A model generated the notes under the pieces. That model saw only the letters and a list, made by a program, of their open reading frames with translations, was not told the DNA's origin and made no database searches. Positions 1-44,913 of a DNA stretch of 44,913 nt are shown here, one piece after another; positions within the stretch are counted from its first letter, which is position 1, and every line of letters starts with the position of its first letter. This DNA comes from a virus. Location: positions 1 through 44,913 of IMG/VR virus record IMGVR_UViG_3300037586_001820. One strand, written 5' to 3'. Both the position numbers and the translations under genes were made by a program.

Positions 1-3000
1 ATACTGGTAAACTTAATAAATTACCATTTAAATCATATGATTTATATAAAAATTCTTTCCCCTCTAAAGCAAGTGTTAAATTATTTCGAGCATATTGAAC
101 TTTACCTTCACTATTATACTGTATTCCAATAATTTTACCTTTAAATGGAATCTTAATAACAAAATCATCCATTGCTACTAAAGAACTAAATTTAGTTCCT
201 TTTTCAAAATTTTGTTGAGCAGTAAGTCCTCGTGGAATTTTAACTATTTGTTCAATTAAACTCTGTTTTGCTTTAGAATTTATTGTATCAGTTGTAAGTA
301 TACTTAATATCTTATCTACTGCAATCTGACTTAATGATGACGTCTGTAATCTAACTGGTACAATATTACCATTTGCTGATGGCAAAGCTGCATATACTGT
401 TCCCGATGTAAAATAATGTCCAGAACTTGATGGAGTTTCAGAATTACTATATACAACCATTCCTCTTCCACTAGTATCTAATTGTGCTACACCAAGAATA
501 ATATCATCTCCTAATACCGATATAGGTTGTTGAATTGATTTATTATCTTTTTTAAGATTAATTACATAGCCATTTGTTTTTCCGGCTATAGTTGCTGAAA
601 TATCATTATAGGCTTTTCCTTCAAATACTTCATTTATTTTATCTCTTAATACTTTTGTTTGTGTACTTCTATCTGAAGCAGATAATTTAGAAATAATAAT
701 ATCAGGATCAGATGCCAGTCTAACTGTTACTACAACATTATCTTTTGTAAGAGGTCCAGCTGGTCTATAAAACGGATAATCAGGTTCTACTCTTAAAATA
801 ACCTTAGTTCCAACTCCTGTTAAAGGACTATTAGCTACATCAAATCTTATTAACTCTGATTCTTTTACAGAGTCTTTCTGTACCTTTAACATTTGTGGTT
901 GTCCTTGGCGTATATAAGGAATTAAAGTTTCTGTTTCTATTACTCTATCTCCCTCCATTTTAACTTCACCTTTCATATTAATTGCAGCTTGATAAACATA
1001 AATATATTGATAAGAAAGATCACTTTCTGATTCTGCTGCTGTTATTTGCCATCCTTCCGCATCATTTATAGAAAACATATTAACAGGTTTTCCTCCAGCT
1101 TTAGAATATATTGGTAAAGGATTTCCATTCTTATCTCTAAGAGTTTGTGTTACAACAATACCCTTAATTTCTACTGCGCCAGACATAAATTGTGGAGTCC
1201 AAGCTCTAGGAAAACCTTTCTTTAATATATAGGGTTCTGTCGATGTAGGAGTATCATCTGTAATTATATCTCTCTGTTTTTCTTCGATAGTTTGGCCTGA
1301 TTCCGTATCCGTAGTAGCATCGACAATTTGTAATTTCTCAGACTCTGCAGACACTTCTTGAGGAGATTTTTCGGTTGGTTTTCCTTCTTTTGCATTTTCT
1401 ATTTGTTGAATTTCTTCTTCATTAACTTCTACAGCATCTTCTTGAATCTTTAATATAAGATCTTGAGATTTAATATCTTCCTCTGTTTGATTTACTCTTG
1501 GGGATTCGTTTCTCGTCTGAGTGGTTGCAGTGACTTGGGCTTCATGCCCTCTCTCAGCCTCTTCAATGCTTTCACTCGGTCCCATTTCGGGAGCGCTAAG
1601 AGCATCTTCTGTAACTCTGGAGGTAAGAGTCTTGTCATTTGATTTAGTTTCATTGTTATATATAGTTTTAAAGTTATTAATTCCTTTTTGGACAGATTGA
1701 TTTAATTGAATATTAGCTTCTCGTAAAACAATTTCATTAATTTCACCTGTTAATTCATTACCATTTATATCATGTGCTATAAGTGCTGAAGTAAATAAAT
1801 CTACTTGGCCATATCTCACAATATATTCTTTATTATTATGTTCTATAATAAGAAAATCAGTCCATCCAATCAATTCGTTAAATCGAGTTCTTTTTACAGC
1901 TTCTAATGTTTCTATTACATCAGCTAATTCATAAGTTACACTAGGACTAGTAAATGTAACTTTAGATCCATCCCATTTAGTAAGAGTAACTGAAACAACA
2001 TTTGCTTCTTTATCATATTCAATAGCAGAAGATGGATCACTAGCTAAATTATTATAATATTGATTATCAATCTTAAAGGTTCTACCATCCTCAATAATCG
2101 TTATATCTAGATTACTTTCTCTTAATAACATCATATCCAGATAGCCTAATGTAGGTTTTGTTAATAGATTTCCTTTACTATCTAAATATTGCTTTCCTTC
2201 TATCTCTTCATTAACAATGTATTCTCTATTAGTACTTCCTTCCCGAAATATAAGTTCATTAGTTTCATTATCTCTATAAAGAGATCCTATTTTATCTCCC
2301 CATACTACGCCTACTGTCGGTGTAAAAGCATCAAATAATGCATCAATTTCTATATCAATACTATTTGAATCTCCATACAATCTTTTAGCTCCTTCAGCCT
2401 TAGTTTCTCTATAAAGTTGTTCTATTTCAGTACGTCTAGCTTTTTCTTTTCTACTAAGTTTAGGATTAAAAATTTCTTTTTTAAGTTTATCAACCTTCTT
2501 CTCTACCTCAGATTTAACTTCTTCAGAGGCTTCGGCCGTCTCTGCTCTTAATCTATCAATACTATCTTGTATTTCCTGATTTTTAATCTGTGCTCTAAAT
2601 AGTTCTAAAAATTCTTTTCCTTCTTGTTGAATTATTTCATTATCAGGATATTGAGCTAAGAAATCTTGAATTTGTTTTTCAGTAAGATTAGGTCCATGTG
2701 TCACACGAAGAGTATTAAAGTCTTGTAATATTGCAGTAGTTAAAGCAGATGCAGCTATATCTTCATTTACTGGCGCCACTTTTCGTACATTAGTCCGTTC
2801 TCCTGGAGTTATTTTATCATCTTCTTCATTTAAAATCTCTTGTAGTTTAGTCCATGCCAAATCTCTATTCCATGTAAGATACTTTTTTGTAACTGCAAGA
2901 TCATCTAAAATTCCAAGATTTACTTTCTCTAAATATGCTTGTTCTTCATCATAAGTTTTTTGATCATAATCTTCTTGAGAACTTTGCTTTAAAGCTACAT

Positions 3001-5140
3001 TCTCAGCTTCTGCTTCTTTTATTCCTTTTTTAAGTATCTCAATATTATTATCTATATGTGTAATTTGCTCTTCAGCTTGTTCTTTTTCTTCTTTAGTATT
3101 TCGGTTATCTTCAACTTCATTAGCAAGTGTTATTTTAGCTTGTTGAGATTGTTGTAATATATTATTAAGACTATTAAGTTGTACTTGAGAATCACGACGT
3201 GCTTTTGTATTAGGTCCAATATTAAGTTGATCTTCACTATAAACATTATCTCCAGTATTCTCTTCCATTTGAGAATCAACTTTCTTTATTAACCCATCAT
3301 ATACTTGGATAAACATATCTAATCGTGCTAGATTATTTGCCATACCCCAACCCCATTTTCGTGAAGTCATTTTATTAGCATATTTTTTTACAGTTTTTTC
3401 TGTACGTGTAACTATATCTACTAATTCCTCTTTATTAGCTGCTATCTCTTCTTTTGCCACACCATTCTTAACTAATAATTCTTCATAAGCAGGATCGTTA
3501 ATCATTTCAAGTAATAAATCAACATTACCAGCTCCAGCTGCATTTAATGCTAACTCTAAACCCATGAGTTGTTGTTGCTCAGTAGCACCATTTATATCTC
3601 CTCGATTTATAGCCTCTTGTTGTTTTTGTAATGATTGAACTATGAATTCTACTCTTCCACCAATTTCTTTTAATCTAGACTCATCCATAGATCGTTGTGC
3701 TTTTCTATTAGAATAATTGGAAATACCTGTAAAAATTCCTCCTCCCATAAAACCCATCACTGTAGCAGTCCATAATTCACCATCAGCATAATATCGATCT
3801 ACTCTATCCCAAAATGGTCGATTTGAAAATTCATCATTATCACTACCTGTATTACCTGCTAAAATATCTCCACGTCTAATACCTTCTTGCATGGATATAA
3901 AATTTACTTGCTCTTCTATACCTTCACTATAAGACCATAAGGCCCATGGTACTACAGGTTTTACAAATGCTCCTGCTTTTCCAAAACGAGTTTTAGGAAC
4001 TTTAGGATTTTTTAATAGAGCATTCTGAGCCTTTTTAACTTTTCGAGTATGACCACCGAACATTGTTCCTGGTCGTGTACCTTGTAATGCTCCGCCTCTT
4101 AAGAATAACATAGATTGTAAAATATCAAAAGCTAGATTAGCATAATTCCAATTATAACTAAAGCTAGCTGCTTTTCCCGCTAAATAACGAGCAGATGTTT
4201 CAGTTAAACCTTTAGTATTATTAGATGTTAAATCAATTCCTAATTCAGTTGCCATTTGTTTTCCAGCAGCACTAGATAAATATTCTTCTAAATTATTTTG
4301 ATCTTTAAGAAATTCTAAATTTTTAGCATATGATGCATTTGCAGTCTCTTCCGCTTCTCTGTAATTTTCCATATGTCTCATAGACGTACCCATAATTACA
4401 GAATTTGTAAGCCATTTTCCTGTTTTACTCAAAGTTAGTACACCTTCAGCTTTTGCTCCTAACTTCGCTATCTTAGCAGATTTTGCTCCTTTTGCAGCAC
4501 CCGCTACAAATTTCGCTCCTCTGGCTGCATAACCTACTCCTCTAACTATTCCATATCCTGGAAGAAGTAATGATAATGTGGACCCAAGGTTAACTAAATT
4601 ATTATACCACCATGCTGAATCTCCTGGATCCCATGAAGCAGAATTTGCTTTATATATTGGTGTAACATCTTTAGTCCAATCTCGTATAGCATTTCCAATA
4701 TCGGTCCATCCATTAGTAAAATCTGATTGCAAGTTACCATCCACTATATCTACCATAGCTCCTACCGCTTTGAGCACCCCTCCTCCAACTTCTCCTATAA
4801 CTAATTGATTTAACATACCAAAAAATTTAGAAGTTCCAGATTGATTAGCTGCTCTTGTAGCATCAACTTTATCGGGTCTTCTTACATCCCAATCTACATC
4901 ATCCATACCATAATAATTGGTATGATGAACTTCAGGAACAACATCAGTAACTCCATGTACTCCAGGATTAATAAGATATCTAGATATATCTAATGTAGTT
5001 TTAATATCAGCTGGATATTCTATTTTCAGATCAGAAGGTTGGTCTTCGTCATTTGGTAAGCTCGTTATAGGATTTAACTCCTTACCATATAAATCTCTTG
5101 TTAAGTCAAGAGTAGTTTTTAGTTTTGTACCATTACTCAT
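1..5140 (-). CDS. Giant probable cargo/ejection protein, N-terminal 1713 residues (partial, runs off the window start)
   Basis: An uninterrupted reading frame runs from the ATG at 5140 to base 1 with no stop, so the C-terminal part lies outside the window. An in-frame TAG three codons upstream of the ATG fixes the start region. Residues about 185-230 form a Gly/Ala-rich hydrophobic stretch (LLPGYGIVRGVGYAARG). Later come a motif EGIEEQVNF, a long charged coiled-coil region at about 645-740, an acidic Pro/Glu/Thr-rich linker at about 1165-1280, and a beta-rich section after that. It is last in the operon after two other very large proteins, where crAss-like phages encode virion-packaged cargo proteins and the giant virion RNA polymerase. 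By position I infer an ejected cargo protein. No RNA polymerase DxDxD motif is visible in this part, so the polymerase assignment is open. Confidence 0.8.
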   Translation of the reverse strand, partial: MSNGTKLKTTLDLTRDLYGKELNPITSLPNDEDQPSDLKIEYPADIKTTLDISRYLINPGVHGVTDVVPEVHHTNYYGMDDVDWDVRRPDKVDATRAANQSGTSKFFGMLNQLVIGEVGGGVLKAVGAMVDIVDGNLQSDFTNGWTDIGNAIRDWTKDVTPIYKANSASWDPGDSAWWYNNLVNLGSTLSLLLPGYGIVRGVGYAARGAKFVAGAAKGAKSAKIAKLGAKAEGVLTLSKTGKWLTNSVIMGTSMRHMENYREAEETANASYAKNLEFLKDQNNLEEYLSSAAGKQMATELGIDLTSNNTKGLTETSARYLAGKAASFSYNWNYANLAFDILQSMLFLRGGALQGTRPGTMFGGHTRKVKKAQNALLKNPKVPKTRFGKAGAFVKPVVPWALWSYSEGIEEQVNFISMQEGIRRGDILAGNTGSDNDEFSNRPFWDRVDRYYADGELWTATVMGFMGGGIFTGISNYSNRKAQRSMDESRLKEIGGRVEFIVQSLQKQQEAINRGDINGATEQQQLMGLELALNAAGAGNVDLLLEMINDPAYEELLVKNGVAKEEIAANKEELVDIVTRTEKTVKKYANKMTSRKWGWGMANNLARLDMFIQVYDGLIKKVDSQMEENTGDNVYSEDQLNIGPNTKARRDSQVQLNSLNNILQQSQQAKITLANEVEDNRNTKEEKEQAEEQITHIDNNIEILKKGIKEAEAENVALKQSSQEDYDQKTYDEEQAYLEKVNLGILDDLAVTKKYLTWNRDLAWTKLQEILNEEDDKITPGERTNVRKVAPVNEDIAASALTTAILQDFNTLRVTHGPNLTEKQIQDFLAQYPDNEIIQQEGKEFLELFRAQIKNQEIQDSIDRLRAETAEASEEVKSEVEKKVDKLKKEIFNPKLSRKEKARRTEIEQLYRETKAEGAKRLYGDSNSIDIEIDALFDAFTPTVGVVWGDKIGSLYRDNETNELIFREGSTNREYIVNEEIEGKQYLDSKGNLLTKPTLGYLDMMLLRESNLDITIIEDGRTFKIDNQYYNNLASDPSSAIEYDKEANVVSVTLTKWDGSKVTFTSPSVTYELADVIETLEAVKRTRFNELIGWTDFLIIEHNNKEYIVRYGQVDLFTSALIAHDINGNELTGEINEIVLREANIQLNQSVQKGINNFKTIYNNETKSNDKTLTSRVTEDALSAPEMGPSESIEEAERGHEAQVTATTQTRNESPRVNQTEEDIKSQDLILKIQEDAVEVNEEEIQQIENAKEGKPTEKSPQEVSAESEKLQIVDATTDTESGQTIEEKQRDIITDDTPTSTEPYILKKGFPRAWTPQFMSGAVEIKGIVVTQTLRDKNGNPLPIYSKAGGKPVNMFSINDAEGWQITAAESESDLSYQYIYVYQAAINMKGEVKMEGDRVIETETLIPYIRQGQPQMLKVQKDSVKESELIRFDVANSPLTGVGTKVILRVEPDYPFYRPAGPLTKDNVVVTVRLASDPDIIISKLSASDRSTQTKVLRDKINEVFEGKAYNDISATIAGKTNGYVINLKKDNKSIQQPISVLGDDIILGVAQLDTSGRGMVVYSNSETPSSSGHYFTSGTVYAALPSANGNIVPVRLQTSSLSQIAVDKILSILTTDTINSKAKQSLIEQIVKIPRGLTAQQNFEKGTKFSSLVAMDDFVIKIPFKGKIIGIQYNSEGKVQYARNNLTLALEGKEFLYKSYDLNGNLLSLPV

Positions 5141-5163
5141 TTTAAACTAATTTTAGTTTATTT

Positions 5164-8100
5164 TTATTTTGCCCATGACGGATATTCCGCTGGTTTTTTC
5201 TCTTTAAATTCTCCAAAAGACCAATGCCACCATTCTTGTGGAAATTGGGTTAGAGATGCTTTACTACCTTCATCGTCTGTATATAATTTTTTAGTACTAT
5301 TTAATCGTTCAAATAAAGTATTTAAAGATTGTTTTGCAAAATTAGGGAATACATTTTTACCACCTAATTTTAATTCACTTATTTTAAATCCACGAACTTG
5401 TTCTGTATTGCCGTTACGTATTACTGAAATCATATGTGGTTTTACGCCTCCTAAACTTACTACCTCTTCAGGAGCTCTAAGTACCCAATCATATAGATTT
5501 CCGTCAGATGCTACATCAATAGCTTGTCCCATTACATGGAATCCACCAACTGCTGGATTAGCTACTGGATCACCTGTTTTACCACCTTCTACCCAATCAG
5601 TATACATTTGATTCTGTTGTTGATAAGTTCGGGCTCCACTTACTAATGGTAATGTAAAATATCCATTATCTGTACCATGAATTGGATCTACTGTAAAGTT
5701 ACCAAACTGAAACTGTGTTGTTGATCCATCCGCTAATTCGACGGCAGTTGAATTAAGTGTAGGATTATTAGTAAAAAGAGTTTCAAGTTGCTTATCAATA
5801 AGAGTATTCATATTAATAGTATAATCTTCATTAGTCTCTACAATTATATCAACTAATGGTTTTTGTAATCCTACATAACTAAGATTTTTTGCATGTGATT
5901 TACTATGCTGATCAAGATCTTGTTGTGTATATCTATCATCAGGTAATATCATCTGTCCTTCATGTAGTTGAGTAAGATAAGGATTTCCTTGTATATCTAC
6001 TGCTCTAGCTTCAGAAGTCTCATTAAGTGCTCGTCCTTCTATCGCAATAGGATAATTATTAGATGCATTATCATTTATCTGATTTTGCCAGAATGATTTA
6101 GATGCAGATTGTGTTGGATCATTTAATGCAATTAATTGTGCAATTTCTGTTGGATCTGAATCAACATTAAATTGTTCATCTCCTGTTGTATAAATATAAT
6201 CACCTGTTGCAAGATCAATAGCTTTTACAAGGCCTGCTCTAGGTTGGAATACATATTGTTCATTCCTAATCGGTACTCCATCTGGAGTTTCACCAAAGTA
6301 ATAAAATCCTAATGGACTACCTTCGCCATCCTCATAAGAACTCATTGAAATATTTCCTGGAATACTAATAGCTCTCTGAATATCTAATTGTGCATTAAAC
6401 ATATCATGGAACAACATTCTTTCAGGTGCAGTTCTTGGTCTAGTTATTACACTTACACTACCATCTTCGGGATCTACTGCTTCGAATTCTCCTTGTCTAC
6501 TCCAAGTTTGTTTAACTTCTTTTGGAGCATCAAAGAATAATGTTATCGTAGCATTCTTCTCTTCTTTACCTTTAACTGGCAAAGAAATAATCCCTTCATA
6601 ATTAGATGTTGCTGGATTTGGTACCGCTGTCCATAAAGCTTTTTTAACGTAATCATCAAGATTTTCTACTACGTCTCTACTTATAACATTAGACTTAAGT
6701 AACTGCCCTAAAGTTACACTACTTGGTAGACCTAATTCATTTTGACCATTTGATGTTGTATTATATTCAAAATCCTCTTCGCCTACAGTAGTAATAATAT
6801 TACTAAATATACTTGCATCCATTACCTTACTTGTCGTAGTATTATATGTTGGTAAACTTTGACTTCTACCACCAAAATATCCACCATCTAAACCACCTTC
6901 AAAATTTTCTTGCATATTATTCATTGTGATATATAACGGACTAGTCTTCCGAGTATAAGGCATCATTCCCATTTTTAGTATTCTACCCATAAATCCTTTT
7001 TTTGCATCCCAAGGATTAAATTTAATCATATCTGCAGCAGCATTTTCTAAACTTAAAGGTGTTCCATCTTCCCCAAATTGAATTTTATCCCATCCATTAT
7101 ATTTTAGTCTCTCATCACCCTGCTTAATTGTTATCAGTCCTCCTCCTTCAGGATCTACATATTGATAATCACCATTCGGTAATTTTCTCGCATTAAGTTG
7201 AAGTGCAGCATTTTGCGCTAAATTAGTTATTGCTAATGAAGCACTCTTATACTGATACTCAGCATTATTTATTTTTTGATCCCATTCTTCCTGATACTCA
7301 GCATCCATTGTTCCACCTGCTTTCATAGCTTCGTAATCTGCTACTGTTTGATCATAAGCATCTTTATTTGCATTTACAACTTTAATATATTCAGGTATTG
7401 GATCACCGCTCTCAGCAATAGCTTCTTTACCATCTAATCTTATAGGTCTTCCGGCTGTAACAAGAGGAGTATCTCCTTCTACATTTGGTATCCAATCTGC
7501 TCTTGGAATTCCGAACTGATTTTTCTTACTTCCACTAGCATCATATGTATCTGATGTCATAAGATCAGACATTAGATATTTTTCTCCCATTATACCAACA
7601 TAAGAAGTTTTAGCAAAATCTTTAGCTGAATCCGATGGGCTCCCATCTTCCTTTGTAAGTCCTTCCAAAGCTTTCGTTTTTCCTTCAGAATCTTCAAGTC
7701 CATAGATATTATCTATCGCAGATGTTGCAGCGTCAAATACCCAATCATCACTTGTATTATCTATAATATAATTAAGTTCTTTCTTAAAGTCATCAGAATA
7801 ATAATCTTTATCATTATGAGCAGCTCTATAAATTTTAGATAGAGTAATTTGTTTCTGTTCTTGAGACCATTTTCTTCCAGTCTTTTCATTTTCTGTAGTA
7901 ATAGCCAAAATATCTGGCTTAAGTTTATCAAAGGTCAATGTATTTGCTTCTTTGAGTTGTTCTGCTCCTTTATGAAGGCCTGTATATTCATAAGTTTTAA
8001 GAACTTTTCTACCATCACCAAGTATTTGATAACCTGTCGAAGTATTATCATCACTAAATGTCCAAGTCTTTGAATCTTTATCATAACCAGGTTGATAGAA

Positions 8101-8559
8101 ATAATTCCACGCACCTTCTCCTCCCATAACAGGACTAAACTGAGAACTATATTCTCCCTTTTCTTCCGCTTTTTGTTTAGCTTTTAAAAGTTTCTCTTCA
8201 TAAGCTTTAGTACTTCTCTTAATAGCACCTAAATCACCATCTTGAAACTCTTGAGCTATTCTTGTTTGTATTTTAGTAAGTTCAGGAACCATATCAGCAT
8301 AACGACCATTATGCTTATCAACTAAATCACTTAATTCAGTATCTAAATCTGTTCTAATCTGTGTTAAAACTTTTGAATGTAAAGGAGTAGATGCTCTTAC
8401 TTTTAAAATTTTATCATCTAAACTCTTTGCTAATGTTTCAGCATCGTCATGTTCTTTTTGTTTAGCTGCATAAGCCATAGACATTTCCTTAAAAGGAAGA
8501 GGAACATAAGTATCTAACAATGGCTGATTAGCCGGTTTCATATATCTATTTATAGCCAT
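5164..8559 (-). CDS. Large probable cargo protein with C-terminal M15 (VanY-like) peptidase domain
   Basis: This 1131-aa protein begins MAINRYMKPANQPLLDTYVP, followed by a long helical, charged segment (about 25-140) resembling N-termini of large internal proteins of crAss-like phages. The middle (about 150-950) is not recognised. The last 160 residues carry the landmarks of peptidase family M15 (D-Ala-D-Ala carboxypeptidase/endopeptidase): SGARTYQQQNQMY, then GGFHVMGQAIDV with probable zinc ligands H1008 and D1015, and EWWHW with probable base E1109 and third ligand H1112. A role in cutting peptide cross-links of host peptidoglycan during DNA entry is inferred. The start codon overlaps the stop of the upstream 1136-aa gene by one base (TAATG), suggesting coupled translation. 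Peptidase fold confidence is high; the cargo role comes from context. Confidence 0.85.
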   Translation of the reverse strand: MAINRYMKPANQPLLDTYVPLPFKEMSMAYAAKQKEHDDAETLAKSLDDKILKVRASTPLHSKVLTQIRTDLDTELSDLVDKHNGRYADMVPELTKIQTRIAQEFQDGDLGAIKRSTKAYEEKLLKAKQKAEEKGEYSSQFSPVMGGEGAWNYFYQPGYDKDSKTWTFSDDNTSTGYQILGDGRKVLKTYEYTGLHKGAEQLKEANTLTFDKLKPDILAITTENEKTGRKWSQEQKQITLSKIYRAAHNDKDYYSDDFKKELNYIIDNTSDDWVFDAATSAIDNIYGLEDSEGKTKALEGLTKEDGSPSDSAKDFAKTSYVGIMGEKYLMSDLMTSDTYDASGSKKNQFGIPRADWIPNVEGDTPLVTAGRPIRLDGKEAIAESGDPIPEYIKVVNANKDAYDQTVADYEAMKAGGTMDAEYQEEWDQKINNAEYQYKSASLAITNLAQNAALQLNARKLPNGDYQYVDPEGGGLITIKQGDERLKYNGWDKIQFGEDGTPLSLENAAADMIKFNPWDAKKGFMGRILKMGMMPYTRKTSPLYITMNNMQENFEGGLDGGYFGGRSQSLPTYNTTTSKVMDASIFSNIITTVGEEDFEYNTTSNGQNELGLPSSVTLGQLLKSNVISRDVVENLDDYVKKALWTAVPNPATSNYEGIISLPVKGKEEKNATITLFFDAPKEVKQTWSRQGEFEAVDPEDGSVSVITRPRTAPERMLFHDMFNAQLDIQRAISIPGNISMSSYEDGEGSPLGFYYFGETPDGVPIRNEQYVFQPRAGLVKAIDLATGDYIYTTGDEQFNVDSDPTEIAQLIALNDPTQSASKSFWQNQINDNASNNYPIAIEGRALNETSEARAVDIQGNPYLTQLHEGQMILPDDRYTQQDLDQHSKSHAKNLSYVGLQKPLVDIIVETNEDYTINMNTLIDKQLETLFTNNPTLNSTAVELADGSTTQFQFGNFTVDPIHGTDNGYFTLPLVSGARTYQQQNQMYTDWVEGGKTGDPVANPAVGGFHVMGQAIDVASDGNLYDWVLRAPEEVVSLGGVKPHMISVIRNGNTEQVRGFKISELKLGGKNVFPNFAKQSLNTLFERLNSTKKLYTDDEGSKASLTQFPQEWWHWSFGEFKEKKPAEYPSWAK

Positions 8560-11500
8560 TAGTCTTCAAAATATTTTATAAAGATTTCTTTTAATTCAGG
8601 ATTCTCCTTTAATATTTTTTCTATATCTATAGTTCCATCTGAAGCCATATACATTTCAGCATCCGGATAAATTTGTCCAAGCAATCCTTTTAATTGTTCG
8701 TCTCTAGCTGCACTAGCTTTCATTTTTTGTTGAAGTTGGCTATATCCAGATATACCTTCCCATCCTTTAGCAGTAAACGCTTGTCTAGCAGCTTCATTCT
8801 GAGCAGTAACATCTGCGGCTCTAACACCTTCTGTTCTATCTCTTTCTCCTAAATTAAATAAAGATTCAGCTGCAATTTTACTTCCCGTCATATCTAATTT
8901 ATGTTTTGATAAATAAGCAGCTGCATCTGCTTCAGTTTTAATATTCTGTCCTCTTAATAATGTATCCATATATCTTCCACTACTTCCATCTCCATGTTGT
9001 CGAGCCATATATTTTAACATATTAAATGATTCTTCATTCTCATCTAATACATCAGCTATTCTATTATCTTTTAATAAAGCAAGTTCTTTTAATATCTCAC
9101 TATCATATCTATTACTTACAAACTGTTCTACATCAGCTTTTTTATTTCCTTGAGCAAAATTATAAAGAGTTGGTGCTAAATTCAGAAGATTTGTTCCAAA
9201 GTCTTGAATTGATGCTTTATTCTTTTTCTGTTGTTGATTTTGAGCTATAAGTTGTTCAGCTTTCTGTGCATCTGTTAATGGAACTTCTCTATTATCTATT
9301 TCTAATTGGGCAGCTTCTGCATTAGATTTTTGCATTTTCTCTTGTTCAACTATTCTATTAGCCCTTTCTTTAGTCATATTATCTTGAGACATTAATGAAT
9401 TATATCTACTTTTCCAATATTTCCTATCCGTGAATCCAACATCTGATCCATAATTTTCATCCCATCCACTAGGAAGACCTTGATTATAACTTCTATATTT
9501 TGCTAGATTTTGTTCAAAATTAGGATCATCCTTAGTAGGTCTAGTAGTAGGAATTCCTTTATCCTTTAAATAACTAAGTCTATCTGCTCCAAATTGTTCT
9601 GTTAAAATATTATAATAATCTTTAGGTTCATACAATTCATCACCCGACTCATACCCTTCTTCTGGAGCATTTAAAGTTAAAAAGTCTAAAAATTTTCCTC
9701 TATTTGGCATATAATCTTTTCCTAATTCCAATCCTGCTTCTTGATATAAATCATTAAAGTCCGTAGTAATAGAAGCCTCATCTCTCATCCATTGACTAAA
9801 ATCATATGGTTCAAATTCACCATTTTGTTTTTGAGGTAATCCATATTTAGCTCCAACTAATTGTTGAGATGTTTCTGATAAAGCACTCATATCTATATCC
9901 CCCATAGGATTTGCTGGCATTGCTGCTTGTTGTTCCATACCACCTCCTTGTCCACCAGCTTGTTGTTGTAATTGCTGTTCTGCCATAAATTGTTCTGTTA
10001 AATCAGGAAAACTTTCAGTTAACTCTTCTACACCAGCTCCAGAATTAACCATCTCCATAAACTTTTTTTCTCTTGCTGATTCTTGTTCCTCTCTTAAATC
10101 TGCTAATTTTTTAGTCCAAGCTTGAAGCATTGCTTCTGCAGTAGATTTTGTTATTTGATCTCCTGTCTCTGCAGCCTTTTCATATTTAGACATATTTTTA
10201 GCAATCTTTTCAGCTGCTTTAGCAAAATTCATTTTCCATGAATCTGATTTTAATGTTTTAGAGAATACATATTGTTCTCCATCTCCCGACACGTCTTCTC
10301 CACCTGTTTCATGACTGCTTCCTTGTAATTTAGATAACATATCATTATCTTCAATACCCTCTAAATTTCCCGTAGTAGCAGGTGGCATTCCAGGCTCATG
10401 CATAATAACTTCTCCTCCTTCTGCTTCATAATCTCCATTAGTATTTCCTCCTTGAGCAAAGCCAGATTGATTCATTCCTGTAGCTTCAAATAATGCATTT
10501 TGAGAATATGGGTTAAAGTTATCTCCTTGATATATAGAATTTTGTTGGTTTAGTCGAGGATTAATTCCAGCTGCTGCGCCAACTGCCGGTCCAAGCATAT
10601 TAGCTCCTCCAAATGCTCTAAGATTTCTAAGATCCATACCAGATTCAAATTCCTGTCTTCCTTTCTGTATTTTATCTTCTCCAAATGTTCCGCCGTAAGC
10701 TGCTAAACTAGGATATGCTTTATATACTTTTGATTTTATAGCATTAGGATTACTAGAATGATGTGCTAATTTTAAAGCAGATCTTGCTCTATCTATATTA
10801 TTAATAGGATATGTGCCGTGAGGTCCTGCAAATTTTTTAACACCGGGATATTTACCTGCATTACCCATTCCTGGTTGTTTTCTTATTTTAGACAAACCTG
10901 TTTCAGCTTTTGGTAACCGATTTGGATGTCCTCCATAACGAGTGCTTACATCTTCTCCTTCAGGAATAGTACTATCAGGATCTGGTGTTCCACTTCCTTT
11001 GCCTTTAAATAAACCTTTAAGTTGAGAAAGTTGATCACTTCCTGTATCTCCTTTTATATAATTACCAACATTTTGTGCAACTTCTGGCATTAAGTCTGCC
11101 CATATATCAGGTTTATATCCTTGATAACCTGCCATTGCTCCTAATGCTTCCTTTCTAGTTGAAAGATCTAAAGTCCCTTTATTAACATCCTCTCTGTTTA
11201 ATATACCTAAAGTACTTTGAGATGCAAAAGCATCTTTTGTATTATCAAAATTTTGTTGTACATCTCCTTTAAATCCAATAACATCAGCAACTAAATCTAA
11301 TGCATTTCCTACAACAGGAATCATTTGTAATGCATTTGTATCACCTAAAGTTCCTATATCTTGCGACATATTTGGATTTCTATCAGCTATTCCACTATAA
11401 TCTCTTGTATAATCAGTAGGAGAACTAGTATATCCTCTATGACCAAATTGTGCTTTAGGACGTCCTCCATTTCTATATTGATCTAACATTTTAAAACTAG

Positions 11501-11969
11501 TTTCTATATCTCTACCAGATTTATCTACATTTCCATATGAATCTATTTCATCACTAAATAATGGCAATTCATCCATTTCAACATCAGTTAAGAATAAGTC
11601 TTTCAATGCATCAATATTTCTAGATGATTTCATAACATCTTGTCTAGTTGCATTTTTAGCAAACCATGCTTTAAATGTAGGATCATCAGGAGCCCAATTA
11701 GGATCCCCACCATTTGCATAAACATAATCACCACTTCCTTTTCTTCTTTCTGGATTACTTCTTCCTCTTTGTTCACCTGGTACATATTGAGAATTCCAGG
11801 GACTAATTGGTATTCCAGTTAATTCATGAAGCATCGGATTATCTGATCCCATTGTAAACTGCGGACTTCTACCTCCAGTCCAATCTCCACCAAGATTCAT
11901 TTTACGAGGCGTTCCTCCAAATTTCATCCAATATGAATTACTATTTTTCTTTTTCTTTTTTGATGCCAT
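8559..11969 (-). CDS. Large virion/cargo-type protein with DUF6582-like segment and Gln-rich helical region
   Basis: This 1136-aa protein opens with a basic MASKKKKKNS tail and glycine-rich N-terminal segments. Around residues 375-420 is FAGPHGTYPINN followed by RARSAL and a run of small helices, which resembles the DUF6582-type segment (FAGP...FPI...ARxAL) found in phage head and protease proteins. From about 515 come EAEGGEVI, HETGGEDV and GEQYVFSKTL, motifs I associate with large internal proteins of crAss-like and other Bacteroidota phages. A coiled-coil region (about 570-690) rich in Glu and Gln follows. The ATG is preceded by its own Bacteroidota-type promoter candidate immediately after the muzzle gene, so this may begin a separately transcribed cargo operon. 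The exact function is unknown; virion cargo is inferred from order and family resemblance. Confidence 0.82.
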   Translation of the reverse strand: MASKKKKKNSNSYWMKFGGTPRKMNLGGDWTGGRSPQFTMGSDNPMLHELTGIPISPWNSQYVPGEQRGRSNPERRKGSGDYVYANGGDPNWAPDDPTFKAWFAKNATRQDVMKSSRNIDALKDLFLTDVEMDELPLFSDEIDSYGNVDKSGRDIETSFKMLDQYRNGGRPKAQFGHRGYTSSPTDYTRDYSGIADRNPNMSQDIGTLGDTNALQMIPVVGNALDLVADVIGFKGDVQQNFDNTKDAFASQSTLGILNREDVNKGTLDLSTRKEALGAMAGYQGYKPDIWADLMPEVAQNVGNYIKGDTGSDQLSQLKGLFKGKGSGTPDPDSTIPEGEDVSTRYGGHPNRLPKAETGLSKIRKQPGMGNAGKYPGVKKFAGPHGTYPINNIDRARSALKLAHHSSNPNAIKSKVYKAYPSLAAYGGTFGEDKIQKGRQEFESGMDLRNLRAFGGANMLGPAVGAAAGINPRLNQQNSIYQGDNFNPYSQNALFEATGMNQSGFAQGGNTNGDYEAEGGEVIMHEPGMPPATTGNLEGIEDNDMLSKLQGSSHETGGEDVSGDGEQYVFSKTLKSDSWKMNFAKAAEKIAKNMSKYEKAAETGDQITKSTAEAMLQAWTKKLADLREEQESAREKKFMEMVNSGAGVEELTESFPDLTEQFMAEQQLQQQAGGQGGGMEQQAAMPANPMGDIDMSALSETSQQLVGAKYGLPQKQNGEFEPYDFSQWMRDEASITTDFNDLYQEAGLELGKDYMPNRGKFLDFLTLNAPEEGYESGDELYEPKDYYNILTEQFGADRLSYLKDKGIPTTRPTKDDPNFEQNLAKYRSYNQGLPSGWDENYGSDVGFTDRKYWKSRYNSLMSQDNMTKERANRIVEQEKMQKSNAEAAQLEIDNREVPLTDAQKAEQLIAQNQQQKKNKASIQDFGTNLLNLAPTLYNFAQGNKKADVEQFVSNRYDSEILKELALLKDNRIADVLDENEESFNMLKYMARQHGDGSSGRYMDTLLRGQNIKTEADAAAYLSKHKLDMTGSKIAAESLFNLGERDRTEGVRAADVTAQNEAARQAFTAKGWEGISGYSQLQQKMKASAARDEQLKGLLGQIYPDAEMYMASDGTIDIEKILKENPELKEIFIKYFED

Positions 11970-11993
11970 TAGCGTTATGTCTTATAAAACTTA

Positions 11994-12025
11994 CAAAATT
12001 ATACAAAATTTCTTAGATAGCCAAA
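11994..12025 (-). promoter_or_regulatory. Bacteroidota-type promoter candidate for the cargo-gene operon
   Basis: On the minus strand, TTTG (12025-12022), a 20-base spacer and TAATTTTG (12001-11994) match the Bacteroidota primary-sigma consensus TTTG-N19-21-TAnnTTTG. It starts directly next to the stop codon of the 1828-aa gene and lies just upstream of the ATG at 11969. In an AT-rich genome chance matches occur, but both elements and the spacing fit and the position is intergenic. Confidence 0.55.
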
Positions 12026-15000
12026 TTATCTGAACGAAGGTCTAAAAAATGTTTTAAAATAATGTAAGATAAATTTAATATTCAGTGGTTCATTTGTTGT
12101 TGTATCATAGTTATTATAAATTAAATCTATAAATAAATATTTATCTCTCATTCTATCTTTAAATTGTCTAGCTGGATTATAATTAAATACATTAAAGATA
12201 TCTGCATCTACTATATTTTCATCCATAATATTTCTAGGAACAATCATTTGCCATTCTCTTTCTTTTTTTCTAATATTAGTTCCAGGAACTAATGTTATAT
12301 AATCACTCATTTGATAGTCAGTATAAAATCTAATTGTGTCAAATGTATTACCTGATATATCTATATTTGATACATTTGGTCCGCCTTGTAATCCTACATC
12401 CCCATAGAAATCAGTTTGTCTTTCTGGTAACCATATACTTTCCATATGGTATGATATATTATCAAATATTTTAGTTAATGTAGAATCCATATTTGAAATT
12501 AAAGTTACTGAACTTTGATAAATTAAATCATAAAATTCTCCATATTTTCCTACTCCATGTATGTAAAGTTTATTTCCTTTAAAATCTCTTGTTCCTGTTA
12601 AACATGGAGATTGTGTATTAGGAGTAATAAAATAACTTCCACTATTTATATAAATAGATGGATTAAAATCATAAAATGAAGTAAATCCTTTTGTTATTTC
12701 ATTATATGCAACTGTAAAAGATCCTTCTCCAAGTCCACATTCTACAGTAACAATCTGCATATTACTTTGATTAATATCAGAATATACATATTGATGTTTT
12801 GAAGTATTTAAAGGCCAAAGTCCAGGAATAGTATTCCATTGTTCAGGTATCCAAATTAAAAAATCTCCCCACACAAAATTTAAAGGATTTGGATTAGGAA
12901 TAGGAAATGCTGGACATCCTATCTTTGCCACTATTACTCCTGCAAAAGGTCCTATCCCATTTATCATAATATCACTAAGAATTCTCCAATTAGTAGTATT
13001 CGACGGAGATGATATATAATCCGCACAATCTCCTAAAAAACAATCATTACACTCTGGATCTACAGCACGTAAAACTAAACTTAACATTCTATTTGGAGCT
13101 ACTCCAGTTTCCGTACTGTCTAATATACCATTGTCATAAGATTTAGAATAACTTTTATCATGAAAAGTATATAAAATTTCATTATTTACACTATCATATG
13201 TACAATTAACACCTTCCTTAAGAATTGGATTATCTTTTGTTAAAATAGATCCTGTAAGATTTTCTTCAAAATAAGAATGTAATCCTGTTAAATCAGAAAT
13301 AGGGGTTGTCCCTTCACCGCTATAACTAAACATTTTACGTTGATGTATATCAAAGAAATATAATGCACTATCAGAATGTGTTACAGCCCATTGTTGTTTA
13401 GCTCCAAAAATAGTAGAAATGTATTTATAAGTTTGAATAAATGCTCCTGCTCCACTGGTTATAGTTCCTAACTGTAATGCAGTTCCATCAGTAGATTGTA
13501 CTACTGCTGTTGGATTAACTGATAATGCTCCAAATCCAGTATCTTGAAGCCAATACATTGTATCATGTAATCTAATTAATTTATTTATAGGACCATATAC
13601 TCCTTCTACATCTTTATAATTATTCATTAAAAATATAGCCCATGAATCGGTTGCTTCTCCATTTATCTTAGTTTCAGAATAATAAATTCTTGTATCAAAC
13701 TCTTCTCCCAAAGACACATTAAATGGAATTGGAAAATAAGTTCGTACATTATTCTGTGCATTATAAGCAGAATTTAATGTATATTCATCATGTAATTGAG
13801 TTCCATTATTAGGAAAAATGCCAGCTCCATCCTCTTTTTCAGAAAAATGATATCCATGTCTCCACAAACTATTAGTCATATGAATTTCTAATGGAACCAT
13901 ACAATTTCGTTGCTGTCCCCAATCTGCATCACTCGACATCCCAAACTGTCCACTAGCAGTTACACCTTGAGCTGCTAAAGAATCAAAGTTCTCAAAACCA
14001 GTTTGTCCCCAATTTTTATCATATTGAGTATAATCATGTATTTGACATTGAACATCTCCTCCATATACATCAAAAATCATTGGAGCTACTAGATTTGTTG
14101 TTGGTAATATTGGATAGTAATTACCTGTAGACATATACGTAGAATTAGCTCTAACTGAATATGTAACTCCTCCATAAGGAGTATTGTATTTTTCATAGCT
14201 AAATGTTGCTCTACATGGAACACACATAATATCCAATGGTGCTGGCAGACTAGCACCCATTAACCAATTAGCTCCTACCCAAGGTTGTGCTACTACAGAA
14301 TCATCTAATTTAGCAAAAAAGACTTCACTACCAATAGAGCGGGGTCTAATAATACACCAAGTATCCGATGCAGTCATATACTGAGTCATAGTTCCACATC
14401 CATTAAAATCAAAAATTGGATCCGTTATAGCAATGTGTGTTCCTTCATCACATGGATTTGTAACATTCATAAAACTAAACTCTAAACTATTATCTTCACT
14501 CTGATCAATAAATCCACCATCACCTACCCATCGACCCCATTCAATAGTAAGTTTGTTATTTGCTGGATTTTGTGCAAATACATTAGATGGTATTCCATTA
14601 GTATAATTATAATTAAGAGCTGATGGAGCAGATCCTGGTATACCTCCCACTTGATTCATACCCATATAATATTTATACCAATGATTAGAATAGAGTCTCC
14701 AATTACCACATGCCCACCATTCATTATTTAAACCCATACTTGTATTCCAATGAGGCCAATAAATTTGACTTATTTTGATATAATCTCCATCTCTCATAAG
14801 ATTATCAACATCTAATCCTTTGTTCAAATTATTTGTATTAGTTGGATCACTATTTATCCAACCTAATGGTCCATATAATAATAGTTCTTTCTTTCTAGTT
14901 TTACAAAGGTTATAACCCATTCCCTGATTTAATCCGTCCCAAGGAGCTGAACCACAGTTTGAATCATCAACCCCATCACAGGTAGCTAATGCTCCTCCTA

Positions 15001-17512
15001 TTCCACAAGTATTAGACCAAAATCCTACAGACGGAATTAAAACACTACTATCATTTTCTACTCCCCATAAATTTGGCCATGCTGTAACTTGGTTATCCCA
15101 TTCACTTTCAACCATTTGCATTCTGTCTAAAGTATGAACTAAAGCAGTTCCAAATTTCGATTTATCTCTTTCTGTTCGTTCACATCTAACAATAGAGAAT
15201 CCAGTAATTTCCAATGCATTCAGATCTATTCCAGATGTTGCAGGATCCAAATTAACAGTAAATTCTAATCCAATGTTATTTAACCATACTGTTCCATATT
15301 GTTGATAAGTACTACCCCACATAGCAAAAGAAGGACCACCAAGTTGATTTGGAACCCATGTACTAACTGCAAAATCTCCTAATGGATTTCCGGCTCCTGA
15401 ACTATAATTAAAAGGTATTTTAATATCACCAATCCAATTAACAAAACTTGCCTGTCCTTTATTATTATAAAATAGAATACCAAATCTATAAGTTTCTCCT
15501 CTTGCATAACCTCCATAGATACTCCATTTAAAAGGAGATTTATAACTATTATATGTACCATTCATATTATAAACCTGATTAGGAATAGATAAATTACGAC
15601 TACCTGTTAGAAAAGTACCCGGATTAACAAAACATGATCTTGTTGGAGTAGGATTATAACCAGTACAATTATTCGTAGCAAAGAAAGTTGATCCTGCAGT
15701 AGGATCTATAGCACTATCTACTACATCTCCTTCATCTTGATCTACTATAAATCTATAACTTACATTATGGCCAGTTCCTCCAAGTGTTACTCCATCTGCT
15801 TGAAATTGATATTGATCATTAGTAAACCAGTTAGCATTAGTAGCAGGATTTTCATCATTAAAAGGATTTATAGCATCATGTTCTTTAGGAACTAAATCAA
15901 TAGCTGTTTGTCCTGGGCCCGGAACATAAGGAGCCGCTCCATTAATAAAAACAGGAAGATCATTTAATGAATCAAGTTCACTTACTTGAGTATTATCAAA
16001 TCTATAAGATCGTGCATCATATTCAACATGAAATGTTGTATTTACAATATTTCCAAAAAATAATTTATTATCTTTAGAATCTAAAGTTTTAACCTTTTCA
16101 AAAGTTGCACCTATACCTGTTGTAAATTCTAATGAACTAATTGGAATTTGATCTTCCGATCCAGTATGCTCAACTATAACATTTGGTAATCCATTAGCTA
16201 ATTCTGCAAAAGAATATATTTGAACATTTCCAGGTATATTATCTATATGATATATCGCTGCTAATTCTATTAACTCAAATGATATATCCAAACCATTTAA
16301 TTGCCATCTAATTTTTTTACTAGTTGTACCACCAGTTTGTGTAGTAGTATCATAAGGCGTTCCTTGAATTCTACAAAATGGATTTGTATCTCTATTATCA
16401 TATATAGGAACTAAATTAGAAAGAGGAGACCAATCTGTAACTAATCCTTCATAACTTTTATATCGATATGCTAATTGATATACTCCTGCATTTAATTGTC
16501 CTCCTGGAAGAATAGAATCTAATATAGGAATTTGAAAACCGGTTTTTGGTGCTAAATCTAAAAACTCACAAGGAGTTGCCATTGCGTCTGGATTAGCTAC
16601 ATTTAATTTTCTGGGAGGATTAAAAAAGTCAGTCCAATATATACCTTGAATATCTATCTTTTCATATCGTCCTAAAGCTTCTATAGGATGTTGTTTTGTA
16701 AAATTCATACAACTTTCTCTAGAATAAATACATTCAATATAAGGTTCCCATCCTAATACAGTTTGAACTGCCGGATCGATATCTAATTTCCAAATTTGTC
16801 CTGGTCCTCCATCGGCATCCGGAGTTCCACCATCATAATCAGTTGTAAATAGATATATACTATCTCGTAAATCTGCATATCCAATTACAGTTAAAGCACA
16901 ATGAGGAAATGCTAATGAAGACGTAATTGTAAATCCTCCAGTCATTATAATAGATGTAACTTGATTCACAGCATAATCACGAGGAAGAAGTCCTGAATTT
17001 ATTCCTGTTCTAGGTTTTCCCCAAAATACTATTCTTTTTGAAGAAGAATCATATCTCCAAAAGAATCCTGGAATTCCATCAGGTAAGTGACTTGGTCCAG
17101 CAACACTAGCAACTCCATTCAATGTCCATAAGTTTGCTGGAGTATCTAATGCTGCAAATAAAGATTGAACTGGATTACCCCCTACTCCTGTTAAAGTTAT
17201 CTGCCATACTTCTAATGCAGTAGGATTTTGAACGGTTATTGTAACCGTAGAACTCCAAGCAATCCCTGATAAAATTGCAGCAGTATCTAATACTAATTCG
17301 TATACACCAGGACTACAAGGGATATCAACTAAAAAATCATTACCTTGAAGGTTTACCATAGCAGCTCCTTCTTTTCCTGCATTGGCAACGATCCTAACAT
17401 TCTTAGCATCATAATACTGATCACTCGGAAGGATATATTTAGACATATCCTTATTCATACCCTTATAAAAAGTATTTACACTAATAGGTATTTTATTTTC
17501 CTTATCTGCCAT
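12026..17512 (-). CDS. Tail muzzle / stabilization protein, crAss-like
   Basis: This 1828-aa protein starts MADKENKIPISVNTFYKGMN, continuing with a segment around DQYYDAKNVRIV. This opening is characteristic of the crAss-like phage 'stabilization' (tail muzzle) family, whose members form the distal end of the short tail below the ring proteins. The body is beta-rich with many Asn, Gly and aromatic residues, consistent with propeller or beta-sandwich blades, and it is longer than the roughly 1400 residues I recall for cultured crAss-like relatives. It follows two ring-type proteins and precedes the cargo genes, the order expected for Crassvirales. Its ATG overlaps the stop of the 251-aa gene by one base. 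The family call rests on the N-terminal motif and gene order. Confidence 0.82.
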   Translation of the reverse strand: MADKENKIPISVNTFYKGMNKDMSKYILPSDQYYDAKNVRIVANAGKEGAAMVNLQGNDFLVDIPCSPGVYELVLDTAAILSGIAWSSTVTITVQNPTALEVWQITLTGVGGNPVQSLFAALDTPANLWTLNGVASVAGPSHLPDGIPGFFWRYDSSSKRIVFWGKPRTGINSGLLPRDYAVNQVTSIIMTGGFTITSSLAFPHCALTVIGYADLRDSIYLFTTDYDGGTPDADGGPGQIWKLDIDPAVQTVLGWEPYIECIYSRESCMNFTKQHPIEALGRYEKIDIQGIYWTDFFNPPRKLNVANPDAMATPCEFLDLAPKTGFQIPILDSILPGGQLNAGVYQLAYRYKSYEGLVTDWSPLSNLVPIYDNRDTNPFCRIQGTPYDTTTQTGGTTSKKIRWQLNGLDISFELIELAAIYHIDNIPGNVQIYSFAELANGLPNVIVEHTGSEDQIPISSLEFTTGIGATFEKVKTLDSKDNKLFFGNIVNTTFHVEYDARSYRFDNTQVSELDSLNDLPVFINGAAPYVPGPGQTAIDLVPKEHDAINPFNDENPATNANWFTNDQYQFQADGVTLGGTGHNVSYRFIVDQDEGDVVDSAIDPTAGSTFFATNNCTGYNPTPTRSCFVNPGTFLTGSRNLSIPNQVYNMNGTYNSYKSPFKWSIYGGYARGETYRFGILFYNNKGQASFVNWIGDIKIPFNYSSGAGNPLGDFAVSTWVPNQLGGPSFAMWGSTYQQYGTVWLNNIGLEFTVNLDPATSGIDLNALEITGFSIVRCERTERDKSKFGTALVHTLDRMQMVESEWDNQVTAWPNLWGVENDSSVLIPSVGFWSNTCGIGGALATCDGVDDSNCGSAPWDGLNQGMGYNLCKTRKKELLLYGPLGWINSDPTNTNNLNKGLDVDNLMRDGDYIKISQIYWPHWNTSMGLNNEWWACGNWRLYSNHWYKYYMGMNQVGGIPGSAPSALNYNYTNGIPSNVFAQNPANNKLTIEWGRWVGDGGFIDQSEDNSLEFSFMNVTNPCDEGTHIAITDPIFDFNGCGTMTQYMTASDTWCIIRPRSIGSEVFFAKLDDSVVAQPWVGANWLMGASLPAPLDIMCVPCRATFSYEKYNTPYGGVTYSVRANSTYMSTGNYYPILPTTNLVAPMIFDVYGGDVQCQIHDYTQYDKNWGQTGFENFDSLAAQGVTASGQFGMSSDADWGQQRNCMVPLEIHMTNSLWRHGYHFSEKEDGAGIFPNNGTQLHDEYTLNSAYNAQNNVRTYFPIPFNVSLGEEFDTRIYYSETKINGEATDSWAIFLMNNYKDVEGVYGPINKLIRLHDTMYWLQDTGFGALSVNPTAVVQSTDGTALQLGTITSGAGAFIQTYKYISTIFGAKQQWAVTHSDSALYFFDIHQRKMFSYSGEGTTPISDLTGLHSYFEENLTGSILTKDNPILKEGVNCTYDSVNNEILYTFHDKSYSKSYDNGILDSTETGVAPNRMLSLVLRAVDPECNDCFLGDCADYISSPSNTTNWRILSDIMINGIGPFAGVIVAKIGCPAFPIPNPNPLNFVWGDFLIWIPEQWNTIPGLWPLNTSKHQYVYSDINQSNMQIVTVECGLGEGSFTVAYNEITKGFTSFYDFNPSIYINSGSYFITPNTQSPCLTGTRDFKGNKLYIHGVGKYGEFYDLIYQSSVTLISNMDSTLTKIFDNISYHMESIWLPERQTDFYGDVGLQGGPNVSNIDISGNTFDTIRFYTDYQMSDYITLVPGTNIRKKEREWQMIVPRNIMDENIVDADIFNVFNYNPARQFKDRMRDKYLFIDLIYNNYDTTTNEPLNIKFILHYFKTFFRPSFR

Positions 17513-18267
17513 TAGCTTACCATTCTTCTTTCCGAATTACCTAAGTCTGTATAAAAGGTTCTATGAGCTGTTTGTGATGGTTTTAGTTTTAGCCATTGTA
17601 ATCTTATATTATCCATCATATCTAGGTTTGGCATATTAGCAGATCCTCTAGCTTGTTTAACATACCACTCCCAATCTCTTTGGCTGTCTCTATACATAGC
17701 TTCAGGAACAGATCCAGTTCTCCATCCTATTCTATCAATCATCATTGATATATATGATTTTATAGCTTTTTTATAACTAATATTATCAGGTATCATTGGA
17801 AACCCTTCATCATCGACTTTGATTCCTCGGAAAGCAAATAGTAAGCATCCACTGTCAAATGAAGTTATAATAAAATTGTCATTTGTGTAATAACATTCTC
17901 CTCCTGCATTTTGGCTAGCACCTTCCATTGGAAAGTTAGCTGTATCTACTAATTTCCCATCAATATAATTACTTGCAGTTACTGATGGTGTAGTTGATAT
18001 AGCTCCAAAGGTTCCAGTACATTGTTTTAAAGAACTGCCATTATAAGATATAGAATCTAAAATATGAAGATTACAAGGTAATGGAGCTCTATGCTCTTTT
18101 ACACATACTTCAGCAACTAATTCTTCATATGCAAGTCCTGCACCAATTAGCTCTAATGCTTCTCCTCCCCATTCTATAACATCCCAAATATCAAGTTCTT
18201 CATGAATTGCAGTATCTCTATAGACTCCCTCTATAATTTCTCTTATGGATGTAAATTTATATATCAT
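17512..18267 (-). CDS. Probable tail ring / structural protein
   Basis: This 251-aa protein (MIYKFTSIREIIEGVYRDTA) sits directly before the muzzle gene and resembles the small conserved tail-ring proteins of crAss-like phages. The N-terminal third is helical (IREIIEGVYRD, WGGEALELIGAGLAYEEL). The middle is beta-rich, with GIKVDDEGFPMIPDNISYKKAI, and the C-terminal part is helical and aromatic-rich (RDWEWYVKQARG). The AIKSYI plus Tyr/Trp layout is what I associate with this family. It overlaps the 165-aa gene by four bases (ATGA) and the muzzle gene by one base, so the three are probably co-translated. Likely role: part of the stacked rings joining portal and muzzle. Precise ring identity cannot be told from sequence alone. 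Confidence 0.65.
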   Translation of the reverse strand: MIYKFTSIREIIEGVYRDTAIHEELDIWDVIEWGGEALELIGAGLAYEELVAEVCVKEHRAPLPCNLHILDSISYNGSSLKQCTGTFGAISTTPSVTASNYIDGKLVDTANFPMEGASQNAGGECYYTNDNFIITSFDSGCLLFAFRGIKVDDEGFPMIPDNISYKKAIKSYISMMIDRIGWRTGSVPEAMYRDSQRDWEWYVKQARGSANMPNLDMMDNIRLQWLKLKPSQTAHRTFYTDLGNSERRMVS

Positions 18268-18725
18268 TCAAAATAATCAACTTTTTTATTTTTTAATAAT
18301 GCTGCTAATCTTCTTTTATTCGTTCTTGTAGCTTGAAAACTATATATTGTTTTATTCTTTACTATAGCTTTTTTCTTTGACCAAAACCATCTGTAATTAA
18401 AACCATCAGTATGATCATTCAAATGATATATAATCTTTTTATATTTATTTGTTTCTTGCCAATCTATCTTTAATTTATTCTTACTTATAGAATAATTCAT
18501 TTCTTTTTTTAAAATTCTAAGAGTTCCTAATCTATATGGTAATTTAAATTCTTTAGCATTTAAAAGTATATCATCAATAATCATCTTATTAAATTCTTCG
18601 CAAATACTTCTATATTTCTTATATCCAACTTTATAAAAATCATCATATTCCTTATAAGACTGTCTAAGCGTACAACTACTGACTTTGTTGTTGCTGAGAA
18701 GGTCCTGACACTGAGAGTTCTCCAT
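18264..18725 (-). CDS. Small basic protein of unknown function between two tail-ring genes
   Basis: The frame opens at an ATG at 18761, but I prefer the internal ATG at 18725 (MENSQCQDLL, 153 aa) because it cuts the out-of-frame overlap with the upstream 245-aa gene from 86 to 50 bases. No later start codon exists before the conserved-looking core (LRQSYKEYDDFYKVGYKKY). The protein is very basic and rich in Lys, Tyr and Trp, with RLGTLRILK and WFWSKKKAIVKNKTIY, features that could suit nucleic-acid contact or a small virion protein. A gene of this character occurs near tail-ring genes in other Bacteroidota phages as far as I recall. No function is assigned. It ends in TGA overlapping the ATG of the next gene. 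Confidence 0.7.
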   Translation of the reverse strand: MENSQCQDLLSNNKVSSCTLRQSYKEYDDFYKVGYKKYRSICEEFNKMIIDDILLNAKEFKLPYRLGTLRILKKEMNYSISKNKLKIDWQETNKYKKIIYHLNDHTDGFNYRWFWSKKKAIVKNKTIYSFQATRTNKRRLAALLKNKKVDYFE

Positions 18726-19413
18726 CTTCTTTGGAGTTGTTTGTTTCATCTGTTGGTGCATTTATTATAATATTTATTCTCTTTTGTAATATAATACTTG
18801 TTACTTGTTCTGCCATAGATAAAGAAATAGGAAAAGGAAAATCCCAATCATATTCACATGCGGACAGTATAGGATTAGTTGATGAAGTACAGTTATTTAT
18901 TTTCCAAACCTCTGTAGGATCTTCAAATACTCCTGTAACTTTCACGGCCTCTATTAAGAGATCACAACTTACATATAAGTAGTTGTTTTTGATATACCAT
19001 CGGCCTTGTAAACTCGTATATTTATTATACTTATTCCATTTACGTCTAGTATCAGTAGTCTCAGAAAAAGCTCGCGCTCCATCTAAAGACTCTACAGCTA
19101 ATATACTATCTCTACTGTTCCTCTGAATAGTAACTGGGATAGGATTAATAGACTTTAGTACATGAATTCCTAAATCTAAATCTTCACAGCATTCTGATGC
19201 ATCTACAGGTTTCATCCATACACAATTAAGATATTCCGTACATACGGCCGGTACTCGAACCTTTCGACTCATCAGTTGAGTTAATAACATAGATCTCTCT
19301 TGTAATACCCAATATAAGATTTGTCTCATACTAATATCTGCATCGTCAGCGCTTTCACCTCCGTATGCTATATTTAAAATATCATATACTAATTTGTTTA
19401 CTGTAGTTGCCAT
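18676..19413 (-). CDS. Probable tail ring / connector protein, crAss-like
   Basis: This 245-aa protein begins MATTVNKLVYDILNIAYGGE, a start typical of a conserved crAss-like tail structural (ring) family. Next comes a helical segment MRQILYWVLQERSMLLTQLM, then a beta-rich core with paired cysteines (ASECCEDLD) and WYIKNNYLYVS. The C-terminus ends in a disordered acidic and Gln-rich tail (PSQQQQSQ), stop TAG. It lies between the phosphoesterase and the 165-frame gene, in the run leading to the muzzle. Role inferred: a ring or connector protein of the short tail. Its last 50 bases overlap the next gene in a different frame. Confidence 0.68.
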   Translation of the reverse strand: MATTVNKLVYDILNIAYGGESADDADISMRQILYWVLQERSMLLTQLMSRKVRVPAVCTEYLNCVWMKPVDASECCEDLDLGIHVLKSINPIPVTIQRNSRDSILAVESLDGARAFSETTDTRRKWNKYNKYTSLQGRWYIKNNYLYVSCDLLIEAVKVTGVFEDPTEVWKINNCTSSTNPILSACEYDWDFPFPISLSMAEQVTSIILQKRINIIINAPTDETNNSKEDGELSVSGPSQQQQSQ

Positions 19414-19416
19414 TAT

Positions 19417-20565
19417 TTAAATATTTACTTGTAAATATCCCTCACATCCCTTTTCTTTATTCCATATGTATGCTTGAGCACATCTTGATGCAGAGTATCC
19501 CATAAATTTGTGCCAAGAATCGTTAGCGCATATTGAAGGAATAAACCTAACTTTAATTCCTCTATACTCGTTAACCATTTCTTTATGTAAATGTCCACAA
19601 TGAACCTCTCTAAATGTGGTTCTTGAAAACATCATCGGCTCCTCTGTTGCCATTATAAGTGGCATATTCGCAGCCTTCTCTTTATCTCCATGAGTAAACA
19701 TAATCATGTTTGTTCCATACTCATAATATTTTCTACTTTCTTGAGTATTATCAACATTTACATTTTTATCATTTGTAAACCAAGCTGATAAAACTTCACC
19801 TGCATAAAACATTCTTTCATAATCATGGTTCCCCTGAACAACAACTACATCTACTGGAGCATGGTGACTTAGATAATTAATTGCTCTTATCACAAGTTTT
19901 GTATACCCAACAAATGATGCTTGCCATCCTAAGATATCATTCTGAGGAGTTCCTTTAGTAGTGGCTTTACTCATTCCTTCGGAATTCATTCCATCATTAC
20001 CAATAGGTAAAAGAAACCTTTCAATATTTAATCCTTCTGCTCTTTCATGGAGTTCACAAATTGAATCCATGAAATTTTGTTCTAACTGCTCATTGGTTTC
20101 TTCTACAGCCCTCTTACCGTAATGAATATCTGGTAAAGATATTTCATATACGATCTGATTCTTACTCTCTACCTTAAAAGATCTTTTTTCAATCTTTGGA
20201 GATATAGATTTTAAACTTTCAAAGAACTCATCTTTTACTTCTCTTATTGCTTCTCCTCCTTCTTTCGTTACTATAGAGTAACGAGTTTCTCCCTTCATTG
20301 TTTGCCAGATCTTAACAGACTTTACATCTGTTCTATCTAAGCCCTGCTCTTTTAATAAAGAATTATAATCTGATTCATTAATATTAATATTATCATTTTC
20401 TAATTCTCCTTCCTCATATTCCCATCGAAAACCTCCTGCTGTTTGTCGATATCCTTTTAATACTTTATTGATACTTCCGTGATCAATATCTGTTTTTCTT
20501 GACGCTTCAGCTGAATTCTGGTAACGTCCAACCAGTTGGCCCTCATGGGTTATCTGTAATATCAT
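19417..20565 (-). CDS. Calcineurin-like metallophosphoesterase with N-terminal NUMOD1-type motif
   Basis: This 382-aa protein has two parts. Residues 1-50 (MILQITHEGQLVGRYQNSAE, then IDHGSINKVLKGYRQTAGG and FRWEYE) match the NUMOD1-type helix-turn-helix repeat normally attached to homing endonucleases. Residues 140-382 carry the calcineurin-like metallophosphoesterase motifs in order: DIH (146-148), GND (189-191, in place of the usual GDxxD), GNHD (245-248), H292 in FTHGD, and GHLH (324-327). The family cleaves phosphodiesters or phosphomonoesters with two metal ions; the nucleic-acid-binding N-terminus suggests a DNA or RNA substrate. It sits inside the structural block, overlapping the upstream spanin-like gene by four bases (ATGA). 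It could be a nuclease-like processing enzyme; the substrate is unknown. Confidence 0.88.
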   Translation of the reverse strand: MILQITHEGQLVGRYQNSAEASRKTDIDHGSINKVLKGYRQTAGGFRWEYEEGELENDNININESDYNSLLKEQGLDRTDVKSVKIWQTMKGETRYSIVTKEGGEAIREVKDEFFESLKSISPKIEKRSFKVESKNQIVYEISLPDIHYGKRAVEETNEQLEQNFMDSICELHERAEGLNIERFLLPIGNDGMNSEGMSKATTKGTPQNDILGWQASFVGYTKLVIRAINYLSHHAPVDVVVVQGNHDYERMFYAGEVLSAWFTNDKNVNVDNTQESRKYYEYGTNMIMFTHGDKEKAANMPLIMATEEPMMFSRTTFREVHCGHLHKEMVNEYRGIKVRFIPSICANDSWHKFMGYSASRCAQAYIWNKEKGCEGYLQVNI

Positions 20566-21131
20566 AATTTAAATTTATACATTATTCCTATATTATGTGT
20601 CTTATCTAAAACTCCATATCTATAAGAATATGAATTTCCTTTTTTATTTGTAAGACCTATCACAGGAGAAAAATTAAATTGATCTTCATTTCCTCCTACC
20701 TCTACTCCTACATTTAAACTAAAATTAGATATTGATCTAACAGTAGTTTGATTAGTATTAATAATTACTGTATCTACTTGAAATATATACTGCGGAAACT
20801 TCGGAGTATAATTTACTTTTTGATCTAGTAACTTTCCTGTTAACTGAGTCCATACTGAACCAGTTAATAAACTATCTGTAAAATCATTAGTATATTCATT
20901 TACACTGTCATTTATTATAACTGGTTTCTTTATCTTAATAAAAATCCTATGAAGAACAGTATCAATAAATTTAATCGTATCTACAAATGTAGTACGAGTT
21001 GTATCTATTTCTACTGTTGTAACTTCATTAGTTTTATTACCTTTAGTATTAGAACAGTTCTGTAAAAATAAAATATACAAGAACATCCCCAGAATAACCA
21101 ATATTTTGGGCTCAACCTTCACTAGTCCCAA
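20562..21131 (-). CDS. Membrane-anchored, spanin-like lipoprotein candidate
   Basis: This 189-aa protein has an N-terminal hydrophobic segment (ILVILGMFLYILFLQ, about 10-24) followed by Cys in LQNCSN, which is an imperfect lipobox. A Thr/Asp/Val-rich extended region follows (VDTIKFIDTV), and the C-terminus is beta-rich, ending GIMYKFKL. Short lipoprotein or single-TM proteins of this build (DUF6808-like in my reading) are common in Bacteroidota phages next to lysis genes and may act as spanins spanning the periplasm. It overlaps the neighbouring 72-aa membrane gene by 10 bases. The C-terminal section also resembles small outer-membrane beta-barrel strands, so that alternative is open. Function is inferred. 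Confidence 0.62.
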   Translation of the reverse strand: MGLVKVEPKILVILGMFLYILFLQNCSNTKGNKTNEVTTVEIDTTRTTFVDTIKFIDTVLHRIFIKIKKPVIINDSVNEYTNDFTDSLLTGSVWTQLTGKLLDQKVNYTPKFPQYIFQVDTVIINTNQTTVRSISNFSLNVGVEVGGNEDQFNFSPVIGLTNKKGNSYSYRYGVLDKTHNIGIMYKFKL

Positions 21132-21340
21132 AATAATAATTTAGTTAGCACTCCTGCAAGTGCTAGCCAAATTGACCATAGAACTTTAGATGTAGATTTG
21201 CGAAAAGCTGTATTTTTATTTACTCGAGCTGTTACTCCAACATCAGGATCTAGAAGTTTAGTTTTAATAAATCTTACATCTTCTTTAATATCCATTACAT
21301 CTCTATGGAGGTGCTCATTTGAAATACGTATTTTCGTCAT
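21122..21340 (-). CDS. XhlA-like small membrane protein, holin-accessory candidate
   Basis: This 72-aa protein has an N-terminal amphipathic helix (HLHRDVMDIKEDVRFIKTKL), a short middle, and one C-terminal transmembrane helix (WSIWLALAGVLTKLLFW, about 55-71). That arrangement, cytoplasmic coiled coil plus C-terminal TM, is the one seen in XhlA-type haemolysin/holin-accessory proteins of phages. The overlap with the spanin-like gene supports a small lysis group. No classical endolysin is next to it; the recognisable peptidoglycan hydrolases in the window are the lytic transglycosylase and the M15 domain. Without a family search the holin-like role remains a suggestion. Confidence 0.6.
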   Translation of the reverse strand: MTKIRISNEHLHRDVMDIKEDVRFIKTKLLDPDVGVTARVNKNTAFRKSTSKVLWSIWLALAGVLTKLLFWD

Positions 21341-21353
21341 TATCTACATAGTT

Positions 21354-21767
21354 TTATTCCATAACTAATACACCTAATAAAGGTTTCATTACATTTGCAT
21401 CCAATCCATATTCTTTTATATCTTCTAACTGTATAGGATATAATGTAACTTCTACATCTTCTTCAAGAGTCTTTGTCCAACTATCATTAGCTTGAGTCAT
21501 ATTATCACCAAACTCAATTTGATTTTGTTCATTTCTTATAGCGTTTCCCTGCTCATCTTTTGTTGCAAGTTCTTCAACTAATACTCTATGCTTATCATTG
21601 ATTGCATTTACTGTTGGGGAAATACTATCAAGATTCTTAGTAAGAGTATGCCATACTCTTGTTTCTTTACTATTTAGATAAGCCAACCCTTGGCTAATCG
21701 TTAACAAGTCCTTTCCTTTCATTTTAGAAGTACTTGATTCCACATTAAGTGTTTTTACTGTTGTCAT
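21354..21767 (-). CDS. Conserved-looking 137-aa phage protein, function unknown
   Basis: The sequence opens MTTVKTLNVESSTSKMKGKD, followed by helical LLTISQGLAYLNSKETRVW and a second helix with LDSISPTVNAINDKH. An acidic region and DVEVTLYPIQLEDIKEYGLD come next, and the end is hydrophobic, MKPLLGVLVME. No catalytic motif, signal peptide or membrane segment is visible. The mostly helical small protein lies between the 109-aa beta-rich protein and the lysis-like genes. It could be a small structural protein, assembly factor or chaperone. I do not recognise the family. The gene has clean TAA termination and a 37-base gap upstream without promoter elements. Confidence 0.7.
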   Translation of the reverse strand: MTTVKTLNVESSTSKMKGKDLLTISQGLAYLNSKETRVWHTLTKNLDSISPTVNAINDKHRVLVEELATKDEQGNAIRNEQNQIEFGDNMTQANDSWTKTLEEDVEVTLYPIQLEDIKEYGLDANVMKPLLGVLVME

Positions 21768-21804
21768 GTTTTTGTTTTTAAAATTAATACTAATTGTTTA
21801 TTAT

Positions 21805-22134
21805 TTAACTACTTGGTCGGATAACTATATATAGAGATCCTGGAACTCCTGCTTCAGTATTCGTACCATCTGTTACCATAGGCCCTTGAAATCCTGCTGC
21901 ATTACCTGCTCCTGGTTCTAATGATATTGTATAGTCTCCTACCTTTAACATTGCAAAATCAGTCGTAGTATCACCTGTTCCGCATACTACCATATCAACA
22001 ACTCCTATGTTGTTCATATTCGTTATCACTTTGTTCATATTTTTCGTAGTTACAAACTTTTGAAAAAATGAAGCTCCTAGTGACTTCACCTTCGATAGAA
22101 GGTTAACATCTGTTTTTATTATTGGTGCTGCCAT
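21805..22134 (-). CDS. Small beta-rich probable virion protein (109 aa)
   Basis: The N-terminal half is helical and basic (LLSKVKSLGASFFQKFVTTK), and the C-terminal half is beta-rich with glycine turns (GDYTISLEPGAGNAAGFQG), ending YIVIRPSS. There are no cysteine arrays, signal peptide or TM. It lies directly after the 3622-aa giant, separated by 158 bases that contain a promoter-like motif and tiny ORFs. The composition resembles small decoration or tail-associated proteins, but no family is recognised. The start ATG is preceded by an A-rich leader without a Shine-Dalgarno sequence. Confidence 0.65.
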   Translation of the reverse strand: MAAPIIKTDVNLLSKVKSLGASFFQKFVTTKNMNKVITNMNNIGVVDMVVCGTGDTTTDFAMLKVGDYTISLEPGAGNAAGFQGPMVTDGTNTEAGVPGSLYIVIRPSS

Positions 22135-22292
22135 TATATTATTCTTTTAATTTTATTAATAAATTTTTTTATTTTACCTTTTTTCCTCCAATACTCTTAG
22201 GCTTCTTCATACCTCATATTCCTCGTCACATCCCAATAGCATTTACTTTTCTTTCTAAACATTCTGCAAATATATAAAAACTTTTTCTATCA
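22135..22292 (-). other. 158-base intergenic gap
   Basis: This is the longest gap between genes in the window. It separates the 3622-aa adhesin from the next gene group and holds the promoter-like TATATTTG and the tiny ORFs listed separately. I see no GC-rich hairpin with a U-tract, so no terminator is called. The stretch next to the 109-aa start is A/T-only (AAAAAAATTTATTAATAAAA on the minus strand). Confidence 0.6.
22169..22262 (-). CDS. Two overlapping tiny ORFs (21 and 13 codons), tentative
   Basis: In the gap after the giant gene, an ATG at 22262 opens a 21-codon frame ending at 22197 (MFRKKSKCYWDVTRNMRYEE plus A). An overlapping ATG at 22210 opens a 13-codon basic peptide ending at 22169 (MKKPKSIGGKKVK). 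A third, 12-codon frame starts at the TAATG that ends the giant gene. The first peptide has an ordered-looking CYWDVTRNMRYEE core. None can be proved coding by eye; the chain of overlaps is the only support. Confidence 0.25.
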
Positions 22293-22299
22293 TTAGCAA
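22267..22299 (-). promoter_or_regulatory. Possible Bacteroidota-type promoter after the giant gene
   Basis: On the minus strand, TATATTTG (22274-22267) fits TAnnTTTG. A TTG lies 22 bases upstream (22299-22297), at the very end of the giant gene. The -33 element is incomplete and the spacing slightly long, so this is a weak candidate for transcription of the genes from 109 aa to the muzzle. Confidence 0.3.
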
Positions 22300-25200
22300 T
22301 CTGATAGATATTCTTTCCATAAATCATATAACATCTCTGATGTTAAATCTGTTATTACATAATCTGGTATATGGAAAGACATACCATAATTACTTAATGA
22401 ACCTCCTTTATATCCTGTTGTTAAGCTTGGATCTCCTCCTCCTAATGTTCCCATATACTGATTTGGTATAGCAGAATCTGTAACAGCCCAACACTGATGT
22501 CCATATACTAATGGTATAGGAATATAATGTGCACACGAAATATGTCCTAAACTATCAACCGTACCTTCTTTACCTCCTATAGCTTGATATAAATGATAAC
22601 GAAAATCTCTCCTTGCATCAGCCATAGAAGATGATGGTGTTACATCTGAACCAGCATATATCATTGTTTTAGGTTTTGCATCCCATTGAGCTGCATTAGC
22701 AACGCCATTAACATCCCATCCAAATTCATGCAACGACATATAATTAGTATAATCAGTTTTCCAAAGTGTAGTCAATACTCCTCCTGGACCTAATCCATAA
22801 TACCATTGAGTTGATGGTGCGCCATTCCATAATGGAGCTCCACAAACACCTATAGGATTTGTCCAATTATTAGGTGAAGGTACAGATCCAGAAATAAAGT
22901 TAGCCTCATAATATCCAATAGCACTTTCATCTTGGAAAATAATAACAATAGCATCTTTATCTCCTCCTTCAAATTCATGATACGGATCACTCGAACCTGG
23001 TGCCCAACCATTCACGGTATCTGCCCAAGGATCTACTTGATTAAATCCATCATTATATGAAGGATCTCCTGGTAATATTTGTATTTGACGCATTAATGAA
23101 CCATGAAGAGTTTCATCCCATGCAGGTGAATTACAACTCATTGGAAGTCCCCCAATTCCATCTACTTGTGTAGAACCAAATATACATCTTTGTGGATTAG
23201 GTAATGTACCTCCTGTGAATGGATTAGGTGCTGCTCCATTAGCTCCTGCGTTTCCACTTAATGGATACTGAGCCCACATTAACCATTGTTCATGTGATTC
23301 TGTTGGGCCTGGAACCGCCATTGCGCTACCATTATAATCATTACAGGTACCGCTGAGGTGTTGATTCCATGATCCTAATAATATATATAAATGACCAGCA
23401 TAAGAAGGAAATTCACTTTTTATTTGTTGAAAAGCTGGTACTATTACATCCGTTTTAAAAATAGATAGTTGTTGTAATCTATTTGTTGTTGGACCAGCAA
23501 AAGTTGAAGACATATCAAATACAATATAAATATTTGAATTACCAAAACAACTAGTATCACAATTAGTTTCTTGCTCTGTTAATCCATAAGGTAAATTACA
23601 ATCATCGCAGACATCTGCTATTTTTTCAAATAACGCTTTCATTTCTATTTCATTAAAACAATTTACACATAAACCTTCAAATGTTCCTGGTTCAGGTGTT
23701 TCACATGCACAGACTGCTATACAATCTGCTAATGCAGTAGCTCCAGTATATTGACCTAAACCTGTACCAGGATTATAACATCCTACTCCAGGACATTGAC
23801 AATCATATGTTATTGGTTGTGCTGGACAAAGTGGATCAAGTATACATCCAGTACAATTTTGACATGCTAATAATCCTCCATTACTACTATTCCATGTTCC
23901 AGTTCCATCTCCTGGATCACTACATGCTCCTGTAGTATGATCACAATTCCATGATTCTATATAACAGTCAACACAATTTGTAGCTACACAAGCATTACAA
24001 TCTGCTAAAGCTGTTCCTGGATTATTAAAAGTACCTGATCCGGTTGTATTAAGTACACAAGTATACGAAGGTATAGATGAATTAAGAATACAGTCATAAG
24101 TATCGGGAATAGCACTACAACAAGTACCAACAGCTGCCATACAAGCAGCCAGAGTTGGATGAAAGCCAGGACCTGTTCCAGCAGGAACTGCTTGACAAGA
24201 ACACGATGGAGATGTTCCAATACATTCATATTCGTAAGTGGGACAACATGTTGGAACATTAACATGCATAGTAGCACAATCTAGATATCCTCCTGATCCT
24301 AATATAGTCTCACAACAATTAGGTTCAGCTGGATTACATATATAAGTAACAAGAGGACCTCCAAGACATAAAGTACAACTAGGATAAACAGCAGTAACCA
24401 TAGCTATCAGACAGATATTGTTAGTACAATTAATTATATCATCACATTCAACAATCCAACATTCTGAACGACCATCAACCTTTACTATATCTCCATTGTT
24501 TGCAGCATTATATATAGCTGCATTTGGACATATATTATGAAGTACATGATTAGGATCAGTACAATCTGTTAACTTATAACAGTGACAAAAACTATAACAA
24601 TCATCACAATGTTGAACAGGAGGATTATAAGTTACAGCTCCTACTGGGATACAACCTCCTGTTCCGCATGGATCGGGACAAGCTTGTACATTATAACAGT
24701 CATTAGCTATTAATGGAGCTGGTGGAGTTCCTGTTAATTGTACTACTTGACCTACTAATGTACTTAAATTATTTGAAACTGTTGTACATGGAATTGTACA
24801 CCAACAATTCTGCCCATTGATTCCTAGCCTCCCATCAGCAGCAATAAAATTTACATTAGTTATCATATCATAAGCATCATCTCCTGCAATGGCATATGGA
24901 CCAGATGGACCAGGTGCTGCAATAAGATCTGCTAGGGCAACACTCCAAGTAGTATAAACAGTTGTTGGCATTCCAGGTAATGGACCCAGAGTATTATTAT
25001 CATAAATCTGAAATTGTGTCCACGCGTAGACATATAACCCCGCATCAAAACAGATACCTGACGCACCACTAAGTGAATAATATTTATAACTAGCTACAGG
25101 ATTCGCGAAAATTCCATTTGCAGGATCAGTATAATATACAAAAGCTGGAAATGAACCTATATTAGGAAATGGTATTTGTGTAAATGCCGCACAATTATTA

Positions 25201-28200
25201 GTAGCACTTGGTAGATTATTACAAGGACATAAATCATAACAAGCTGTATTCCAACTACAACAATCATTACAATCATAAAATGTATTAACTATTGTTATTG
25301 TAACTACTCCACTTGCTGGACATCCTTGTGCTCCACCAACACAATCAATTTTCCAACAAACTCCTGGATATGCTGCTATTTCAATGTATGGACCATTTCC
25401 TAAAGTTCCATTACAATAATCAGTTAAATCAACATCTGTCCATATCCATGCTGGAGCCCCTGGAATTGTATTACATTGACACAATTCTATTAGCCAACAC
25501 AAATTTGCACCAGTAGTACAATTACTACATACTCCATTTGGATCTCCTACACTAAAAGTAACAGGAGTTGTAAAAGTTGTAACTGGACATGGATTCTCAT
25601 AATCTACTTCCCAACATCTTAAACCCGCAGCATCTCCTGGATCCCACTCTATTACTCCACCTACATAAGGTGCTACACTTAGATCTTGTGTATAATGTAC
25701 CATGTGTACACATCCTAAACATGTACCATCTTCACATCCATAATTTGGATCAGAGTTTCCAAAAACTCCACAAAGACCTCTTCTTTCATATATTCCTTCT
25801 GGGCCTAATAATCCAGTTGGCGCAAAAGTCGCAAATGCTTGAGACATTGGAGTAGGATATCCCATTAACGCATCGTTATTCATGTCAAAACAACCTGCTG
25901 GATTGCATCCAGGTTTCATTTGGTAACATGGACATCCACATGATCCAGTCCCTGAACCCGGAGGATTATCATGACAAGATGCTGGGGATCCCGATTTCGG
26001 GAAAAAATCATGACCTAAACCAAATACATGTAACAATTCATGTAGTCCGATCAGTACAATCTCAAAACTATTAGCTACCACAGCATCTAATTGTTTTCTC
26101 CAATTTTCATTACTATCAAAATGTATAACAGAAGTCCATGGTAAAGATCTAATAGTCGATATAGATCCATTACGACTAACAACATCACCATTCATAGCTG
26201 GCCATGCATATGCTATATTACCTAGTTGAGCTCCTTGAGCCCATCCTCCACAATCAGGAGTAGTAGGACCATATGCAAGTCGAATATCTCCAATATTTGT
26301 ACAACCATTACTATCTGTATATACTCCTGAAACACCTACATTCATTTGTGTTGTAACTGGATTTAATGTTGTAGCGCCTCCTCCTTCCGATCCTAAATCT
26401 GTAAAGTTTACTGTCAGATCTGCTCCATATCCACAAGTAGTATTAAACATACCCTCTAAAGTAGTTTTTAGTTCTGTAAACACAACTCCCATTTCAGTTT
26501 GCCATTGAGCAAATGTAATTGGATAAGTTTTTGTATAAGACGCACATAAATCATTATTACCATTAATATTACCACCAACTCCATTTTCCATTAATATACT
26601 AGTTGGACCAGGATTAGCATTGATACTTAATAGTGTTCCTGCTTTAATAAAACTATAAGTAAAAGCTATAGTTTGATTAGTTCCTGGAGTAAGTGATGTT
26701 CCTAATGCTGCAACTGCATCTTTAAGATCTGTCCATCGATGTGTAACATTACTATAACAAGTAGGAGTCCAACTCTTTCCATAGGTCACCATATTCGGAG
26801 GCATAGTAGCAATATTATCTACTGCACATGCATTATAAAGCGCTCCTGCTGTACAATCACATTCTGTTAATTCATAACAATCTGCAACAGGACTTAAGCA
26901 TATTGGATCCTGACAACTTGGTACTGTAGCAGTTACAGTTTCTGCAGTAATATTTATTGGATCACATGGACATGGAGTATTTAACCAAAATGGAAACCAA
27001 TTACCCATTCTTCTAGCTCCAACTCCATAAGGATTTGCATTAGGAGGATTTGTCGACGGTATTTGAGCCTGGAAATTACCACTAACAATAGAATCATTTA
27101 GATGATCTAATACTAATATAGTATTCTCAGCTCCAAGAGCAAATCCACCAATACCTTTTTGCCAAGCTGTATTTGGAAAACTTTGGTCATTAATGTATGC
27201 TACAAACAACCTTCCATCTGGAGATAAAGTAAAATCTTGCATAACAGCTCCTGTTTCACCAGATTGTTGACACCAACCATCTCCAAAGCCGTTCGTGCAT
27301 CGTGTTGGATTATTCGTTACTGCACTTTCTACCCATCCTGAAGTTGCTCCACTTGTTGATCCATCATCAGGAAAAAACCATAGCATGTTTTGAGACGTAT
27401 ATGTAGGACCAAATACATTACTAGGTAAATCAACACCTATTCTATAAATATCAAACTTATAAATATAAGCTGAATTTTTATCTCTAGCTGAGTCTGAATG
27501 CATACCATGTCCAGTAAAAAACATCTCTCCACTTGAAGAAAATGCACAACAATAATCAGCATCAGGTGCATTGCCACCACTAAAACCCCAATTAGCTGCT
27601 AAAATATAATTATACATTAAACCTGTAGTAGACCCAGGACCAAATGTCCATCCATATGGACCATTACATATCCCTGTAGTCATATCTCTTGAATAAACTT
27701 GTGCTTTTAAAATCTTTGAAGTAAGACCATATGGATTTGGAGCGGTAAGTAAATACATTCTTACTACCAGATATCTATTACATGGACTAACAAGTAATTC
27801 TCCAGTTCCTCTTTCTTGCTTAGTACGTGTTGGTGTTCCAGAACTAGTTCCATAATCTAATGCATAAAAAGGAACACTTATTCCAGCATTACTAAACTTA
27901 ACTCCTCTTACATAATTATTCGCCCAATCAGTTGGAGTAGTCATTGCAGCCATATCATATAAATACCAATGAGGTGATGCACCAATAGAAGTAGTTGTTA
28001 CTGTCATAAATTCACATGAATTAGTATGTAAAACAGTATTCGCTGATGCAACTAATACTTCTCCGGCACCACCATTTAAAGTCATATCAATTATACTATA
28101 TGATATTGGGCCATTATCACAAGTATTATAAATAACATAATATTGATGCCATACATTTCCTGTTTTAGCACCTGCTTCATTAGGGATAACAACACATTGT

Positions 28201-31200
28201 TGTGCTGCATACATTCGACCTTGATATCCAGTATGTCCTAATGCATTTCCTGCATTACCAAGAAATGGGGCTCCACCCACAAGAGTCATTAAAGTATGTG
28301 TTCTATCATATATATATCTACCATCTGAATAAAACATTAAATCTCCCGCTGCAAAAGTATGTCCTCCAATAGTTTGAGCTTCTTGAATACAATGCACCAT
28401 ACTTTGTCTAAACGTATAATTAGTAGGTCCTGCATTATATAAAGTCATATCTGATTGACCACTATAATCTGGCATAGGAGTACCAGTTCTAAAATCAATT
28501 CCTAAATGATCTCCATAAAACCATTGTATACCATGTATAGAATTTGCACTATCACATACACGCCAACAACCTGCTCTTCCTGCTAATGTAACAACATCAG
28601 TTCCAATAACAAGTCCTTGAGCTCCAGTTACTGTAAGAGTTTGAGTTGTATCATCACATCTCTCTAATAATGCACAAAGAGGAGGACAAGGAGCAGTTCC
28701 TGCAGAAGCTTCACATGTAATACAATCACCAAAATTACCACTTCCAACTGTAGCTGTATTAATTGCAGTAATATCAATAGCTGGAATATAATTATTACAT
28801 AAAGGACCTCCAGGATCTGCAGATACAGTCCAACATCCGCTATATATAGTAGCTCCTATTGTTATATCTGCTTCAACAACAGATCCTATATCTGCTACTG
28901 TAATACCACTTACAACATCTACAATTTGATTTGCGACGTATGAAGGACCACAACAATGCTCTACTTGCACACATGTTCTACCTGAAAGATTACAAGCAGT
29001 ACAATCTGCAAAAGGTAAAATAAGAACAGCTATAGGATACACTAAATTAGTAGGTCCTAACATTGAATCTACTAGCCAACAATCTGTATATGGAATTCCT
29101 CCAATATTTAGAGTTAGTCCATTAACTGCTCCTATATATGGCCAAAGAGTTGGAGAAGTATGATAATCTACATAAACAATATTTGTAGCATCCGTACAAT
29201 CAATTAATTTTAAATAAAAATGACAATCACTACATAAGGACGCACTACTAAGAATACTTACTGTAGCTTCACCTCCAGCAGGACCCGTAGGATTAACTGA
29301 AACTTCTCTGCAGAAATTCTCTCCTGTTAATCGTACAACCATTCCTACATAACCTCCAATTCCTGGAGTTCCACTTGGTGTTGCTGTATCATCAGTATAC
29401 AGAATATCAGCAGGATTAAGACAATTTACTAATTGATAATAAAGTACTGGAAGTGCTATACAATCTGAACAAGTACCAAAAGTAGGCAAGACTACTGTAA
29501 ATGCTACAGGTGCAAAACAATTTACAGAATGTTCTACCTCATAACATTGTCCAGTAGCATTCTGTACTATTAATCCTATATAAGCACTTAAATTACTTTG
29601 GCTATAAGTAACAGCACTTGTTGTACAGTCTGTTAATTTATAACAACAAACATCAGGAGCTCCGGTATAACATAATGTACAACTAGCATAAGAAACAAGT
29701 GTATGAGCAATAGGAGTTGGCCACATAGCACATGTATCTCTATAAGCTAATCCTGATGCTGTTCTATTTTCCCAATCTGTAGTTCCAGTAGCTGGATTTA
29801 TTAAATATAAAGGACCTGTTACAAGAGTACCTGCTAAACTACAAGTATATAATTTTATATGGTTTACAAGAGGATTCGAAGTTGGTTCATTAACAAGAAT
29901 CTGTAAAGTAGTAGTTAAATCTTTTTTATTCTCAATACCTATTACAACATCAGTTGCATTTAAGGATAAAGTAATAGTTAAATCAAATGGGCCTGAAATG
30001 ACTGTATGAAGAGCAGAATCAATTTCATAAAGAGAATTACCTCCTCCAGTACCAGCAGCACCACCTATTATAAAATAATCCATAGTTGTATGATGAACTG
30101 TTAAATCAGCATCTCCCGCATCTATCGTCGGATCAGTCCAAGTAGTCACAGGAGTTATTGTACCTGCTAGATCTATAGTTACTATTTGCCATGTAGTTAG
30201 TCCTGCTAGAAATTCAGCAGAAACTAATCGGTTCTGCATATCAAAATCCATTGATGTTGAAACTGTTGTCCCTCCAATATAAAGAAAATTAGAAGGTCCA
30301 TATGGATTAGACCATCCTAACATAGATCCATCAGATTGAACCATATTCCCATGTTTATCAAACGCTAAATCTACATTAACTCCTGGAATCATACCTTGAC
30401 TTACCACAGTACATACACCTGTACTTTCATCTATTCGATATGCATTTCCTGTTCCTACACTCATAAATAATGCTGGATCATTATCAAATACCGTAGTACA
30501 TTTATTACTAGTTGTTTGTTCATGATAAACATCTCCTGCTACTAAAGTCAAATCACTATCGACTCCAACAACCTCCAAAGGAGCATATCCTGATTCATAA
30601 CTACAACAAGTAATTAATAATTTACAGTCTATAGTTGGCAAACAATTTTTACAATCATCATAAGAAGCAACAAAATCTAAAGAAGTACATAAATCAGCCC
30701 ACTCCGGCCCCCAGCTGTACGACCAGTCCACACATTCAAAACATCCCATTAGTTGAAGAACTGTTGGAGGAGGTCCTCCTAAATCAGATTCCCACGTCCA
30801 TACACTATTAGATGAACATAAAGTATCTATAGGAGCCCAATCCGTTGAAGTTACTTTCAAAGGAACTTGCCAAGCAGCCATATCAAGTACTCCAACACTT
30901 TTTACATCTATCGCAATAGGAAGTCCACTTGATAAATACGTAAGTAGTTGTGGATTACTAAGTGCGCCTGTAAGCCAATCACAATCATATCTAGTATCTT
31001 TAGTATAAGCATAAAGATACAAAATTCCAGTGGCTGGATCACCGCCTAATTGAAAATCTATTAAATCGTTAGTTTCTCCTACAGCTGCACAAACATCTCC
31101 TTGATCTACCCATACCCCAGCACCACCACCAGCAGGTAGCCAAGGATTCAAATGCCATATATGTTTTCCAGCAATTACTTTTGCTATGGACTGAGCTGGA

Positions 31201-33161
31201 ACTATAAGAACGTCCATTACAACTAATCCTGTAGGAGGATCAGCGGGAGTAAATTTTTCACCTGCTGTTAATCCTGCTCCAGTAGCAACAGTGGCAGCGC
31301 CTGGGAATGCGCTATAATCTATATTTGCTATTGCAAATTGTCCTACTACATTTGTTTCTCCAAGTGCATAATGAGTTGTACACGTGAGAGGACTAAAACC
31401 TCCGGTAGGATTCACTGACCCATCTGTTTTATAAATAGCAAAAGCTCTAAAATCTGCGGTACCACTTCCCCACCAAGCATCAACAGTTATAGCTTGTCCA
31501 ATAGGAGCTGAAATTGCCCAATAATTAAATCTATGTAAACAATAGTTGCCACTACCTGCGTCACAAAAGAATATATGATATCCATTATACGAATCAACTT
31601 TCAGAGAGAGAATACTATTACCTACTCCACATCCAATGCAAGCAGCAGGTGTTATTGAAGTTAGGAGTGTATTTATCGCAAGTGTCCCTGCAGCCATCTC
31701 TATCTCATATATAGTATCATTATCATCACATATAAAAGCTACGGTATTCTCACATGGTTTTACATAGTAAGTATTACCAAGAGTACCTACTCCACATGCA
31801 TTTATATTTGGCAATCCTTTACTAATTGTTCTTGTACCTACCACAGTTATATCTAGATAATTTTCAGTCCACACAGGTATAGTAGCAGTAGGATCATCTA
31901 TATTATCAAGTACACTTATAAAATCACCAGAATAATATTCTGGATAATCTACAGGATAAGCAGAATATGCACCTGCTGAAATAATATAAGGAGGAGCAGT
32001 AATAAACATTCTATCATTAAATGGATCTCTAACCATAGAAAGAATTTGTCTTTTCGTCGCTCCAGTTGCATCATAAAGACTTGTTGATATACTTCCTCCA
32101 GCTCCAAAAGTATTTACTGCATCTATTATATACCAATTAATCTCAATTTTACTATTTAGCACATTAAAATTAGGAACATAAAGATAAGAAGTAGCAGATG
32201 TACCCACTCTATCCCATTCCACATCATATGCTTTTATCCTAGGAGGAACTCCTGCAGCAGCAGGTACAGCACCATAATCCTTAATAGATATAACTGTAGA
32301 ATTGTAATCTGTAAGAATACCTGTTGTTGGATCAAGAGTGTATACACATAGAAGAGCTGAAGTTTGAGGATGTGCTCCTGTCCCTACCTCAGCTTGATAA
32401 ACTGTTGCTACTTTTGTATTATCTCCATTAATTTTTACACAACTATTAAGTTCAGAAGATTCATTAGGATTATTATATGTGGGACCAATAGCTGACCATA
32501 TAGGAATGGCAGCAGGATCTGGACCATTTCCCCAAGTCCCTCCTCCAGCAGCAGTTAGAAGCCAAGTCATCCAGTTTTGAGTAGCAATATGTGCTTGATG
32601 CGAAATTATTCCTACCCCAGTTTCAACACCTAAAGTCTCCATACACCATCCCGTCATTCTATCATCTACACCATTCGCATTACTTTCTAATAGATGGCCT
32701 ATAGCTGGATCTACTTCTCCTAATCCACCATTTCGACTCATATCTACTACGGAAACCGAAATTCCTCCAGTACCTGGTAAATTTGTAAATACCCAAAAAA
32801 CTTCATTATTTAATCCTTGTGCTCCATTTAAAGTAGTTGGTGCTCTTGCTACAAAAACACATTGAGCTTTTAGATTACCTCCAACTCCCAATCCTGTTGG
32901 AGCAGCTGGACATCCTAACATAAGAGCATGAGTTGAATCCCAAATTTGATGTCCATCAGTATAAAAGAGAATATCACCATCATTATATGTGATAGCTCCA
33001 TATGTTCTAGTTCCGCCAGGAGTTGCAGTATTACAAGTAATAACAGCACTACCAGAAGGTGTAAACATACTAGGTGTAGCAGAAAGATTAGCTACAGTAG
33101 GAGTTAAATCATGTCCTACATTATTTCCATATATAAATTTTTGATAATCTCTTGGTTTCAT
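22293..33161 (-). CDS. Giant modular tail adhesin: host-type propellers, Cys repeats, matrixin-like protease, VWA-like domain
   Basis: This 3622-aa protein has the following order: propeller copy 1 (about 5-435, with DGDILFYTDGHQIWDSTHALM minus its last residue as core); a second beta region to about 770; another propeller-like section (about 870-1140); an array of Cys-framed modules (about 1170-1535) with openings such as CYKLTDC, YYQLVNC and YLKLIDC; propeller copy 2 (about 1540-2060, core DLMFYSDGRYIYDRTHTLM); a further CYELTEC module; a matrixin-like domain with HELLHVFGLGH at 2374-2384; more Cys modules (to about 2930); a tight Cys-rich repeat zone (about 2935-3157); and a VWA-like end with DMSST from D3216. 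No signal peptide is seen. Position after a tail-collar gene and sheer modularity suggest a receptor-binding and surface-degrading fibre. The fibre role is inferred; the motifs are seen directly. Confidence 0.85.
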   Translation of the reverse strand: MKPRDYQKFIYGNNVGHDLTPTVANLSATPSMFTPSGSAVITCNTATPGGTRTYGAITYNDGDILFYTDGHQIWDSTHALMLGCPAAPTGLGVGGNLKAQCVFVARAPTTLNGAQGLNNEVFWVFTNLPGTGGISVSVVDMSRNGGLGEVDPAIGHLLESNANGVDDRMTGWCMETLGVETGVGIISHQAHIATQNWMTWLLTAAGGGTWGNGPDPAAIPIWSAIGPTYNNPNESSELNSCVKINGDNTKVATVYQAEVGTGAHPQTSALLCVYTLDPTTGILTDYNSTVISIKDYGAVPAAAGVPPRIKAYDVEWDRVGTSATSYLYVPNFNVLNSKIEINWYIIDAVNTFGAGGSISTSLYDATGATKRQILSMVRDPFNDRMFITAPPYIISAGAYSAYPVDYPEYYSGDFISVLDNIDDPTATIPVWTENYLDITVVGTRTISKGLPNINACGVGTLGNTYYVKPCENTVAFICDDNDTIYEIEMAAGTLAINTLLTSITPAACIGCGVGNSILSLKVDSYNGYHIFFCDAGSGNYCLHRFNYWAISAPIGQAITVDAWWGSGTADFRAFAIYKTDGSVNPTGGFSPLTCTTHYALGETNVVGQFAIANIDYSAFPGAATVATGAGLTAGEKFTPADPPTGLVVMDVLIVPAQSIAKVIAGKHIWHLNPWLPAGGGAGVWVDQGDVCAAVGETNDLIDFQLGGDPATGILYLYAYTKDTRYDCDWLTGALSNPQLLTYLSSGLPIAIDVKSVGVLDMAAWQVPLKVTSTDWAPIDTLCSSNSVWTWESDLGGPPPTVLQLMGCFECVDWSYSWGPEWADLCTSLDFVASYDDCKNCLPTIDCKLLITCCSYESGYAPLEVVGVDSDLTLVAGDVYHEQTTSNKCTTVFDNDPALFMSVGTGNAYRIDESTGVCTVVSQGMIPGVNVDLAFDKHGNMVQSDGSMLGWSNPYGPSNFLYIGGTTVSTSMDFDMQNRLVSAEFLAGLTTWQIVTIDLAGTITPVTTWTDPTIDAGDADLTVHHTTMDYFIIGGAAGTGGGNSLYEIDSALHTVISGPFDLTITLSLNATDVVIGIENKKDLTTTLQILVNEPTSNPLVNHIKLYTCSLAGTLVTGPLYLINPATGTTDWENRTASGLAYRDTCAMWPTPIAHTLVSYASCTLCYTGAPDVCCYKLTDCTTSAVTYSQSNLSAYIGLIVQNATGQCYEVEHSVNCFAPVAFTVVLPTFGTCSDCIALPVLYYQLVNCLNPADILYTDDTATPSGTPGIGGYVGMVVRLTGENFCREVSVNPTGPAGGEATVSILSSASLCSDCHFYLKLIDCTDATNIVYVDYHTSPTLWPYIGAVNGLTLNIGGIPYTDCWLVDSMLGPTNLVYPIAVLILPFADCTACNLSGRTCVQVEHCCGPSYVANQIVDVVSGITVADIGSVVEADITIGATIYSGCWTVSADPGGPLCNNYIPAIDITAINTATVGSGNFGDCITCEASAGTAPCPPLCALLERCDDTTQTLTVTGAQGLVIGTDVVTLAGRAGCWRVCDSANSIHGIQWFYGDHLGIDFRTGTPMPDYSGQSDMTLYNAGPTNYTFRQSMVHCIQEAQTIGGHTFAAGDLMFYSDGRYIYDRTHTLMTLVGGAPFLGNAGNALGHTGYQGRMYAAQQCVVIPNEAGAKTGNVWHQYYVIYNTCDNGPISYSIIDMTLNGGAGEVLVASANTVLHTNSCEFMTVTTTSIGASPHWYLYDMAAMTTPTDWANNYVRGVKFSNAGISVPFYALDYGTSSGTPTRTKQERGTGELLVSPCNRYLVVRMYLLTAPNPYGLTSKILKAQVYSRDMTTGICNGPYGWTFGPGSTTGLMYNYILAANWGFSGGNAPDADYCCAFSSSGEMFFTGHGMHSDSARDKNSAYIYKFDIYRIGVDLPSNVFGPTYTSQNMLWFFPDDGSTSGATSGWVESAVTNNPTRCTNGFGDGWCQQSGETGAVMQDFTLSPDGRLFVAYINDQSFPNTAWQKGIGGFALGAENTILVLDHLNDSIVSGNFQAQIPSTNPPNANPYGVGARRMGNWFPFWLNTPCPCDPINITAETVTATVPSCQDPICLSPVADCYELTECDCTAGALYNACAVDNIATMPPNMVTYGKSWTPTCYSNVTHRWTDLKDAVAALGTSLTPGTNQTIAFTYSFIKAGTLLSINANPGPTSILMENGVGGNINGNNDLCASYTKTYPITFAQWQTEMGVVFTELKTTLEGMFNTTCGYGADLTVNFTDLGSEGGGATTLNPVTTQMNVGVSGVYTDSNGCTNIGDIRLAYGPTTPDCGGWAQGAQLGNIAYAWPAMNGDVVSRNGSISTIRSLPWTSVIHFDSNENWRKQLDAVVANSFEIVLIGLHELLHVFGLGHDFFPKSGSPASCHDNPPGSGTGSCGCPCYQMKPGCNPAGCFDMNNDALMGYPTPMSQAFATFAPTGLLGPEGIYERRGLCGVFGNSDPNYGCEDGTCLGCVHMVHYTQDLSVAPYVGGVIEWDPGDAAGLRCWEVDYENPCPVTTFTTPVTFSVGDPNGVCSNCTTGANLCWLIELCQCNTIPGAPAWIWTDVDLTDYCNGTLGNGPYIEIAAYPGVCWKIDCVGGAQGCPASGVVTITIVNTFYDCNDCCSWNTACYDLCPCNNLPSATNNCAAFTQIPFPNIGSFPAFVYYTDPANGIFANPVASYKYYSLSGASGICFDAGLYVYAWTQFQIYDNNTLGPLPGMPTTVYTTWSVALADLIAAPGPSGPYAIAGDDAYDMITNVNFIAADGRLGINGQNCWCTIPCTTVSNNLSTLVGQVVQLTGTPPAPLIANDCYNVQACPDPCGTGGCIPVGAVTYNPPVQHCDDCYSFCHCYKLTDCTDPNHVLHNICPNAAIYNAANNGDIVKVDGRSECWIVECDDIINCTNNICLIAMVTAVYPSCTLCLGGPLVTYICNPAEPNCCETILGSGGYLDCATMHVNVPTCCPTYEYECIGTSPSCSCQAVPAGTGPGFHPTLAACMAAVGTCCSAIPDTYDCILNSSIPSYTCVLNTTGSGTFNNPGTALADCNACVATNCVDCYIESWNCDHTTGACSDPGDGTGTWNSSNGGLLACQNCTGCILDPLCPAQPITYDCQCPGVGCYNPGTGLGQYTGATALADCIAVCACETPEPGTFEGLCVNCFNEIEMKALFEKIADVCDDCNLPYGLTEQETNCDTSCFGNSNIYIVFDMSSTFAGPTTNRLQQLSIFKTDVIVPAFQQIKSEFPSYAGHLYILLGSWNQHLSGTCNDYNGSAMAVPGPTESHEQWLMWAQYPLSGNAGANGAAPNPFTGGTLPNPQRCIFGSTQVDGIGGLPMSCNSPAWDETLHGSLMRQIQILPGDPSYNDGFNQVDPWADTVNGWAPGSSDPYHEFEGGDKDAIVIIFQDESAIGYYEANFISGSVPSPNNWTNPIGVCGAPLWNGAPSTQWYYGLGPGGVLTTLWKTDYTNYMSLHEFGWDVNGVANAAQWDAKPKTMIYAGSDVTPSSSMADARRDFRYHLYQAIGGKEGTVDSLGHISCAHYIPIPLVYGHQCWAVTDSAIPNQYMGTLGGGDPSLTTGYKGGSLSNYGMSFHIPDYVITDLTSEMLYDLWKEYLSDC
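22296..23550 (-). other. VWA-like domain at the C-terminus of the giant adhesin
   Basis: The domain opens NSNIYIVFDMSSTF, where a hydrophobic beta strand leads into D-x-S-x-T (D3216, S3218, T3220), the MIDAS metal-site signature. A helix-rich segment (RLQQLSIFKTDVIVPAFQQI) and a second strand (GHLYILLGSWN) follow. A later AIVIIFQDESA strand with acidic residues fits a further MIDAS loop. It could be a metal-dependent adhesion domain at the tip of the fibre. Confidence 0.65.
23690..24360 (-). repeat. Short Cys/Gly repeat zone, about 40 residues per unit
   Basis: About five units follow the pattern Y-x-C-x(4-8)-C-x-C/x-P-G-x-G-x-G-x-F/Y-x(4-8)-A/L-x-x-C-x-x-C, for example PAGTGPGFHPTLAACMAAVG, NTTGSGTFNNPGTALADC, DPGDGTGTWNSSNGGLLAC and NPGTGLGQYTGATALADC. 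The cysteine framework suggests small disulfide-stabilised or metal-binding knots forming a stalk before the C-terminal VWA-like domain. Confidence 0.7.
24370..25710 (-). repeat. Second array of the Cys-framed module
   Basis: Following the protease domain, modules recur with openings MVHYTQD, CWLIELCQC, CYDLCPC, CYNVQACPDPC and CYKLTDC. They have internal CWEVDYE, CWKIDC and CWIVECD elements and ends such as VCSNC, FYDCNDC, CDDCYSFC and YPSCTLC. Spacing is more irregular than in the first array, with one long insert (about residues 2660-2810). Confidence 0.68.
25826..26834 (-). other. Matrixin-like (metzincin) protease domain inside the giant adhesin
   Basis: Residues about 2110-2445 hold IGDIRLAYGP, SVIHFDSNENWR, the complete zinc site HELLHVFGLGH (H2374, E2375, H2378, H2384) and a downstream NDALMGYPTP consistent with the Met-turn. 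All elements of an active metzincin appear intact, with the matrixin-like GDIR and xIHFDxxExW strands. Boundaries are approximate. Confidence 0.82.
26985..28545 (-). repeat. Propeller domain copy 2 of the giant adhesin
   Basis: The copy starts QWFYGDHLGIDFRTGTP and repeats the same landmarks as copy 1: GDLMFYSDGRYIYDRTHTLM, QQCVVIPNEAG, YYVIYN, YSIIDMTLNGGAGEV, then a conserved SPCNRYLVVRMYLL element and CAFSSSGEMFFTG. It is closer than copy 1 to the Bacteroidota gliding/surface propeller pattern. An internal duplication, or separate acquisition, is implied. Confidence 0.75.
28560..29645 (-). repeat. First array of the Cys-framed ~65-residue module
   Basis: At least five consecutive modules open with a C/Y-x-x-L-x-x-C type signature (CYKLTDC, YYQLVNC, YLKLIDC, CVQVEHC, CALLERC), have an internal G-x-x-x-x-hydrophobic strand and CW/CY-x-V element (CYEVEHS, CREVSV, CWLVDS, CWTVSA, CWRVCD), and mostly end F/Y-x-x-C-x-x-C (FGTCSDC, ASLCSDC, FADCTAC, FGDCITC). 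The pattern is repeated but sequence identity is low. Confidence 0.7.
31857..33149 (-). repeat. Propeller domain copy 1 of the giant adhesin (Bacteroidota surface-protein type)
   Basis: The copy starts with YGNNVGHDL and then has NDGDILFYTDG, IWDSTHALM, QCVFVA, FWVFTN, SVVDMSRNGGLGEV and a later ISHQ element. This chain of landmarks (YGNxxGxDF, LLFYTDGxxVWNxxHxxM, QSxxIxPxP, YYIFT, YSIVDMxxNGGxGxV) is the one found in N-terminal propellers of secreted and gliding-associated Bacteroidota proteins. Boundaries are approximate. Confidence 0.72.
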
Positions 33162-33167
33162 TTTATT

Positions 33168-33833
33168 TTAAATTTCTTGTTTTCTATGGCATTCTAATTT
33201 TACCCAATGCTGATTTTCATGAAACCCAGTATTTACAAGATTTGGATCTGCAACACTAATATAAAATTTTCCTTGACCACTTTGATCTAATCCAGGTCCT
33301 CCTCCCATAAATTGAACTATATCACCCCATCCATATATAAGAGTAGCATCAAAAATAAGACTTCCTCTTGCTTCCCAGGCTTGTTTAACATTACCACATA
33401 CACTCCATCCCATAGGACCTATACCATTTAATCCTCCAACACATGGCATTTGAAATCCAACTGGACTACTGCATACTCCAGTTGGAGGTATTAAAGGATT
33501 AATTCCTTGCCATCTAAAATATAAAAATTCTCCTGGAGCAGCATTTGGTCTTGTAATTACTTTTACTACATCTCCATAATTATAAGTAGTAGTACTATTC
33601 CAATAATTTTCTCCATCATTTACCCATTCTATATGGCAAGTACAAGGAAGTACATCATAACATTCAATCATCTCAATATATGCTCCTAGTAATTTTAAAT
33701 TACATAATTCATCTTTACATTCTTTTCCAGCACGTTGTTTATCAACTAATTCTGCTGCTTTAGTTGCAAAACAACATTTAAACTTATTAAGTCTATATTT
33801 TAAATCTTCTGCTGTTATCTGATCTAATGCCAT
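33168..33833 (-). CDS. Surface/tail protein with Cys-rich helical N-terminus and two CBM5/12-like repeats
   Basis: This 221-aa protein has a helical N-terminus (1-60) with several Cys (C20, C21, C39, C44, C58). Two beta units follow: about 78-145 (WNSTTTYNYGDVVKVI, then FLYFRWQGINP) and about 153-213 (IFDATLIYGWGDIVQF, then KFYISVADPN and HWVKLE). Both follow the Y-x-x-GD-x-V...Y...W layout of chitin-binding-type CBM5/12 repeats, often used by phage fibres to touch carbohydrates. It overlaps the tail-collar gene by one base and is six bases from the giant adhesin, so it is probably part of the same appendage. The carbohydrate role is inferred. Confidence 0.72.
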   Translation of the reverse strand: MALDQITAEDLKYRLNKFKCCFATKAAELVDKQRAGKECKDELCNLKLLGAYIEMIECYDVLPCTCHIEWVNDGENYWNSTTTYNYGDVVKVITRPNAAPGEFLYFRWQGINPLIPPTGVCSSPVGFQMPCVGGLNGIGPMGWSVCGNVKQAWEARGSLIFDATLIYGWGDIVQFMGGGPGLDQSGQGKFYISVADPNLVNTGFHENQHWVKLECHRKQEI

Positions 33834-34702
33834 TACAGTTTAATAATATATGCTAAAGTATAATATTCAGGTAATATAGGAAATGCAACGCCTTGTGGAA
33901 AAGTTAATCCAGCAGCCGTTCCATCGCCTGTATTTCCAGATAATACCGTAGTTACTATATGAGTATGAGTATAAGAATCTGTATTACAACCTCCTCCTAG
34001 TGGGGATCCCATTGTTCTAGTTCCTCCTCTCCCAAATTCAGCATCTCTATATGCACCTACTGATGTACCAGAATCTCTTAACCATACATTATGACAATGA
34101 GTATCTGAAGTAATTGTAGGAACGACTGTAAAACTTCCTATATCATGAGTATGTGCAGGAATATTAGCTAACCCCAAATTTACACTAAGTGCTCCCCCTG
34201 AAGCCATAATACCTCCAAAATTAGGATCACCTGCTAAATAAGAAGCAATAAAACGTCCTCTTAAATCAGGTTGTGAGTTAGTTCCATCGGCTAATTGCCA
34301 GCCAATAGGAATATTAGGTATGGTTCCTGACCACATAACAATTATACCTGAGGGAATAGTTGCTCCTCCATTATTAACTATAGTATCTATAAGATTTCCT
34401 ATATTAAGAACTGTATTACATGGAGTTGGAGTAGGTCCCGTAGTAACAATTATATCTCCAATAGTATTACCATCAGTACCATCAGAGATATACATATCTA
34501 CTAAAGTACAACCATCGGTACCATCGGTACCATTTTGTCCATTTACCCCGTTTACTCCGGGAAGTCCCATTGGCCCAGCAGGGCCTTGGGGTCCTGTATC
34601 TCCTACAGGAATATCACAACTATTAGCTTCTGCACATGTTGTACAGTCGCATGCACATAGTTGAGGATTTAAACATCCATTACTACAATTTTCACATGCC
34701 AT
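33833..34702 (-). CDS. Phage tail-collar fibre protein with collagen-like stalk and Cys-dense N-terminus
   Basis: This 289-aa protein has three parts. Residues 3-29 contain eight Cys (3, 6, 10, 16, 18, 20, 23, 29). Residues 34-64 are ten collagen-type GXY triplets (GDT GPQ GPA GPM GLP and so on). Residues about 115-289 form a phage tail-collar domain: SGIIVMWSGTIPNIPIGWQL, ADGTNSQPDLRGRFI, LANIPAHTHD, a second HTH motif near the end, and FPILPEYYTLAYIIKL. Such proteins are trimeric fibres or collars. The Cys-dense head is unusual and could bind zinc or cross-link the trimer. Its one-base overlap with the next gene (TAATG) supports joint production with the neighbouring adhesion proteins. Confidence 0.88.
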   Translation of the reverse strand: MACENCSNGCLNPQLCACDCTTCAEANSCDIPVGDTGPQGPAGPMGLPGVNGVNGQNGTDGTDGCTLVDMYISDGTDGNTIGDIIVTTGPTPTPCNTVLNIGNLIDTIVNNGGATIPSGIIVMWSGTIPNIPIGWQLADGTNSQPDLRGRFIASYLAGDPNFGGIMASGGALSVNLGLANIPAHTHDIGSFTVVPTITSDTHCHNVWLRDSGTSVGAYRDAEFGRGGTRTMGSPLGGGCNTDSYTHTHIVTTVLSGNTGDGTAAGLTFPQGVAFPILPEYYTLAYIIKL

Positions 34703-34714
34703 TATTTACTCTTT

Positions 34715-35320
34715 TTAAGAGGTACATGATGCACATGTACCTTTATAATTACATAACTTAGTTACTTGTGTTGCCATTTTATTTGCTTTGGTAACACTTC
34801 CACACGAATAAGCATATAACATAGCTTTATAAAGAGTATAAGCCTCTAACGCATTACTTTTATCTTCACCACAGGGACAATCATCACACATATCTAAATT
34901 TGCAAGCATTTTATGTACACAACATTTAATAACACTTGATACTAATCCATAATGTCTAACAGAAATTAAGAATCCACCTGTTGTTCCATCATTAAGTAAT
35001 ACTCTATATTCAAATTGATATACCCCTTGTATTATAGTCTCCCCTTGAGTTCCTCCAAAAAATCCCATATGAATATTAAAGGACCCATTTAAATCATTGG
35101 GTAACGCGGGTGTAAGATCTGACATTGATAAAACATAAGTCGTTCCGTTAGGTATTGTTACTAAAATTTCTACATCAAGCACATCTGTTAATTGATAATT
35201 AGGAGCTCCCCATCCTCCACTATTAAAAGTACTATATGCTCCTGTAGTTTCTGTAAATACTATGCTTTTATTATCGCATGCTTCATGTACTTTAAATTTT
35301 ACTTTTGTTATTCCAGGCAT
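34715..35320 (-). CDS. Cys-rich structural protein with Ig-like N-terminus
   Basis: This 201-aa protein has a beta-rich N-terminal domain (about 1-125; ITKVKFKVHEACDNKSIVF, YVLSMSDLT, YQFEYRVLLNDG) of Ig-like or beta-sandwich type. A helical C-terminus (130-201) carries Cys at 133, 134, 145, 148, 150, 173, 190, 196 and 199. The CC-x10-C-x2-C-x-C layout and helix NALEAYTLYKAMLYAYS resemble small virion proteins that I associate with Bacteroidota phages, but no function is known to me. It is the first gene downstream of a perfect 12-bp hairpin and lies just upstream of the tail-collar gene. Likely a structural or adaptor protein of the adhesion block. Confidence 0.68.
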   Translation of the reverse strand: MPGITKVKFKVHEACDNKSIVFTETTGAYSTFNSGGWGAPNYQLTDVLDVEILVTIPNGTTYVLSMSDLTPALPNDLNGSFNIHMGFFGGTQGETIIQGVYQFEYRVLLNDGTTGGFLISVRHYGLVSSVIKCCVHKMLANLDMCDDCPCGEDKSNALEAYTLYKAMLYAYSCGSVTKANKMATQVTKLCNYKGTCASCTS

Positions 35321-35361
35321 TATATCTTTTTTAAGCTACTATATACTTTTTAATTACATAG

Positions 35362-35389
35362 ATATAGAAGGGATTTCTCCCTTCTATAT
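35362..35389 (-). other. Perfect 12-bp hairpin between the 124-aa and 201-aa genes
   Basis: The arms ATATAGAAGGGA and TCCCTTCTATAT flank a TTTC loop in an 86-base gap. No T-tract follows on the minus strand, so it is not a standard terminator. It may be a weak terminator, an RNA-processing or mRNA-stability element separating the highly expressed head genes from the tail genes. Confidence 0.55.
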
Positions 35390-35406
35390 TATGTATTACT
35401 TCTGAA

Positions 35407-35781
35407 TTATACTATGTAACAAACTGTTACTTTAGTAACTCCTGCATCATGAACACCAGTCGTTGTAAGACCGATAGCTCCGGATAAAGACGCAGTTAAA
35501 CCATCTGCTTGAAGTGCTACAGTAGCTTCACCTACTGCATCATACTGAGCAAAAGCTATAGTTGCCATTGCATTAGTGCCACCTACGGTAACTCTAATAT
35601 TAGCACCTGTTGTTGGTGCTATTGCTCCACACATAGTAGCGATAGATACAATCTGTGCTCCTGTTGGAACCAAAATTGTACTGTCATAAGAACCCGCTGC
35701 TGTTGCATCCCAGATAAAATTAGCTGTAGCACAATGAAACTCTCTGTTTTTTCCCCCTGAAGGGATTGTTGGATTTGCCAT
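35407..35781 (-). CDS. Small beta-rich virion protein, decoration/fibre candidate
   Basis: This 124-aa protein begins MANPTIPSGGKNREFHCATA. Alternating short strands and turns follow (TILVPTGAQIVSIATMCGAI, ANIRVTVGGTNAMATIAFAQ, ATVALQADG), ending VTKVTVCYIV. It is rich in Ala, Thr and Gly, which is typical of abundant capsid-decoration or head-fibre proteins. It sits between the 325-aa putative structural protein and the hairpin. No family is recognised; the call rests on composition, size and position. Confidence 0.65.
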   Translation of the reverse strand: MANPTIPSGGKNREFHCATANFIWDATAAGSYDSTILVPTGAQIVSIATMCGAIAPTTGANIRVTVGGTNAMATIAFAQYDAVGEATVALQADGLTASLSGAIGLTTTGVHDAGVTKVTVCYIV

Positions 35782-35812
35782 TATCTTTTATTTTTTAAAT
35801 TAAACATTCATT

Positions 35813-36790
35813 TTATAGTGCTAGTGCTAAGAAATTACCAGCCGTGGAATTCATCCATGGGTTAATTTCATTTTCAAAAGCTAACTGTTGACCCGCTCCA
35901 CCGTTCGGTATTGCTACTAAAGTCATTTCTGGACTATATCCATCTTTATTCAAATTACCAGTTGCATGCTTATCTGAATATGTAATTGAATATACATCGT
36001 AAAAAGTTCCTACTACCGCATATACTGGATATGGAGGTACTGGGAATTGCATCAAGTTAGTTATACCACTATAACCAACAGCTGCTCTTTCTAAGTCAGA
36101 AACATGTGGGAAAGTACCAGATCCATAATTCGGAAATGGTTGATTAACAGCTAATGTGGTTGTACCACCATCATTAAATCCACCATCCATAGCTACTTTC
36201 CAAGTTACTTGTTCGTAACCATCAATTATAGCATAAGTTTGAGCTAGTCCTGTAATATGTATTCCATTATTAAGACCAGCTGCTACAACCGCTGCAACAA
36301 CTAATGTAGCCGCTACTGGGTCAGCATTTATTAATGCAACAAACGCTGCAGCAATTTCTGCTTGTGTAGCTGTTGAATCTGAAGTATAATAGAATCTTCG
36401 AACTAATTGTCTTTCTGAACCTATAACTTTATCATAATAGAATACTAAAGTTAATACGTATTCTGTTGAGTTTACTAAATTGATAGAACCTGCAGCCGCT
36501 ACTGCATCATATCCTACATAGGATTCTTGTTGTACAGCTGCTGCGAATGAAGTTCCTTCCCATTTTTCAACTTGTGCTCCTTGAATCTTTGATGAAAAGC
36601 GCGGAGCTGCACCTGTTCCTTGCACTACATAAATGTAATCGCTATCTGATACTGTTTCACCTGGTACCATAATAGTCATATCACTTTTTACGCATGCAAT
36701 CTCACCATTTGCTAGTGTGCCTACTGTTAAAGCAGGTGTTCTAGCAATGTTTGTCCCGATAAGGATCTTATAATTTTCTTGTCTTGCCAT
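35813..36790 (-). CDS. Putative structural protein, 325 aa, function unknown
   Basis: The protein begins MARQENYKILIGTNIARTPA and is beta-rich, with an Ala-rich helical middle (EIAAAFVALINADPVAATLV) and a later GYEQVTWKVAMDGGF element. It ends in an Asn/Ala-rich segment, AFENEINPWMNSTAGNFLAL. There is no TM segment or catalytic motif. Size and placement after the connector protein suggest an abundant head or tail component, perhaps a head decoration protein; a tail-tube role is possible, but no sheath, tape measure or other long-tail gene is near. The family is not recognised. Confidence 0.65.
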   Translation of the reverse strand: MARQENYKILIGTNIARTPALTVGTLANGEIACVKSDMTIMVPGETVSDSDYIYVVQGTGAAPRFSSKIQGAQVEKWEGTSFAAAVQQESYVGYDAVAAAGSINLVNSTEYVLTLVFYYDKVIGSERQLVRRFYYTSDSTATQAEIAAAFVALINADPVAATLVVAAVVAAGLNNGIHITGLAQTYAIIDGYEQVTWKVAMDGGFNDGGTTTLAVNQPFPNYGSGTFPHVSDLERAAVGYSGITNLMQFPVPPYPVYAVVGTFYDVYSITYSDKHATGNLNKDGYSPEMTLVAIPNGGAGQQLAFENEINPWMNSTAGNFLALAL

Positions 36791-36821
36791 TACTTAATGT
36801 TTTTAAAATTAATAAATTACT

Positions 36822-37526
36822 TTACTCTTGTGTCATTTCCGCAATCATATGACTTTGGAACCTTGGACTAGCTATATTCTCTAACGCTAGTGTAACTGCT
36901 CCTTCACAAATCTCTTGATGAGTATGAATTGCTAATTCACAATCAGCTCCTGGCGAATTGATTATATCTAATCTTCTTGGTTCTCTCACATATCTCAGAA
37001 AATAACGATTTATTGTAAAACTTCCATCAGTTAATAACTCAGCCCATTGCCCATGCATTAATCGTAGAACTACATCTTTTGTAGGTCCATTAAATGGATC
37101 ATAAATAAGTTTATTATAATCCTCATGAGATGTGGCATAGACTCCTGTTCTTTCATCTACCCAACTGCCATTGCAGTTTTCATAACGAATTTCACATTCT
37201 TCGTTAATGGCGAACCAATAAATGTTCGGACCTCCTGCAGTACCATTTGGTAAATCAAATAATATACCGCCTGGTTTAACAGGAGTTTGAATCGCAGATG
37301 GAATCAAAGTTGTCTCAGTTATAATTGTTCTCAGATCATCAGTTCTCTTTTGAGTTTCCTCAAGAGATTCTTTCTTAGGATCATGAGAGTATCTCTGTTT
37401 TACAAAACGATCTTGAGACTTATTTAGCCACAGATCGATCTCTTCCGGTTCAAAGTTAGGGTAGTTAAGACTATCTGTCTTATCTAACCCTACCTTGAAT
37501 TCTATATGCATTTCCGCTAATGTCAT
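36822..37526 (-). CDS. Ring/connector-type tail protein, crAss-like
   Basis: This 234-aa protein starts MTLAEMHIEFKVGLDKTDSL, followed by YPNFEPEEIDLWLNKSQDRF, an opening I associate with a conserved crAss-like head-tail connector (ring) family. The core has TLIPSAIQTPVKPGGILFDL, beta strands with aromatic residues (YWFAINEE), a RYFLRYVREPRRLDI strand and a C-terminal helix (HQEICEGAVTLALENI). These proteins stack beneath the portal in crAss-like virions. Its ATG overlaps the stop of the 254-aa gene by one base. The ring number cannot be assigned. Compared with the 245-aa and 251-aa genes it lies much nearer the capsid gene. Confidence 0.75.
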   Translation of the reverse strand: MTLAEMHIEFKVGLDKTDSLNYPNFEPEEIDLWLNKSQDRFVKQRYSHDPKKESLEETQKRTDDLRTIITETTLIPSAIQTPVKPGGILFDLPNGTAGGPNIYWFAINEECEIRYENCNGSWVDERTGVYATSHEDYNKLIYDPFNGPTKDVVLRLMHGQWAELLTDGSFTINRYFLRYVREPRRLDIINSPGADCELAIHTHQEICEGAVTLALENIASPRFQSHMIAEMTQE

Positions 37527-38290
37527 TACTTTTTAGAAGCTTTTAGTTTTGACTTTAACGATAATACTATATCCTGGTTTTTTGGATCTTTTAGATAAAC
37601 TAATGCCGATTCTAAATCATGTCCAATAGGACTATCTCCAAAAAGATAGTGCCCACCTCTAAGTCTAATCGTATTAATATCCATAAGATCATTTATAAAT
37701 ACTCTAAGTTTGAAATCTGGAAGATCTAAAGTTTCATTAAATTCAGCTGGATTTTCATCAAGAAGATCTGCCAGTGTATTTTCCACTAAAGTTTCAGAAG
37801 CATTAGCTGCTTTCTTTCCCATTAATTTTAATACATTGCGCATTTCTGATGAAGTCATTGAATTAAATTTCTTATAAGCTTTCCGTTTCTCTTTAATTTT
37901 TAGATTGTCCTTTTTAGCATCTTCTTCTGCATTATATAATACATATTCTGCTTTAGGCCAATCCATCAAATTATTTACAGAGTTAGCTACACGATTACTT
38001 GCCATTAAAATTTTATAATCAATAAAATCTCTTGGTCTTTCTAATACTAAGGTTTTATCCTTATCATTTAGAATAACTGTGTAGTCTTTCCAATACTCTG
38101 AATATTTACCTAACATTCCCGGCTTCATTTGTAATTCTTTTTCAAGTTTCACTTCTTCCTTATCTGTAAGACCGGTTTGATAGCCCCCTCTTCCGAGAGA
38201 AGCTATAACCGTATCTTTACATTTTGGAAATCTATGAAATCCTGACCAAGTTTGTCTTTTTAAAGCCCTTAAAATTACTTTATCTTGCAT
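37526..38290 (-). CDS. Uncharacterised protein directly downstream of the capsid gene
   Basis: This 254-aa protein is highly charged and Lys-rich. The N-terminus is MQDKVILRALKRQTWSGFHR with a Cys in FPKCKD. A middle segment YTVILNDKDKTLVLERPRDF is beta-like, and the rest is helical (EDAKKDNLKIKEKRKAYKKF, MRNVLKLMGKK). The end is DINTIRLRGGHYLFGDSPIG and LKSKLKASKK. I see no enzyme motif, TM or signal. Its place between capsid and connector suggests an auxiliary capsid, vertex or head-completion role, which is inference only. It is translationally coupled (TAATG) to the connector gene. Confidence 0.65.
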   Translation of the reverse strand: MQDKVILRALKRQTWSGFHRFPKCKDTVIASLGRGGYQTGLTDKEEVKLEKELQMKPGMLGKYSEYWKDYTVILNDKDKTLVLERPRDFIDYKILMASNRVANSVNNLMDWPKAEYVLYNAEEDAKKDNLKIKEKRKAYKKFNSMTSSEMRNVLKLMGKKAANASETLVENTLADLLDENPAEFNETLDLPDFKLRVFINDLMDINTIRLRGGHYLFGDSPIGHDLESALVYLKDPKNQDIVLSLKSKLKASKK

Positions 38291-38318
38291 AATTAAATTT
38301 TAATTATTATTATTACTA

Positions 38319-39770
38319 TTAACTATTTGGTGCTACTTTAGTACAAATCAATTCACCACAAGCCATAGGATTTTTAATCATAATACCACACTCAGTTAAC
38401 ATATGAACTGAATAACCATCAAGATTATCCGATCTCATTGTATTAACTGATTTAGCTGTATTTCCAAATGGATCTACAGAACCAGCAGTATGCCACATCA
38501 TATCCTTAGAATTTTTCTTATGAACAGCAGAAATGTTTGATTCTCCACCGGCCATACCAAAGTCAAGGAATGTAAATCTGTAAGACTCGATAGGTCTTCC
38601 AGAATCAGCATGTAGTTGTCTGTTAATTACAGTATTATCATATAATGGTAAATGTTTAAGAGTAATCTTAGTACCATTTAATCCTAGGTAAGTTTTAAAC
38701 TGACCTCCTAAAGATAGATTTTGCCCGCTACCAGTGATAAATGTTGAATCTACAAGAGTCCAGTTAGACGCTGCTGTTTTCATAGCTCTATCGAATTCTG
38801 CGAATCCGTATTCACCTGTAAACGCAACAAACTGTCTTGAAGATTCTGGTATTACATTATAAGAAAGATCAATTAAGAAATCTCTTACAATACCCTCAGT
38901 TAAATCTGTATAAAATCTACGATTTGCTGGAGCGATTTGTTGTCTAATTCCAGCACCTTCATAAACTGGAAGACCATTGTCACCTAACATACTTGTAACA
39001 CCTTGGGCGTTAGCAGAGAATGTAGAATACCAATACGATCTTTCAACTTCTCGATACCACTGAGCCATAGCTTCCCATTCCGCAAACCTAGTCCACACTG
39101 TGGTCTTTTTGCTTGGGTTAGCTGGGTCAGATAGTTGTATAACAAGAGCATCTGTTGCTGCACTTCTTGTTACTGTGTACGACTTTCTTAAAGTCGATAA
39201 ATGATTTCTCATTTTAAAAGGAGCACTAAAAGTAGTGTTACCTCCTGTAGAAAATTCTGGTACGGTAGTATACTCTTTCGAGAACTCACTACCTGCGTCG
39301 ATCAATGTAAGAGGCATAAATACAGTTGGATCTGGTGTGGTTAACCTTACGGTATATACCCAATCAGAACCATCAAAATATGGATCTTCCATTACTCTAA
39401 CTCTAAAGTCACGATCATCAGCTACCAAAACATCTTGATTCGCAAACCACTTTTCTTTGAACGTAATCCTGAAAGTAGTTCCGTTTTGACCAGGGTAAAT
39501 CCCCCCGTCTCCTAAGTTACCGCTCACTGGAATTGCCTTCTCATCATCACCTTGTAAATGCCAATCATATTCTCTATTACCAAGTTCTTTGTCCCTACCC
39601 ATTCCACTAGTTAAATATTGGATAGGATTAGAACCTTGCATTCCGAAGATACGAGTCACTAATGTACTCATAACTTCTGGCTCAGTTAAATATGCTGACG
39701 AAAGATGATTTTGTTGGGTTAATCCAGAGTGCCACTTAGTTCTATATAATTGCAATCCGTTTATAGCCAT
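38319..39770 (-). CDS. Major capsid protein (probable HK97 fold)
   Basis: This 483-aa protein begins MAINGLQLYRTKWHSGLTQQ, close in size and style to crAss-like major capsid proteins (about 490 residues). Features include an N-terminal arm with LSSAYLTEPEVMSTLVTRIF, a long beta-rich central region (RVRVMEDPYFDGSDWVYTVR), a helix-rich block with WYREVERSYWYSTFS, and RRFYTDLTEGIVRDFLIDLS. The C-terminal part contains FTFLDFGMAGGESNISAVHK. It lies directly after a charged scaffold-like gene, as in most tailed phages, and before connector proteins. No protease is adjacent, so any N-terminal processing cannot be predicted. The capsid identity is the best explanation of length, order and composition. 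Confidence 0.85.
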   Translation of the reverse strand: MAINGLQLYRTKWHSGLTQQNHLSSAYLTEPEVMSTLVTRIFGMQGSNPIQYLTSGMGRDKELGNREYDWHLQGDDEKAIPVSGNLGDGGIYPGQNGTTFRITFKEKWFANQDVLVADDRDFRVRVMEDPYFDGSDWVYTVRLTTPDPTVFMPLTLIDAGSEFSKEYTTVPEFSTGGNTTFSAPFKMRNHLSTLRKSYTVTRSAATDALVIQLSDPANPSKKTTVWTRFAEWEAMAQWYREVERSYWYSTFSANAQGVTSMLGDNGLPVYEGAGIRQQIAPANRRFYTDLTEGIVRDFLIDLSYNVIPESSRQFVAFTGEYGFAEFDRAMKTAASNWTLVDSTFITGSGQNLSLGGQFKTYLGLNGTKITLKHLPLYDNTVINRQLHADSGRPIESYRFTFLDFGMAGGESNISAVHKKNSKDMMWHTAGSVDPFGNTAKSVNTMRSDNLDGYSVHMLTECGIMIKNPMACGELICTKVAPNS

Positions 39771-39802
39771 TCACTTTTCTTTTTAATTATTATTAAATTA
39801 GT

Positions 39803-41044
39803 TTATTTAAGTGCGTTTTCAAATAAGCTGAAATCAATATCAGAACTACTCGCTGTAGTTCGAGCTTTACTTTTTAGTCTCTTGGTAGAGACATTGCCAG
39901 CTCTTTCTAAATTAGCGCGTAATGATGATGTTGCTTTAGTTCTAGCCTTCTTCTCAACTTTTGAAAAATCGAACTTATTGTAATATAACCAAGCCATCTT
40001 CAGTTGAGAATCTTTATCAGCTTCAGAATCTGAAACTAATCGAGTTTTTCCTGTCTTTCTGTCGACCTTTGTTATATAATTGTAGAAATCCTTTTGTTGT
40101 TTTTTAGCGACAGGGAATCCAGCAATTTCTTCTCTGGATTCAATGTCCTCCTTAAGACTACTAAGGAAATTATTATACTCTTCTTTCTTTGTTTCATCAA
40201 CTTTCGCTTGATCAGATAAAAGAGTTTTTCTTTCGTTTACTTGGAGAGTTTTTAACTTAGTCAATGCTCTAGCAGCTCTCTTTTCAATTAATCCTCCATC
40301 TACAAAATCTTGAACATCTTGTAGAATTTCCTCCTGAGTATAACCTTCTCTTCGCATTAACTCAGCAACTAATTGTTTTTGTAAATTTTCTTTTCCATTG
40401 ATTACTTTAGGATCTATTTGGCTAAAATCTACATCGCTTGTAGCTTTAACAAAATTTTGTGGATCCCCACCTTTATCAATATATTCAATAAATTCTTGAG
40501 CTAATTGAGGTAAATCTTCTTTATATTGTTTTACTCCTCTTTTAATTTCGCCCTGAATAACCTTTAAAAGACCTTCTTCTGAATCTTCAAAATCTTCATC
40601 TTTAAAATCAACTATTCCTTCTTCTTTTAAGTAATTGGCAAGAACTCCCATCTGGGATAATTCTGGAGTATCTTCAGTAACAGTATCTTCTTTTACATCT
40701 TTTTTTGTATCTGTTTCACTAACTTCAACTTCTTTATTATATTCTATCTCCAAATTATCAACAGTTAAATCTTCTTTCTTTTCTTTTGTCTTCTTTTCTG
40801 TTTTTTCTTTTGGTTCTTTTTTCTCTGGTTGTATTTGACCTTTAGTCATATCGATAACTACACTATTATCATCTGCTTCATCATCTTTAGTTTGATCAAC
40901 GATTCCTGTATCTGCTCCTAGAATCTCTAAATCATCGTCTGGTAAATCAGTTACTTCTTTTACTTCTAAGTCTTCAGCTGGCATAATATCTGCAGCTAAA
41001 TTTTTAAATCCCTGTAAAGGATTTTTGGTTTCTTTTTTTGACAT
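39803..41044 (-). CDS. Acidic/Lys-rich scaffold-like protein upstream of the capsid gene
   Basis: This 413-aa protein is strongly charged: an acidic N-terminus (about 20-65), a Lys/Glu block around 75-90 (KKEPKEKTEKKTKEKKED), helical acid/base segments (YLKEEGIVDFKDEDFEDSEE, TQEEILQDVQDFVDGG), and a basic Ser-rich C-terminus (KRLKSKARTTASSSDIDF). This composition and the position immediately before the major capsid gene are typical of scaffolding proteins, which fill the procapsid and leave. A weak Bacteroidota-type promoter candidate lies 25 bases upstream. No protease motif is seen. Moderately sure of the scaffold role, sure that the gene is real. Confidence 0.75.
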   Translation of the reverse strand: MSKKETKNPLQGFKNLAADIMPAEDLEVKEVTDLPDDDLEILGADTGIVDQTKDDEADDNSVVIDMTKGQIQPEKKEPKEKTEKKTKEKKEDLTVDNLEIEYNKEVEVSETDTKKDVKEDTVTEDTPELSQMGVLANYLKEEGIVDFKDEDFEDSEEGLLKVIQGEIKRGVKQYKEDLPQLAQEFIEYIDKGGDPQNFVKATSDVDFSQIDPKVINGKENLQKQLVAELMRREGYTQEEILQDVQDFVDGGLIEKRAARALTKLKTLQVNERKTLLSDQAKVDETKKEEYNNFLSSLKEDIESREEIAGFPVAKKQQKDFYNYITKVDRKTGKTRLVSDSEADKDSQLKMAWLYYNKFDFSKVEKKARTKATSSLRANLERAGNVSTKRLKSKARTTASSSDIDFSLFENALK

Positions 41045-41068
41045 GTTATTTTAATTTAATGAGTTTTA

Positions 41069-41096
41069 CAAAAGTATATTTAATTTTTATTACAAA
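41069..41096 (-). promoter_or_regulatory. Possible promoter for the scaffold and capsid genes
   Basis: On the minus strand, TACTTTTG (41076-41069) fits the -7 consensus TAnnTTTG, with TTTG (41096-41093) upstream after only 16 bases, shorter than the usual 19-21. The start codon at 41044 would follow a short leader. The region is very AT-rich, so chance is possible. Confidence 0.35.
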
Positions 41097-41109
41097 AAAA
41101 CTTTTTTTT

Positions 41110-41129
41110 AAAAAAAATTAATTTTTTTT
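41110..41129. other. A/T-only 20-base palindrome in the gap before the scaffold gene
   Basis: Eight A, TTAA, then eight T form a perfect palindrome inside the 106-base gap between the transglycosylase and the scaffold genes. An A/T-only hairpin is a poor terminator, but it could be a bent or melting site. It lies just upstream of the promoter candidate. Confidence 0.4.
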
Positions 41130-41150
41130 TAATTTATTATAGCGGTTTTA

Positions 41151-42035
41151 CTAATAACGATAAGAAGGATTAGCCGCTTTCCACTGTTCATATCCATAAT
41201 TTACATTATTCCACTTGGATGTCATATATCCTTTAGGATGCTTATAAGGTGTAGAATTTTCTGCTTTGTATTTCTTTTTGTCCATCATCCATAATACATA
41301 CTTCTCATTTTCTTCACCTCCTTTAGTATACCAAGTTCTCCATCCTCCTTCTTTTTCTTTCTCTGTTAATTTGGCCCACATCTCATTAAAGTTCCTTGGT
41401 CCCATATTATATGCAGAAAATGCTCTAGCTTGTCTTTCAGTTTTATTTGGTGCTGATGCTACATTATCTATATCTGTATATAAATGATCCATATATCTTC
41501 TTTGAGCCAAAGAAGAACCAGCCTCGTCTATAATTTTTATAGTTTCCGGAATCCATCCTTTTTCTTTAGCCCATTTAAATGTGCTGGGTAAAAACTGTGC
41601 AACTCCCATAGCTCCTCTAGATGAAACTTTAGTTTTATCTCCAGTAGATTCTTTCCAGATTTGAGATAAAAACTGTTCTTCAGTAAAATTAGTATTTTGA
41701 TAATTATCTAATTGGGAATTAACCAACTGTTCATTCATCGTACGATAAGTTTCATTTCCCCAAGTACTATCAGGAACAATATCAAATCCTTTTCCTATTA
41801 AATAATTTTGAGTGCTTCCTATAATTTCTTTATCTTCTTTATTCTCTTGATAATATTTTTTATCAACCCATCCATCTTTATTTACTTTAATAGCTGGATC
41901 ATCTTCTTGAGTAGATTGTGTTTTAGTAATATCAGATAAACTTAATTTATTTTTAAAATATGCATCTCCCATTTTATCTTGTGGTTCTCCTCCGTTGCCA
42001 AAGTCGCGTTGAAATAGATTAAATTTCTTACCCAT
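41151..42035 (-). CDS. Virion lytic transglycosylase with peptidoglycan-binding-like segment
   Basis: This 294-aa protein contains a goose-lysozyme/SLT-type transglycosylase domain: FLSQIWKESTGD with catalytic Glu at 129, SSRGAMGVAQFLPST (138-152) and SAYNMGPRNF (207-216), in the usual order. Before it, STQNYLIGKGFDIVPDSTWG (74-93) resembles a peptidoglycan-binding-1 helix motif. The family cuts the glycan strand to anhydro-muramyl ends. Encoded between portal and scaffold it is probably a virion component that opens the wall at DNA entry rather than a lysis endolysin. It ends TAG followed immediately by an in-frame TAA, and its ATG overlaps the portal stop by one base. Confidence 0.88.
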   Translation of the reverse strand: MGKKFNLFQRDFGNGGEPQDKMGDAYFKNKLSLSDITKTQSTQEDDPAIKVNKDGWVDKKYYQENKEDKEIIGSTQNYLIGKGFDIVPDSTWGNETYRTMNEQLVNSQLDNYQNTNFTEEQFLSQIWKESTGDKTKVSSRGAMGVAQFLPSTFKWAKEKGWIPETIKIIDEAGSSLAQRRYMDHLYTDIDNVASAPNKTERQARAFSAYNMGPRNFNEMWAKLTEKEKEGGWRTWYTKGGEENEKYVLWMMDKKKYKAENSTPYKHPKGYMTSKWNNVNYGYEQWKAANPSYRY

Positions 42036-44515
42036 TATTTACTAGTTGATTTAGGTTTAGCTTTAGCAGCTTTACGTTTTATAGCTTCATTTGCTTTATT
42101 CGATCTTTTCTTTTCTTTAAGTTCTTCTTTCTTAAGTCCAAGTTCACTTGCTATTTTAGTTTGATCTATCCTATCTTTTAATCTTTCACTAGCACTTTCA
42201 GATTCTCTTCGATCTACATATCCATCATTATTATCATCTGCATCAATCATTCTAGCTTCTGCATTAATTGTAGCAACTTTAATTTTAGTATCAGAATCTA
42301 ATTGAGCTCTTCCATCTTCTCTATCTTCTTTAACCATTTCTTTTTCAACTTCCATTTGTTGAACTTGTTGTTGAGCTTGCTGTTCTGATTGCTGGGCTTG
42401 CTGTTGTTTTTGTTCCATTTCTGCTTGTGAGTTCTCAAGCATTTTCTTAACTTTAGTAATAGACTCAGATTGTAATATACTAGCAACATCTGTAAATGTA
42501 ACTACTCCTGCTTGAAGAGCAGCTTGAGCTAATTGTTTTAAACTTTCTAATGCTCTATCATCTTTAGAAGAATTAGAAACAAATACTCCATAACTAGAAT
42601 TTGTAAAATCTTCTGGTTCTATATTTAGAAAAGTTCTAGCCATATCATCACTAACATATTGAATTTTTTTTCCATCCTTATAACTCATTTTAGCCACATC
42701 TATAAGAGCTGTTAATACTTTTTTCTTACATTCATTATGAGAATAAAACCAAAATTCAGTTATATGTGAAGATTGAACTACTGCCCGTTCTGTATTTCCT
42801 ACTAACTCATTTGTTTGGACTTGTCCTTGACGTTGTCTACTTACTCCAGATAATTCACCTAATTCTGTTTTAATCTGATCTAATAATTGAACATGAGTAT
42901 TTATATAATTACCCATTGATAAATCAATACTTTGAAATTGATTAAAAGGAGCAGCTTGTTGAGATCTATTTCCTTCTTCCCTAGAATTAATAAACATAAC
43001 TCCTACCGCTTCCAAATAATACATCCATTTAGAAACATCCCATCCTTCTGAAGATGGAATTTGTGCTATATCCATTAGAGCTACTTTTCCTTTAGATTTA
43101 GCTATTGCTAATTCAGTTCTATAATAAATAATATTATATAAATATTGAAATGGTTTCATTCTATCAATTAAAGAAATAGATTCAGAATTTCTTTCATTAT
43201 AAATATATCCTACATATCCTGATTTTACATCACTAGGATTTTCTAAATCTCGTCTTTGATTTATTTTGGGTTTCACATTTACAAAAATAGCTTCACCTAT
43301 TTTAGTTCCTTCCCAATATTCACTTATCCAATACCATTTTAATTCTACCCCATCAAAATAATGTATCCCTCCCTTTACTTCAGCATACTCTGGTATTTCA
43401 AAAATTTCATCTACAATATCTTCTTGTGGAACACCACTCTCATCAGTATAAGAAATTATTCCAATTTTTCTCATAGACTTCCACTCAACTTGAAGAACTC
43501 TTATCATTCCATTTCTTCTATATGAACGAATTAAACCTGGATCATATACTCCACTTCCGACAGTATCAAGTCGTTGATAATTTACAATATTAAATTCACT
43601 ATATGGATAATTAAGACCGTTTCCTTCCATTTTAGTATTATCACCATCAGTTCCTTTTTCTAACTTATCAATCTCGGTTGGAGTTAAGAACTGATAAAAT
43701 TCATCTAATACTGTAGATAAAGTTAACCATCGTTCTTCAATTACAGCTTGAGAATCTTCTATCCAAGGTGAATCAGGGTCAAGAATAACTCTTATATCTA
43801 ATGGATTGCATAATCTGACTGTTGGATTTCCAGAAACTTCTCCTACCCAATATATTTCTTCACCAGATATTAATGCATCTTTAAACCCTGCATTAAATTT
43901 AAGTTCTAAATCATCCTTTCTTGTTAAATACTCTAAAATATTTTGAGCAGTTATTTCCCTTATATCTTGATAGTCATAATTTATATATTTTTCAATTTGA
44001 GCTGGAGTTTTAGGTTTGGCCATTGCTGCTGCATCTGGATCATTAGCTTCTAATTCTTGTTGAGCCTGGGCTTGTTGGGCCTGATCTTCAGCGGGTACAA
44101 GAATAGTATATAAATAATCCATTAACATTTCTTTCTTTTTCTCTTCAAGTTGAGAAATAGCATCTGGATCGTGCGAGACTACTTTGAAATTAAATGGACG
44201 TTTAATTTCTTCTCCCATAAGTAATTGGATTTTTGGAGAAATAATATCATAATGTTGCATAGTAGCAGGAAATTCAGATTCATTAAACCCAAAAGGATTT
44301 AATATATATTGAAAATCATTTTGATCGAGCCTCCCATTAAACAAATCATAGTTAATTTGTTTTTTATAACGAGAAGATCTTCCATTATAATTTATATCTC
44401 CATATGTAATCTTTTCTAATTCGTCTATACAAGTCTGTCCCCACTTTTTTCCTTTCTGAGAACGAGATAGTCTTTGCCTAGGAAGATCTCCTAAAATATA
44501 TGATTCATTTTCCAT
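42035..44515 (-). CDS. Portal protein with Gln-rich coiled-coil and EF-hand-like C-terminal extension
   Basis: This 826-aa protein is the right size for a crAss-like portal and lies just after the terminase end. The N-terminal part has ATMQHYDIISPKIQLLMGEE and IKRPFNFKVV, then alpha-beta portal-type sequence including GEEIYWVGEVSGNPTVRLCN and LDIRVILDPDSPWIEDSQAV. A long helix-rich region has RDLENPSDVKSGYVGYIYNE and GELSGVSRQRQGQVQTNELV, the latter typical of podovirus portals near the tunnel. Residues about 700-735 are Gln-rich coiled coil. At 760-771, DDNNDGYVDRRE matches an EF-hand Ca2+ loop exactly. The end is strongly basic (KAAKAKPKSTSK). The protein forms the dodecameric DNA gate at one capsid vertex. 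Confidence 0.88.
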   Translation of the reverse strand: MENESYILGDLPRQRLSRSQKGKKWGQTCIDELEKITYGDINYNGRSSRYKKQINYDLFNGRLDQNDFQYILNPFGFNESEFPATMQHYDIISPKIQLLMGEEIKRPFNFKVVSHDPDAISQLEEKKKEMLMDYLYTILVPAEDQAQQAQAQQELEANDPDAAAMAKPKTPAQIEKYINYDYQDIREITAQNILEYLTRKDDLELKFNAGFKDALISGEEIYWVGEVSGNPTVRLCNPLDIRVILDPDSPWIEDSQAVIEERWLTLSTVLDEFYQFLTPTEIDKLEKGTDGDNTKMEGNGLNYPYSEFNIVNYQRLDTVGSGVYDPGLIRSYRRNGMIRVLQVEWKSMRKIGIISYTDESGVPQEDIVDEIFEIPEYAEVKGGIHYFDGVELKWYWISEYWEGTKIGEAIFVNVKPKINQRRDLENPSDVKSGYVGYIYNERNSESISLIDRMKPFQYLYNIIYYRTELAIAKSKGKVALMDIAQIPSSEGWDVSKWMYYLEAVGVMFINSREEGNRSQQAAPFNQFQSIDLSMGNYINTHVQLLDQIKTELGELSGVSRQRQGQVQTNELVGNTERAVVQSSHITEFWFYSHNECKKKVLTALIDVAKMSYKDGKKIQYVSDDMARTFLNIEPEDFTNSSYGVFVSNSSKDDRALESLKQLAQAALQAGVVTFTDVASILQSESITKVKKMLENSQAEMEQKQQQAQQSEQQAQQQVQQMEVEKEMVKEDREDGRAQLDSDTKIKVATINAEARMIDADDNNDGYVDRRESESASERLKDRIDQTKIASELGLKKEELKEKKRSNKANEAIKRKAAKAKPKSTSK

Positions 44516-44536
44516 TACTTCTATTTAATTAACCTA

Positions 44537-44544
44537 CAAAAATA
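44537..44544 (-). promoter_or_regulatory. Weak promoter-like -7 element upstream of the portal gene
   Basis: TATTTTTG fits TAnnTTTG, 22 bases upstream of the portal ATG in the 52-base gap after the terminase gene. No TTTG is found at the right distance upstream, so it is only a possibility. Confidence 0.18.
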
Positions 44545-44567
44545 TATAAATTATTTTAATAATTATA

Positions 44568-44913
44568 CTAAAATCTTACTTTTCTCTTCTTAAACAATGA
44601 TGTTCGCCAAAATTTATCTTTTAATCCATAATCAAATTGTGATTCTAAATCAATGTTATAGTTTTCATGAGTGTGTAAAATACATAACATAAATGCTATT
44701 GCACGGTCAAAGTTACCATCTTTATCATATGCAATAAGCTCTTTCAAAAGCGGAATAGATAATATAGAGTGTAGGTTTAATTTCTCTCCTTCATCCGTAT
44801 CTGCTCTCTTTTCTAATAACCAATCTCGTAAATAAAGTTCAGCTTGAATTTTTATAGGTTCACTCATATGAACTCCATAACCTCTTGCTACTGTACTTCT
44901 ATTTACAATATCT
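44568..44913 (-). CDS. Probable terminase large subunit, C-terminal end (partial, runs off the window end)
   Basis: The frame is open to the last base of the window; the ATG at 44867 is internal because upstream codons continue in frame (DIVNRSTVARGYGVH). The visible 115 residues have a C-terminal pattern I associate with terminase large subunits of crAss-like phages: a VARGYG segment, an amphipathic helix (AELYLRDWLLEKR), SIPLLKELIAYDKDGNFDRA and AFMLCILHTHENY. The terminase packages DNA into the capsid using ATP, and this end follows its nuclease domain. It lies directly before the portal gene as expected. The ATPase and nuclease motifs are outside the window, so the call depends on gene order and the C-terminal pattern. 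Confidence 0.68.
   Translation of the reverse strand, partial: DIVNRSTVARGYGVHMSEPIKIQAELYLRDWLLEKRADTDEGEKLNLHSILSIPLLKELIAYDKDGNFDRAIAFMLCILHTHENYNIDLESQFDYGLKDKFWRTSLFKKRKVRF

Follow-up and report, generated by a model that had tools for sequence, protein, structure and literature searches.

What might a phage do with a single protein of 3622 residues encoded among its virion genes? The question is raised by a 44,913-base virus record, IMGVR_UViG_3300037586_001820, which was analysed over its whole length (the window). A preliminary description of this DNA, made from the letters alone, had reported a frame that joins four classes of module (propellers, Cys-framed repeats, a protease and a VWA-like domain), knew of no comparable phage protein, and proposed a role in binding and perhaps trimming host surface proteins. 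Crassvirales, the order to which the window belongs, are very abundant phages whose described spikes target polysaccharides; to our knowledge, few of the receptors and proteins used in their adsorption have been identified.

A giant gene between the tail ring genes of a crassvirus

The window certainly derives from a Crassvirales phage: capsid, muzzle, ring and portal genes were all identified, confirming its phage origin. The giant gene is, as described, one uninterrupted frame; it is read on the minus strand (Table 1). Along that strand the genes run in the order portal, scaffold-like gene, major capsid protein, ring 3/4, head-type genes, collar/collagen fibre gene, 221-aa gene, giant gene, small genes, phosphoesterase, ring 2, ring 1 and muzzle. 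The 221-aa gene has no homologue among annotated phages. In crAss001, gp36 (auxiliary capsid protein) and gp38 and gp39 (tail hub) lie between gp35 (R3) and gp40 (R2) (PMC10172136). The giant gene, located between the ring 3/4 and ring 2 genes, therefore falls within the virion gene cluster.

Table 1 Features of the giant protein and its neighbours (window positions)
Feature	Position	Strand	Evidence or remark
Giant ORF, 3622 aa, adhesin-protease candidate	22293..33161	-	homologues at same locus in at least 14 IMG/VR contigs
Propeller 1, residues 1-480, from N-terminus	31722..33161	-	Bacteroidota propeller HMM 1.2e-19; hhalign; monophyletic across relatives
Middle region, residues 501-1164	29670..31661	-	unassigned; second half with NHL/lactonase-like FDKHGN blade motifs
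First Cys repeat array, 5 units, residues 1173-1542, last partial	28536..29645	-	iterated HMM, per-unit E 8e-20 to 3e-6
Propeller 2, residues 1543-2062	26976..28535	-	Bacteroidota HMM 3.4e-24; AF2 all-beta; Foldseek
Metzincin domain, about residues 2115-2470	25752..26819	-	PF00413 Matrixin; best PDB profile match karilysin
Zinc site HELLHVFGLGH, residues 2374-2384	26010..26042	-	motif conserved in relatives
Met-turn ALMG, residues 2431-2434	25860..25871	-	Met in one column in all 11 alignment rows
Second Cys repeat array, 4 units, residues 2481-2932, variable insert	24366..25721	-	iterated HMM
Cys-rich linker, residues 2933-3160, 30 Cys in 228 aa	23682..24365	-	
C-terminal alpha/beta domain, residues 3161-3622	22296..23681	-	VWA-like at best
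DMSST motif after first predicted strand, residues 3216-3220	23502..23516	-	D-x-[ST]-S-x in relatives
221-aa gene directly upstream of giant gene	33168..33833	-	adjacency to giant gene conserved
289-aa collagen/tail-collar fibre protein	33833..34702	-	phrog_8469/1800 tail fibre, E 1e-12
Tail ring protein 3/4	36822..37526	-	PF25710, E=7e-22
Crassvirus major capsid protein	38319..39770	-	PF23898, E=7e-143
Tail ring protein 2	18676..19413	-	PF25702, E=3e-37
Tail ring protein 1	17512..18267	-	PF24228, E=1e-56
Crassvirus muzzle protein	12026..17512	-	PF25731, E=5e-144

Two propellers related to type-IX-secreted proteins

The two propeller copies, first noticed through shared landmarks, are homologous to each other in profile-profile comparison (hhalign 99.5%, E=1.1e-22). 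We built an HMM from 63 bacterial domains found by querying with copy 2, and it matched the giant protein at residues 55-332 and again at residues 1546-1905. Because copy 1 was absent from the original query, its match is an independent confirmation. The beta-propeller fold was assigned from a structure model for copy 2 and by homology only for copy 1. Overall pLDDT of the AF2 model was 46, with the propeller 2 part mostly at 60-86 over model residues 65-330, and Foldseek matched copy 2 to 39 PDB entries at E<=1e-3, solved beta-propellers by name. Sialidases rank high in this fold list and a sialidase function was considered; it was rejected, as there is no Asp-box motif.

We scanned GTDB with copy 2, taking one genome per species, and recovered 79 loci, almost all labelled Bacteroidota and one Myxococcales; the propeller was present in 36 of 198 Bacteroidota genomes. 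The bacterial propeller proteins that we inspected mostly begin with a signal-like stretch, and those scanned carry the CHU_C/TIGR04131 sorting domain of the type IX secretion system (T9SS), several together with PKD domains. Judged by sequence, the phage propellers are thus homologous to a propeller carried by type-IX-secreted Bacteroidota surface proteins. The bacterial proteins (e.g. L031 and L050) have a signal peptide, PKD domains and the sorting domain, whereas the phage protein has none of these and instead adds the metzincin, the Cys repeats and a C-terminal domain of its own; no export signal was seen at its N-terminus, and no match to TIGR04131/CHU_C was found.

In a tree of these domains, each phage copy forms its own fully supported clade, and both copies therefore predate the radiation of the phage clade. 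All phage copies group with two Cytophagales sequences (support 0.86). L028 (L028:4165-9552), a 1796-aa protein from a Flammeovirgaceae MAG with two WYFG motifs, a PKD domain, a sub-threshold SprB-repeat match and CHU_C, groups with the phage copies; its two WYFG motifs suggest tandem propellers.

A third propeller possibly occupies the second half of the middle region. Residues 840-1164 gave one weak Pfam beta-propeller match, in one relative, and their hhalign comparison with propeller 1 was not significant.

Cys repeats and a metzincin domain

The Cys-framed repeats of the preliminary description are real: there are nine units, one of which is partial, with lengths of about 60-87 residues, in one array of five and one of four, and their positions match in the relatives. 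The giant protein contains 172 Cys, of which 138 are shared by 70% or more of the relatives; of ten residue types compared, Cys is by far the best conserved. A repeat model that does find the units in phage records gave no match in 198 Bacteroidota genomes, and the repeat looks phage-specific. Such disulfide-capable repeats would suit an oxidising exterior.

Between the second propeller and the second array lies a domain containing HELLHVFGLGH, a motif expected by chance only 5e-5 times. HExxHxxGxxH is intact in every relative spanning the site, including those with 27-31% domain identity. The Met-turn that follows reads ALMG or AIMA in all but L019, in which the aligned methionine lies within SFPMG. 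PF00413 Matrixin was the best Pfam family in 11 of the 11 members scanned (best 6.5e-6), the match lying mainly over the active-site part and, for the window protein, 0.3 bits under the Pfam cut-off. In a profile search of the PDB, the top sequence match was karilysin (E=0.005). Single-sequence searches of Pfam, PHROGs, NCBIfam and the PDB returned little besides Matrixin.

The predicted order of strand, long helix, strands, active-site helix and C-terminal helix is compatible with a metzincin, in a low-confidence part of the AF2 model; because of that low confidence, the assignment of the fold rests on sequence. Together these matches support the identification of the central domain as a metzincin, in agreement with the protease first proposed from the motif, and we predict that it is catalytically competent.

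The C-terminal domain is VWA-like at best

In near relatives, no part of the protein is better conserved than the C-terminal domain, which is 51-59% identical to that of the window; it was found in 0 of 198 Bacteroidota genomes. The D-x-S-x-T motif read earlier as the MIDAS of a VWA-like domain did not bear this weight. D.S.[ST] occurs four times in the giant protein, against about 2.3 expected by chance. Across relatives DMSST takes the form D-x-[ST]-S-[T/A/V/I]. Further along the domain, another strand has FQDES at its end; the first Asp and the Asp of FxDES are conserved except in L019, and the third MIDAS position is variable. In L019 both acidic residues of this MIDAS-like pair are lost together while the protease site is kept, a joint loss that hints at a shared metal-binding or structural role.

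A Pfam scan of the domain gave no VWA match, and its hhalign comparison with 22 VWA stretches from Bacteroidota loci was not significant (P=0.11). Foldseek with the C-terminal model, itself of low confidence (pLDDT 48), gave no match at E<=1e-3; the weak list includes the VWA-type proteins Sec23/24, SpaC, Ku80 and factor B, from a model too poor for use. Only the predicted alpha/beta order is compatible with VWA; we describe the region as an alpha/beta domain, VWA-like at best. Of the four module classes of the preliminary description, sequence supports three (propellers, Cys repeats and metzincin), and the VWA label is not established.

Distribution and conservation of the giant gene

No homologue of the giant gene was detectable among 50,697 annotated phage records, 147 of which encode the crassvirus capsid protein. 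Profile searches found it in at least 14 IMG/VR contigs, besides one contig identical to the window. Its neighbours are the same in all relatives, where present on the contig, and the crassvirus capsid protein is encoded by all six relatives tested. Complete copies have 3591-4147 residues, L019 (4147 aa) being the most divergent. The impression that no such phage protein was known holds for annotated phage genomes, but a close homologue, the viral protein A0A516LFR9 (37% over 1063 columns), is already in UniProt; as far as our tools show, the family has been deposited but not named.

In one contig, L011 (IMGVR_UViG_3300033144_001419), the gene is split at 13266-13300, with a second, overlapping frame encoding the C-terminal domain; the split may be a sequencing frameshift, and every other contig spanning the region keeps a single frame. 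Among near relatives the N-terminal part is the most variable. We rejected this N-to-C trend as proof of polarity, since the distant relatives L016-L019 reverse it.

Proposed role and alternatives

Homology to surface propellers, Cys repeats and a conserved protease site make the modules of the giant protein, as far as homology can tell, ones of surface type; with the tail-gene location, they fit the earlier suggestion that it binds and may trim host surface proteins. Our main reading, to which we give a probability of about 0.5, is that it is a virion-borne, outward-facing adhesin-protease that binds and cleaves host surface proteins, in a crAss-like clade infecting Bacteroidota. We hold with more confidence that it is a surface-exposed virion protein. 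The gene, its clade and position, the homology of its modules and the conservation of the zinc site are established here; we infer the virion location, polarity, substrate and protease activity.

The protein would probably attach near the tail collar, where other crassviruses have fibre-docking genes. The two propellers would bind a protein of the host surface, or a partner of such a protein, and the disulfide-clamped Cys repeats would act as stiff spacers or rigid arms. Near the bound receptor, the central metzincin would cut host surface proteins, for example T9SS adhesins or lipoproteins, and so uncover the receptor or set it free. The C-terminal domain, specific to the phages, may dock the protein to the virion or act as a second head for binding; no recognised virion-docking domain was found in the protein. 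Such a mechanism agrees with evidence for control of phage resistance by gliding/T9SS genes in Flavobacteriia, for a dependence of Bacteroidota phages on gliding/T9SS proteins during adsorption, and for T9SS adhesins as possible receptors (PMC9233685, PMC13288928). More tentatively, and with rather less confidence than in the main reading, we suggest that a class of crAss-like phages penetrates the proteinaceous Bacteroidota surface with a matrixin-type protease mounted on the virion, its propellers having been captured from host T9SS surface proteins and steering the enzyme.

Other explanations differ in what the protease does. The protein might be a non-catalytic or mainly structural fibre: a very large tail appendage, rich in disulfides, in which the metzincin and the propellers serve only as scaffolds for binding. 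Enzyme folds are often reused for binding, and L019 lacks both acidic residues of the C-terminal motif, but the survival of HExxHxxGxxH and the Met-turn methionine at 27-31% domain identity argues for selection on catalysis, and we regard this reading as unlikely. A maturation protease that cleaves its own protein or neighbouring virion proteins, leaving mature pieces to bind, would account for a polyprotein-like size and multi-domain layout and for the separate C-terminal frame of L011. Given that this split may be an artefact confined to one contig, and that the Cys-rich setting suggests extracellular action, we consider such self-processing quite improbable.

The remaining alternatives concern where the protein acts. 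We think it equally improbable that it is a head fibre or capsid decoration, by which the capsid would adhere to mucus, particles or biofilm: crAss001 head fibres are thought to bind the host or the environment (PMC10172136), and neighbours of 201 aa and 289 aa lie between head and tail genes, but the giant gene is closest to the tail-ring and hub genes and its product is unlike the crAss001 head fibres, roughly 100 aa, in size. Least likely of all is a protein directed at the host, produced during infection and then displayed or secreted by the infected cell, for instance to exclude superinfecting phages or to compete with host adhesins; its homologues in the host are indeed T9SS-secreted, yet the phage protein has neither a visible signal peptide nor a sorting-domain match, and its gene lies among virion genes. 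Speaking against the adhesin-protease reading, the neighbouring collar-fibre gene (33833-34702) could encode the real receptor-binding protein.

Relation to known systems

The tail fibres and spikes of other Crassvirales (gp22 and the unresolved cage fibres of crAss001; the BACON-domain spikes of p-crAssphage) come from the same phage order and are likewise products of structural-region genes. Like the giant gene, this fibre and spike gene content is lineage-specific and fast-changing (PMC10136315). Known spikes carry carbohydrate-binding or glycoside hydrolase, phosphatase and CHAP domains, and that review mentions no protease (PMC10136315). Annotated crassviruses show no sequence match to the giant protein. 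The proposed matrixin-bearing appendage would be the proteolytic counterpart of polysaccharide-depolymerising tail spikes.

Karilysin and other matrixins (M10) share HExxHxxGxxH, the Met-turn and local sequence similarity with the phage metzincin, which, unlike them, is embedded in a phage protein of 3600 aa. A metzincin of phage origin is also known from a metzincin-TIMP pair of Listeria; it is a small secreted protease with an inhibitor, whereas the giant protein is an adhesin candidate encoded in a structural gene module (PMC8235301). Phage adhesins with an attached enzyme are already known, and it is this domain set that is unusual: a metzincin together with T9SS-homologous propellers in one protein was not found in the literature searched. 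An intact-looking zinc protease joined to T9SS-related propellers points to a protein-directed entry route and a testable class of targets, and links the giant protein to the Flavobacteriia resistance data cited above.

Other genes of the cluster

Within the tail-ring cluster, positions 19417-20565 (minus strand) encode a 382-aa calcineurin-like phosphoesterase with a NUMOD/I-HmuI-like N-terminal domain, which is kept in relatives. A 294-aa gene between the portal and scaffold-like genes (41151-42035, minus strand) resembles, by eye, an SLT-type lytic transglycosylase. The window yielded a single ring 3/4 gene, whereas crAss001 has separate R3 and R4 genes; the tail barrel may be shorter.
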